Below, in pieces: positions 1 through 64,000 of a DNA stretch of 64,000 bases. Made by a program: the position numbers and the translations under genes. The stretch spans positions 24,046,283-24,110,282 of the forward strand of contig OY979716.1 of assembly GCA_963855995.1 (NCBI GenBank). Reading direction: 5' to 3'. The notes under the pieces were generated by a model. That model saw only the letters and a program-made list of their open reading frames with translations. It ran no database searches and had not been told where the DNA came from. How positions within the stretch are numbered: position 1 is the first letter of the stretch; each line of letters opens with the position of its first letter. The DNA is from Muricea muricata (taxonomy: Eukaryota; Cnidaria; Anthozoa; Malacalcyonacea; Plexauridae).

Positions 1-1438
1 TTTACTCCCTGGAATATCTTTCCGAAAAGGCTTAGGATATTCAGTCTAGCAGTTTCAAATAGGTTTTTAGGGAATAAGAAAGACAGGATCGCCTATTGTG
101 TTGGTAGTGGGTTATCAAAGAAGGACAGACCGTACAAGTTAGAATCTGCTCGAGATGTCAAGTGAAAATCACAAACGGCTCGTGTTAGAATTCAGCAAAA
201 GGTAAAGATGCGTTGTCTATGTATGGTAAGTTTTGTAAGGTGTCACGAAAGAGGAAATAAAGAGAAATCTAAGATGCAACAAGGTCGAGGAAGTGCTTAG
301 CGGAATTCGGCAATGGTCGAGTACGGTAAGTTATTTGGCAAGTCGCTGACGATGATTTCAATATTAGTCGTGTAACTGACACCAAGAAACGAGGAAAAAG
401 AACTGACGAGACAATCAAGTTGTGGCAAACAAATCAAGTATTCAGCAAAGAAGTTTCACACAAGGTAAAAAACCAAACTAAAATGGTGAATGGATGAAGC
501 TGCACAGTGCGTTTAAATCTATGTTCCAACATCCATATCGAATTTGTGCCAAATGATTGTTTAATCGTATAAGCATGCAATGCCGATGCGTCTTTGTTTT
601 GAAAATTCAGTTCGTGTTACTAGTGCATATTCTGTGTGGTTGCGTAGTTACTGTAGTATATGTATATCCAGTATTTGCAGTGTAGAAATCGTAATACTAA
701 AAGTAAATTCTTACAGGAGAATTGCATTTTCTTACTACCAAAGCAAATGCTAGAAAACCCCATTAAACAACATTGCTTAAACTGTTGTCAATACGTGTTC
801 ACACGGGCCTCGATATGAACATTTGGAAAGACTATGATTATAACAATGTTCAAGTGGGAAAGTCCTAAATATAGCTGGACAAATATCTTTTAAACTCTTA
901 TTACTCGCTTACAGTTCAGATATTATTTTAAGTTATTTCAATTGAACTCCTGACCGCTCAAAAGAGTTTTCAAGCCGAGTTTGTGTATGTACTCACCAAC
1001 TTTCGTTTTTTCGTCGATTAGAATTAATGTTTACGAGATGAGGTTGTAATGTACTATAATATTAATATAAAATTTAGCCCCCCCCCCAAATATATTACAT
1101 TCCGCCGCCCCTGCTTTGAGCCATGTTGGAGACCGCTGGGCCATCTATATCCATCAATGTTTTATGTGACTGTAGAATGTAGGATCTCAGATGGTTATGT
1201 TTGGGGAAGATATTGTATAGAAGAAAAGTTACTTCTGGAAGAATGAATATGATCCTGATGTTCGGAGTGTCAATTTCATGGCGTCCTTGGGATATTCGTT
1301 GTATTGAACGGTAATGTTAGTGCAGATCTCGTTTACACGGTACCTCATTCCGCATGGTCACGACATCAAATTCAGGAAGTGTGCGGTCATTTTTACGCTC
1401 GCTACTTTTTCTATGATTAGTTGATTCGGTTATATTAA
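1..1438. other. noncoding DNA, no feature recognised
   Basis: I see no convincing coding exon, RNA gene or bounded repeat here. A poly-C run near 1,078 resembles the poly-C/poly-G tips of hAT MITEs elsewhere in the window, but no partner terminus was found. Confidence 0.4.
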
Positions 1439-1682
1439 AGAGGGGTTACAGTCCGTAGTGTAAACAACGCTTTGTTTACATTTTGAAATTTATATTCGTA
1501 AAATATGACTTACTAAATGAATATCTGACACTTTTCTGGTTTGCTATGCTTATACATGAATATAAACCAGAGTTTCAATTCAAAAAGAGTTCGAAAAATG
1601 TGAAATTTGGACAATGTTTATATTTGGTGGCCCACCTTTGTTATGAGCAGAACCGATGCGCAGAACCGAATGTAACCCCTCT
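1439..1682. mobile_element. TTAA-target non-autonomous DNA transposon (244 bp)
   Basis: The ends form an inverted repeat (AGAGGGGTTACA at left, TGTAACCCCTCT at right), flanked on both sides by TTAA at 1,435-1,438 and 1,683-1,686. TTAA duplication is typical of the piggyBac and Kolobok superfamilies; which one cannot be decided here. A plus-strand reading frame across 1,483-1,686 includes a peptide resembling one encoded by a diverged copy at 34.2-34.4 kb on the minus strand. The internal part may therefore derive from a coding or dispersed repeat. Confidence 0.65.
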
Positions 1683-1686
1683 TTAA

Positions 1687-3002
1687 GCTACGCTTCAAAC
1701 TATTTGACATTTTGACCATGCGGGTCCGTTGCCGTCTGAATGCGGTCGCAGCTTTAGATCATTATAATTATCTTTTAATATTTCGTCTGTTTTGTATTCC
1801 GTACAAATACCAGTTATACTGGTACCTATTTATTTCTGTTGCTAAAGATAGTCAGATACGATTTTATGCGGAGACGGCTTCGTGCGTAAACTTGGAATTT
1901 TGCCTATCAATACCTAACATGATAGCGCACATCTTGCTCAGTCAAAAAATCTCGCGAATCAATGGAGATATGAAATGGATAGCAAAGCTCATTTTCACTT
2001 CTTTGACGTGGCACACTGAATTTCCGGTGGTAATGCCGTGTAGGATCCACGTGTAGTGCTAAATGTAATACACGTCTAACATACAGTATAATATATTTGA
2101 TTTGTACAGGTTAACCAGCATGTGCGCTTCTCTTTCTACGCTCCCTGCCGAAGGTGAGTATCAACAAACCAGGTGAGTATTGATTTTTAAACAAAACCCT
2201 GGTTGACGTTTTTATACCTAAATATCGACTGCAAATTTTGTAACTTAGAACTTTGAGTTCCCACTTAAAAACTGTCATCTTTAGATGACGTTTAATGCTT
2301 CCAAAATACTACAAAATCCCTTTGAAAACGATGAATTGTTTCGATCGCAGCTAAACAATGTCTGAGGGTTATTGAGAAAGTGCGAACAATAGCCCAATTC
2401 GTCAAGTTACCAAGCTTCCTGCCTATAAGTCAATTTTTGTCTGTTCGGGGGGGGGGGGGGTTAAACGATTTTGAGTTGTTTTATGAGGCATTTGCACTAA
2501 AATTATATTCGGCAGACAATCCTGCAGTTTCTGCGCGACATTTCATTGCTGGTAAGGTGTCGAAATTAAATTATTTTTGTACTATGCAGCCGAAATTGTA
2601 GATTTTGAGGTTTAGCATTCCGCTTGAAGATACACAATGGTGGAACAGTGGCTCCAAAGCCCGCTACAAAGAAGAAAATCCTTGCTTGACGGTTGTTGGT
2701 AGTCATACCACAATTTTTCCTCTTGTAGAAACAGAATACCGTGATCATGAAGCACACTATTCCGTGAGGCATTTTGCTATATTCGGCATAGCAGGAATTT
2801 CGACTCCTTCCGCCTTCTGGTTTCCGTTTTGTTTTGTTGTCTGTCTACCATGTGACGTTTGCAGTGCGAATAGGTTTCAACTTGATATGTCAGTATTTAT
2901 GCCATCGGTAACCATATCTTCATGTGAGTCAGAACAGATGGGAACGTGGATTAAAAAATCAAACAGTCTAGGGTTATGCATGATCCTCAAATTTAAAATA
3001 CG
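1687..3002. other. noncoding DNA, no feature recognised
   Basis: Only a 13-nt poly-G run at about 2,448-2,460 stands out. Open frames here (for example 1,712-2,056 and 2,605-3,108) show no domain signature or splice context and are treated as chance. Confidence 0.4.
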
Positions 3003-3182
3003 TTTCCGCGTATCCGATACGATTCTAACCGAGTCTTTGTTGTTTCCACGAATGCGATACGATTCTAACCGAGTCTTTGTTGTTTCCACGAATGCGATAC
3101 GATTCTAACCGAGTCTTTGTTGTTTCCACGAATGCGATACGATTCTAACCGAGTCTTTGTTGTTTCCACGCATCCGATACGA
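3003..3182. repeat. 40-bp minisatellite, four copies
   Basis: Exact 40-bp periodicity: the segment starting GATTCTAACCGAGTC recurs at 3,021, 3,061, 3,101 and 3,141. The middle copies are identical. The outer edges differ slightly (CATCC or TATCC in place of AATGC), and a partial unit precedes the first full copy. Confidence 0.95.
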
Positions 3183-4569
3183 CCGGACATGTCCGTTATG
3201 TCCGTTATCTCCTGCTCGCTAATTAATTTCCACTCGATGCCACACCACCAAACACCGAAGGCGAAGCCGATATACAGTTATCTTACGATATGATTTCAAA
3301 CATCTCTGAGTGAGTGGAGAACACGGTCTTTGTCGTTTGTATTTATAAACAATGGCATTTAAATAAAACACAATAACATTTAACACAGGAAAACCAACAG
3401 CTAATAAAGCCAGTACACAACATTGCACTCCCAGGCGGCGCCGCCGCCATTTAGAATTAAAAATCTTCACCGGATAGCCTGTTTCCACGTATTCACAAAC
3501 TTATGTATAACTGTGTATGTGGAAACATGGTGTCAATCGCCGTGGGTATGGAGTATTACGACAGTGTTTGAATCTGTATTCATCACCATCTGAAGAAGAA
3601 GATGTAATAGGTCGTGGGTCGTTGGTCAAAATTATTTCGTTTCTTGACACCCATCTGGAGAACACCTGGCTTGCTCTGTCATATAGGTACATTGCTACCA
3701 AAAAGAGTTCCCAAGGACTTGCCAAGTACCGAGAGAACGGGTGATTAATTGAACGAATATGGCGCAATAAAAACTGGGTGCTAGTTTAAAAAGTGTTTCT
3801 AAAATATGGAACATGAAAACGATTTGAAGAAAGAAAAAACTGTTAGAGTGTTGTATGTGTAGCTTTTAGTGCTGTTTCTGATGATGGCATTCGCTTGTGT
3901 TATTGTTGAATGCGAAATTTTACATTTTTATTGTAATGCAATTTCATAAGAAGATTATCTCGAACCATCCGTTTTCTTGGTATCAGACAACGGGTGCTCG
4001 GAAAATTTATTTTTAGCCACTTTTTGCCTATAAGCCTTGTGCATAAAATATGTCAAGCTTGCGCACATGAGGAATTCTGGACTTACCAGTCACCCAGGAA
4101 AACAAAAAGCGACGTGAACTGACTTCTATAAAATGACATTAAGCTAGAAATTACAGGGTAATGTTAAGTATGATATAAACGATTTACTGTTTGGAAATAA
4201 AGCAATACGATTTTAACTCGTTTGATAGTTGAATAGTGTATGTGCTCTTGTTAGTAATTCATGCAAACTCGAAACAATCTTTCTGAACTGCTATTTTTAT
4301 CACCGAGATTTGCTTTCTATATATATATATACTGAAGGGAAAATAGCCATATTTTTAAAGCTCGATTTCATCGCAATGAATCATAGTAGGAATTGGGAAT
4401 AGGTTTTTCGGCCTAAAATAGTGCCAACGTGGTGGAGCCTTTAAAATCCAAATCCGTTTATTAGTTTGGTACGATCTGTCACTGTACTACACAAACCTAT
4501 ACATTATTTTACTGGAAACTTTACACAGGGCTCTTGTAAACAGTGTTGTTAATGGCCAAATATCTTTAA
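3183..4569. other. noncoding DNA, no feature recognised
   Basis: Contains a short (AT)n run near 4,318. I could identify no exon, RNA gene or bounded transposon. Confidence 0.4.
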
Positions 4570-5069
4570 AGTGTTTATGAAACGAAATTTTCTCCCTCAA
4601 TTTTTTTATTGCATTGGAAAGATCAGTTAAAATCACAGTATAACTTCTTTGATAGAATTTTTGTAACTGCCTTACTTTTCGAGATATTTAATTTTATTTG
4701 AATTGAAAATCACACAACCAGTGACGTCATTGTGCATAATCACTTTTCAAACAAGCTGAATTAATTTAAAAAGTACTCAAGATATAACACTTAAATACCC
4801 AGGTCTGGATGTTAAACATAGCCTACACACATGTAAGTGTAGTTTTAGTTATTTTTCCACTATTATATGCTACAAAATAAGCAATTTAACAGTCATTCAT
4901 TATGCAGTATGACGTCGGTGGTAGTGTTATTTGCATATCCTATAAAGTTGGATATCTTGACAAAGAACGGAGTTGCAAAAATTCTGCCAAAGAAGTTATA
5001 TTGTTATTTCATCTCATCTTCCTAATAAAACCAACAAAATGTTGGACAAAATTTCGTTTCATAAACACT
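4570..5069. mobile_element. TTAA-target MITE with long imperfect inverted arms (500 bp)
   Basis: Left end AGTGTTTATGAAACGAAA and right end TTTCGTTTCATAAACACT are inverted copies, with TTAA on each side (4,566-4,569 and 5,070-5,073). The arms continue as imperfect inverted repeats for about 170-180 bp (4,570-4,740 against 4,900-5,069), including matched blocks around TATAACTTCTTTG. The whole element could fold into a hairpin. The TTAA target points to piggyBac or Kolobok type. Confidence 0.75.
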
Positions 5070-5477
5070 TTAAGGTATGAAAGTACCAAAAATTAAGCAG
5101 TCGCGTTCGTAGTCGCTTGATATATCTTTACAGATGTCCTTTTCTTGGTACTAGTTTTTTATCTGGATTATTAGGGGTAGTTTACATGAATAAGGATTGA
5201 GTTTCAATTCCGAATGGCACTTCAATCCACGTTTAAATTTGGGTTGGAGACATTGTGGTAAATAAAAATCTCGTGCCGGATTGGAGTCCGTTTCAGATTC
5301 ATGTACCGATTCTGTTTTTTGTTTTGGATTTTAGCAGTTCTGGAAATTTAAGTACGTGATGCAACTCTCCATTAAAAGACAATCTTAATTTTGGGCATAG
5401 TAAACGTCAATTTCATTCCGAGTCTTGTTGCTGTCTGAAATCTCGATACACGTGTACGTGTTCCGGGTTGCCTGTTC

Positions 5478-5762
5478 ACAGACACAACTCTAAAAGAGTT
5501 AGGTCTGTTAAGACTTGAAGGATTACTTGTCCTGGCCGAGAGAAGAATGCTAACTATATTCTAGGTTTACATTGCAAATGTTTGCTTCTAGTGCAATTTA
5601 TCGTAGAGATATTTTACAGGAAAAAATGGAAATTGAAAATTTTCTTGATGTATTATAATGTTGCATAAACTAACTCTCCAAAACTTGACTTTTAAGTTAT
5701 GCATGGACAAGAAATCTTTCAAGTATTCACAGACCTTAATCATTCGGATTTAGGTCTGTGCA
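5478..5762. repeat. dispersed repeat family, copy 1
   Basis: Direct similarity to 23,764-24,237: both have an AGGTCTGTTAAGACT block, GAGAGAAGAATG, a block around TTCTAGGTTTACATTGCAAA, and a terminal hairpin from CAGACCTTAATCATTC to TTAGGTCTGTG. Each end carries a small palindrome bounded by CAGACC and GGTCTG. This copy lacks the 171-bp MITE present in copy 2 and so preserves the empty target site. The superfamily is unknown and no target duplication could be set. Confidence 0.7.
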
Positions 5763-6626
5763 CCGGCTGGATTCCGGGTCGACTTTTAATGAACATTGAG
5801 TTCTATCTTAATCCGGATAATTTCTATCTTAATCCGGGTTCATGGAAACAATATCATTCGTGTAGCGATATTTTTACCAAGGATGCCTTATTCGAAACCT
5901 GGACGAAATCCAAATCCTACCAGTCATATTTTTTCGCATTTGGGTCGGATTGTTGGTATAGCTTCTGCCGATTAAATCTCCAACTCGTAAGCAAAAAGGT
6001 ACGTAGAACATACATTCTTTTGCGCTATGATTTTACAGTTTCCGAGCCCTGTTACTCCGTCTGCCGTAGGCATGGCATAGTTTTAAATCGCCCCATTTCG
6101 GCTTTTCAGAAGTGCGGCGTACAGGAACATGTTTTGAATTAAGTTTATTGTTTAGGGGTTAGTGAACAGAACAGAATGCGACACGTGCCTTTAAGAGGAT
6201 ATAAACTCATAAAAATCCACATCGCACGAAGCTTTCAGTTTTTGTCCTTAGACGAGGTTTATACTGATTTTCATTAAATTATGTGAACAAGCGGGGAGCT
6301 TTTTGAAATAATTCGCTCGGAAACGACACCGTGTGCTCGTAGCATCTGGATTGTGCATCGTAATAGAAAACCCAAATAAAATTGAAACCGGACATGTCAT
6401 ATTTTTGTGATGGGTGGTCATGTTGAGTAGGCCCACTCGAGAAGATAACGTAGTGTTTGTTAGAAACCTGATATTTAGAAAGCTTTTGCCTGAAAACCCA
6501 AAAGTTTTGTTTCAAAACGCAAGCAAAACATTCTGTAGCAGAAATCTATAGCATTCGATGCTCAAGTGGGGTCATCCAACATGGCCGCATTAAGTCTAAA
6601 AATGTGACGTACTTCCGGCTTCAAAA
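5763..6626. other. noncoding DNA, no feature recognised
   Basis: Contains a short direct repeat (AATTTCTATCTTAATCCGG-like, near 5,800-5,840). No exon or bounded element was recognised. Confidence 0.35.
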
Positions 6627-6635
6627 CCCAGCAAT

Positions 6636-6754
6636 GGCCATCTGTAAAACAAGGAACGGAACGAGGAACGAGAAAACCAGGAGCATGAAGAGCCGGAGTC
6701 TGGAAAACCAGGAACATGAAAAGCCGGAATCTGTAAAACCAGGAACATGAAAGC
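6636..6754. repeat. left arm of FB1
   Basis: About two to three 31-bp units (AACCAGGAACATGAAAAGCC type) follow a GGAACG-rich terminal block. This arm is shorter than the right arm, so the arms have drifted in copy number. Confidence 0.8.
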
Positions 6755-7407
6755 ATTTCGTAAGCTCTTAGCACAATCGCCAGGTAACCCATTTTGACTC
6801 ATTTTTAATGATATCGTGATAAATGGAAAACCAGTGTCCACACACAAAATATGAAAATTGATAATTAAATGCGGGGTATAAAGCCTGTCATGTTTCTTCG
6901 TGTTAAAAACATAAAATGTATGTATATACAGACCAAATTTTCTAACTAGATTTCGGTAAAAGCTGAATCTCTCGCAAATTAAATTCAAATTTAACAGATT
7001 AGTTATTGGTATAAATTGAATTGTAGTTCTTTCAAGCGATGCATACAGTAACTATTTCCACGCTTGAATTTCATTTCGAATCTAAGACTGTGTTTTTATA
7101 ATACACCCTGCATATTTTATATACTGCGCCAAAATTGAATTTGATTCCGTATCTGTGGACGCTGTCTGGCAACTGTGATATTGTAGAGCCTTTTAACGAT
7201 GTTTTTTTAGCTTTGAATACTATGGTGTTATGGCTATATATGTAATATAACTCTATTTTGTTAGTCTCGGACAACATGCTCACTAATCCAACCACTTCCG
7301 TGTTTTCATTTATTTGATAATTAGCAGGATTCTCTCGTCTAGCTCATATTACTTACACCTCAACTTACATAGTCGTTCTTGCCTGATACGGCTGATATAA
7401 GTAGTGG

Positions 7408-7620
7408 TTAAGAAGGTCCACAAATATATAAATAACTATTTTTTATGGAACCTTCAAATTCAATAACGTTCTGCAATCGGCAGTGACCTGCTGGCGGCAG
7501 TTCGATCATGGCTTCTAAAATGCCGAAAACGGCAATGTATCTTAACACGATATCCTCGGTTCTATTCTGGTCTTCTTGCAATAAGTCTAGCTTTTCAAGC
7601 ATTGCTGCACCAAGAGCACA
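7408..7620 (-). pseudogene. coding-like fragment inside FB1, family not recognised
   Basis: An open minus-strand frame with protein-like composition (includes LEKLDLLQEDQNRTED and AVFGILEAMIELPP) extends upstream of its first ATG without a stop for several codons. It has no recognised domain and no partner exon. It could be a captured host exon or decayed transposon protein; it could also be a chance frame. Confidence 0.25.
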
Positions 7621-8033
7621 GACATAGCTTGGCGGAAAGTTTTGGTTGGAACAATGTTAATGTCGTATATAGGTTATTGAGCAATCACTGTTATGTTGTA
7701 GTATTGATTTGTTGTGTTTCGTCTTTTAGTTTTTAATACGTTTTTATCGCATATACAGGGTAAAGCAAAAAATTTAGACATTTGCCAAATCTGCTTTAGA
7801 TTACGCAAATCTTCTCAACAACTTATGTAAATATGGGTTTTTTTATGTTATTTTAGTGTATGCTACACAAAAATGATTTTAAAAGCGACTTTTAAAAGTT
7901 AATGGGGATTGTTGTTGAAACGCACTTATGATACAATATTATACTTTATTCCCAAAAGTGCAAGTATGGAAGAAGTTGTTTACCTGCTATCAAGGTTTAA
8001 GACAGTTTGATAAAAATTACTCCCAGTTATTAT

Positions 8034-8255
8034 TTTACAGATTCCGGCTATTCATGTTCCTGGTTTTACAGATTCCGGCTTTTCATGTTCCTGGTTTTAC
8101 AGATTCCCGCTTTTCATGTTCCTGGTTTTACAGATTCCGGCTTTTCATGTTGCTGGCTTTACAGATTCTGGCATTTCATGTTCCTGGTTTTCTCGTTCCT
8201 TGTTCCGTTCCTCGTTCCGTTCCCCGATTCCCCGTTCCTTGTTTCACAGATAGCC
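8034..8255. repeat. right arm of FB1
   Basis: About four to five tandem 31-bp units (attccgg starts at about 8,041, 8,072 and 8,103) lead into a block of GTTCC/GTTCCTCG repeats and the terminus. It is the reverse complement of the left arm. Confidence 0.85.
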
Positions 8256-9172
8256 CCCAGCAATAGATGTATTATCCACTGCGAGGTTCACTCGCATCGA
8301 AACCTGTCTCCTTTTCATTTTGAGCTAAACACAGAGGAGGTTGGAAGCCCGTCCCAGCATGCATTGCAACTCATTAATATTCAGAGTCGTGATTTCTTAC
8401 AATGTTTGTTGGAAAAGTTGTGGAAATTTATTTCATTTTTTCGCCAAGAATGTTTGGTATTTTTGAAGGTAAGTTTCTATGGATGTTTTAAATATGAGTC
8501 AAATTTAACGACTTTCGCTTTATTTGGTATTCTAATGCGTTGTATTTATGCTAATCGTCATTTGTACTGACCTGTTTTCTGGGTCATTGCACAAGGGTAA
8601 AAAGTGGCTTTCAAAACCCCCTGAGGACAATAGGGTTTTTTAATGAGAAATTAAATAAAATACACGCTATCGTATTCAAGAAGAGTTGCTCTTTCTAACA
8701 GAACTTTAGAAAATACATTGTCCCCATATAACTGACGAGTAATCGCGGTTTGAAAATGGGGCATTTTCAGTATACTTGATCACAGAAATTTTCGTCCACT
8801 TGGGAATCATGACGCGAAAAAATACTGTGAGTCATTATTTTTGTTTTATTTCGAAGCGTTGGCATATATGTCGATCTCTCTTGAATTTAACTGCTGTATT
8901 TAAGTTATATACACTAACTTTTTACATTTTTATAGAATTCGAATGAATTTTATGAAAATGGAATGATTCTGACAATGATGGCGTTGTTGTTATTGTTGAT
9001 CAAGAGAATGACAAATACGGTGTGCGAAACGTTCGTACTCTTAATTTGCAAAATGACACCAAGGAAAGCAAATAGAAAGTCTTGAAGAGTTTCTCCCTTG
9101 GAAAACTTAACCTCCAGAAGTTGGATTATCTGCCCAGGCCATACCAGCTTTGTATAGATATTTCAGTATACA
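8256..9172. other. unannotated stretch with one short coding-like run
   Basis: Around 8,965-9,075 (plus) one frame reads an acidic protein-like stretch ending in a stop (SDNDGVVVIVDQENDKYG...). No domain, splice context or homologue is apparent. The rest shows nothing recognisable. Confidence 0.25.
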
Positions 9173-9174
9173 TA

Positions 9175-9511
9175 CAGGGTGTCCCAAAAAACCCCAAAAA
9201 CTATTGAAAATGATCTATTGTTAGAATTTCAATGATTTCAATGCCTAGCACTAAATTGAACCCACGAGTGGTAAAGTATTGAGATAACCGTCATAATTAA
9301 TAGCAATAGTCAGTGTTAACCATTTTTATGCCAGACAAAAAAACTAAACCTACGAGTGCATATTAAAAATGCAATCAAATTTTATGCATGGTTATTTGAT
9401 TTACAGAAAACAATTTACAAATGTAAACTTTAATATTTTAATTTTTTAACAAGTGCTAGGGCATTCAAATGTTAACAATAAATCATTTTCAATAGTTTTT
9501 GGGACAACCTG
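9175..9511. mobile_element. mariner-type MITE (337 bp)
   Basis: The left end, CAGGGTGTCCCAAAAA, is the classic mariner-type terminus. The right end reverse-complements to CAGGTTGTCCCAAAAACT. TA flanks both sides (9,173-9,174 and 9,512-9,513). Inverted similarity extends about 40 bp, including ACTATTGAAAATGAT in both arms. No transposase is present. Confidence 0.8.
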
Positions 9512-9513
9512 TA

Positions 9514-10300
9514 TATGTACATAGTTCCACACATGCAGACACTGTGTTGGTAAAATTGTTCTCGTCAGGCTCAGCCTACCAGGAACTTCAGATTGCACAC
9601 ATGTACATAGTTCCATTCATGTATGTGCCATATGGGTAAGCTGGTATGGCTGTTAATCCTGGGTTATACAAGTTAAAATAATCTCTATACTTTGCCATAT
9701 TATGGCATTGCAGTACAAGCAGCATACTTCATGCTTTGCTTTTCAGCCTCATTGTATAATGACATGAACGTGTTGTAGCAGCATTCCTTAGATATTTACT
9801 TTATGTATATTTTACCTTTTGAGTAAAGCATTTTATTAACATTAATTAATTGTGTTATTACTACCAAATATACAACAGTAAAACACTAGGAGGGGGGGGA
9901 GAGGGTTCCTGAGTAAATTGCTTTGTTCTACAATTTCTTTAAAGTATCCCTGGCTATAAAGTATCTTTGGCAATAATTTCCTAAATGCAAGACTACTTGC
10001 ATTTAATGTTTAACTTCTCAATACAATAGGGTTAGGTTTATCATCCATACAGTTTCCATAATATACAGTGGTTTGTTTTATCAACAGGAACACAAAGTGG
10101 ACTATAAGATAAAGTAGTTTGATACTGTAGTAAACAAACACAGCAAATTGAGTTTAAAAACATTTATTTATTTGAAAAAAGGATGGAAAAATTATAGTTA
10201 TATCAAGTTGATTGTTGAGATTTTTTATCATCCACACATGATAACTGCAAGAGCCTTTTGGTATTTTGTCGGTGCCAAGAATGAACTACAGCAAACTTTG
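9514..10300. other. noncoding DNA, no feature recognised
   Basis: A short poly-G stretch lies near 9,891-9,902. No exon or bounded element was recognised. Confidence 0.35.
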
Positions 10301-10304
10301 TGTC

Positions 10305-10584
10305 TCATTTACAATCCTTGTCCCCATCATTCTCTCCATCAGAATAATTAACATTTTTAGCATCACCATTCACATGCAGCTGTTGGGTCAACTGTTGAAT
10401 TTCCTTAAACTCATCCATATCTACAACTCCATCTTCTGCACTCACACTTTTGACATCAAGAGGCATCTCTTTACTATAAAATTTAACCAAAACAGGATTT
10501 AATAGCAGCTAAATCAATGCAATTGCATTCTGGCTCATCCACATTGACCAGTAGTTCATTCAGTATATATTCTGAAATATCCAG
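10305..10584 (-). pseudogene. candidate terminal exon, acidic protein, frameshifted
   Basis: The minus strand reads a protein-like stretch (LDISEYILNELLVNVDEPEC), then in another frame FYSKEMPLDVKSVSAEDG followed by an acidic tail ending YSDGENDGDKDCK and a stop. A one-base shift near 10,500 separates the two parts. An AG acceptor lies just before the first part (complement of 10,585-10,586). It could be the last exon of the gene whose earlier exon is at 10,787-11,209. The family is not recognised. The shift may be a sequencing error or decay. Confidence 0.35.
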
Positions 10585-10786
10585 CTTGTGTGGTCAGTTT
10601 ATTACAGAAGCTGGTGATGGAAAACGTTAAACTGCAGTGGATTAGTTTAGTACTACAGACAGGTAGAAAAGTTTTGATGTGTTTAGTTATAAATAGATTT
10701 TACTCACTGAAAAAGTCAAATACTTGTATGATTTTCGAGTATGAATTAACCTTTTATCTATCAATTAAATCATATAATAATCGTAC

Positions 10787-11209
10787 CTTAAACGCACAAG
10801 TCGAATAGATTTCTGTCAGTAAAGGACTATTGCATTCGGCGAACATTTCTTCAACTTTACGCCACTTGACAACCGACGGACAAAGTGCAATTCGGCTAAT
10901 GTCCACAAAACTAACGTGAAGTTCACAGCATTCGAGTTCTACACACGACATCCCTTGAACCAGCAGCTGTAGTCGCTCTTTCCAAACACAATATGCGTAG
11001 AGATGGTCACATTTAGGGTCACATCCATTCAGATCAGTAGCTTTGTTGTCACAAATAATTCGCCATGTTTGCACAACGAGTGCTAATCGAACACTAACGT
11101 GCGTCCCGGAAATTGATAATATATAATGAGTGCAAAGCATGACGGGACGCGCTTCAAACCTCCTCTGAGCTAAACAAGTATAGTGCAGTTTGCCACTTGT
11201 TTCCATCAT
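10787..11209 (-). CDS. candidate 5' exon of unrecognised host protein
   Basis: A long minus-strand frame with protein-like, cysteine-rich composition. It contains LVVQTWRIICDNKATD, CDHLYAYCVWKERLQLLVQG and FAECNSPLLTEIYS. I chose MMETSGK (11,209) over the more upstream ATG at 11,254 because the composition is better; this choice is uncertain. The frame leads to a TTTAAG|GTACGA donor (donor bases at 10,785-10,786). It lies just upstream, in transcription order, of the acidic segment at 10,305-10,584, so both may belong to one gene. I cannot assign a function. Confidence 0.4.
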
Positions 11210-11481
11210 CGAAACGGAGCTAATGCTATTTTTACGTAATGTGACTATGAGCAATGGCTGTGCGCAGGCAAATTATGTCATCGCCTCTCAGGCAATAGAA
11301 TTCTACCTGTGCCGTGATTGCTTAGGCGTTGAAATTTTGATTGCCAGAATAGTTCCTCATTTCAGTTCCTCAAGTTCCTGGACAGCAGGATAGATAATTT
11401 GGTTCAGTTTAACGAAACAATCTCGTCCACAAAAGTTTCGAGTATGTTTATCGGGCAAGAGCTCTATAAATAAGAAGCAAG

Positions 11482-11661
11482 CAGGGCCGTGGCTAGAGCA
11501 TTAATTGGGGGGGTGTATATTCATATATTCATGTTATGCCCGACTAATTTCTTTTGAAATTAACCCTAATGACAACTGATTTCAAAAGAAATTAGTTGGT
11601 CATAACAAGAATATATGAATATACACCCCCCCCCCCAATTAACGCTCTAGCCACGGCCCTG
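11482..11661. mobile_element. hAT-type MITE (180 bp), near-perfect hairpin
   Basis: The ends start CAGGGCCGTGGCTAGAGC in both orientations, and the 8-bp target duplication GAAGCAAG lies at 11,474-11,481 and 11,662-11,669. CAGGG ends with an 8-bp duplication are diagnostic of hAT. The arms match for about 80 bp, including a poly-G/poly-C block and ATATTCATATATTC. It is inserted at the upstream edge of the BEL/Pao relic. Confidence 0.9.
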
Positions 11662-12535
11662 GAAGCAAGTAAAGATATAGCCAGTATTAAGCTTATTAAA
11701 TACGACGGCGATCCATTGGGTTACGTTGTGTTCATTGAACGTTTCAAGTTGCTTATTTACGATGAGTCACATTTGTCGGATGACATAAGAATGGCAAATT
11801 CATTAGAAGACGTGAAGGCCGAACTTGACCCGGATTTGGGGGACGTTTGCGTTTGAATTTCATGAAAGCCTGGTCGCGATCTAGATAGATTCATGCAAGT
11901 CAAAAAGATCCAAGGAAACTATTAAAATGTTATGTCTGCTCGGAAGAACATTGTATCCTTGAATGCCCGGTCTTTTCTAATAACTGCACAATAGAATAAA
12001 AAAATTCAACATTCGAAAGATCAACGTTTGTGTTTCTGGTGTTTGAATCGCGGATATGTGTACGTGAGGAGAGCTGCAAATCAAAGATGAAATGTGGCAA
12101 AAATGGCTGCTCACGTTTCCACCACTCCCACACCCCACTAAGCTCAGCGACGTCTGCATCATGCCAGTTGTTACATTTTAGTTTAAATCGGCTAATGGAA
12201 GAGTTCGCGAGGGTAACGTTCACATCCATAGCAGTGCCGACACCACGGTAATTCGGAAAGATTTTGCAAGAGATCTCGATCTGAAGGGGCAAGAGAAAAG
12301 GATCGACATTGCTGTTGCAGGTGGCGAACGCATCAGTCAGAGCAACATTCGAAGAGTCAACTTTTAGATTTCACCATTGAATAAAAAAGAGACTTTTCCC
12401 ATCGAAGCTCACGAGTTGGATCATACAATTATGAACGTACTCAGCATCAACCGCACGTGGTTAAAGTCATTCGATCACCTGATCCACATCGAATTTGCAC
12501 ACCGCGCTGGTCCACTAGGCACTAAACTTGATTCT
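11662..12535 (+). pseudogene. BEL/Pao retrotransposon relic (gag-protease region)
   Basis: Family landmarks appear in order, scattered over frames with stops. First is a gag-like block (IKLIKYDGDPLGYVVFIERF), then cysteine-histidine knuckles (CYVCSEEH... and CGKNGCSRFHH), a protease-like block with ADTTVIRKDFARDLDL, and a block reading INRTWLKSFDHLIHIEF. This order is typical of BEL/Pao polyproteins. The usual catalytic DSGAD appears altered to a serine-rich form. RT and integrase are absent, and no LTRs were found. Confidence 0.7.
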
Positions 12536-12752
12536 TAGAGTACAGTATAGTCATTTTCACGCCGGGACTGGGATGGTGTGTCACGTCGGGCAAGCGACGA
12601 ATCTCAAAGTGCCATGAGATTTAAATTGTGGTCAGCGGTTATCTTTGACACAAAGGTGTCGAATGGCGCTAAGCGTGCTAATAGAACATGGCGCATGCAA
12701 GTAAATTTAGTTTTTCAGAAGTTTTGGAAGCTGTTACCCAAGACAAAGAGTT
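12536..12752. other. junction between BEL relic and DIRS element
   Basis: No coding signature. This stretch may include the outer end of the DIRS element, whose exact boundary I could not set. Confidence 0.3.
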
Positions 12753-12815
12753 AATTCTATCTCGTCTTTCACAGCAGCAGGGATTCCATGAGATTGCAAA
12801 ACGCATGCGCACAAT
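12753..12815. repeat. left inverted terminal repeat of DIRS element
   Basis: Positions 12,753-12,794 match the reverse complement of 23,129-23,170 at 41 of 42 bases. The rest, to about 12,815 (including TGCAAAACGCATGCGC), matches the reverse complement of about 23,380-23,450 more loosely. Inverted rather than direct terminal repeats are expected for DIRS retrotransposons. Confidence 0.8.
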
Positions 12816-12936
12816 CAGTGCTTTTCGCTCGCTTGCCAGTATACAGCTAAAAAATTTTATCGCTTAAGGAATTTTGCTAATATTTTGTTAGTTATTGGTC
12901 ACGGTCTTGAGAATCCGAAGACAGAGAATCCGGGCC

Positions 12937-14075
12937 ATGGCTACCGAGGCTCCTGACGCTGAAAGACGGGCTGAAACCGCTACGTTTGTCGTCGATACGA
13001 ACAAGAAAGACCTCGAGCGTGACAACAATATGGCGGACGTGCTGAGAGGACTACAAGTTTTCTTAACGAAACTCGCCACGACTTCTGAAATGCAAACAGT
13101 TGCTTCTGAAAAGCAGGCAGCTGCTATTAAAAGCTTACGCGATGACATCTTCCTGAATACAGTTGACCCAACTGTAGAAGATGATGAGAATGTAGGAAAA
13201 GAAAATGCCGCTTCGCTCGACATCAACAACACTTTGGCCAAAGTACTCGTAACGACTTCCGTTGCCGTAAGCGACAAAAAAACGTCGCAGGACTCTGCTG
13301 TACCTGCTGACTCAGGTCCTCAGAGCGAGTTTTTGGAAAGCCCGACCCAGGCATTTATCCCAAATGTACAAAAATCTTCGCCTATTGAGATCAAGGTTGC
13401 TCGATTGGTCGACAATATGTTGACAGGGGACCTTTTACCAGTAACGGTGCAAGAGCGGGAGGAGAAATACCCACCGCCAGCTAAATGTGAAACGAAGAAA
13501 TCTGGGATTTGATGTCCAGAAAAACGAGGTGCGTCGACTTAGCTTTTCAGCGGACACAAGAGCCATTGATTCAAGGCTTATCTGCGTTAACAAATTTGGC
13601 TGGAAACCTTGTCTCAGCTATACAACAAGGAAAAACTCCTGAAACCCGCCAAATTCTTGATAAAGTAATGGATAGTATTGCTATTTTAAGCCACGCAAAT
13701 TGGAAGCTCAACATGAAGAGGAGCTGGAGAGCTGATAAAGCCATATCTAAATCCTGCATACACAAGATATGCAAAGAGGAAATAAAACCCTCTGCTAAGC
13801 TGTTTGGGGAGGATTTCCACAAGCATCTTAAAGATATGGCTGAAGCTAAGAAAGTCAGCCAGCAAATGCAAAAACTGTCCACGTCGAAGTCACCCTCTCA
13901 GAATCACTATATATGTATAAAAAAGTTAGAAGCCAAAGTTTGTGCGCTCAAAGCCTTATATAATCGCACCAGCAATACCTTTTCAAGGCGTCCTTTTTCA
14001 GGACAAAACCGTGCCTCAACTCAGGGGAATCTTCCGAGAAGAAACAACCATGCTTCCAATCGGAAAGGACAGTAA
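12937..14075 (+). pseudogene. DIRS-type gag-like ORF1, frameshifted
   Basis: Two overlapping open frames (to 13,512, then 13,509-14,075) read a DIRS ORF1-like protein. Landmarks include IKVARLVDNMLTGDL, EKYPPP, RCVDLAFQRTQEPLIQGLSA and KPSAKLFGEDFHKHLKDM. The ORF1 frame evidently continues across the join, with a one-base shift near 13,490; the following frame reads EEIWDLMSRKTR upstream of its first ATG. The ATG at 12,937 (MATEAP) looks like a better start than 12,895. No zinc knuckle is present, consistent with DIRS. Confidence 0.75.
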
Positions 14076-14110
14076 CAAACCAGGTAGGTGACAGAAACTA
14101 CCGTCGACAA

Positions 14111-14305
14111 TTGGGCAAGGATGAATTTGCTGAAAGGGCAAAAAATTTTAAGGCTGGTTGCCTGCAATATTATATTTACAAGTGGGAATCACTAACTAAT
14201 GATCCTGCTATTCTTGATGCTGTAAAACACTACCATATTGAGTTTAATGCAGGGTACCCTAAAATACCCTTTAATGCAGGGTATCCTAAAAATGCAGATT
14301 TATGA
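14111..14305 (+). pseudogene. start of DIRS pol ORF, truncated
   Basis: Reads AGCLQYYIYKWESLTNDPAI followed by a block ending YHIEF, resembling the conserved start of DIRS pol ahead of the RT. A tandem duplication of about 27 bp (FNAGYPK encoded twice, 14,240-14,290) precedes the stop. Confidence 0.65.
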
Positions 14306-14918
14306 CTAAGTGAGCAGGTGATTTATAGTATTTTAACAAAGGAAAGTCAGCAGCCTTGTTTATTTCTATTTTAGTTTTGTTTTTGTTAAGTGTTAGCTAA
14401 TAAGTACTGTAGCCAGAGTCAAATCATCATGAAACTTTTTGAGTCAATACGGCCGTGTCGCGATCATGTTTTAAAACAACAAAAAAAACCTTTAAATTTT
14501 TGTACTAGTGTCTTGTTTTTACCGAATCCAGATGCGGAAACGGTCCATGATAACATGTACCAAATTATATGACCTTAGGTGTAGTAGAATTGACATAGCT
14601 CGGATTTGAACACCCAGCAATTGAGTACAAAAATGTTCTCACCTTGAGTTGGCTCCTCGCTCGTTCAAAATCATTTTTCTCTTTATATTTTGCAAGTTTG
14701 ACACCAGAATTTCTCTAGGATGAAAGTAACTATTCTTTTTACTTACCAACGAAAGATCAAACTGCCTGCTCATTTTTAACCATTTAAAACTTCAACTCCA
14801 ACATTGTAGTTTGCTTTTAAAAAACAGCTTTTGTCGTGTTTTCCATCTCGCTCTTCGCGCTACTCGGTACCCAAACATGGCGGACATGCACCTGTTCGCA
14901 GGTCGTGAGAAAGGCTAA
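14306..14918. other. non-RT sequence where DIRS RT N-terminus is expected
   Basis: About 600 bp lie between the pol start and the first clear RT residues at 14,919. I recognise no RT motifs, so the N-terminal half of the RT seems deleted, replaced or decayed beyond recognition. A boundary of any inserted element was not found. Confidence 0.4.
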
Positions 14919-14948
14919 TTTACATGTTTGCCTAATGGCTTAGCATGT
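14919..14948 (+). pseudogene. DIRS RT fragment left of copia insertion
   Basis: Reads FTCLPNGLAC in frame. After the copia element and its 5-bp duplication, the next codons on the far side continue as APRLFIKLLKP. This is the expected RT sequence, so the copia element interrupted a once-continuous frame. Confidence 0.8.
14944..14948. repeat. copia target duplication, left copy
   Basis: CATGT, repeated at 19,476-19,480 directly outside the other LTR. A 5-bp duplication is usual for copia elements. Confidence 0.95.
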
Positions 14949-15149
14949 TGTAGAACTCATTTTGATATTCTGGTGTATACAAAACTTTATTAAAACAATA
15001 AGAAAAATATAGATTTACATCAAACGCCAACAGTATACATATTCCTCTCGTTAACGAACACGAGGTAGCAAAGTACAGCTATCCCGACATGCACTAGTTA
15101 CATTGAGTGACGTAATAACTAATATAAAAACACTATAACTATGCTAACA
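14949..15149 (-). repeat. copia 3' LTR
   Basis: 201 bp, TG...CA. In element orientation it begins TGTTAGCATAG and ends TTCTACA. It is identical to the 5' LTR. Confidence 0.96.
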
Positions 15150-15158
15150 CTCCCACTT
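15150..15158 (-). other. copia polypurine tract
   Basis: In element orientation AAGTGGGAG directly abuts the TG of the 3' LTR. This is the expected site of plus-strand priming. Confidence 0.8.
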
Positions 15159-15227
15159 GTTTTTATAATATAAGGTTACAATTTTTTTTTTAACTCAACA
15201 GTAAAGAAATGCTATTTACATGATAGC

Positions 15228-18200
15228 TTAAAACCCAAAAAGGGCATACTTAAATTTGTTTAGCTTGACTCGCGTAGCTGGTTTTGTTAATATATCAGCT
15301 ACCATATTTTCAGTTTGACAGTAGACGATGTTTATCTTTCCACTCGCGGCTACTTCTCGCAAGAAATGGTATTTTATATCAATATGTTTACATCTCTGTT
15401 TGTTTACTGGATTTTTGCTCAAAGCTATTGCCCCTTGATTATCCTCATATATTCTTGTACACTCATACGATTTATTATCCATGCCTTGCAGTAGTTGCAT
15501 TAAATACATACTTTCCTGGGTTGTGGCTGCTAAACTAACATACTCTGCCTCGCATGTGGAGAGAGCTATCGTGGGTTGTTTCTTGGACTTCCAAGCTATG
15601 ACAGGCCCATTTTCCACTAAGCTGAAACAATAACCTGTCGTGCTATGCCTATCTCCCAGTGACGATGCCCAGTCTGCATCACTATACGCTGGCAGTCTAA
15701 GCTCACTATCACTCTTTCTGAAACACAATTCATACCCCATGGTCCCCTTTAGGTACCTTAATACATGTTTTGCTGTAATCAAGTCCTCTGTTTTGGCACA
15801 TGATAGCTTCTGAGATAGTTTACTAACTACCCAACTGATATCAGGTCTTGTACAGGTCATTAAGTAAATTAAACTCCCAACAATCTCCCTATACTTCCTT
15901 GGTTCAACTGCTTCACTGCTTTCCGTACTCTCTAATCTCTGTTCACATGGGGTTGTCCTAGGCTTGCAATGAGTCATGTTAAACCTATCCAGTATCTTTG
16001 CAATGTATCTTGACTGATTCATCTTTATAATTCCTCCCTCCTGTTTAAAATCCATGCCTAAAAAATGGGAAATTTTTCCTAAGTCCTTCATGCTGAACTT
16101 GCATTTCATATTATCCTTGAACTGACATAACATATCTATATTATTTGAAGCTATGATCAGGTCATCAACCCAGACTACTAAAATAATTACACCATTATCT
16201 GTTTGCTTACGATAAACACAATGGTCAACCTCATTCCGAACAAATCCATCGTTTTTCAAATATTCATGTAACACCTTGTTCCAATTCCTACCAGACTGCT
16301 TAAGACCATAGAGAGATTTCTTTAACCTATAGACTAATTTGACTCCGTCCTCTGAAAACTCTTCAAAACCTTCAGGCTGCTCTATGTATATTTCATGATC
16401 AATAGGGGCATGAAGGAATGCTGCTCTAACATCCATCTGATGGACAGTAAGATCATATTGAGCAGCTAATTGCATGAGTATTCTAATGGAGGTAATGTCT
16501 GCAGTAGGAGAAAATGTTTCCTCATAGTCTATTCCATGCACCTGACTGTATCCCTTTGCAACATACCTAGCTTTTAATGTTTCAGAGCCATTTACATCCT
16601 CCTTTACAGTGTAAACCCACTTTCCTCCCACTAAATTCTTACCCTCTGGTAGGGCAGTTAACTCAAAAGTATCATTAACTTTAAGGGCTTCCAACTCATT
16701 TTTCATTGCCTGCTCCCACCCTGGGGCCATTGGGGAATTCATGGCTTCTATGTATGTCTGTGGTGCACCATAAACTTTATAACAATAATCAATATTAACA
16801 CAGGTTGAATTTTCTACTCCAAAATATTGTGGAGCTTTTCTCTCTCTCTGAGGATAAATCTTAGGTTCATCCTCAGACTCATTATTTTCACCTAAGGCTT
16901 CACTTTCTCCTGATTCTACAGCTGATTCTACATCTTTCTCGCCCACTATGCTATCACCTGTTTCCTCAGAGTAAGAATTTCTTTCATCCTGTTTCTGAAG
17001 GTCACTTGAGGAAATTTCATTTTCAACCTTTGTAGAAGAACCTAGGTCTTCACTGGCAATTTCTGTTTGTGTACCTTGTTCTGCACTGCAATTCTTAATG
17101 AATTTTACTAATCTGTGTTTCATGATTTTACCAGCTTCTGGGTGATAAACAAGATACGCTGGGCTATTTTTATCGTACCCCACAAATACCCCTTTTTCAC
17201 ACTTAGGGTCTAGTTTCTTACGATCATACTCATATGTGTAGCACTCTGAACCAAATACCCACATCTTTGACAGATCAGGTTTCTTTCCTGTCATGCTAAA
17301 ATAGGGAGTGGTCTGGGTCCTATTGTGGTAGCATCTATTTCTAATGTGGGCAGCAGTTTGGACAGCATATGGCCACAACACTTTTGGCACACTCCTGTCT
17401 AACAATAAACATCTAGCCATCTCAAACAATGTGCGCCAATGTCTTTCTGCTGTTCCATTCTGGTGTGGGGAATTTGGACAAGATGTTTCATGTTTAATGC
17501 CTCTTTTCCTAAGCAAGGTCTGAAAATCATTATTCATAAATTCTGTTCCATTGTCTGATCTTAAACACTTAACCTGACCATACAATGCACAATCAGCAAG
17601 AAATTTTTCAGTTGCTAACAATGTGTCGGTCTTATTTTTAAGAAAGTATACGAAAACAGCTCCTGAGAAGTCATCAGTAAAAGCAATACAGTATTTGAAA
17701 CCATTCTTAGATACTGGGTTGATTGGACCTGCTAAATCTGTGTGGACCTTCTCTAGTGGTTTTGTGGCTCTGCAGTCTGGCTTTCTATTTCTGCTGTCTA
17801 CAAATTTACCTTCAGTACAAGTGTTGCATTCTAAATTAGACCTATTTATGTTTCCTGTAACTTTCATACCACTTACTTCACTCTCTAACTTCAATATGTC
17901 GTCAAAATTACAGTGCCCTAAAATTTCGTGCCACTCATAAATATTGCATGCAAGCCTTACCTCATCACCATTCATTTTATAGCCCCCATTACTTCTATTC
18001 TTAACATTACTGCTATTGTTCTCGTCACTAGATTGTTCGATAGTGTCCAAATAATACAATCGCTCATGTTCTTCAATAGTGAATTTGGTACCATCTTTGT
18101 AAACAAGTTCACTCTGTTCTTGTGAAAACTTAATCTCTGCTCCATTGGAAATGGCCGCCTTCACAGAAAATATATCTTGTGGATAGGAAGGAATGAACAG

Positions 18201-19286
18201 TGCTCCTTTCAGCAGAGCCTTTACAGGTTCTCCATTCGCATCTTTGAGAATCACCTCAGCATCTCCACGCTTTAAAGCAACATTATTACTGCGAGTCCCA
18301 TCTGCCAATTCCATGTAATGCTTAGCTGGGTTAAAGCCATCATCAGTTCGTATCAGTAAGTCTTTCGTGACAATATGGGATGTAGCACCAGTATCCACAA
18401 GCATTCCAGCAGGTTTACATTGGGAATGTAGAGCAGGGTGAATTTTGAAAATAAATGAATGTTCAATCTCAGCAGACTCTTCGCCAAATGCAACTTGTTT
18501 TGCCTTTGTGTCCTCTTGATTTTTCCGTTGTCTTCTACACGTGCTGTCGCTGTGCGTAGTTGACTTGTGATATGAACACCATTTCGTAGTTTCATTCTTA
18601 GCTTTGTCAGGACAATCCTTTATGAAATGCCCTTGCCGCCCACATCCAAAGCAATTTACACTGTTTGATGGGGACTCGATTTTCATAACTTGGTCTGTCT
18701 TTGGTTTATAGTGGAATTTTTCGGTTTCTTCAAAGCTTTTAAGCTGACACTTAAACATTGGGAATGTGATTTCACTTGCGCTTTGGGTGACATGAACAAC
18801 GAAAGGTTTGTATGCATCAGGTAAACCCTTTAGGATCATGGCGATAACAAGTCCGTCACTAAGTTTCTCCTTAGCGTTCTTCAGGGCTGTGACCGACTTT
18901 TCTGCTCGTATTATATAATCTGTAACTGACTCGTTCTCGCCTTTCTCGAGAGACGTAAGCTCTGTGTAAAGGGCTATTATTCTAGGTTTACCTTGGCTTG
19001 CGTAGTGGTCTCGTAAAATCTGTAGCGCCTTCCTTCCATCGCCAGCAGCATCCCTCATTACTAACGATAGGCTTTTGTCATCTAAGAGTTGAATTAACTC
19101 AGCATAACATTCTTGATTCTTGGCTTCATCGGGCTCATTGTCCGATGGTACAATTGTTTCTTTCAATTTCAACGTTTGTAAATATCCGAGGAATCTCGCT
19201 TCCCATAACTCGTATTTTGTGTCGTCTCCGTCAAATAAGAGTCTCATTAATTTTGTATTCCTGGGCCCATAACCTGTAGAACTCAT
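15228..19286 (-). CDS. copia gag-pol polyprotein (1,352 aa)
   Basis: A single frame with the Ty1/copia order gag-protease-integrase-RT-RNase H. Landmarks by approximate residue: UBN2-like gag; CCHC knuckle CFGCGRQGHFIKDC at 211-224; protease VDTGATSHI near 295; HHCC integrase zinc region from HEILGH (~450); integrase core Asp in VHTDLAGP (~514), Asp in RSDNGTEF (~575) and Glu in NGTAERHW (~610); RT block MDVRAAFLHAP (~950) and catalytic VVWVDDLII (~1,037); RNase H SDADWASS (~1,201), STCEAEY (~1,244), EDNQGAIAL (~1,285), ending VADILTKP. The RT box is WVDD rather than YVDD. The ATG at 19,286 lies inside the 5' LTR, and the primer-binding site is translated as codons 5-9. No gag-pol frameshift or stop separates the domains, so gag and pol would be made as one product. 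Confidence 0.97.
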   Translation of the reverse strand: MSSTGYGPRNTKLMRLLFDGDDTKYELWEARFLGYLQTLKLKETIVPSDNEPDEAKNQECYAELIQLLDDKSLSLVMRDAAGDGRKALQILRDHYASQGKPRIIALYTELTSLEKGENESVTDYIIRAEKSVTALKNAKEKLSDGLVIAMILKGLPDAYKPFVVHVTQSASEITFPMFKCQLKSFEETEKFHYKPKTDQVMKIESPSNSVNCFGCGRQGHFIKDCPDKAKNETTKWCSYHKSTTHSDSTCRRQRKNQEDTKAKQVAFGEESAEIEHSFIFKIHPALHSQCKPAGMLVDTGATSHIVTKDLLIRTDDGFNPAKHYMELADGTRSNNVALKRGDAEVILKDANGEPVKALLKGALFIPSYPQDIFSVKAAISNGAEIKFSQEQSELVYKDGTKFTIEEHERLYYLDTIEQSSDENNSSNVKNRSNGGYKMNGDEVRLACNIYEWHEILGHCNFDDILKLESEVSGMKVTGNINRSNLECNTCTEGKFVDSRNRKPDCRATKPLEKVHTDLAGPINPVSKNGFKYCIAFTDDFSGAVFVYFLKNKTDTLLATEKFLADCALYGQVKCLRSDNGTEFMNNDFQTLLRKRGIKHETSCPNSPHQNGTAERHWRTLFEMARCLLLDRSVPKVLWPYAVQTAAHIRNRCYHNRTQTTPYFSMTGKKPDLSKMWVFGSECYTYEYDRKKLDPKCEKGVFVGYDKNSPAYLVYHPEAGKIMKHRLVKFIKNCSAEQGTQTEIASEDLGSSTKVENEISSSDLQKQDERNSYSEETGDSIVGEKDVESAVESGESEALGENNESEDEPKIYPQRERKAPQYFGVENSTCVNIDYCYKVYGAPQTYIEAMNSPMAPGWEQAMKNELEALKVNDTFELTALPEGKNLVGGKWVYTVKEDVNGSETLKARYVAKGYSQVHGIDYEETFSPTADITSIRILMQLAAQYDLTVHQMDVRAAFLHAPIDHEIYIEQPEGFEEFSEDGVKLVYRLKKSLYGLKQSGRNWNKVLHEYLKNDGFVRNEVDHCVYRKQTDNGVIILVVWVDDLIIASNNIDMLCQFKDNMKCKFSMKDLGKISHFLGMDFKQEGGIIKMNQSRYIAKILDRFNMTHCKPRTTPCEQRLESTESSEAVEPRKYREIVGSLIYLMTCTRPDISWVVSKLSQKLSCAKTEDLITAKHVLRYLKGTMGYELCFRKSDSELRLPAYSDADWASSLGDRHSTTGYCFSLVENGPVIAWKSKKQPTIALSTCEAEYVSLAATTQESMYLMQLLQGMDNKSYECTRIYEDNQGAIALSKNPVNKQRCKHIDIKYHFLREVAASGKINIVYCQTENMVADILTKPATRVKLNKFKYALFGF
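19261..19274 (-). promoter_or_regulatory. copia primer-binding site (initiator tRNA-Met anticodon arm)
   Basis: The plus strand reads CTGGGCCCATAACC, matching the anticodon stem-loop of metazoan initiator tRNA-Met. In element orientation the complement lies directly after the 5' LTR. Priming by a half-molecule of this tRNA is known for Drosophila copia. The match to the tRNA comes from memory of the tRNA sequence. Confidence 0.8.
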
Positions 19287-19475
19287 TTTGATATTCTGGT
19301 GTATACAAAACTTTATTAAAACAATAAGAAAAATATAGATTTACATCAAACGCCAACAGTATACATATTCCTCTCGTTAACGAACACGAGGTAGCAAAGT
19401 ACAGCTATCCCGACATGCACTAGTTACATTGAGTGACGTAATAACTAATATAAAAACACTATAACTATGCTAACA
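19275..19475 (-). repeat. copia 5' LTR
   Basis: 201 bp and identical to the 3' LTR. Its last 12 bases, in element orientation, include the start codon and first four codons of the polyprotein. Confidence 0.96.
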
Positions 19476-19843
19476 CATGTGCTCCAAGGCTGTTTATAAA
19501 ACTGTTGAAACCAGTTTATACACATATTCGGTTCATGGGCCATACCTGCATGAGCAATATTGATGACTCACTTCTTGTTGGCTGTGAATTCAGCTTGCAA
19601 GAAAAACTTTTTTACACTGTGGACACTTTCTGTAGTTTGGGCTTTATTATACACCCAGATAAATCAATTTTTGAACCTACACAGGAAATAGAGTTTCTTG
19701 GGTTCTTACTGAACAGTGTTTCCATGACTATTAGACTCCCCACAGCTAAAGCCAGTCATGTAAAGAAGGCTGGTGTTGATTTACAGAAACAGACACAAAT
19801 AATCATCAGGGGGCTTGCTCATGCTATTGGCCTTCCAGTTTGA
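19476..19843 (+). pseudogene. DIRS reverse transcriptase, C-terminal part
   Basis: Continues the frame broken by the copia element: APRLFIKLLKPVY, then the catalytic box IDDSLLVG, then LGFIIHPDKSIFEPTQEIEF and LGFLLNS, all typical of DIRS/gypsy-like RT palm and thumb. The frame ends shortly after HAIGLPV, where RNase H should follow. Confidence 0.85.
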
Positions 19844-19854
19844 AGTTTACCGGG

Positions 19855-20481
19855 GGTACAGTTTGGGGAATTACACTACCGGCAGTTAGAAATCAACAAA
19901 ACTGCAGCATTGCAAAGAAATAAGGGCAATTATGATGCTGTCATGCTCTTAACACAAGACTCCAAGTCTGAATAGACTGGATGGATACAGAACATAGACA
20001 CAGCATATAAAAATATTACTGTAGGTAGCCCTGACGTCACTCTAAAAACTGATGCTTCTACCAAAGGTTAGGGGGCTGTGTTAGAAGAGAGCAAAACTGT
20101 GGGTCTCTGGGACAAGAACAGACATTTCATATAAATTATTTAGAACTGAAAGCAGTTTTTCTCGGTTTGCAATCCTTATGCGGTAATATAACACATAAGC
20201 ATATAAGAATACTCTCTGATAACACCACCACAATTTCCTATATTAATGCTATGGGAGGCACCAAATCCCAAGTTTGTAATGATATGGCACATCTGATTTG
20301 GGGTTGGTGCAGAAAGAGGAATATCTGGTTAAGTGCTTGCCACATTCCAAGGGTTCAGAATAGTGAGGCTGACACAGAATCCAGAAAATTCATGATCAAT
20401 GAATCCACAGAGTGGTCCCTGGACTCCGAGGTGTTTGATAATATACCTGCACTCTGGGGCCCCTTTGGGATTGATTTGTAA
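19855..20481 (+). pseudogene. DIRS RNase H and connection region, decayed
   Basis: Around 20,048 the RNase H start reads TDASTKG, followed by a TAG where tryptophan is expected. From 20,167 an open frame reads HIRILSDNTTTISYINAMGG and HIPRVQNSEADTESR, matching DIRS/gypsy RNase H and its tail. Other stops and shifts confirm decay. Confidence 0.75.
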
Positions 20482-20521
20482 AGTGGCTACATATGTCTAA
20501 ATTGTAAAGTGGCTACATATG
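20476..20521. repeat. short tandem duplication in DIRS pol
   Basis: A segment around GTAAAGTGGCTACATATGTC occurs twice head to tail and interrupts the RNase H tail frame. The downstream frame resumes with VSWKPDLWAFF. Confidence 0.85.
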
Positions 20522-20818
20522 TCTCTTGGAAGCCAGACCTATGGGCTTTCTTTATCAATGCGTTCCTAATGGATTGGCAACATCACTATTTTTATGCTTT
20601 CCCTCCTTTTTGTCTTATTTCAACATGCTTACAGAAGATCGAACAGGACAGAGCCTCAGGGGTTATACTAGTTCCACTCTGGAAACGCAACCATGGTTCA
20701 CGATTCTTCTTCACTTATTGGTTGACAAGCCTCTACTCCTCCCTCAGTCCACTGCACTGTTGATACAACCCCACAACAATGCTCTTCATCCTCTTAGAAA
20801 TCACATGCGACTGATTGC
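20509..20818 (+). pseudogene. DIRS pol linker before recombinase
   Basis: Frames shift from one reading VSWKPDLWAFFINAF and FPPFCLISTCLQKI to one reading TQPWFTILLHLLVDKPLLLP. This corresponds to the conserved region between RNase H and the recombinase of DIRS elements. Confidence 0.65.
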
Positions 20819-21115
20819 ATGCAAAGTCTCAGGGAAACCATCCAGCAGAGAGGCGTTTCAGGGAAAGCTGCAGAAATCATTTTGCGATCCTGGTCTGAGG
20901 ACACCCCCAAGCAATATGAACCATACATTAAGAAATGGACAGTTTTTTGCGATCAACGAGAAATTAATCCCTTTGACCCCTCTGTGAGGTCAGTTTTGGA
21001 TTTTCTAACTGAACTGCATGAAAAGGGCTTGGCATACGCAACTTTAAACACGGCCAGAAGTGCTATATCGGCGTTCACCATACCTAAGGACATCTCTAGC
21101 ATTGGAAGTCATCCT
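20819..21115 (+). pseudogene. DIRS tyrosine recombinase, N-terminal core-binding part
   Basis: Reads IILRSWSEDTPKQYEPYIKK, FCDQREINPFDPS and ATLNTARSAISAF, typical of the helical DNA-binding domain of DIRS recombinases. It breaks off after IGSHP at about 21,115; the missing continuation (VTRFMKGVY) is found at 22,280. Confidence 0.8.
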
Positions 21116-22278
21116 ACATACCAAAAGATGCGCCTATTGCGAGCGACATTTGCTTAAACTAGGTTTGCGCAGACTCACTCGGAATTTGGTGTCATTTTAC
21201 TTGCGCAGTTATCTGCCAGATTGGAAAGCTTGTGTCTATGCGGCTGAGCTAGTAGCCGCACAATTTTGATGTACTGTATCTTTACGTAAGTCTTGGGCGC
21301 GAATTGTCAACCGAAATAGATCGTAAAATCGTAACTAAATATAATGTAGACAAGCATTCATAGTTTATGTGTGTTGACCTCGTGTTCTGCGCATTAAATT
21401 AATATATAGCTGATGATCAAACCGTATACAGTCGACTGAGTCGAGCGTGAATGCTGACGCTGTATAAACTCGACAGAGACTAGCCTGTTCAATACATCGA
21501 AACCGTATGACACATATATACACTTAATAACAACAGATCTTTAAGGGCTACAATGCTAATTTCTCTCTGTGTGCAAGTTGCTGCTTAAAATCTTAATAAT
21601 GTGAATAAAATCATACCATGTATAGTTAAATTATCCATGATCATACTACTAAGTATTGTCTGATATGCAAATGCAACACTTACTGGTTTATACAGACTTC
21701 AAAGAAAGAATTCCCGGACGATTTCTCATAGTCATACTGTTTCTTATTATTTTCTCTGTTTGCTGCAACGACAAGTATATAAACTAAGGTAATGCCAATC
21801 AGCAGCCAAAACCTTACAAACGCACAAGACGAGATCATTGTCGAATCTTTCAAGCGCAAAATGACGGGGTCTGATTTGCGCGAAAATTTAAAATTTTCCA
21901 ACTAAAATGACCGCAAAGACCCAGGCCTTCTGAATCCGAGTGTGGATGTTGACATTACGCATGACAAAACGGTGTAACGACGCTTTAAACGCGAGTCGCA
22001 GGCGCATTTACAATATTTTTTATATTAAACAACGCAAAGTCACGCAGCTTCAAGGCGAAAGTGACAGGGTTTTTTTGCAAGTTCTGAAGAAAGGTTTACG
22101 GCAAGAAATACCGCTATATGATTAGGTGTCTAAAGCCGAGTGTGGTTTTTTAGAAAATTGTATATATACCGAGAAATAAGTAATTTTACGAAAAAAAGCC
22201 ATGATTTCATTGCGAGATAGTATTACCCGATGTCACACCTGATACCTTATGACCTAATGTCATTATTTCTTTTGCCAT
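21116..22278. mobile_element. unidentified 1.16-kb insertion in the recombinase
   Basis: Defined by the break in the recombinase frame. Left edge ACATACCAAAAGA and the complement of the right edge ACATGGCAAAAGA are similar, hinting at short inverted ends. No clear target duplication was found. It contains a short minus-strand leader-like frame (21,684-21,838). The class is unknown. Confidence 0.45.
21684..21838 (-). other. possible signal-peptide first exon
   Basis: The minus frame starts MISSCAFVRFWLLIGITLVY, a hydrophobic leader followed by VVAANRENN with a plausible cleavage after Ala. It runs into a consensus donor CCA|GTAAGTG at 21,677-21,683. An upstream in-frame ATG lies at 21,901. 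No further exon was identified, so it could be a captured exon or chance. Confidence 0.25.
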
Positions 22279-22925
22279 GTGTTACAAGGTTTATGAAAGG
22301 AGTGTACAAAAGTACTCCGCCCACGCCTCGTTACAAGACAACTTGGGATGTTCAAGTGGTCCTGACATAACTTTCCTCGTTTTCCGAGGTCTCTGAATTA
22401 CGAGTGAAACCTTTAACACTTAAGACTATCATGTTGGTAGCATTGGTTACTGCACAGCGAGGACAGAGCCTCCACATGCTTGATATAGAATTTATGACTG
22501 AGTTTTCTGATCGTTTTGAATTCACACTGCCAGAGCACGTCAAACAGGGTCGTCCAGGGTACGAACTACCGTCTATTATGCTAAAGGCTTATCCCGCAGA
22601 CCAAAAGCTCTGTGTTTTTGCACACATGAAAGAATATTTGACGAGAACAAGGCCTTTACGGAGGTCCGTAACTGGGGTGTTCATTACACTTGTGAAATCA
22701 TATAAACATGTTTCCAGGGACACAATTTCAAAAGGGATCCGCTCTGTTATGAAAGATGCTGGTGTAGATGTTACACAGTTTAAACCACACAGCACGAGAG
22801 CAGCTGTCAAAGGCAAAAGCAGCAACTGTGCCTATTCGAGAGATCCTGAAAACAGCAGGCTGGTCTTCGTCTCGGTGCTTCGATAGATACTATAATAAAC
22901 CAGTTCAAACGAACAGTTTTTCTGA
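22279..22925 (+). pseudogene. DIRS tyrosine recombinase, catalytic part
   Basis: Resumes with VTRFMKGVY, then TTWDVQVVL. The catalytic Arg lies in TAQRGQSLH (codon at about 22,458), the His-x-x-Arg motif in HSTRAAV (about 22,788-22,800), and the catalytic Tyr region FDRYYNK at about 22,878-22,898. The last lies in another frame, after a shift near 22,810. A stop precedes the open part at about 22,370. It belongs to the DIRS-type recombinase family that replaces integrase. Confidence 0.85.
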
Positions 22926-23128
22926 AGCTGTCCTCTCAGCTAAGTAACGTAACAAAAGTATTGGACATTGTTGGCACGTGAACATTGAACATGACACGTT
23001 CTTGTTAACTGTTTGTGCTGCCAGGAAACCTGGTATTTATTGTAAAGAGTTTCAAGTTTGAGAATTATACATTTATTGTTGTTGTGGTGGGCTCCATGTT
23101 ACCACTCTTGTGAGTGCATGGCTTTAAA

Positions 23129-23170
23129 ATCTCATGGAATTCCTGCTGCTGTGAAAGACGAGATAGAATT
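23129..23170. repeat. right inverted terminal repeat of DIRS element
   Basis: Its reverse complement matches 12,753-12,794 at 41 of 42 positions. Confidence 0.85.
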
Positions 23171-23491
23171 GGTCAATTAAACGAGACTTACCTGTACGTT
23201 GAAGTTTGATTGGAATTCTATCGAGTCTTGAGCAGCAGCAAGGGATTACATGCCCTCCCAAGGTTAACTTATTGATACTCTCATAAGTGTTATTACCCGC
23301 CCTCGGTTGCAAATACTGAGTGGTTCAGTTTAAAACTACTGATATTGCTCTTATTGAGACACTCACACTCGGCTGTCAATACTGGTTATGCGCATGCGTT
23401 TTGCAATTTCATGTAATCCCTTGCTGCTGCTCAAAGCTCGATAGAATTCCAATCAAACTTCAACTTACAGGTAAGTCTCGTTTAATTTGCC
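23171..23491. repeat. 82-bp inverted repeat hairpin at DIRS right end
   Basis: Arms 23,171-23,252 and 23,410-23,491 are near-identical inverted copies around a 157-bp loop. Each contains a version of the DIRS terminal motif (AATTCTATCGAG, GAGCAGCAGCAAGGGATTACA) and, reading outward, a perfect splice-donor consensus CAG|GTAAGT. Together with 23,129-23,170 this makes three terminal-repeat copies, possibly from a second abutting DIRS end. Confidence 0.8.
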
Positions 23492-23763
23492 AATTAACCA
23501 TGAAGAATGGACTGAAAGTGTTAACGACGATCGTAACGCAGAGCTTCCTACTTATGCAGTGATGAAAAGGGGACTTCAAATACGTATAAGTTGTGCTTCG
23601 ATTATCTACATTGAAAGTCGATTATGGCTGGTTTGATTAAAAGGAAACATAGTTTTCGAGAAAAAATCCGTAATCCGTTCAATAAAGAGTGTCAGAGAAG
23701 ATTTGTGCTTGCTTGGTGACATTCGCAAAAAAATCCAGTGTCGCGGTCAGGCTAAGTCTGTTT

Positions 23764-24237
23764 ACAGACCTATTTCTAAAAGAGTAAGGTCTGTTAAGAC
23801 TGGTCGAGAGAAGAATGGGTAATAATTCCGTGTTCTCAGTTCGCGAAATTAAATTTTAATCCAAGCCCTAAATCTTATCAAATTTTCAATCCATCAAAGT
23901 TAAAACATGACAAATAAAATGCTAGTTAGGATTAGGGTTTTGGTTAGGGCTTGGATTAAGATTTATATGAGAACACGGAATTACTACCGAAGAATGAGAG
24001 CGAAGTCAAGTTAAATATGCTAATTATTCTAGGTTTACATTGCAAATATTTGCTTCTAGTGCAATTACTTAAATAGATGTTTTTCAAGAAAAAATAAGCA
24101 TGCTAACGTTAAAGGCATCCAAGCTTTCCAACATGCCAATTGTTGTGCAATGTTATGATGTTGCATAAAACTTGAGATTTAACTTATGTATTGACAAAAA
24201 TTCTTCACAGACCTTAATCATTCCGATTTAGGTCTGT
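23764..24237. repeat. dispersed repeat family, copy 2
   Basis: Same orientation and block order as 5,478-5,762, with palindromic CAGACC...GGTCTG ends. It is longer because it holds a 171-bp MITE and additional sequence after 24,040. Confidence 0.7.
23818..23988. mobile_element. 171-bp MITE with 8-bp target duplication
   Basis: The ends GGTAATAATTCCGTGTTCTC and the complement GGTAGTAATTCCGTGTTCTC are inverted. GAAGAATG flanks both sides (23,810-23,817 and 23,989-23,996) and occurs once at the empty site in copy 1 near 5,540. The inverted arms extend about 50 bp, with TTAATCCAAGCCCTAA-like blocks. An 8-bp duplication fits hAT, P or Merlin type. The interior has telomere-like TTAGGG fragments, probably coincidental. 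Confidence 0.85.
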
Positions 24238-27200
24238 GCACAGGCTTTGAGACCAGCTAGTTTGCCACTTTACTTCAATGTTTATTCAAGCATCGCTGCG
24301 GACAAACAACTAAAATTATGTGGAAATTCCCCGACTGCAGGTCAGTGGTTAAAGTATTGCTAAAAAATGTTATTAGAAGTAGGAATAAATTCCATGTTTG
24401 AGAATTTTGTCCAAGGTGTGCTTTTTTTAGCTTTTAGATACTTTTAGAATGAGTATAATACGGCTTTCATAATAATCATACGGCTTTGTTTGTAAAAAAA
24501 TAGTTTCAACTGCCGATTTTTTTTGTTGTTTCAAATTACAAAGCTTGAATCAAAAGACGTCTGTTGAGGTCAATTGTTTATTTAAAAATCCATTAGAATG
24601 TTTTGCACACTTTATATTGAAGTGGGACAGTTTATAATAGCTTTACTCCTTTGTTAAAACAAAACTTTTTTGGACCACGGTCAAGATATCTTAAAAAGCC
24701 GCCCGCTGCTGTTGCTAATATTACCAGGCATGCACAAAACAATGGAGGTTTTTCTCCAAAAAGTGATACTAATGAATATTCAGGCCATTACCTTCTTTGT
24801 TGCTCTACATGCTCGCATGGCGCAGTTTGAAATTCGCCCTGTTTCTGGTTTTTCTGATGTCAGAAACGAGTCTCCTGGTCATGGTGATACCGCTGATATT
24901 ACCGTGCTAGCCCAGAGCAAAACATTTTAACTCATTTTCTGGACACATATCTTGACAAATTACACCTTTTAAGATGTGTAGTGAAATATCTGAACGGAAA
25001 CAAGATTCTGCGTGAAAGAATTCTCAATCAAATATTTCCAAACCACATATTTTGCCAGAATTTTTACAGATTCATCGCGAAACATACATCGTGCGTGCCG
25101 AGATCAACACAACTTTTAGACTTTCATTTACTTCTTCTTTGAAAAATTTGTGCATATAGACATCAAATAATCAGCAAGGATTGAAGTTTTCAATTGTTTT
25201 CGTAATTTGTCGTAAAATTTTTAACGTCGATTAAACTTAAACTTAAACGGTTTTTAACTGCAGCGGTAACACCAAAGATGCCCATGCGTGGTTGTGGCAA
25301 TCAAAAATTTGTTTTCGGCAGTTTCTATTTTTGGTTGCTCAGTCAACTTGGCCAAGTCAATAAATGGACAAATTCATACCCGCATGTTTGAAATATATTT
25401 ATTTAACATTTGAATACAGAAAATGTTACATACTACAGTGTTTATTTGTTTGTGCGAGTGTAAGAATCAATTCAAATTTATTAAGCATGCAAATTATGAA
25501 CTATTAATAGTTCTTTCTTACAATTTAAACTAATGAAAGAGAAATGGCAATAAAAAGTGTGCTTCGTAAGAAAACATTATGCATTCCGCCATCCTGAACA
25601 CTCATATCTGTTGTTGGATATGCCTGACGTCAGAACTTCATTTTGTATCTTGAAAGAGTCTCTGGTGATTTTTATAAAAAATCAGATATTTTTACTCCTT
25701 CCATGTCTAAATTATAGAACCTGTATCTGCAGTTGTAGAACATCTAGCCAAGTTGGGGCGACTTTTAATTAGATTTAATTCTTGGCAAGATGGCGGGGGT
25801 AGAATGCTTTGTTTTGAAATGTCTCATCATGTTGGAAAACTTTAAAGAACATCTTGTGCAAAATCTCAAGCACAAAATTTTTGCTGCCATTTCCCTTTGA
25901 CTACAAACGTTAACAATAATTCTCAACCTATCAGAACTTTACTGCAGCATTCAGGTCCATATCACTCTGACGTTTTAATTTATTTTGGAATAATATGCAT
26001 GAGGGCTTGAGTTTTGCATGGCTATAATTGTTAATACTTTTGTGACACACTATTTCCAGCAAGACGTGAGGCTGTTTCATTTTAATGCCATGAAAGATTA
26101 GATATAGATTTTGCATATCTTAACATCGTATTGACCAGTTCGGTGTAACAAATACCGCGTCCCATGAGCAAATTCTGTTGTAGGTTTTCATTGACCAAAG
26201 TTGCAAATATTGATAAAACGAAATACTTACATTGCAGGAAGTTTGTATTGGTCTCAATATTTAAACACAAAGACTCATAATGGAGTGTCCTTAGCATATA
26301 TATACACTCGATCCGAGCGTTGTATCCCAATAAAGTTATTGTATCTAGTAAATTATTAGGATTATTACCGTTAGGGTTAGGGTTGGGGTTGGGGTCAGGG
26401 CTCATTTTATATGCATGAAATGACAATTCCAATAAGTTATTGGAATTGTTAAACGTTGTCACCAGTAATCTTATTGGATTACAACGTGCGGATCGGCTGA
26501 AATATATTTCAAGGCGAAACAAGAAAGGTCAAACTAAAATGTATTGATGTTTAAAGATCATTTTTTGCTTATTAATGTAAGATATTTTGCTTTGTTTATT
26601 ATACTGGAGTATTTGATTGGTCACCGTCACGCATCACATCATTGACTGTTTTGTTGGCGTATCGGTTGGGCAGGTCCAGTGGCTTATTTCTCAAATCAGA
26701 TAAAATAAAGATGTCATCAAAAATATTTTAATGCCAAATTGTTCAATCGAGTTTGTAGCAAGTAATTGCATGCGTAATAGATGCCAACACTATGCAACAT
26801 GTAACATGTCTCGAGCGAGAACGTAATCTATACATTCGTATCAAATGTATTTTATAAGTGTTGAAAATATGTTATATTTCTGTGTAGATATGAACAAAAC
26901 GGATCTGAATGCTGCCTGACTCCAATTAGTTTTACGAAAGGAGAAGAACTTATATTTATCGCCGTGCAGAACTACAAATAGTTACATTTTTCACATTTTA
27001 CTGATTCTACGTAAGGTATACAAGTATAGGTTATATATATTGACATGGTAATATTATAATAAATGTGCAAAAAACACAATATATACTTGGAATATTTAAG
27101 TTACATAATCATCAAAACGTAACAACATCACAAAGTTGTATTGCGCGATGTTTTGCTAGCTCACCGACCTTCTTTACGTTTTAGATATGCATTTATAAAT

Positions 27201-28457
27201 GACAACACGACAGCTTTTCCTAAGACAAACCCGCGATAAACTGCCGTTCCATTTTCTAATTAATCGATTTCATTTCTTAATTAATCGATTGACGTAATCA
27301 ATCAAATCCTTCACAATTTCTGTTACAATTTTTAACATGGTAACCGAAGTGTTTAGACAGCACAACTTTTTAAATGAAACATGAAATATTCAAAAATAAT
27401 CGAGGCATTTCAACGAACAAGCCGAGTCCGCGAGCTAAACCGCCTTGGACCATTGATTGATTTTGATTCTTGGCGCGCTGTCTACTAGCAAGGAAACAGT
27501 CAGTCATCGCTCTGTCAAAAATCTAGTTTTCTCCGGGTGCTCCGATTTCGAGCATTACGTTTCGGGTGTTTTGACTTAGGGGCTAAGTATATGAAGGCGA
27601 TTTACCCGTTAAGCGAGTTAAAAACTGCATATATTGAAAGCGAGCCTTTGATCTATATACGCAGTTTTCAAATCGCTTTTATAGCCAGGTAACTAAACTC
27701 CATATGATAAGCGCCTTTATTAATTTCTTGTTTCTCCATATGCCTACTCGAATATGTCTTTACAATTGTGAATTTATGTGCGAGACAGCAAGTGTTGCAC
27801 ATAAATACTCTTCTTGGTCCTCAAAAAAATCAACCACAATATTAAAAAATGCGAGTGCGAACGACTTTTTGAGCACATGGTAACATTTTTAAAAACAAGG
27901 AAAGAAAATATTTTCAATTTTTGCATGGAAATCAAAACCGTGGTTTCATTAAACTAGCTAATAGCAACATTTGGGTTGATTTTTCAGTTTGTGATAATAG
28001 ACAACTATAGGAGTATATTATCTTTGACATAAGTCTCAATTAATTCGTCCGAAAAACAATGAGCAATTTAATTCTTCACGGTAGCCATGCAGGTGTAAGA
28101 ATCATATTTCGCTCGCTACTCTGGTCATGATCGTCCCATGTAATCTGATGTTGCACATTAATACGATTCTATAGAGAAGAGTGTCAAAACGTTGGGTCGT
28201 GTCTGAATTCAACCTGGCTTTACATTCATTTAAACATAACCAGAGCAGCGAACAAAACATGATAAATATATGGATTTTAGACTTCATTCACTATTTTTGC
28301 TAAACTATCACTAAGGTTTTTATTTTGCACGCAGTCACTATGAAATAGGGAACAAAGAAACACGTTCCTCAATAAGCTTTACAAACACCAAGCCTATCAG
28401 AGTACTTCATTTTGCACCAGATATAATGTCTTGGTACAAGGCATTTAAAAAATATTC
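24238..28457. other. 4.2 kb without recognised genes
   Basis: I found no domain-bearing exon, RNA gene or bounded element. Minor items: a short TTAGGG-like run at about 26,365-26,400, a 17-bp direct repeat with TTAATTAATCGATT near 27,255-27,290, and small open frames (24,670-24,930 and 26,082-26,522) without recognisable features. It lies downstream of the EGF-TLDc gene. Confidence 0.4.
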
Positions 28458-28849
28458 ACCGTAAATGATTTAATATACGCCTAGGACGTTTATTGATTAT
28501 TTTGAGTGATTTGAAAGCGGGCATTTATTTAATAAAATACATGTATTCTTACGTACGGAATTTTAACTTTTGTAAGCAAATATATTTCCAACAATTTGAT
28601 TGTGATCTAACATCAACGTAATCAAAGTCAAATATTAAACAGTCCAGCATGTTTGTTCCGCAGGATATGTGCTATCAAATAAATTTTAACTTTTGTTTAT
28701 GCATAAAAAAATCTGTTTGACCACGAAAGGATAAGACATTTATTTAAAATTCGGCTGCGTTTCTTTTTGAGAAGTGCTGATTTAGCCCAGGCGACTATTA
28801 GATAACATGCATTGGAAAAGGCGTGGGCGTTTATTAGATCATTTACGGT
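28458..28849. mobile_element. probable MITE with ACCGTAAATGAT ends
   Basis: Left ACCGTAAATGATTTAATA and the complement of the right end ACCGTAAATGATCTAATA are inverted for about 24 bp. No clear target duplication. It lies immediately beyond the TLDc stop codon and would contribute the 3' UTR of that gene. Confidence 0.5.
28739..28744 (-). terminator. candidate polyadenylation signal of EGF-TLDc gene
   Basis: AATAAA on the minus strand about 160 bp beyond the TLDc stop. Other AATAAA copies occur further on, so the choice is tentative. Confidence 0.3.
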
Positions 28850-28904
28850 ATGGTGCAAGTTTTTGTTAAAATTAGTTACCTTAAGAAGAAGTGTGAGCGG
28901 AGTG

Positions 28905-29248
28905 TTAATTTAAGTAAAGTACTTCCACTTCGGATGGGGTGAAGCGGAAGCTCCCGGCAAGCAGGGAGTTTGTGTTGGCTTCTCCGTAAGTGTAACCATG
29001 TGGGAGTTTGTAGGCGCCACCAAAATATGTGTGGGAGCTTCATCCTGCGTCACTGGCAATGTACAAGTCACCACCCCGAAAGTAACCCCAACCGAGTGTT
29101 GGTCCCATACCAAATATTGGTCCATAACCGTAATTACGGTAAATTGCTCCCTGACCACTCTCATGTTTCAGCGTAGACTTGAAAGGCGCCAGACCATCGT
29201 TATTACGCAGAGAATAAATGAAAGATCCTGGAGCACGCGCATAACCAC
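28905..29248 (-). CDS. TLDc domain, terminal exon (in-frame TGA)
   Basis: The acceptor AG at 29,249-29,250 follows a T-rich tract. The exon reads [47 protein letters not shown], then TGA (29,040-29,042). In the same frame it continues [29 protein letters not shown] and PSEVEVLY, to TAA at 28,905. These are the successive conserved blocks of the C-terminal half of TLDc. Between YGPIFG and GGDLYI an extra ten or so residues ([11 protein letters not shown]) arise from a tandem duplication of about 17 bp. The TGA cuts off the last third of this exon's coding part. The frame remains open on both sides, so the lesion is recent, is recoded, or is an error. Confidence 0.8.
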
Positions 29249-32200
29249 CTGTCAAAAATGTCAAAAACGTGATGGAAATAAATAAATTATTTCATGTTCA
29301 AAAACGACCACTGAGTTTTTAATAGTCTTGCCACAAGTTGCTCGCTAATTGCGCACAGAAACAAAATCGCGCTTAAGCAAGGGCGTAGGAAGGGGGGGGG
29401 GGCACTGGGGGCACGTGCCCCCCCAACTTTTAAAATGATGAGAAAAAGTGCCCTTTTTAAAAGGAAGGTGCCCTTTTTGCATGGCTGACAATAACATTGG
29501 TATGCCTGCCCTTCTGAAAGATACGAGGCTGAATGATTGTTGGTAAAACATTTTGTAAGGTCCCCGTATTTCACTACAGTTCACTGCATTTAAGGGGGTC
29601 CACTACTTAATAATCTCCAAATTTATCAATTTTCAAAATTTGCAGAAGATATTGTTCATGACGTTCTCGAAGCATTTCCAGAATTTGAAACACAAAAATC
29701 ATTTATCAACAGAGAAATTGAGCAAAATGTATGTCTTGTTAGGGTAAATCCATGATTTTACCCTTAACAAAAGGGAGTCTTTCATTGGGTTTGTTGCGCG
29801 CTTTATTGTTTTGCTCCATTGTTTAGCTTAAGCTATTAATATATGCAAAAGAAACATTAAGCTATTTTCTTCGGCTGCTGAAAAGGCCAATTTTCCACAT
29901 TTCAAACACAATAACTCCGTTGATACTCAATATTTAAATGTGAAACTTTCTGATCATGTAGTAACATCCCTTCGCCAGGGGATAAACCTAAAATAAGCGA
30001 TCATTTCTATAATTTAGCAAAGGTACTGCAATGTTGAATGCACAGTTTTAACATTCAAGAATATAATTGTTGATTTCAGAGGTGCTTTTTGCATTGTTAT
30101 GAAATAATTTGGGTTCACTTCCTAGACATTGTCTTTGGTAATAAACAAAAAGTTTTTTCAAGTTTTTAGCATTTATATTTCTTTCAAAATCATGCACACA
30201 AAATTGCTTAAATTTAAGCCGAGAAGACACTCTATTTTGGTAACTATGGCAACAATAACACTTAACAACACATTTTTCAAGACAGAAAAGCAAGCGTAAC
30301 AACATAGTTAACTATAGTCTGATAAAATTAGAAACGAAAAATAATTATTTTTTAGTAGTGGACCCCCTTAAGGCTTTTAGATGGGGTTTTCTTACCCCTG
30401 GCGATTTTCACATTAATACAAATAGGTGCATGAATTACAGGCACTCACTATTTAACAATTTCAAAGACAATTGCGTTGTCTAGCCACCGTAAATGAATTT
30501 TCTTGAAGGTGCCCTTTTTTTATGAAAAAGTGCTCCTGAAAGCCAGAGCCCCCCAACTTTAACTTGCTTCTTACGCCCGCTGCGCTTAAGAGATGAGGGA
30601 GCGAGCGACTTGTGTCACTGGCAAGGTTTGAAACCTTATTAACTATTTTGGCGCGAAAACCAATTAAAATTATGCAGAGGTTAACTATGTCAATCTCGCC
30701 GTTTTGAGCTTTAAATTGTCGATTACATACTGTAAGGCTTGTTTCATTTTCAAATCAATCCCATCTAAAGTCGTATATATGATATTTTTCACAAAACGGC
30801 GTTAAGAATACATTATAATAATTAGAGAGGTTCAGATTTCGCTTCCAATACCTCTACTGCTACCTAAACCTAACTTTCACCCAATCAGATGTGTTGTACC
30901 TACCCGATTAAGCAATCAAATTGTTTAAAAATCGGGAAAAGGTAGCCATAGTGGTAGAGGAAGACAATACTGAACCTCTCCATTAGCTGAAAATGACATC
31001 ACCGGAGCATTTTTGCCCCGTTGAATTTGGCGCGCTTGGAAGTGACACAAGTCGCTAATGTTTCACAGTTAACGAGATATATGTAAACAGGTTTTCTGTT
31101 TGGTCGGTATTATACGAGAAAACACAATCACTTCATGAAATATATCTCCGTAAAAACCGGCTCCCGCAATCATTGCTGTCCACATTAGGGAATCTAATCC
31201 CAAGACATATTCACTAGCCATGCTCGCGTCTTTTCTATGAATATTAATTTCCGTACACCAGTCGTAATCTTCAGTAAAATGCTCAACGTAAGGCGACATT
31301 AAATGTTAGTATGGAATAGGTATGAATTCATATAGTTTACTGACTATAATAATATTGCAATGAGAACGTATCGGGATTTTTGGTCGTTCAATGTTCATAG
31401 AAAAGAAATTTATTTTTATTTATTTATTTATTGCTAATTTTTTTAAAAAAAAGAAAACAACTGTAACTCTAAATAAACATAGAGTAAGTAACCTTCGATG
31501 AGACTCTGACCTGGCATTCTCACGTAGATCGTATAACTAAGAAAGTAAACAAGGGTTTTCATGTCCTCAGACGTTTACGTGAGTTCGCAGACCTGAAAAC
31601 TCTTGTTATGGTATACGTAAAACTCTGATCCAGCCACACTTTGACTATTGTTCACAAATATGGGGCTGCCTTGGAGTGCCATTGCAAAATAAATTACAGC
31701 GTCTGCAAAATAGGGAAGGGCGTATTATTACTAAGCGCGGTTATGACTACAGATCAGCAGACATACTTAATGACTTAGAATTAGCTAATCTAAGTACAAA
31801 ACGAAATAATCAATTATGTGCTACAATGTACTAGATAAATAATAGGATGGTACCTGACTTTTTAATTGATCTTTTCACTAAAACAAATATAGTTCATGGT
31901 CATGAAACTAGACAGGCCAAATTTAATTTGTGCCTCCTAAACCAAATACGAATTTTGGGAAAAAATCATTTTCCTATAGAGGGGCTGGGGCATGGAACAA
32001 TTTAACATCTCATCAAAAAAGCTCTACAAATTTGAAATCCTTCAAAAATTGTTTTTGATATCTTTAAATATTGTGTAACCAGTGTGATTCTCGTCTTTCC
32101 GTCTTTCTCTATATCCTTTTACATAAATTATTATTATAATTTTTGTAATTTACCTATTATATTTGCTTGTAAGTATTTTAGTGCACGGCCTATTGGAAGG

Positions 32201-35200
32201 TCACTTTCGTCCTTGTAAATAGTTTTTTATATTAATGTAGTTATTATATTGAAGTAAGATATGTTTCCAGTGTTTGCTGTACATTTATAATACGCTTATA
32301 TGACTAGAACTGTAAACTTCGTCAGCCGATGTTGTGAGCGGTGAGAATATGGTACTTCTCAATATAGCTTGAATTGCATACTGGTCAGTGGCAAAAATGC
32401 TCATTGACTTTATCTCGTGCTTTTGTTTTATAAAATTACACCGACAACATATCGTCGTATTTTGACTTTCACTTACGCTAAATCGTTCGTTGTGGTCATG
32501 TTTTTAAATCTGAACGACGACCTGAGATATTATCAGAACCAATGATTTTTTCAAGAGACAGAGAACAACTGCAATTAACCGATCCATTAACATGATGTAA
32601 CATTTGAAAAATTGTTTTTTTTACTCGAACTAAAGCGACAGTTATAATTTCTGTCTGTTTTTTCGCGCAAGACTTATTCATCCAACGCCGCCACTCTAAA
32701 TATTGACCAATTGTGTCAAGTCTTATATACTTGAGCTTATCTCATTGGTAGTTGTTCATTAACATCAGTTTCTCATCTCATTCGACTTCTTGTCTTTGGT
32801 CACGACGCGTCTGGCAAGTGGCAACATACTGGTGTATGCTTTCCATGCATCTCGATTCAAACAAAACGGTGATGCGCTTTCTATGCGTACTCGATCCATG
32901 CAAAATGGCTGTATATATACCCTTTCTACGCGTACCCGATAGAACTAAATGGCCCTACGCATTGATCACGCCTGGTCTGGCAAGTGGTAACTGCGCTTTA
33001 TTGTAATGGTAAACATGCGTTTTAACATGAATACTCGATCAAATCTATGAAGCGAATATTTGCTCCTATGCGTGCTCGATCCAAACAAAACAGCTGTACG
33101 CTTTCTATGCGTTTCACGATCTAAACGAAATGGCCGTATATACGCTTTCAAAACACCGATCAAAACTATCTCCGAGCCAGCGGCGCCAAAGGGCGAGGGC
33201 TGCTAATCAATTTTTCCGTCACAAGATGCATTCCTATCCAAGACTTACCTCTGCCTTTACTGATACCTATACTTTTCCACTTGCTTGATCTTGTCTTCCC
33301 AGGCATTCTTCTTGATTCTCTTCTGCAACTACATCCATCGTAACACTTTCCATTTTCCCAGATGATTTGTGAGTTACAGTAAAGTTAAAAAAATTCAAAC
33401 GCCGAGGGGTTTCTGCATGTAATGTATTTCTAGTTTAAAAATTGCTTACAGATCGATAGAAAGAAATTTGCAAAATGCAAAACAATTACAGCTAAATTTC
33501 GAGTCGTGACTAATACAAAAACAAAATATATCAATTCAGCCAGTCACGACGTTCCTAGTCACCAGTCCAACCTAGGAATTTCATGACGTCAGCTAAAAAA
33601 TCGAACGTCCAAACCATTTAACTTTACTGTAAATCGCAAATCGTCTGAGAAAATAAAAACTGTTACGATGGATGTAGTTGCGGAAGAGAATCAAGAAGAA
33701 TGCCTGGAAAAATTGAAACAACTAGGGGTTTCTGCATGTAATGTATTTTCAGTTAGCTATATACTGAAAAAGGTCACTGTGTTGAAATCTTGATGTGAAT
33801 AGGCTGAATACTCGAGTATAGCTACAACTCGGAGTAGCGCTTCAGATCAGATCACCCATGATGAAGAAACTAGACCGGATTGTCAAAACCTTCGGTCGTG
33901 AATGCAATTCAAACGGGCCCTGTATTAATTTAAATATATCCAAAGCGTGAACGCAGCATTATCATTACAGATGGTTGCCGTGAGAAAAAAATAACTTCAT
34001 AATATAATGCTTTCGTCTGCAATATTCGTCTATTTTCGAAAATAAATGAATCTATTCGAAATTGTTTCCGGCAATCTTGCTTTGAAAATAACATTGATTG
34101 AGGACACGTGTGATTCATGTGATTAGTTTGAAGAAATAGGTAGAAATGTAATTTCCCCATCTTCTCATTTTAAAGATGCTGTTCTGTGTTCCCATTTTGC
34201 TTAACAAAGGATGACCTGCAGGTGCAAACATTACTCAGATTTGCATCTTTCGAACTTTTACTGAATTTAAAATCTGGTGTATATTCATTTATGAGCATAA
34301 CAAACAAGAACAGTGTCAGTTACTAATATCGTATGACGTAGAAGTTCAAATTGCAAACAAAGCGTTTGTTTACACATTACGGACTTTGCAGCATTACGAG
34401 CTTTAGAGACGTATATCTGAACTAAAACCGCTAGGAAGGTGTAGCAACGACCTAGTACGCAGGCTTCTCTCTACGCTCCCGGGAGGGCACCTGAAATGTA
34501 GATAGTAGCATAAGTACTAGGTTGGTGTAGCAACTGTACTTTCCCGCTTATTCTTAACAAACTAGACATTTCTCCACACCAACATAGAAAAACTTTAAAG
34601 TAACTTGGGAAACAAAACATGTAAAAATAAAAACCCAATCATGTCCGCGATTTCAGTCCATGTGGTTGCGATGATCAGATTATCAAGACTTCAGCCGATA
34701 GGACCATATGGCAATTCTGAAGACAATGTACCTATATTAAATGCACCTATATCAAATGTAAATAATCATGCATTCAAACTTACTTCCAGCCCATGTAACA
34801 GTACAATATCCACCAAAAATGAGATTTTTCGAATCCTTGACAACTTTGACAATCGTTAAAGTTGGAATTTTCCCATCACAATTACTGTTAAATGTTGAAG
34901 CTGCCCAACCGTCCCTGCTGGCTCGCCAACATGCTGTCCAATTTCCAGTCTCTGGCAACCATTCTCTCAATATTTTTGTAAAGTCCAATCCCATCGGATC
35001 AGACGAAAGTATTTGTGAGTCAAAACCATCAACTAAATTTAATGTTGAACAAAAGAACGTCTTACAAAAACGCGTTTGACTTATGAAATGCAAGATAAAT
35101 TAGGTAATTCACTGGGGTAAGGTATGCATAGAAATAAGTACAGTATTCAGCATTTTTAGGATTTTATACAAGTGTAACATCCGTCTTTCACTTCTTTTTG

Positions 35201-38200
35201 ATCTCAGGCTTCCTTAAAATACGTCTGTCCCAGAGTCCTGCCGTCTAAGAGTGTAATACCCCCCAAAAAAATAAATAAATAAAATTGCCAGAGCTGGGTC
35301 AAGATTTTTTTTGGAGGGGGGGGGGGGGGAGGAGGAGCTTCGCTATAGTGATTAAGATAAATATTTATTTTCTGTAAAAAGAAGTAACAAAATTATCTTG
35401 TTTGTAACGTCAATGAAGCGAGTATTTAACGCTTTCAAACATATTTTGAAGTGTTAAAGTACATGAATGGCTTTTGAGTGTTGTGTAGGTGCGTTATCAT
35501 GTTTCGCGTGCAACTGTACGCAACGTATAATAGGAATAGATAAATGTGTGAAAGAACTGTTTCCCATGGACTAGAGGCCCTAAATTCGCGCTAACCATTG
35601 TGGCACATCGCAACCTTTGAATTCGAAATACGCATTGCCGTGCACCCTGTGCATGCTCTACCCTCAAAATAAAATGAGCCTCGTACGCCTATGTCTGTTT
35701 TACGTTGATAAACATTGACTTATGAAGGGGCCCACATTGCTAAAAACGCTCCAAATTTTTTTGACAACCACCCCCCCCCCCTCCCCCGCCAATTAAATAT
35801 CTGGTCTATTCTTTGTTTTCTGTTTCATAGTGTTTTATGGGACAAAAATTATATTTCTGCTAATCACTAGAATTGGAATTTTTGAGTTACTCACTTTTTT
35901 CAAAAACAGGTGAAAAACTGGTTAATACGTATTTATCGTACTTGAACTGTTCACCTGAGGATGGACTTGCGTAGAAACAAAGACCCGTGGAGGTTAGATC
36001 AAAACTATATTTAATACTTAAATATTCTCATTATCTTTCTTGCAGTTTTATTTTGAAACGAACTAACTCCAGGGTTGTGTGAAATTTTCTGTGTTTTATA
36101 AGGAAATTTTAAAGCCGATTGAGGCAGATTGTTATCCTTCACCACGGAATATCGATAACTGGAGTGGGGGTAATATTCATATATTCGCTAGACATGACCA
36201 CTTAGCTGTATTCATATAACTGGAGATTGCGCTCCCATACCTTCATCAGTCAAAAAATGAAGCCACAAACATGGCCGCCGCGTGACGTACAACACGTCAT
36301 TTGACATCACAATCACTGAGCTTTACTGGAGGAGCGGCTCGGAGAAAACAAGTTGCTCCAAAAACATTACGGATTTTGACACCATCTCCATGACAACTGG
36401 TCCCTTATTCTCATGCTAATTACCATTGATCCGGCCTATTTTTGAGCCCGCTACAGCTATCACTCGGTACAGTTTTTCAAAAAGATTCATAGCATTTTAG
36501 AGTTTTTGCATTGAATTTTCGGTTCTTGTTTTTTTTATTTCATATATTTTTGACCCATCACTATCTACACAAGGACGTGCAGGTCGAAGAAGTCCACAAA
36601 AGAAAACAAAGCACAACACTAAAGAATCAAAAGATAAAGTTCCAAAACATAATAAACTTACTTATCCTTCTCGAGCTCATTAAATTTCTCGGTCCAATCA
36701 CGACCCCAAAATCAGTCCCGTTCCGTATTTGATTATAAGAGGAAGATCAGCTGTGTCATTAAAATTTCCTTCCAGAACAACAGGCAAATAATACACTTGT
36801 CTGCATAATGATTGTACCTTAAAATCGTGTTCTTAATACCGTATCAACAACAACATATCATATATCTATTTAGAACTTTTTTCTAGGTGCTACATATAAA
36901 ATCAGTAAATACTACTAAAAATAAAACAACAGCCAACAACACTCAAAGCTATTTACGTAACAACACTCGCAAATTACTTACTCAAATTAACATTGATATT
37001 CATGGTAGCGTTATCTAAATTGCTATTTCAAATTTAATTTTGCAATAAAATACCCCTGCTTTCCACTTGAGACCAAAGTTATACACTCAGGCCTGACCTG
37101 CCCTCATGCTATATCATATTTCATATGACATGTAGACTGACCCATTATGAACAAAGGGGCTGTTGTCACAGAATATTATTTCATTTTGCTAGACACCAAT
37201 ATAGTTCCTATTACCTATTAGTAAATATGGATAATATCCATTGTTGTTTTTTATTTTTATTTAGTTTCTAGAAAAGTATTTTACTCTTCGCACTTGAGCT
37301 AACCATAAACACCAATGGAAATTAATTGATCAGGATAATGAGCTGAGTAAAATATATGGAGTTAGTAGGCGCTCAATTCTTTGCAACTCACAATATTATC
37401 ATGTAGTGGATGGCTTTTCTGGTGATGCAATACTTGATATACTGGAAGGAGTTCTCTAGTACGTGTGTACAGAAATGTTGAAAGGTTTTATATTCGAAGA
37501 TAAATGCTTCATCATTGAGCAATTAAATAAAATAATAGGCTGTTTTGATTATGGTTACTTTAACAGGAGTAAGCCATCACCGATCATCCGCCAAACACTA
37601 AAGAGTGACAATTATAGTCTTCGTGTACCATTTGTACTGATTTTATCTCCTGATTTACTCCCCCTCTTGATTTATTTTTTTTACATAATAGCTAGACAAA
37701 TGTGGTATTTGGGAAACTTCCTTCCCTTGGTAATTGGTGGTGCAATTCCAAATGATGATGAGAAATGGCAACATTTTTTTGTTGCCCCTCAAAATTATAT
37801 TATATTGTGCTTGCACCTGTTGCAATTGTAGATGAGCTTGCCATTCTAGAAGGTTACATGGAGGATTTCCTGTGGAATTTACTGCATCTACCCAGAAAGA
37901 TCAATAATTCCCAAGATGCACTACATAGTTCATTATCCGGCACACATTTATAGGTATAATTTTGTTTTTTATGGTAACATTGTTTGTTCTACTTCAATAG
38001 GCATCCGCTTGGTTCTCTCAAATCATTTTTTCAATTCCTATTTCATTTTTCAATTATTTTTTTCAAAGTTTGGTCCTATGGTGCGTAGTTGGTGCATGCG
38101 ATATGAAGCGAAGCATGGCTATTTTAAAAGATTAGCCTTGTTTATAGGAAATTACACTAATGTTGCTGTTAGTTTGGTGGAGTGTCATCAAACACGTATT

Positions 38201-41200
38201 TGTTACTTGAGGAGTGCACAAGCTGCTAAGGCAAGAGATGAAGAAGAAATTCTGTTTCAATGTGCAGCTATGTTTTTAAACAAAAGTGCATGTTGTTTTA
38301 TGGACCATAATTCTTAATAAATTTCAGTCAATGTTATTGGGAAAAAAACAATTTCTCGCACTGAGTGCAACTGCTTCGGCATACTTAGCTAAAGGTTAAG
38401 CACATTCATCACTCAAAAATTGACCGAAAAAGCCCAAACTGGTAGTTGCCTAGCCAATCAATAAATAATCTTTAGGACTTACAATGTTTTGGCTTGATAG
38501 TTTTTGTTCATGCTTGTGTCACTATAAATCACTATATTACATATAGCACTAGAATTTCATGATATGTTATGACATAGTGAGCCTTTTTCATTATGTTCAC
38601 AGGCTTTTGCATTTTGACATAAAAAGATTAAAGGCAAAACCAGAAGGCGACTTTTGGTGGTTTCGTCAATTTATTGGTCCAGTTAGAAACTTTCTCATTA
38701 ACATACTCCTCCACAGTGGCGTAGCCAGCCCGACAATTTAGTCCCGCTATGCAGATTCAAACAATTATAATTATTCATTTCTTTAGAAATTATTCGTTTC
38801 TTCAATTTTCACTTTAATTTCCATATTTTTAATTTTCACAGTCAATAAACACGAAAATATTTGCATAGCGGGACTAAATCGTCGGGACTACGCTACTGCT
38901 GCGACTAAATCATCGGGACTACGCTACTGCTCCTCCAAATTTGCTCTCGTGAACCTAACGCTGCTACAAAATGTTTCTGTGCGTGCACTGTTACTCTGAT
39001 AGCTGTTCCATAGAAGGATTTTCTCACACTTTCTTCTTTTTCAGGCTTAACAATAATCCAGCATTTCTCACTTTCCGGAAAATATCCCAGGTTTGGACCA
39101 AGAATATTCAGTGCATCCCACCAATCTTTGATTTGTGTCACAGGTGCAGCACCACTTGCGTCGTCTGCGAACCAGCATTGCTTCGCAGTAGATGCGGCCT
39201 GCAGACTCGTGATCAAGGGTAAAGTGCTTATCACGTAAAAGGCCAGCGGATCTCCTTATGGTGTTCTGCTGACGCAATCTCTTTTCCATCAACAATAAAC
39301 AGCCGTACTGGTTGTCTGTAGGTGTTTATAATGTAGGCCGCAAATATCGGACATAGCATACGAATGTTATGCAGAGCTGCAGTTCTGTTGAGTGCATTGA
39401 ATGCACTAGAAGCATCAATAAGTAGAACTGAGCATCAAAGTGGAAGTCGCTTTGACAAGGCATCTTGATGATCCTTTGGCTTGGACTTCGTGTTAGGCTT
39501 TTGAAGCCCTACAGCGAGAAGTACTAGTAGCTACAAAAACAGCTTTTAGAGAAAATGTTGATCTTCCGAACTCATGCTGTTCTAGTAATTTATATGCATC
39601 GTTATTTGATCGATAAAGTCCCTTCCTGTTTTCCCGTGCGGCACCAGAAAAACATTTTTTCCAAGGTGTAATTTCATCATATGCATCTGTAATGTCTGAA
39701 GTTTATATAAGCATAGGTGGTTTGTTTACACAATTATAGTCCGGAATACAGCCCGAGATAATTGCATTACCCTCGCTATGGTTGAATGCTCTTGGAATTT
39801 CTTGTTGGTGTTGGGATAAAACATGGATCCGGAATTACGGAAATACGGAATTGCAGAAGCGGAAAAAGAGATAAAACGCGGAAAAAGGGATAAAACGATG
39901 AAAAAGGGATAAAACGCGGAAAAGGGATAAAACGCGGAAAAAGGGATAAAACACGGAAAAAAGGATAAAACGCGGAAAAAGGGATAACACGTCTTTGTTC
40001 TATATCATCATTTTTTATCAATTATAACACCCATATATTTTTTCATACCCATTGTTTACAAAAAGTTTTCATTGTTTGATGATTATTAATTAATCAAGCT
40101 AATTAATCAAGTTTTCATTGTTTGATGATTATTAATTATATATAATCTAGCACTTTTCATCACTAATTCTAACTACATCTATAACCAAATAAATTTATTT
40201 TCAAATGTTCAAATTTCAATATATTGCTTAAAGTAGACACTAAAATGTAATTTTTGCCTGATACTGGGCAAAATGTTTGCGTAACCTTTTTCCTTATATA
40301 TAGAAAATCATTCAACAGAGCGGTCAGCTTATAATTAATGGTGATATAAATCAAAATATTTCGAGAGCTGAATTAAACAACTTTCAAAGAAGATGTGAAG
40401 TGTTATTATCAAGGGGCTCCATACAGTTTTAGTGAAATGCTATAGCTTCCGCATTGATATTGATTATTTCTTGTCACTGATACTTAAAGTAGCCACGCAA
40501 CGTTTCATGTACCGGAGATATCCTGAAAATGAGTTTTAAACACATGATTTTAATGTCTTGCAAAGTCGAAGTTAATTAACAAAAAGTCATTCTAGATCTG
40601 AGCAAAAATGGGTTATATTCATGTGTAGAAAAGATTACAAACTATTACCGAAGGAAAACTTAAGCATTCAAGAAGGAAAAGATTTATCAAGTATATCAAT
40701 GTTAATGTGGCATCTATAATATTTTGTTTGAAACTGTAGGTACCTTTAAAAGATTTTAGATTTTTAACGAAAATATTGTTCAAGTATGGACTGCAGCATA
40801 ATAAAACTGAATCAAGCAAAGCCAGGGGCCGCCGAAGATCGATAATTGGGGGGGGGGGGGGGGCACATATTCATATATTCGTGTTGTGCACCATTGATTT
40901 CTTTTCAAACCGATTGTTTTTACAGTCTGTGAACACGAATTTGTGAATATGTGCCCCCCCCCCCAATTATCGATCTTCCGCGGCCGCTGAGCAAAGCGGC
41001 TCAATTTTTTTCATATTTTAAAAAATATAGAAATCGTTCAAATTAATATTGCATGTCTACCCTCTAGGTCAGATAACGGACAACCCTTTTTAAAATGGCA
41101 AATTTAGTCCAAGTGCTCTAAGAAAATGTAAATGCACCTGAGTCAGGTATGGCACAGTTTCGTCTGACAAAGTTGCTATTTGTGGACTGAAATACGGCTG

Positions 41201-44200
41201 CTTTCTCCTGATGCAGTGAACATTTAAGTGAAAATAAACGTTTCCTTCCTTGGACCTGATTTCTCCCGTAGTATTATCTCGATATTGCCTGTTCATCCGA
41301 GTCATTATGACCACGTCGTTAGGAGGGGTGGCAATCATACCTCCAGGCTTCAATGTTTGTGAGCAGCCATAGCACAAACGCACCACGGGTGAGCATAATT
41401 GCAGGAATGTGATCCGGAAACCACCGTACGCGTGTGACGAACCGCCGCAGGATTGACTAGAAGAAGGTCTGGCATACACCATCGAAGAGTATGTAGCACC
41501 TGAAGGTTGATTACATTGAAAACTAGAATTTACGAATGCCGAGTTTGAATGCAGAAGATTGGTTGCCACCAGTTGTGGTTGCAAGCATGTAGGATTGTCG
41601 AGGTTGAGGGAGATAAACTTACTGTTTCTAATGTGGAAACGCATGTTACACGTTATCGTTCTGAGCCACTTTAGGTAATCAGCTGTACGACCATTTTTTT
41701 CAGCTACGGCTAAAGAATGGGAACAAATCTTTTATGCATTCCAACCGGGCAATCGCTGCACGTAACCTTTCCGTTTTTTGCTACAGTTACGTAGCGTGGT
41801 TTAACCATGGTTTTGCTTTCAAGCATAAAGGCTTCCGCGTCTTATGAACTTGGTGCTTGCATTACTGCACGATCTTTGTTTAACAGATCTTCAGCCTTCT
41901 CTAGGATAAGTTGCAGCGTTGTGGCAATAAAAACTTTTTGTAAACAATGGGTATGAAAAAATATATGGGTGTTACAATTGATAAAAAATGATGATATAGA
42001 ACAAAGACGTGTTATCTCTTTTTCCGCGTTTTATCCTTTTTCCCGCGTTTTATCCTTTTTTCCGCGTTTCACCCTTTTTCCGCGTTTTATCCTTTTTTTC
42101 GCGTTTTATCTTTTTTTCCGCGTTTTATTCCTTTTTCCGCGTTTTATCCTTTTTTCCGCGTTTTATCCCTTTTTCCGCTTCCGTACCCTTTTTTCCGCTT
42201 CCGTAATTCCGGATCCGTGTTTTATCCCAACCCTTCTTGTTGATCATCATTCGAATTGTGGGCAATTGTTGTTTGTGATTGATTTATTTTATTTTGATAG
42301 CGCGATAGACTGTATCTGTTGACGACATATCAAGACCGTTTGAACTTTCTCCCGTTTGCGAATCCCCTATTATATTGTCTTTGTTCAACTCGGATACATT
42401 GCTCGAGTTGCCCTAGCGATCTCCCTAGCCCGGTAGCTTGATCACACAAATTCTGGCTTGAGAAGCCAAAATCGTTATATCCTTTCGCATTCCAAATTAC
42501 TCCCGCCCGCCCACACGGAAAGGCCTGCGGAGAACTCTTTCATGAGTTTAATATGTCCTTTTTTCTCCCTATTTTGACCATCAATAATGCGACTGACCAT
42601 CAATGATGCGACTGTTTACGGTTTTGAAAATTGCTGCTGTAGTATCCACTCCTTATTAATATGTAACAGGCGCAGTAACATTAAGTTAATTAGTAACCTC
42701 CCTGTAATGTTTACTTTTCACTTTGTAATATATACACTAATGAGAAGGCTTTAAAAAACACCAAGGCGGACTGTTGTTTTTCTTTTAATCCGTGTCTAAG
42801 CACCGATACGCTATATTCTGGCGACGAGGATCATTTATATGAACACTCCTAAACCGAAGAACTGGAACATCTAACAGTATTTTTACAACGCAATCGATAA
42901 AAGTTCCAAAACGCAAACGAAGCGATAGTCGGTACACACCCATATTTGTTCTACAAAGCGCTTGAACAAATAATTCATGGCGATTTCAACTAATTTTTCA
43001 TTGCCTAATTTTCCCCCGTTTGATGTTCATATCGATGGCAACGTTGGTCTACGCTGGAAGTAATGGCTTACCAGATTCGAGCGACTGATATAGCGACGAA
43101 TATCACCGAAACAAAACAACAACGTGCTTTATTTCTGCACTATGCTGGCCCCGCCGTCGATGAAATCTTTGACACCCTGCCTGACACAGGCGAAAACATG
43201 GACTATAAAGCCGCTGTAGACGCGCTCAATGCATACTTTATCCCTCAAGCCAATTCAGCATTTGAAGAATACAACTTTTGTCAAGCAAAACAACAACGCG
43301 GCGAAAATATTGACAACTCTATGAGTGCGTGCCCAAACCTGTGAGTTCGCCAACATCGACAAAGACAGCGATTACGACGACAAGCATTGCGTGACAACCA
43401 AAGTCTGAAAGATTTACTAACCAATGCCAGAGCACAGGAACGAAGCGAAGCACAAGCAAAAGGTGCGAAAAAGGTGCGTCACCAATAAACGCAGTTAAAA
43501 ACGAGCCAAGGGACACAAGAAACAACAAAACACATGGAAAACATCGAGAATCGAAATTGAAGCACCCTAGCAACACTGGGACTTACAAAACTACCCGACC
43601 TTCAACCCAGCAATGTCGCAACTGTGGTAGAATTTTTCCACATATTGGTGAGTGTCCAGCAAAAGGTAAAGAATGCAGAGCATGTGGGAAAAGTGGCCAT
43701 TTTGCCAAGGTATGTAGATCTAAAACAAAACGACAAGAAATCCGTCAGGTCGGTTTGCAAACTTTGCAAATTTTCTTGGATTCGAGCATCGAAAAGTGAC
43801 ACCATATTGGCCCCAAGCGAACGGCGAGGTCGAGCGCTTCATGCGGACACTCGAAAAAGCAATCCGTACAGCCCATCTGGAACAAAAGAATTGGAAACAA
43901 GAAATGAAGGCATTCCTACGCCAGTATCGTGCAACCCCTCATAGTACCGCCGATATGTCGCCCTCTGAAGCTCTAAACGGTCGCAAATTACAAACGCTCC
44001 TTCCTCAGCACACCGAAGTCAACCAATCCAATGTCTACAATTCCATCTACGAAAACGACAGTGGAAAGAAAAGAAAGATGAAAGAATACGCTGACCAACG
44101 ACGGCATTCTAAAACCAGTCAAATAAAAGTAGGAGACATAGTCCTAATCCGGCAACCGAAAACCAACATTGGCTTTCTGCGTTTTAAAAAGTTCACCTGT

Positions 44201-47200
44201 GGTCTATAAAAACAACGATGCATTCACATTTTTCACTTATGCCATTTCAATTGAAGGCTCAAAGATCATTATGTCATTAACTAATAATTTGAGTATAATA
44301 TAAACGTATAATTTTAGATTAGTGCGCCTTAACTATGAGAATTATTTAATGTGCCATTGATCAAATAATTTTTTTTACAGTAACATCAAGTTAATGTTAC
44401 GTGATTTTTTATTCAAGCAACTGTATTCTTGAGGTTTATATATTGTGTTCTATAAATGTTTGTCATGCAATTGAAAAGAATAGACACATTTAGCGATCTA
44501 AGAAAATCGAAACGAAAATCTACGTCCACAGTTGAAAGGAGCGCTCCAAAATTAGTATAACTGCAGAGTTTCATGAAAAACATTATAATATCAGGAAATG
44601 GCCATGCGAAGTTTGTAGAGTTCATATACAACGGAAGTGGGTGTTCAATTACTTCCGCCGCGTGAACAGCTACATAAATAGTAAAATGGTCATAATATTT
44701 GCATTTTATAGTATTTCTTCTTAAAAGTTTGCGACTACACTAATTTTGTTGCCTTCTTTCCAACTGTGGTGATAGGTTTTCCGTTTCTTCCCTTGAAAAG
44801 CGCAGATACATGCACGCGTAGCAAGCTATTTTTGCGAGGCTATTTTGCAGGTGCAGTTACATGATCCTTGAGTGATTGTACAGTTAGCATTGGTGTGGGA
44901 TTCATTGGTTGAGTTGTTTTGACATTCGTCTATATCTACAATAATAGTGTATTAGAAATATCATCTTAATATAGGCTGAAGCAAAAACCATTCTTTTTCA
45001 GTTTGTGCGAAACGCAGTTCATGATTTGAAACAATCAGGGATCTTATAGTTCATTTGTGTTGAGACACTGCGTGTCCAGAAGCTCTAAATAACAATATAA
45101 TCAGCTCATTTCCCAGTATTCCAGTCACTGTTTACAAAAGCTGTCTTGATAATTAACGATGTCTTTTATACATCTGGATGCGTACTCTTATACAGGATCA
45201 CAATTATACTAGAACCTTGTGTCAAATAATTTTAACTGAACATTCGACAATACACTTCTTATACTTGTTAAGCTTTGTGCAAACACGACGTAAATTTATT
45301 ATTGCAGTAATAAATTTACGTGGTGTTTCCACAAAGCTTAACAAGTATATTGTATTCACCATGCAAACGTACAAGAAACTTAATACACTTCTTGGAAAAA
45401 ATAAAGTTGAAGTACGCGTACGTTTGCACCGAAAGTATAGATACTTGCCCCAGATCACTATGGCGGCAAGCTGCATTCAGACGGGTGAAATAGAGGGGCT
45501 ATTTGCCCAGGCTAAAGGCCCCTTCTACTCCAAATAATAACTTAATAAAAATTAAAAAAGTGAGTTGTGTCCATGGGAAAGGTCCCCAAAATGATTTTTG
45601 CCGCCCCATTTTGACCGCTCCTGCATGATGGTGCCACAAACAAAGGAATAACCCAAATGTTGATATGGTTTTCACTTCAGTTAAGTTCCTTACGAAAACT
45701 CTCTAAGTTTATCATAATCTTGTGCAAATGCCCACGATAAAACTTTAACTACTGCAATACCAAATGTATAAAATATTTTTCATGTTGATACACGAGTGGA
45801 AATTGAAAAAACGTGAAATTGGGCGGAAATACGAAACCCGCATCGCGATGTTCCAAATGCATCAATACCAGAAAAATGCTTTATATTTTTTTGTAAATAC
45901 AACAAACATTGTAAAATAACTTTAACAGGTCAGAAGAGGTTTTATCTACACGGCTATTAGCGAATGACCGTTTCGAGTTTACAAATGCTTTAAATTATAA
46001 TTGCCTATTGGCCAAGGAATTTATGTTCGAGTCTCTATAGCACAGATTGCAGAGAGCGTGCGAATAAATAACTTGTTCAGCCAACGTCTCGTAGCTAGTC
46101 TATTATCGTGACCGCGCATCCTCCATGTGTCGTCTTGTGTAAAAGAGTCCGTCAAAATCTAATAGTAGGAATCAGGAATCCACTAGTTCGAATATAGAAT
46201 CCACTTCTATGAGTCAAAAATCTGGTATCCTTTTTGGATTCCTCTTACACGTCACAATCAAAACGACCTTGATCAACGAAGGTATTTACCAAACAGAAAA
46301 TATTTTTAACAACTTAACTTGTGCTAAGAGTTCTATGTCAACTACTTAAGGAATGATAGTTTGCATAAAACGTCATGGCGGCTATATTGGAGGAATTACA
46401 CAAAAGAATATGTTATTTGCTCCAATGTTGGATCCGTTCGGCGTGGGTGGCTGACATAGTCTTGCGCATATCGAGAGATTGATTGCAAATCAAGAATTGA
46501 AAACGTCTATCAGTGATGTAAAGTTTAGAAATTTCTACAGACATTCAGAAATTTTAAAAGACATTTCATACCTGTACAATTAATCCCGTCTCCATGGAAA
46601 CCCTTTTTGCAGTTGCAGTTATATGATCCTGCAGTGTTTGTGCATTTAGCATTGATGTGGCATTCATTGGTCGAATCGTTTGAACATTCGTCTGTATCTA
46701 TAATAGTGTATTAGATCTTTCAGTGGACGAGAACTATCAGCGTAATTGAGCTGCTGAAGAAAACACTCCTATCTGAGGACTTCCAAGGATGGTTTGCCGA
46801 TCAGTTGCATTGGGACATGCTACCATGCACAGTATAGAGAATAGACAGTAGGGCCACTGAATTGAAGTTCGTGTCTCTACACATATTACATTACGCATTT
46901 AATTATGAATATGCCAGCCACTCAATCGCATTTTCTGGCCAATAAACTGCCCTGTTGGGTAGCCTTTCTTCCCATTCCATATACTGTGATGTAACAATTG
47001 TTAAGGGGCTAAAAAATAGAAGGTTTAATGAATAGACGTTAGAGGGCCTTACACACGCAGGTGTTAAGCGATGAATTGCAATGCATTGTGGGAAACATGT
47101 AGGAAAAATTTACTTTGTATTTATATGTGTTGAAAAAAGCGTAACGTCTATTTAAAATACGTACCCTATGCTACTGAATTAAAGATGTGATGTTCGTCAT

Positions 47201-50200
47201 GTGAAATTTAGTAATTTTCCTCAAACAGCAAATTTGAAAGACATTTTATACCTGTACAATTATTCCCGTCTCCATCGAAACCAAGTTTGCAGTTGCAGTT
47301 ATATGATCCTGCAGTGTTTGTGCAGGTAGCATTGATGTGGCATTCATTAGTCGAGTCGTTTGAACATTCGTCTATATCTACAATAGTGTATTAGATCTTT
47401 CAGTGGATGAGAAATACCAGCGTGATTGAGCTGCTGAAGAAAACACTCCTGTCTGAGGACTTCCAAGGATCAATTGCATTGGGACATGCTACCATGCACA
47501 GCATAGGGAATAAACAGTAGAGGCACTGAATTGAAGTTCGTGTCACTACGCATATTACATTACGCATCTAATTACGAATATGCCAGCCACTCAATCGCAT
47601 TTTCTGGCCAATAAACTGCCCTGTTGCGTAGCCTTACTTCCCATTCCATATACTGTGATGCAACGATTGTTAAGGGGGCAAAAAATAAAAGCTTTAGTCA
47701 ATAGACGTTAGAGGCCCTTACTCACGCAAGTGTTAAACGATAAATTGCAATGCATTGAGGGAAACATGTAGAAAATATTTACTTTCTATTTATATGCATT
47801 GAAAATCGCGTAACGACTATTTAAAATACGTACCCTATGCTACTGAATTAAAGATTTGATGTTCGTCATGTGAAATTTAGTAATTTTCCCCAAACAGCAA
47901 ATTTGAAAGACATTTTATACCTGTACAATTATTCCCGTCTCCATCGAAACCAAGTTTGCAGTTGCAGTTATATGATCCTGCAGTGTTTGTGCAGGTAGCA
48001 TTGATGTGGCATTCATTGGTCGAGTCGTTCGAACATTCGTCTGTATCTGCAATAGTGTATTAGTCTTTCAGTGGATGAGAACTACCAGCGTAATTGAGGT
48101 GCTGGAGAAAACACTCCTATGTGAGGACTTCCGAGGATGGTTTGCAGATCAATTGCATTGGGACATGCTACCATGCACAGTATAGCGAATAGAGAGTAGA
48201 GGCACTGAATTGAAGGTCGTGTCTCTACGCATATTACATAACGCATCTAACTACTAATATGCCAGCCACTCAATCGCATTTTCTGGCCAATAAACTGCCC
48301 TGTTGGGTAGCCTTACTTCCCATTCCATATACTATGATGCAACGATTGTTAAGGGGGCAAAAAATAAAAGCTTTAGTCAATAGACGTTAGAGGGCCTTAC
48401 TCACGCCAGTGTTAAACGATAAATTGCAATGCATTGTGGGAAACATGTAGAAAATATTTACTTTCTATTTATATGCATTGAAAATCGCGTAACGTCTATT
48501 TGAAATACGTACCCTATGCTACTGAATTGAAGATGTGATGTTCGTCATGTGAAATTTAATAATTTTTCCCAAACAGCAAATTTGAAAGACATTTTATACC
48601 TGTACAATTATTCCCGTCTCCATCGAAACCAATTTTGCAGTTGCAGTTATATGATCCTGCAGTGTTTGTGCAAGTAGCATTGATGTGGCATTCATTGGTC
48701 GAGTCGTTTGAACATTCGTCTGTATCTACAATAGTGTATTAGTCTTTCAGTGGATGAGAACTACCAGCGTAATTGAGGTGCTGGAGAAAACACTCCTATG
48801 TGAAGACTTCCGAGGATGGTTTGACGATCAATTGCATTGGGACATGCTACCATGCACAGTATAGCGAATAGAGAGTAGAGGCACTGAATTGAAGGTCGTG
48901 TCTCTACGCATATTACATTACGCATCTAATTACTAATATGCCAGCCACTCAATCGCATTTTCTGGCCAATAAACTGCCCTGTTGGGTAGCCTTACTTCCC
49001 ATTCCATATACTGTGATGCAACGATTGTTAAGGAGACAAAAAATAAAAGCTTTAGTCAATAGACGTTGAGGGCCTTACTCACGCCAGTGTTAAACGATAA
49101 ATTGCAATGCATTGTGGGAAACATGTAGAAAATATTTACTTTCTATTTATATGCATTGAAAATCGCGTAACGTCTATTTGAAATACGTACCCTATGCTAC
49201 TGAATTGAAGATGTGATGTTCGTCATGTGAAATTTAATAATTTTTCCCAAACAGCAAATTTAAAAAACATTTTATACCTGTACAATTATTCCCGTCTCCA
49301 CCGAAACCAATTTTGCAGCTGCAGTTATATGATCCAGCAGTGTTTGTGCAGGTAGCATTCATGTGGCATTCATTGGTCGAGTCGTTTGAACATTCGTCTA
49401 TATCTACAATAGTGTATTAGATCTTTCAGTGGATGAGAAATACCAGCGTGATTGAGCTGCTGAAGAAAACACTCCTGTCTGAGGACTTCCAAGGATCAAT
49501 TGCATTGGGACATGCTACCATGCACAGCATAGGGAATAAACAGTAGAGGCACTGAATTGAAGTTCGTGTCACTACGCATATTACATTACGCATCTAATTA
49601 CGAATATGCCAGCCACTCAATCGCATTTTCTGGTCAATAAACTGCCCTGTTGCGTAGCCTTACTTCCCATTCCATATACTGTGATGCAACGATTGTTAAG
49701 GGGGCAAAAAATAAAAGCTTTAGTCAATAGACGTTAGAGGCCTTTACTCACGCCAGTGTTAAACGATAAATTGCAATGCATTGAGGAAAACATGTAGAAA
49801 ATATTTACTTTCTATTTATATGCATTGAAAATCGCGTAACGACTATTTAAAATACGTACCCTATGCTACTGAATTAAAGATTTGATGTTCGTCATGTGAA
49901 ATTTAGTAATTTTCCCCAAACAGCAAATTTGAAAGACATTTTATACCTGTACAATTATTCCCGTCTCCATCGAAACCAAGTTTGCAGTTGCAGTTATATG
50001 ATCCTGCAGTGTTTGTGCAGGTAGCATTGATGTGGCATTCATTGGTCGAGTCGTTCGAACATTCGTCTGTATCTACAATAGTGTATTAGTCTTTCAGTGG
50101 ATGAGAACTACCAGCGTAATTGAGGTGCTGGAGAAAACACTCCTATGTGAGGACTTCCGAGGATGGTTTGCAGATCAATTGCATTGGGACATGCTACCAT

Positions 50201-53200
50201 GCACAGTATAGCGAATAGAGAGTAGAGGCACTGAATTGAAGGTCGTGTCTCTACGCATATTACATAACGCATCTAACTACTAATATGCCAGCCACTCAAT
50301 CGCATTTTCTGGCCAATAAACTGCCCTGTTGGGTAGCCTTACTTCCCATTCCATATACTGTGATGCAACGATTGTTAAGGGGGCAAAAAATAAAAGCTTT
50401 AGTCAATAGACGTTAGAGGGCCTTACTCACGCCAGTGTTAAACGATAAATTGCAATGCATTGTGGGAAACATGTAGAAAATATTTACTTTCTATTTATAT
50501 GCATTGAAAATCGCGTAACGTCTATTTGAAATACGTACCCTATGCTACTGAATTGAAGATGTGATGTTCGTCATGTGAAATTTAATAATTTTTCCCAAAC
50601 AGCAAATTTGAAAGACATTTTATACCTGTACAATTATTCCCGTCTCCATCGAAACCAAGTTTGCAGTTGCAGTTATATGATCCTGCAGTGTTTGTGCAAG
50701 TAGCATTGATGTGGCATTCATTGGTCGAGTCGTTTGAACATTCGTCTGTATCTACAATAGTGTATTAGTCTTTCAGTGGATGAGAACTACCAGCGTAATT
50801 GAGGTGCTGGAGAAAACACTCCTATGTGAAGACTTCCGAGGATGGTTTGACGATCAATTGCATTGGGACATGCTACCATGCACAGTATAGCGAATAGAGA
50901 GTAGAGGCACTGAATTGAAGGTCGTGTCTCTACGCATATTACATTACGCATCTAATTACTAATATGCCAGCCACTCAATCGCATTTTCTGGCCAATAAAC
51001 TGCCCTGTTGGGTAGCCTTACTTCCCATTCCATATACTGTGATGCAACGATTGTTAAGGAGGCAAAAAATAAAAGCTTTAGTCAATAGACGTTAGAGGGC
51101 CTTACTCACGCCAGTGTTAAACGATAAATTGCAATGCATTGTGGGAAACATGTAGAAAATATTTACTTTCTATTTATATGCATTGAAAATCGCGTAACGT
51201 CTATTTGAAATACGTACCCTATGCTACTGAATTGAAGATGTGATGTTCGTCATGTGAAATTTAATAATTTTTCCCAAACAGCAAATTTAAAAAACATTTT
51301 ATACCTGTACAATTATTCCCGTCTCCACCGAAACCAATTTTGCAGCTGCAGTTATATGATCCAGCAGTGTTTGTGCAGGTAGCATTCATGTGGCATTCAT
51401 TGGTCGAGTCGTTTGAACATTCGTCTATATCTACAATAGTGTATTAGATCTTTCAGTGGATGAGAAATACCAGCGTGATTGAGCTGCTGAAGAAAACACT
51501 CCTGTCTGAGGACTTCCAAGGATCAATTGCATTGGGACATGCTACCATGCACAGCATAGGGAATAAACAGTAGAGGCACTGAATTGAAGTTCGTGTCACT
51601 ACGCATATTACATTACGCATCTAATTACGAATATGCCAGCCACTCAATCGCATTTTCTGGCCAATAAACTGCCCTGTTGCGTAGCCTTACTTCCCATTCC
51701 ATATACTGTGATGCAACGATTGTTAAGGGGGAAAAAAATAAAAGCTTTAGTCAATAGACGTTAGAGGCCCTTACTCACGCCAGTGTTAAACGATAAATTG
51801 CAATGCATTGAGGGAAACATGTAGAAAATATTTACTTTCTATTTATATGCATTGAAAATCGCGTAACGACTATTTAAAATACGTACCCTATGCTACTGAA
51901 TTAAAGATTTGATGTTCGTCATGTGAAATTTAGTAATTTTCCCCAAACAGCAAATTTGAAAGACATTTTATACCTGTACAATTATTCCCGTCTCCATCGA
52001 AACCAAGTTTGCAGTTGCAGTTATATGATCCTGCAGTGTTTGTGCAGGTAGCATTGATGTGGCATTCATTGGTCGAGTCGTTCGAACATTCGTCTGTATC
52101 TACAATAGTGTATTAGTCTTTCAGTGGATGAGAACTACCAGCGTAATTGAGGTGCTGGAGAAAACACTCCTATGTGAGGACTTCCGAGGATGGTTTGCAG
52201 ATCAATTGCATTGGGACATGCTACCATGCACAGTATAGCGAATAGAGAGTAGAGGCACTGAATTGAAGGTCGTGTCTCTACGCATATTACATTACGCATC
52301 TAATTACGAATATGCCAGCCACTCAATCGCATTTTCTGGCCAATAAACTGCCCTGTTGGGTAGCCTTACTTCCCATTCCATATACTGTGATGCAACGATT
52401 GTTAAGGGGGCAAAAAATAAAAGCTTTAGTCAATAGACGTTAGAGGCCCTTACTCACGCCAGTGTTAAACGATAAATTGCAATGCATTGAGGGAAACATG
52501 TAGAAAATATTTACTTTCTATTTATATGCATTGAAAATCGCGTAACGACTATTTAAAATACGTACCCTATGCTACTGAATTAAAGATTTGATGTTCGTCA
52601 TGTGAAATTTAGTAATTTTCCCCAAACAGCAAATTTGAAAGACATTTTATACCTGTACAATTATTCCCGTCTCCATCGAAACCAAGTTTGCAGTTGCAGT
52701 TATATGATCCTGCAGTGTTTGTGCAGGTAGCATTGATGTGGCATTCATTGGTCGAGTCGTTCGAACATTCGTCTGTATCTACAATAGTGTATTAGTCTTT
52801 CAGTGGATGAGAACTACCAGCGTAATTGAGGTGCTGGAGAAAACACTCCTATGTGAGGACTTCCGAGGATGGTTTGCAGATCAATTGCATTGGGACATGC
52901 TACCATGCACAGTATAGCGAATAGAGAGTAGAGGCACTGAATTGAAGGTCGTGTCTCTACGCATATTACATAACGCATCTAACTACTAATATGCCAGCCA
53001 CTGAATCGCATTTTCTGGCCAATAAACTGCCCTGTTGGGTAGCCTTACTTCCCATTCCATATACTGTGATGCAACGATTGTTAAGGGGGCAAAAAATAAA
53101 AGCTTTAGTCAATAGACGTTAGAGGGCCTTACTCACGCCAGTGTTAAACGATAAATTGCAATGCATTGTGGGAAACATGTAGAAAATATTTACTTTCTAT

Positions 53201-56200
53201 TTATATGCATTGAAAATCGCGTAACGTCTATTTGAAATACGTACCCTATGCTACTGAATTGAAGATGTGATGTTCGTCATGTGAAATTTAATAATTTTTC
53301 CCAAACAGCAAATTTAAAAAACATTTTATACCTGTACAATTATTCCCGTCTCCACCGAAACCAATTTTGCAGCTGCAGTTATATGATCCAGCAGTGTTTG
53401 TGCAGGTAGCATTCATGTGGCATTCATTGGTCGAGTCGTTTGAACATTCGTCTATATCTACAATAGTGTATTAGATCTTTCAGTGGATGAGAAATACCAG
53501 CGTGATTGAGCTGCTGAAGAAAACACTCCTGTCTGAGGACTTCCAAGGATCAATTGCATTGGGACATGCTACCATGCACAGCATAGGGAATAAACAGTAG
53601 AGGCACTGAATTAAAGTTCGTGTCACTACGCATATTACATTACGCATCTAATTACTAATATGCCAGCCACTCAATCGCATTTTCTGGCCAATAAACTGCC
53701 CTGTTGGGTAGCCTTATTTCCCATTCCATATACTGTGATGCAACGATTGTTAAGGAGGCAAAAAATAAAAGCTTTAGTCAATAGACGTTGAGGGCCTTAC
53801 TCACGCCAGTGTTAAAGGATAAATTGCAATGCATTGTGGGAAACATGTAGAAAATATTTACTTTCTATTTATATGCATTGAAAATCGCGTAACGTCTATT
53901 TGAAATACGTACCCTATGCTACTGAATTGAAGATGTGATGTTCGTCATGTGAAGTTTAATAATATTTCCCAAACAGCAAATTTAAAAGACATTTTATACC
54001 TGTACAATTATTCCCGTCTCCACCGAAACCAATTTTGCAGCTGCAGTTATATGATCCAGCAGTGTTTGTGCAGGTAGCATTCATGTGGCATTCATTGGTC
54101 GAGTCGTTTGAACATTCGTCTATATCTACAATAGTGTATTAGATCTTTCAGTGGATGAGAAATACCAGCGTGATTGAGCTGCTGAAGAAAACACTTCTGT
54201 CTGAGGACTTCCAAGGATCAATTGCATTGGGACATGCTACCATGCACAGCATAGGGAATAGACAGTAGAGGCACTGAATTAAAGTTCGTGTCACTACGCA
54301 TATTACATTACGCATCTAATTACGAATATGCCAGCCACTCAATCGCATTTTCTGGCCAATAAACTGCCCTGTTGCGTAGCCTTACTTCCCATTCCATATA
54401 CTGTGATGCAACGATTGTTAAGGGGGCAAAAAATAAAAGCTTTAGTCAATAGACGTAAGAGGGCCTTACTCACGCCAGTGTTAAACGATAAATTGCAATG
54501 CATTGTGGGGAACATGTAGAAAGTATTTACTTTCTATTTATATGCATTGAAAATCCCGTAACGTCTATTTAAAATACGTACCCTATGCTACTGAGTTGAA
54601 GATGTGATGTTCGTCATGTGAAATTTAGTAATTTTCCCCAAACAGCAAATTTGAAAGACATTTTATACCTGTACAATTATTCCCATCTCCATCAAAACCA
54701 ATTTTGCAGTTGCAGTTATATGATCCTGCAGTGTTTGTGCAGGTAGCATTGATGTGGCATTCATTGGTCGAGTCGTTTGAACATTCGTCTGTATCTACAA
54801 TAGTGTATTAGATCTTTCAGTGGATGAGAAATACCAGCGTGATTGAGCTGCTGAAGAAAACACTCCTGTCTGAGGACTTCCAAGGATCAATTGCATTGGG
54901 ACATGCTACCATGCACAGCATAGGGAATAAACAGTAGAGGCACTGAATTAAAGTTCGTGTCACTACGCATATTACATTACGCATCTAATTACTAATATGC
55001 CAGCCACTCAATCGCATTTTCTGGCCAATAAACTGCCCTGTTGGGTAGCCTTATTTCCCATTCCATATACTGTGATGCAACGATTGTTAAGGAGGCAAAA
55101 AATAAAAGCTTTAGTCAATAGACGTTGAGGGCCTTACTCACGCCAGTGTTAAAGGATAAATTGCAATGCATTGTGGGAAACATGTAGAAAATATTTACTT
55201 TCTATTTATATGCATTGAAAATCGCGTAACGTCTATTTGAAATACGTACCCTATGCTACTGAATTGAAGATGTGATGTTCGTCATGTGAAGTTTAATAAT
55301 ATTTCCCAAACAGCAAATTTAAAAGACATTTTATACCTGTACAATTATTCCCGTCTCCACCGAAACCAATTTTGCAGCTGCAGTTATATGATCCAGCAGT
55401 GTTTGTGCAGGTAGCATTCATGTGGCATTCATTGGTCGAGTCGTTTGAACATTCGTCTATATCTACAATAGTGTATTAGATCTTTCAGTGGATGAGAAAT
55501 ACCAGCGTGATTGAGCTGCTGAAGAAAACACTTCTGTCTGAGGACTTCCAAGGATCAATTGCATTGGGACATGCTACCATGCACAGCATAGGGAATAAAC
55601 AGTAGAGGCACTGAATTGAAGTTCGTGTCACTACGCATATTACATTACGCATCTAATTACGAATATGCCAGCCACTCAATCGCATTTTCTGGCCAATAAA
55701 CTGCCCTGTTGCGTAGCCTTACTTCCCATTCCATATACTGTGATGCAACGATTGTTAAGGGGGAAAAAAATAAAAGCTTTAGTCAATAGACGTTAGAGGC
55801 CCTTACTCACGCCAGTGTTAAACGATAAATTGCAATGCATTGAGGGAAACATGTAGAAAATATTTACTTTCTATTTATATGCATTGAAAATCGCGTAACG
55901 ACTATTTAAAATACGTACCCTATGCTACTGAATTAAAGATTTGATGTTCGTCATGTGAAATTTAGTAATTTTCCCCAAACAGCAAATTTGAAAGACATTT
56001 TATACCTGTACAATTATTCCCGTCTCCATCGAAACCAAGTTTGCAGTTGCAGTTATATGATCCTGCAGTGTTTGTGCAGGTAGCATTGATGTGGCATTCA
56101 TTGGTCGAGTCGTTCGAACATTCGTCTGTATCTACAATAGTGTATTAGTCTTTCAGTGGATGAGAACTACCAGCGTAATTGAGGTGCTGGAGAAAACACT

Positions 56201-59200
56201 CCTATGTGAGGACTTCCGAGGATGGTTTGCAGATCAATTGCATTGGGACATGCTACCATGCACAGTATAGCGAATAGAGAGTAGAGGCACTGAATTGAAG
56301 GTCGTGTCTCTACGCATATTACATTACGCATCTAATTACGAATATGCCAGCCACTCAATCGCATTTTCTGGCCAATAAACTGCCCTGTTGGGTAGCCTTA
56401 CTTCCCATTCCATATACTGTGATGCAACGATTGTTAAGGGGGCAAAAAATAAAAGCTTTAGTCAATAGACGTTAGAGGCCCTTACTCACGCCAGTGTTAA
56501 ACGATAAATTGCAATGCATTGAGGGAAACATGTAGAAAATATTTACTTTCTATTTATATGCATTGAAAATCGCGTAACGACTATTTAAAATACGTACCCT
56601 ATGCTACTGAATTAAAGATTTGATGTTCGTCATGTGAAATTTAGTAATTTTCCCCAAACAGCAAATTTGAAAGACATTTTATACCTGTACAATTATTCCC
56701 GTCTCCATCGAAACCAAGTTTGCAGTTGCAGTTATATGATCCTGCAGTGTTTGTGCAGGTAGCATTGATGTGGCATTCATTGGTCGAGTCGTTCGAACAT
56801 TCGTCTGTATCTACAATAGTGTATTAGTCTTTCAGTGGATGAGAACTACCAGCGTAATTGAGGAGCTGGAGAAAACACTCCTATGTGAGGACTTCCGAGG
56901 ATGGTTTGCAGATCAATTGCATTGGGACATGCTACCATGCACAGTATAGCGAATAGAGAGTAGAGGCACTGAATTGAAGGTCGTGTCTCTACGCATATTA
57001 CATAACGCATCTAACTACTAATATGCCAGCCACTGAATCGCATTTTCTGGCCAATAAACTGCCCTGTTGGGTAGCCTTACTTCCCATTCCATATACTGTG
57101 ATGCAACGATTGTTAAGGGGGCAAAAAATAAAAGCTTTAGTCAATAGACGTTAGAGGGCCTTACTCACGCCAGTGTTAAACGATAAATTGCAATGCATTG
57201 TGGGAAACATGTAGAAAATATTTACTTTCTATTTATATGCATTGAAAATCGCGTAACGTCTATTTGAAATACGTACCCTATGCTACTGAATTGAAGATGT
57301 GATGTTCGTCATGTGAAATTTAATAATTTTTCCCAAACAGCAAATTTAAAAAACATTTTATACCTGTACAATTATTCCCGTCTCCACCGAAACCAATTTT
57401 GCAGCTGCAGTTATATGATCCAGCAGTGTTTGTGCAGGTAGCATTCATGTGGCATTCATTGGTCGAGTCGTTTGAACATTCGTCTATATCTACAATAGTG
57501 TATTAGATCTTTCAGTGGATGAGAAATACCAGCGTGATTGAGCTGCTGAAGAAAACACTCCTGTCTGAGGACTTCCAAGGATCAATTGCATTGGGACATG
57601 CTACCATGCACAGCATAGGGAATAAACAGTAGAGGCACTGAATTAAAGTTCGTGTCACTACGCATATTACATTACGCATCTAATTACTAATATGCCAGCC
57701 ACTCAATCGCATTTTCTGGCCAATAAACTGCCCTGTTGGGTAGCCTTATTTCCCATTCCATATACTGTGATGCAACGATTGTTAAGGAGGCAAAAAATAA
57801 AAGCTTTAGTCAATAGACGTTGAGGGCCTTACTCACGCCAGTGTTAAAGGATAAATTGCAATGCATTGTGGGAAACATGTAGAAAATATTTACTTTCTAT
57901 TTATATGCATTGAAAATCGCGTAACGTCTATTTGAAATACGTACCCTATGCTACTGAATTGAAGATGTGATGTTCGTCATGTGAAGTTTAATAATATTTC
58001 CCAAACAGCAAATTTAAAAGACATTTTATACCTGTACAATTATTCCCGTCTCCACCGAAACCAATTTTGCAGCTGCAGTTATATGATCCAGCAGTGTTTG
58101 TGCAGGTAGCATTCATGTGGCATTCATTGGTCGAGTCGTTTGAACATTCGTCTATATCTACAATAGTGTATTAGATCTTTCAGTGGATGAGAAATACCAG
58201 CGTGATTGAGCTGCTGAAGAAAACACTTCTGTCTGAGGACTTCCAAGGATCAATTGCATTGGGACATGCTACCATGCACAGCATAGGGAATAGACAGTAG
58301 AGGCACTGAATTAAAGTTCGTGTCACTACGCATATTACATTACGCATCTAATTACGAATATGCCAGCCACTCAATCGCATTTTCTGGCCAATAAACTGCC
58401 CTGTTGCGTAGCCTTACTTCCCATTCCATATACTGTGATGCAACGATTGTTAAGGGGGCAAAAAATAAAAGCTTTAGTCAATAGACGTAAGAGGGCCTTA
58501 CTCACGCCAGTGTTAAACGATAAATTGCAATGCATTGTGGGGAACATGTAGAAAGTATTTACTTTCTATTTATATGCATTGAAAATCCCGTAACGTCTAT
58601 TTAAAATACGTACCCTATGCTACTGAATTGAAGATGTGATGTTCGTCATGTGAAATTTAGTAATTTTCCCCAAACAGCAAATTTGAAAGACATTTTATAC
58701 CTGTACAATTATTCCCATCTCCATCAAAACCAATTTTGCAGTTGCAGTTATATGATCCTGCAGTGTTTGTGCAGGTAGCATTGATGTGGCATTCATTGGT
58801 CGAGTCGTTTGAACATTCGTCTGTATCTACAATAGTGTATTAGATCTTTCAGTGGATGAGAAATACCAGCGTGATTGAGCTGCTGAAGAAAACACTCCTG
58901 TCTGAGGACTTCCAAGGATCAATTGCATTGGGACATGCTACCATGCACAGCATAGGGAATAAACAGTAGAGGCACTGAATTAAAGTTCGTGTCACTACGC
59001 ATATTACATTACGCATCTAATTACTAATATGCCAGCCACTCAATCGCATTTTCTGGCCAATAAACTGCCCTGTTGGGTAGCCTTATTTCCCATTCCATAT
59101 ACTGTGATGCAACGATTGTTAAGGAGGCAAAAAATAAAAGCTTTAGTCAATAGACGTTGAGGGCCTTACTCACGCCAGTGTTAAAGGATAAATTGCAATG

Positions 59201-60850
59201 CATTGTGGGAAACATGTAGAAAATATTTACTTTCTATTTATATGCATTGAAAATCGCGTAACGTCTATTTGAAATACGTACCCTATGCTACTGAATTGAA
59301 GATGTGATGTTCGTCATGTGAAGTTTAATAATATTTCCCAAACAGCAAATTTAAAAGACATTTTATACCTGTACAATTATTCCCGTCTCCACCGAAACCA
59401 ATTTTGCAGCTGCAGTTATATGATCCAGCAGTGTTTGTGCAGGTAGCATTCATGTGGCATTCATTGGTCGAGTCGTTTGAACATTCGTCTATATCTACAA
59501 TAGTGTATTAGATCTTTCAGTGGATGAGAAATACCAGCGTGATTGAGCTGCTGAAGAAAACACTTCTGTCTGAGGACTTCCAAGGATCAATTGCATTGGG
59601 ACATGCTACCATGCACAGCATAGGGAATAGACAGTAGAGGCACTGAATTAAAGTTCGTGTCACTACGCATATTACATTACGCATCTAATTACGAATATGC
59701 CAGCCACTCAATCGCATTTTCTGGCCAATAAACTGCCCTGTTGCGTAGCCTTACTTCCCATTCCATATACTGTGATGCAACGATTGTTAAGGGGGCAAAA
59801 AATAAAAGCTTTAGTCAATAGACGTAAGAGGGCCTTACTCACGCCAGTGTTAAACGATAAATTGCAATGCATTGTGGGGAACATGTAGAAAGTATTTACT
59901 TTCTATTTATATGCATTGAAAATCCCGTAACGTCTATTTAAAATACGTACCCTATGCTACTGAATTGAAGATGTGATGTTCGTCATGTGAAATTTAGTAA
60001 TTTTCCCCAAACAGCAAATTTGAAAGACATTTTATACCTGTACAATTATTCCCATCTCCATCAAAACCAATTTTGCAGTTGCAGTTATATGATCCTGCAG
60101 TGTTTGTGCAGGTAGCATTGATGTGGCATTCATTGGTCGAGTCGTTTGAACATTCGTCTGTATCTACAATAGTGTATTAGATCTTTCAGTGGATGAGAAC
60201 TACCAGCGTGATTGAGCTGCTGAAGAAAACACTCCTATCTGAGGACTTCCAAGGATGGCTTGCAGATGAATTGCATTGGGACATGCTACCATGCACAGCA
60301 TAGGGAATAGACAGTAGGGCCACTCAATTGAAGTTCGTGTCTCTACAAAAATCGCATTACGCATCTCATTCCCATTATGCCAGCCAGTCAATCTCATTTT
60401 TTGGCCAATAAACAGCGCTCTTGGGTAGCCTTACTTCCCATTCTATGTACTGTGATGTAAACATTGGTAAGAGGACTAAAAATTAAAATCTTTAATCAAT
60501 AGACGTTAGAGGGCCTTACTCACCCCAGACGTAAACGATGAATTGCAATTGCAATGCATTGTGGGAAACATGAAGAAAAATTTACTTTGCATTTATATGC
60601 ATTGAAAACCGCATAACGTCCATTTAAAAAAATGTACCTTATGCTAATGAATTAAAGATGTGATATTCGTCATGTAAAATTTAGTATTTTTCCCCAAACA
60701 GCAAATTTGGAACACATTTCATAACTGTACATTTATTCCCGTCTCCATGGAAACCAATTTTGCAGCTGCAGTTATATGATCCTGCAGTGTTTGTGTAGGT
60801 AGCATTGATGTGGCATTCATTGGTCGAGTCGTTTGAACATTCGTCTGCAT
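28905..60850 (-). CDS. multi-exon cbEGF-array/TLDc protein gene (3' part)
   Basis: Gene model assembled from splice phases. Each EGF exon ends with G before a GT donor and starts with AT after an AG acceptor, so joining two gives an Asp codon and a phase 1-1 series. The EGF series can splice to the first TLDc exon (starting TT, giving Val) and that to the second (A|GT, giving Ser). The predicted protein is secreted or cell-surface: a long run of 42-residue calcium-binding EGF domains, then one C-terminal TLDc domain. EGF-TLDc architectures occur in cnidarian proteins as far as I recall. The N-terminus and signal peptide lie outside the window. The TGA in the last exon makes the function of this copy uncertain. 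Confidence 0.65.
29378..30582. mobile_element. hAT-type non-autonomous element (1,205 bp)
   Basis: The ends CAAGGGCGTAGGAAG and (complement) CAGCGGGCGTAAGAAG are inverted. The 8-bp duplication CGCTTAAG is at 29,370-29,377 and 30,583-30,590. Subterminal GGTGCCCTTTTT blocks occur in both halves. About 430 bp belong to this element; the centre is occupied by a nested TTAA-target transposon. Confidence 0.85.
29594..30367. mobile_element. TTAA-target transposon nested in hAT element (774 bp)
   Basis: The ends GGGGGTCCACTACT are inverted, and TTAA flanks at 29,590-29,593 and 30,368-30,371. piggyBac or Kolobok type. No transposase frame is apparent. It inserted after the surrounding hAT element. 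Confidence 0.8.
30604..31056. mobile_element. possible inverted-repeat element
   Basis: AGCGACTTGTGTCACT at 30,604-30,619 is exactly inverted at 31,041-31,056, with weaker similarity inward. No target duplication was found, so this may be a simple inverted repeat. Confidence 0.4.
30825..30981. mobile_element. MITE with GAGAGGTTCAG ends
   Basis: GAGAGGTTCAG at left and CTGAACCTCTC at right, with imperfect inverted similarity for about 40 bp (blocks CCTCTACTGCTACCT and AGGTAGCCATAGTGGTAGAGG). ATTA occurs on both sides. It is nested in the preceding inverted-repeat pair. Confidence 0.6.
31485..32250 (+). pseudogene. 5'-truncated non-LTR retrotransposon (LINE) fragment
   Basis: Reads the C-terminal RT region of Jockey/CR1-like LINEs: [20 protein letters not shown], then after a one-base shift [37 protein letters not shown] and [17 protein letters not shown], followed by stops. 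The 3' region (GCCTATTGGAAGGTCACTTT, then TTGTAAATAG) looks like a LINE 3' UTR. The 5' end is missing, as usual for such copies. Confidence 0.75.
32840..33150. repeat. degenerate tandem repeat (about 45-50 bp)
   Basis: Blocks like CTTTCTATGCGTACTCGATC followed by AACAAAACGGCTGTATA recur four to six times with many differences. Flanking copies of TCTGGCAAGTGG occur near 32,809 and 32,975. Confidence 0.6.
33288..33760. repeat. rearranged exon-like palindrome
   Basis: About 33,290-33,390 is inverted relative to 33,618-33,710 (blocks ACTACATCCATCGTAACA and TGTTACGATGGATGTAGT). In addition, AGGGGTTTCTGCATGTAATG occurs in direct orientation at about 33,410 and 33,722. Within the right arm an ATG frame reads [20 protein letters not shown] and ends near a TTTTCAG. 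The pattern suggests a gene fragment duplicated, inverted and broken. Confidence 0.6.
34200..34395 (-). repeat. diverged copy of the 1.4-1.7 kb repeat
   Basis: The reverse complement aligns with about 1,450-1,640. Shared blocks include AAACAACGCTTTGTTT-like, CTGACACT, TATGCT and AAAAGTTCGAAA. Frames in both copies encode similar peptides ([17 protein letters not shown] here, MLIHEYKPEFQFKKSSK there). No TTAA-type terminus is visible. Confidence 0.55.
34784..35032 (-). CDS. TLDc domain, N-terminal exon
   Basis: The acceptor at 35,033-35,034 (TTTAG) follows a pyrimidine tract. The exon reads [60 protein letters not shown] and [15 protein letters not shown], ending at donor GTAAGT. The RASRDGW, CDGK-PT and FGGY motifs are the signature blocks of the first half of TLDc. 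The phase fits both neighbours. Cysteines in TACWR and SNCDG suggest an extracellular variant rather than the cytosolic oxidation-resistance proteins. Confidence 0.85.
35033..37329. other. intronic/noncoding stretch
   Basis: Lies between the TLDc N-terminal exon and the EGF array. A poly-G run (~35,317-35,330) and a poly-C run (~35,769-35,782) could be tips of a damaged MITE, but I could not match ends or target duplications. No coding exon was recognised. Confidence 0.4.
37330..38320 (+). pseudogene. decayed transposase-like gene with a retained intron
   Basis: Three frames in order read [86 protein letters not shown], and [20 protein letters not shown]. An intron-like 115-bp gap (37,954-38,068, GTATAA...TTTCAAAG) splits the last two. 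The order resembles multi-copy proteins of animal transposons (possibly EnSpm/CACTA-like). That assignment is from memory and uncertain. Frameshifts and stops show it is dead. Confidence 0.5.
38630..39450 (-). pseudogene. reverse-transcriptase relic split by a MITE
   Basis: Minus strand, in order: [36 protein letters not shown], then LPLITSL, catalytic box [43 protein letters not shown] and LGSRE. Beyond the MITE at 38,714-38,929 it continues [21 protein letters not shown] at the active site and the flanking blocks indicate a non-LTR-type RT. The element family was not identified. Multiple shifts and stops. Confidence 0.6.
38714..38929. mobile_element. hAT-type MITE (216 bp) inside RT relic
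   Basis: Begins CAGTGGCGTAG and ends CTACGCTACTG, with target duplication CTCCTCCA at 38,706-38,713 and 38,930-38,937. Inverted arms share TTTAGTCCCGCTATGC. The right terminal segment is duplicated (GACTAAAT...GGGACTACGCTACTG occurs twice). Confidence 0.85.
39808..40066. repeat. left arm of FB2
   Basis: About seven imperfect 19-bp units, then an inner block with ATCATCATTTTTTATC. A direct duplication (GTTTTCATTGTTTGATGATT) follows just inside, near 40,066 and 40,111. Confidence 0.85.
40823..40989. mobile_element. hAT-type MITE (167 bp) inside FB2
   Basis: The ends CAGGGGCCGCCGAAGATCG and (complement) CAGCGGCCGCGGAAGATCG are inverted, with target duplication AGCAAAGC at 40,815-40,822 and 40,990-40,997. 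The long hairpin has a poly-G/poly-C block and ATATTCATATATTC-like sequence, as in the MITE at 11,482. The two are probably related subfamilies. Confidence 0.9.
41090..41830 (-). pseudogene. MULE-like transposase C-terminal relic with SWIM finger
   Basis: The minus strand reads [20 protein letters not shown] and TCSDCP, then after a one-base shift and a stop [20 protein letters not shown]. This makes a C-x-C...C-x-H SWIM zinc finger. The open frame from 41,644 continues to a tail with [46 protein letters not shown] and LRALGL. MULE transposases carry a C-terminal SWIM finger. The catalytic core is absent from the element. Confidence 0.6.
41932..42233. repeat. right arm of FB2
   Basis: Mirror of the left arm with about ten units of CGCGTTTTATCC(T)nC type, longer than the left arm. 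Units vary in T-run length. Confidence 0.85.
42662..44212 (+). pseudogene. Ty3/gypsy relic with internal deletion (gag joined to integrase)
   Basis: A gag frame (43,063-43,344) reads [20 protein letters not shown] and [24 protein letters not shown] knuckles follow at 43,600-43,735 ([14 protein letters not shown] and [14 protein letters not shown]). About 30 bp later the sequence jumps to the integrase end (from ~43,763): [20 protein letters not shown] and [20 protein letters not shown]. Protease, RT, RNase H and the integrase core are missing. The upstream TGTAACAGGCGCAG (42,662) may begin the 5' LTR. No clear 3' LTR was found. Confidence 0.75.
42819..42831 (+). promoter_or_regulatory. gypsy relic primer-binding site (tRNA-Ser type)
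   Basis: TGGCGACGAGGAT is complementary to the 3' end of a eukaryotic tRNA-Ser (ATCCTCGTCG plus CCA, from memory). It lies between the putative 5' LTR and gag. Confidence 0.6.
44213..44825. other. intronic stretch, nothing recognised
   Basis: A fragment near 44,382 (AGTAACATCAAGTTAATG) resembles the presumed gypsy LTR start at 42,672 and may be a remnant of the 3' LTR. No exon was recognised. Confidence 0.3.
44826..44935 (-). pseudogene. damaged cbEGF exon at the 3' end of the array
   Basis: Acceptor AG at 44,936-44,937, then [28 protein letters not shown] and degenerate codons ending TAG (44,826-44,828). The second cysteine is Ser, and the sequence after the fifth cysteine no longer matches. 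Because all neighbouring introns are phase 1, skipping it would keep the frame. Alternatively it could be an alternative terminal exon producing a form without TLDc. Confidence 0.7.
45262..45352. repeat. near-perfect hairpin in EGF gene intron
   Basis: Arms of about 43 bp (TACTTGTTAAGCTTTGTG... and complement CACAAAGCTTAACAAGTA) surround a very short loop. Each includes TAAATTTATTA. It may be a MITE; no target duplication was set. It begins close to where similarity between the two outer introns ends. Confidence 0.8.
45353..46571. other. intron between damaged and first intact EGF exon
   Basis: About 44,940-45,230 is homologous to 60,880-61,180, so both ends of the array keep an older intron type. 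The rest (to 46,560) shows nothing recognised. Confidence 0.5.
46572..46697 (-). CDS. cbEGF exon 1 of array (lowest coordinate)
   Basis: The most diverged intact copy: CHINAKC and [11 protein letters not shown]. Its unit keeps a longer intron (680 bp spacing). Confidence 0.9.
47252..47377 (-). CDS. cbEGF exon 2, alpha type with DIDEC
   Basis: Alpha body ([11 protein letters not shown]) but starts with DIDEC like beta copies, so it is probably a mosaic. The next unit is 669 bp away. Confidence 0.93.
47921..48046 (-). CDS. cbEGF exon 3, alpha type
   Basis: DTDEC...KLGFD. The acceptor is GCAG rather than GTAG. Confidence 0.94.
48600..48725 (-). CDS. cbEGF exon 4, KIGFD variant
   Basis: DTDEC with KIGFD. 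ACT replaces ACC in the NATC block (silent). Confidence 0.94.
49278..49403 (-). CDS. cbEGF exon 5, beta type
   Basis: [24 protein letters not shown]. Gly replaces the Asp of alpha after GF. Confidence 0.94.
49947..50072 (-). CDS. cbEGF exon 6, alpha type
   Basis: Starts the second 2.03-kb trimer. Apart from the acceptor context it equals exon 3. Confidence 0.94.
50626..50751 (-). CDS. cbEGF exon 7, alpha type
   Basis: KLGFD with the silent ACT change seen in exon 4: an alpha/exon-4 mosaic. Confidence 0.94.
51305..51430 (-). CDS. cbEGF exon 8, beta type
   Basis: Equivalent to exon 5 one trimer earlier (2,027 bp offset). Confidence 0.94.
51974..52099 (-). CDS. cbEGF exon 9, alpha type
   Basis: Has its 4,032-bp-offset twin at 56,006. 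Confidence 0.94.
52653..52778 (-). CDS. cbEGF exon 10, alpha type
   Basis: Twin at 56,685 (4,032 bp). Confidence 0.94.
53332..53457 (-). CDS. cbEGF exon 11, beta type
   Basis: Twin at 57,364 (4,032 bp). Flanking intron variant AAATTTAAAAAACATT. Confidence 0.94.
54000..54125 (-). CDS. cbEGF exon 12, beta type
   Basis: Twin at 58,032. Flanking intron variant AAATTTAAAAGACATT. Confidence 0.94.
54669..54794 (-). CDS. cbEGF exon 13, gamma type
   Basis: [16 protein letters not shown] with GAT and GGG codon changes. Twins at 58,701 and 60,038. Confidence 0.94.
55337..55462 (-). CDS. cbEGF exon 14, beta type
   Basis: Twin at 59,369. Confidence 0.94.
56006..56131 (-). CDS. cbEGF exon 15, alpha type
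   Basis: Twin at 51,974. Confidence 0.94.
56685..56810 (-). CDS. cbEGF exon 16, alpha type
   Basis: Twin at 52,653. Its neighbouring intron has one private change (GGAGCTGG for GGTGCTGG). Confidence 0.94.
57364..57489 (-). CDS. cbEGF exon 17, beta type
   Basis: Twin at 53,332. Confidence 0.94.
58032..58157 (-). CDS. cbEGF exon 18, beta type
   Basis: Twin at 54,000. Confidence 0.94.
58701..58826 (-). CDS. cbEGF exon 19, gamma type
   Basis: Twin at 54,669. Lies one dimer (1,337 bp) from 60,038. Confidence 0.94.
59369..59494 (-). CDS. cbEGF exon 20, beta type
   Basis: Twin at 55,337. Also 1,337 bp from 58,032. Confidence 0.94.
60038..60163 (-). CDS. cbEGF exon 21, gamma type
   Basis: The last intact copy. 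The intron on its higher-coordinate side is more diverged (687 bp spacing). Confidence 0.94.
60725..60850 (-). pseudogene. damaged cbEGF exon at the 5' end of the array
   Basis: DADEC start, then the third cysteine is Tyr (NATYTNT). The donor reads CAG|TT instead of CAG|GT. The end reads FHGDGNKCT. Loss of a disulphide cysteine plus loss of the donor suggests it is skipped; its phase symmetry would keep the frame. Confidence 0.8.
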
Positions 60851-61172
60851 CTACCATGGTGTGTTAGTTCTATCAGCTTGATAGGCTATAGCAAAACCCA
60901 CACTTTTCCGATAACATAGAAACCAGTTTGTGCGAAACGCAATTCATGATTTGAAACAAGGGTCTTTTAGTTCATTTGTATTGGAGACACTGCATGATGG
61001 TGGCCTTAAACCTGCTATGAAGTGGATAACGTTGACCAGAAGGTCTAAGTAACAATATAAATCAGTTCATCTCCCAGTATTTTAGTTAATATTCACAAAA
61101 GCAGTCGTGATGAGGATATTTTTAACATCTGAATGATTACTCTTATACTGGTTCGCAATTGTAAGAACCTTG
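60851..61172. other. older-type intron beyond the array
   Basis: Homologous to 44,940-45,230 (shared GTTTGTGCGAAACGCA, TTCATGATTTGAAACAA, AGAACCTTGTGT). The similarity stops at about 61,172, where the gypsy LTR is thought to start. Confidence 0.6.
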
Positions 61173-61900
61173 TGTTAAACGACCCTCTTCTTCGTTTTCT
61201 TTACTTTATTAGTCCACGGGATCGTCGGGCCGTTAGGGGGACAGCTTCAATCATTAACCCAAGATAACATACATGTAAGACCAATTTTCAATATCTTGTA
61301 TTATTTATTATATACTTCATCTATTTCATCGTTCTTTCGTTAACTCTTCAACTATTATGCTACACTGTCATACTATATCTAATTCGTGCGTGCAATCGTT
61401 TTTTATCCCCTCTGTGCTACAATGTTTCTTTGTTTATTGTCTGGTGCCGATCAATGGTTCATTGTGCGTGCTACGTGCGTGCGCATATGATAATTATATT
61501 AAACGGTGTACTGTTGCAATTACTGTATTACATATCTCCCTTCTTTAGTTGAAAACCTCCTGGTTTTCATTAAAACATAGCTAGAAAGTTCCACCATAAA
61601 GTGTTTATCCTTTTCTCTTCAGCCAGAATATTGCACTTTCTCTAACTTCTTGTATAATGCTCGTGATGGTACTGTTGATCTTCATTTGTTCGTTATCTGT
61701 TCTTGATCATATAATATCTGCAGGTGCGGACAAATACTATCCCTAGTTCGCAAGACATGCCGACGAAGACAAGAACCGGAAAGATGGACAATGACGTATT
61801 TGGTTGTGTCATGGGCGGGACATAACAACAAAACATAACAACAAAACTACAGACTGATTATTACTGTACACAAATGAACAAGGACAATACACTCTCACCA
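61173..61900 (-). repeat. putative 3' LTR of Ty3/gypsy element
   Basis: On the plus strand it starts TGTTAAACGACCC, exactly where intron similarity to 45,226 ends, and finishes CTCTCACCA. In element orientation it would begin TGGTGAGAGTG and end TTTAACA, about 728 bp. The other LTR lies outside the window, so identity cannot be tested. Confidence 0.45.
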
Positions 61901-61910
61901 TTCTCTTTCC
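61901..61910 (-). other. putative gypsy polypurine tract
   Basis: In element orientation GGAAAGAGAA lies directly before the proposed LTR start TGG. Confidence 0.45.
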
Positions 61911-62113
61911 ACAAATGACAAACAGATCATACCGTAATCACTACAATATCATAACTATTATGTGTCACTCCGGCGGAGAACGGGAAAAAATCGAGCTAAA
62001 TTATTCGTCGAGTGGGAAAAAAAAGTCGCATCGACAATAAAAAGCGCGAACACCCTACAATTTTGGTCAAAAGATCCGAACAGTGAAAGCATAGAATTGT
62101 CAATTTGTCGTTG
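61911..62113 (-). other. gypsy 3' untranslated region
   Basis: Between the pol stop and the purine tract. No coding content. Confidence 0.5.
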
Positions 62114-64000
62114 CTAATTGTTGTTTGTTTGTACAACGTCCGTCTCGTCGACCCATGAATTATGTTCGGGACCATACCCTTCCCACTTAACTAGAATTTG
62201 TTTCTTACCCTTGCGTGTGCGGTGTTTAAGTACTTGTTCGATATTATACAAAGTATCTGGTGAATCTGGTGTGTCTGAGGCGGCTGGCTCATGTTGGGCG
62301 TCCCGTGTGTGTTGCATGGGGTGGTAATCACTAAAGCTATCGGCAGGTAACTCTTCATCTGGAATAGCATGATCGGAATTAGATGGCGTTCCCTCGAGTG
62401 TGTTACTTGGGCGCAGGTCAGGACTAAAATATGGTTTGATCCGGTTTGCGTGCACGGTGACAGACACGAGGCGGTTGTCGCATGTTCGTAATTTGTAATG
62501 GACAGGAGAGCATTTTTTGACAATGCGATATGGTCCGTGCCAATGGTGCATGAGTTTACGCGACAATCCTTTCTTTGTTTTCGGTGTGTAAACCCATACT
62601 TTATCACCAATCATGAACTTGGGGTCACGAGCAGAGCGGTCATAAATCTCTTTCATCTTCTGCTGAGCACGTTGAATGTTTTCGCGAGCAATAGCATGGG
62701 TTTCTTCTATAGTTTGTACGATGCGTGCACGATGTTCGTGTATCGAGTTCGACTCATTTCGTCGAGGTAAAAGGCTGACATCTACAGGTAGTCGAGGTTC
62801 GCGACCATAAAGAAGAAAGAAAGGACTCTCACCAGTTGTATCGTGAGGACTAACGCGGTATGCAAAAAGGATTGCTGCTAAGTGGCTGTCTTTTTGGTCA
62901 CTACTAACGTACATAGATATGGACTGGCAGAGGGTGTGGTTGAAGCGTTCAACAATACCGTCTGTTTGAGGATGGTACGCAGTCGTGTTTACTTTCTTTG
63001 TGTTAAGTAGATCGCATACTGACCGTACTAAAGTAGAGAGAAAGTTAGTTCCTCTGTCGGAAAGAAGAGTCCGCGGAGCCCCATGACGTGCCAGACTCTT
63101 CTCCACGAGAAGGTTCGCGATAGTTCGAGCGTCGATATTTGGAACAGCAAATGCTTCAGGCCACCGAGTTAAATATTCAGTGAAGACGACAACGTAGCGG
63201 TTTCCGGCGTTGGAACAGGGAAAGGCCCCTAAACAGTCGACAGCAACACGATCGAAAGCATTATCTACAGGTATAGGGAGAAGTGGTGCGCGATGACGAT
63301 TGGGAGGCGACTTTTTCATGGCACAATCAACACAACTCTTACACCATCGATCGATATCTCGAAACACGTTTCTCCAGTAGTAGCGCGTACGGATCTTAGC
63401 GTAAGTTTTCTGAGGTCCAAGGTGACCAGCGATAATATCATCGTGAGCCCAGGCTAGAATTTCATGTTTTAATGCCTCAGGAACAACTAGTTGTGGATAA
63501 ACTGCTTGCGGTCTACGCCTACGAGGTGTCCAAAGCGAGAAAAGTAGGCCGTTGTCATCTAGGTAAAATTTGTCACCCTGTAAAAGGAAGGAACGTGCCT
63601 TATTCGGATTGGCTGGCAGCTGCTGTGTTTCAATATAGGAAATAAGATCAGCGAGCTCAGTGTCGTTTCGTTGAAAATCACGAATCCGGTCAACTGGGAC
63701 GCCAGAGTTGTGGTATAACAACGACGAGACAGTGCATCAGCGTCTGAGTTCTCGCTTCCCGCTTTGTAAACAATAGTGAAATCGTACTGCTGGATAAACA
63801 GGGCCCAACGTGCTAAGCGACCATTGGGATCCTTGATGGACATTAGCCAACGAAGCGCATTATGATCAGTATAAATGGTAAATTTCTGACCATAAAGGTA
63901 ATTACAAAATTTCTTGATTCCTTCAACTACGGCGAGTGCCTCTAGTTCAGTAGTGCTGTAATTACGTTCGGCAGGATTCAGATCCCGTCCACCATAAGCT
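62114..64000 (-). CDS. Ty3/gypsy chromovirus-type pol, 3' part (frameshifted, cut by window end)
   Basis: From the window edge: RNase H (NYSTTELEALAVVEGIKKF, YTDHNALRW), tether DADALSRR, then a one-base shift at about 63,720 into a 535-codon frame. That frame has an HHCC zinc domain (HLGPQKTYAKIR through CKSCVDC), integrase core Asp in VAVDCLG, Asp in LLSDRGTNF and Glu in DGIVERFNH, and a GPYRIVKK-type C-terminal domain. It ends in a chromodomain, YNIEQVLKHRTRKGKKQILV then KWEGYGPEHNSWVDE. The chromodomain places it among chromoviruses and is known to guide integration to chromatin marks. Protease and RT lie outside. Apart from the shift it looks intact and fairly young. Confidence 0.93.

Follow-up and report, generated by a model that had tools for sequence, protein, structure and literature searches.

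A tandem array of 21 near-identical cbEGF exons in a gene of the PAN-EGF-(cbEGF)n-TLDc family of Muricea muricata and its probable growth by unequal crossing-over in introns

Near-identical units of exon and intron that stand in tandem are already known, namely from the human LPA KIV-2 repeats as described in PMC11462820, and the array of calcium-binding EGF (cbEGF) exons of the anthozoan Muricea muricata reported here adds a clear further case of the same kind. In contrast to LPA KIV-2, the unit found here is 0.67 kb in length, contains a single exon and encodes a cbEGF domain instead of a kringle, and the variation in unit number is known between the paralogues of one assembly (5, 7, 8 and 22 units). 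Long runs of EGF modules in extracellular proteins are likewise found in the Drosophila protein Dumpy, the gene of which is described as having 78 coding exons and many EGF modules (PMC2930355), and in other giant EGF-rich matrix proteins. The copies in the present array, however, are near-identical to each other, are encoded one per exon, and are flanked by PAN and TLDc domains. In fibrillins, too, cbEGF domains that conform to the same consensus for calcium binding and hydroxylation stand in tandem, the cbEGF consensus being given in PMC3306419 as (D/N)x(D/N)(E/Q)xm(D/N)xn(Y/F), whereas the gene considered here has a TLDc C-terminus, with no TB or hybrid domain among the Pfam matches of its scanned exons. 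A sequence search for the closest solved structures recovered uromodulin, the adhesion receptor E5, NELL, Notch and fibrillin, of which the uromodulin structures (6zs5, 6tqk) are matched over 115 residues with E ~1e-26. Uromodulin combines a few EGF domains with a ZP module, and the resemblance is limited to the EGF domain.

Tandem duplicates reportedly account for almost a third of the genes in two coral genomes, and EGF_CA families are described as more abundant in the Pocillopora genome than in the Porites genome (PMC10236652). Within the genome of M. muricata, a second array of repeated cbEGF exon and intron units, array A, is situated at C1:43.055-43.155 Mb, where a simple scan found 117 cbEGF exons, 111 of them with six cysteines and no stop. 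These form DINEC/DIDEC exon pairs in multi-kilobase blocks that are 93-99% alike, with decayed copies at the low-coordinate end. Array A is distinguished from the array under study by another domain sequence, by a two-exon unit, and by the absence of any TLDc match within the 100 kb analysed there. Multi-exon duplications of 6.9 kb are found at C10:12.705-12.771 Mb. Among the papers listed by literature searches on EGF/TLDc/PAN proteins and cnidarians, none deals with the PAN-EGF-cbEGF-TLDc architecture, though one may exist.

The cbEGF exons and the margins of the array

The window, i.e. the entire stretch of 64,000 nucleotides that was analysed, contains 21 intact cbEGF exons (U1-U21, numbered 5' to 3') on its minus strand between positions 46572 and 60163, as the initial annotation had proposed. 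Each is 126 nt long, and their 5' ends are situated at 60163, 59494, 58826, 58157, 57489, 56810, 56131, 55462, 54794, 54125, 53457, 52778, 52099, 51430, 50751, 50072, 49403, 48725, 48046, 47377 and 46697, with U1 (60163-60038) and U21 (46697-46572) forming the ends of the array. The step from exon to exon is 668-680 bp, and the intron has been copied along with the exon in every unit of ~670 bp, which bears out the proposal that each exon has its own duplicated intron. A BLAST search of the window with a whole unit recovered U1-U21, one further full unit (U0) and one partial relic, arguing that the array did not come about by chance.

The sequence features originally ascribed to these exons were all recovered in 21/21, namely the DxDEC motif, six cysteines at a spacing of 7-5-8-1-10 in a domain of 42 residues, the CxNx4YxC Asn-hydroxylation pattern, phase 1-1 boundaries, and valid splice sites with an AG acceptor and a GT donor (G|GT). 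The (D/N)x(D/N)(E/Q) part of the cbEGF consensus also precedes Cys1 in all 21 exons. A two-domain stretch attains 64.3 bits with the Pfam profile EGF_CA (PF07645; curated cut-off 27), with EGF_3 also above its cut-off, and the identification of a tandem run of cbEGF domains is supported. A putative O-fucose motif is present in 20 of the 21 exons, and N-glycosylation sequons, with x = Cys excluded, occur 41 times across them, both patterns being used in their commonly known forms. The variety within the array is small: U1-U21 comprise 7 distinct exon DNAs encoding 5 distinct proteins (U0-U21 comprise 8 distinct exons and 17 distinct units), and hence the 21 copies do not constitute 21 independent tests of integrity. 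A splice-site matrix trained on array A and a further array, B, scored the units below two other EGF arrays and returned -21.8 for the acceptor of the first TLDc exon; it was set aside as overfitted, its training introns being mutually homologous, and nothing was concluded from it.

Damaged copies are found at both margins. U0, which precedes U1 on the minus strand (full unit 60861-60175, exon 60725..60850), is a damaged first cbEGF exon and the counterpart of the first unit in the paralogous arrays P1 and P3 described below. Its Cys3 has been replaced by Tyr, leaving five cysteines, and its donor reads ACAGTTATG in place of the ACAG|GTAT of the other units. With the donor so changed, splicing at the nearest GT would shift the frame; being symmetric, the exon could be skipped. 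The same donor change is seen in the paralogous unit P3_0. The initial claim that no copy has a frame break accordingly holds for U1-U21 but lapses once U0, with its lost cysteine and broken donor, is counted. At the opposite margin, a relic cbEGF exon at 44936-44841 on the minus strand (BLAST match 44943-44842) is truncated, with Cys2 changed to Ser, and lies within a 1.8-kb stretch (about 44486-46287) that is absent at this place from P1. The upstream introns of U0 and of the relic are ~70% identical. Neither of these two copies figured in the initial annotation, nor did the TGA in the TLDc region, the 5' exons beyond the window, the higher-order repeats, or the junction in the hybrid units, all of which are considered below.

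The host gene and its paralogues

On the evidence of the exons surrounding it, the array forms the repeat region of a gene that belongs to a PAN-EGF-(cbEGF)n-TLDc family, the genes of which have themselves been multiplied. In a compact paralogue at C1:39.71 Mb, single exons for PAN and EGF are accompanied by two exons each for cbEGF and TLDc. Using its PAN and EGF exons as queries, we traced their counterparts in the window gene to a site 28 kb outside the window, on the strand that also carries the array. The PAN exon (C1:24138848-24139051) is 82% identical to that of the compact paralogue and scores 24.3 bits with PAN_1 (cut-off 21.4), and the EGF exon (C1:24138471-24138602) is 89% like its counterpart, EGF profiles matching it only below their cut-off. 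Both exons are open and have compatible phases (1-0-0-1). Loss of the 5' end of the gene had been entertained as a possibility and was rejected when the exons of the compact paralogue led to these matches. On the other side of the array, TLDc exon 1 (34784..35032, minus strand, 249 nt) scores 36.1 bits with PF07534 alone and has 1-1 phases, so that it can follow U21 in frame, while TLDc exon 2 (28905..29248, minus strand) is the last exon and ends at a natural TAA. Joined, with an X at the internal stop considered below, the two exons score 60 bits with PF07534; pieces of exon 2 alone have no Pfam match. A reading of the TLDc region at 28.9-29.3 kb as frameshifted was rejected, the region being one frame with one TGA.

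With the upstream PAN and EGF exons included, the gene spans ~64 kb, from beyond the right end of the window down to 28.9 kb. The next 60 kb of chromosome upstream, of which 2.5 kb reads N, showed no further cbEGF exon, and a signal-peptide exon, sought by hydrophobicity in L037 only, yielded no candidate. The intron upstream of U0 harbors the 3' part of an LTR element of the gypsy/chromo type (61180..64000, minus strand). The whole element is ~12 kb in length and runs past the end of the window to ~73.2 kb; its two LTRs are 96% alike over 302 bp, and an intron of the compact paralogue matches both of its flanks.

In the genome searched (453 Mb, 74 contigs), there are 145 TLDc matches, with exons counted apart, among the best 150 of 158 candidates scored, and 13 of these, the window gene included, are found on the minus strand within C1:23.39-25.98 Mb. 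Among the best 150 of 281 candidates, the PAN exon has at least 34 other matches with at least 72% identity over at least 64 of 68 residues, a stop codon being present in 2/34. At least 12 other loci contain 2-8 cbEGF exons of the same cysteine spacing, these figures being lower bounds from the best 150 of 1868 candidates scored. Three paralogous arrays were read, namely P1 with 7 units, P2 with 5 and P3 with 8, and all 20 of their exons have six cysteines and 126 nt. Taken with the 22 units of the window array (U0 included), they differ in just the 42-residue steps by which the length had been expected to change.

The two ends of the array are each closer to the paralogous arrays than to the units between them. 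U0 is 96.5% identical to the first unit of P1 and 95.9% to that of P3, as against 88.4% to the interior of its own array, whereas the first unit of P2, only 89.1% like U0, is not its counterpart. Similarly, U21 is 94.9-97.7% identical to the last units of P1-P3 as against 85.5% to its own interior. Between these ends there are 20 interior units in the window, 5 in P1 and 6 in P3. The interior units of the window are 95.9% identical among themselves, compared to 91.9, 92.1 and 94.6% for window units against units of P1, P2 and P3, respectively. To judge from these identities, the ends of the array are old and its middle is young. The units of P2 and P3 (90.6 and 94.0% identical within their arrays) are no more alike than they are to units of other arrays, and thus homogenisation marks the window array rather than all arrays of the family.

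Repeat order and the growth of the array

The units U1-U20 are 91.5-100% identical in pairwise comparisons (190 pairs, mean 95.9%), and the interior has been amplified in the form of 3-unit and 6-unit higher-order repeats. A twelve-unit region, U2-U13 (51442..59505, minus strand), consists of a six-unit block in two successive copies, U2-U7 and U8-U13, with 3 differences in 4032 sites between them, and U1-U2 are identical to U3-U4 (1337 bp, 0 differences). Three-unit blocks beginning at U5, U11, U14 and U17 show 2 to 28 differences over ~2027 sites. The first two of these comparisons support the earlier view of the array as a young expansion. The same near-identity of the 4032-bp blocks and the exact match of U1-U2 with U3-U4 could also result from an artefact in part of the array, if two haplotypes or repeated reads had been joined in tandem during assembly, and equal-scoring family copies are indeed present at C4:13.94 and C4:14.41 Mb in the same assembly. 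Yet the array shows several levels of repeat with unlike divergence (0.1-1.4% for the trimers, up to 8.5% for the units), and both the junction shared by the hybrid units and the paralogous arrays of other lengths fit a stepwise growth and not one false join, making an artefact of this kind unlikely.

Separate comparison of the exon, the left intron and the right intron shows that the interior units correspond to P3 units 2 to 6, in an order that repeats. Seven of them (U1, U3, U7, U9, U13, U16 and U19) are hybrids that switch parent inside the intron, with the same switch in 7/7. In U7 the junction falls at 55630..55756 on the minus strand, the left part of the unit being P3_5-like and the right part P3_2-like. 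In the hybrids, P3_5-like sites number 9 to 12 out of 12 informative ones as far as unit position 386, i.e. 1 to 3 sites do not fit (none in U16), and from position 512 onwards 16/17 sites are P3_2-like, with one misfit and an indel counted once; one site between positions 386 and 512 fits neither. This intron switch of parent appears to be a well-supported mark of unequal crossing-over. P3 is here taken as a stand-in for the ancestor by virtue of its similarity; alternatively, it may be P3_2 or P3_5 that arose by recombination.

Exon types and intron types are shuffled relative to each other. The same exon recurs in eight units (U2, U4, U5, U8, U10, U11, U14 and U17), the introns of which are as many as 27 substitutions and 3 indels apart, a pattern that might point to gene conversion limited to the exons and holding the domains identical independently of the introns. 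The block shared by these units, however, also covers the preceding intron in its 3' half, along with ~35 nt past the exon, and the hybrids switch once along the intron and not in short patches; exon-limited conversion is, in our estimation, quite improbable.

Unequal crossing-over with intron breakpoints, or a misaligned repair of equivalent effect, accounts better for the repeat structure, and we infer this mode of growth with good support. The founding exchange would have joined the left part of a P3_5-like unit to the right part of a P3_2-like unit, thereby adding about three units and creating the hybrid unit, and later exchanges would have duplicated blocks of three units (about 2.0 kb) and of six units (4.0 kb). 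Given the symmetric 1-1 exon and the breakpoint in the intron, such exchanges would add whole 42-residue domains in frame. Somewhat less surely, the predicted product would be an extracellular protein with a calcium-stabilised stalk of 21 cbEGF domains (882 residues), preceded by a PAN/EGF head and followed by the TLDc domain, U0 being skipped and TLDc cut short by the TGA. For the account as a whole, comprising a multiplied PAN-EGF-(cbEGF)n-TLDc gene, unequal crossing-over in introns, the predicted stalk, and selection at the level of the family, we estimate a probability of about 0.8.

Selection, the state of the gene copy, and implications

The intact frames of the 21 copies had been taken to suggest selection. 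As originally argued, this does not carry far: with 7 distinct exons and ~11 mutations, an absence of frame breaks has little power (P = 0.066 for no damaging change in U1-U20), and frame integrity as a proof of selection was dropped as underpowered in the window and replaced by a test across four arrays. In U1-U20, 11 exon sites are variable (5 nonsynonymous and 6 synonymous; P = 0.035), and variation is sparser at nonsynonymous sites than in the intron (5 of 94.5 versus 80 of 541; P = 0.013), all P values given here being rough in that sites in related copies are not independent. With U20 left out, these values become P = 0.07 (5 nonsynonymous to 5 synonymous), P = 0.18 for nonsynonymous sites versus intron, and P = 0.081 for the lack of damage. 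The two main exon types are separated by 5 nonsynonymous and 2 synonymous differences, which looks neutral.

Once the paralogues are added, the suggestion of selection holds. The 41 exons of the four arrays, counted after exclusion of U0, contain 35 distinct changes (23 nonsynonymous and 12 synonymous), and 0/35 affect a key residue (Cys, Asp1, Asp3, Glu4, the hydroxylation Asn and Tyr) or create a stop, compared to an expectation of 23% (P = 9e-5). Across the 37 full units, 15/98 nonsynonymous sites are variable versus 195/520 intron sites (P = 1.3e-5), and exon indels number 0 (3.6 expected) against 15 intron gap patterns (P = 0.026). The synonymous excess in the four arrays is not significant by itself (P = 0.077). 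On these comparisons it is clear that purifying selection maintains the cbEGF fold in the family, while the constraint on the window copy is no more than suggestive.

The TLDc frame of the window gene is interrupted by an in-frame TGA at 29040..29042 (minus strand), inside TLDc exon 2, beyond which the frame is open up to the natural stop. Among the 129 matches to this exon, the window exon included, the stop is absent from 36/36 close paralogous exons (near-full-length alignment, at least 63% identity), and 9 of the remaining 92 matches, which are more distant or partial, have a stop. The window exon is also ~24 nt longer than the paralogous exons. Transcripts with a stop in their last exon are usually spared nonsense-mediated decay, and thus the message would probably be stable and give a protein with a truncated TLDc domain. 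The TGA, the broken U0 and the ~12-kb LTR element would appear to count against a working full-length product. Recent pseudogene, null allele and truncated but used copy are all possible states of the window gene, and the TGA might also stem from a sequencing error.

Were it a recent pseudogene, a nonsense mutation in TLDc would have been followed by satellite-like growth of the array, with the exons intact through descent from a few intact ones. Such a history agrees with a last-exon TGA that all 36 close paralogous exons lack, with the damage in U0 and the relic, with the transposons that surround the locus, and with the weakness of exon integrity inside the array as a test (P = 0.066). In P1, furthermore, the interval from 24.19 to 24.49 Mb lacks any match to TLDc exon 2, so that broken members of the family do exist. 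Conversely, the PAN, EGF, 21 cbEGF and first TLDc exons are all open and phase-compatible, the frame still open past the TGA indicates that this stop is of recent origin, allelic or erroneous, and its place in the last exon would usually spare the message from decay. A recent pseudogene is consequently a serious possibility, if on balance a doubtful one.

The special value of the locus lies in its crossover junction together with the series of array lengths that the paralogues of a single genome display. It offers a case of protein growth by whole domains, in which the symmetric exon, the breakpoint in the intron and a hybrid unit marking the founding exchange come together, and change in array length becomes measurable with long reads. 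Arrays such as this one, and the larger array at C1:43.06-43.15 Mb, are also prone to collapse or spurious extension when assemblies and gene models are built. To judge by its exons, this gene copy may encode an unusually long extracellular stalk; if it is expressed, the question arises as to what a stalk of 21 domains does beyond those of 2 to 8 domains. As a speculation of low probability, the family might represent a recognition or adhesion system in which members, and perhaps alleles, would be set apart chiefly by how long their near-identical cbEGF stalk is, with unequal crossing-over in introns acting as a standing generator of length between the PAN head and the TLDc end. If this were true, a series of 2 to 21 domains within one genome would have the window gene at its extreme.

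Other members of the family

The family of PAN-EGF-cbEGF-TLDc genes to which the window gene belongs includes a neighbouring paralogue on the same contig (C1:24172013-24190641), in which the last exon of the family, TLDc exon 2, is present as two pieces. A gap of 12.6 kb separates them, as though something had inserted into the exon. Two further copies with equal scores are found on a second contig of the assembly, at C4:13.937-13.945 Mb and C4:14.412-14.420 Mb, about 475 kb from each other; either this segment was duplicated recently or the assembly has duplicated it falsely.

Larger cbEGF arrays

An array much larger than that of the window gene occurs at C1:43055001-43155000, with 117 cbEGF exons in which DINEC and DIDEC versions alternate as pairs. 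Its higher-order blocks are 93-99% alike, and decayed copies are located at its low-coordinate end. A third contig carries about 96 diverse cbEGF exons, all on one strand (C10:12705001-12775000); here several copies occur of a block that spans multiple exons and measures about 6.9 kb, and identity reaches 98.7% across 16 kb.

Mobile and inverted repeats in the window

A copia-type retrotransposon frame of 1370 residues, encompassing gag, integrase and RVT_2, is open as it stands on the minus strand at 15228-19340. Minisatellites of 19-bp units (about GCGGAAAAAGGGATAAAAC) at 39859-39991 and 42008-42198, in opposite orientations and about 2 kb apart, are possibly the two ends of a single mobile element. 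Like these, a 31-bp repeat present in opposite orientations at 6660-6752 and 8033-8216, 1.3 kb apart, resembles the arms of an element.
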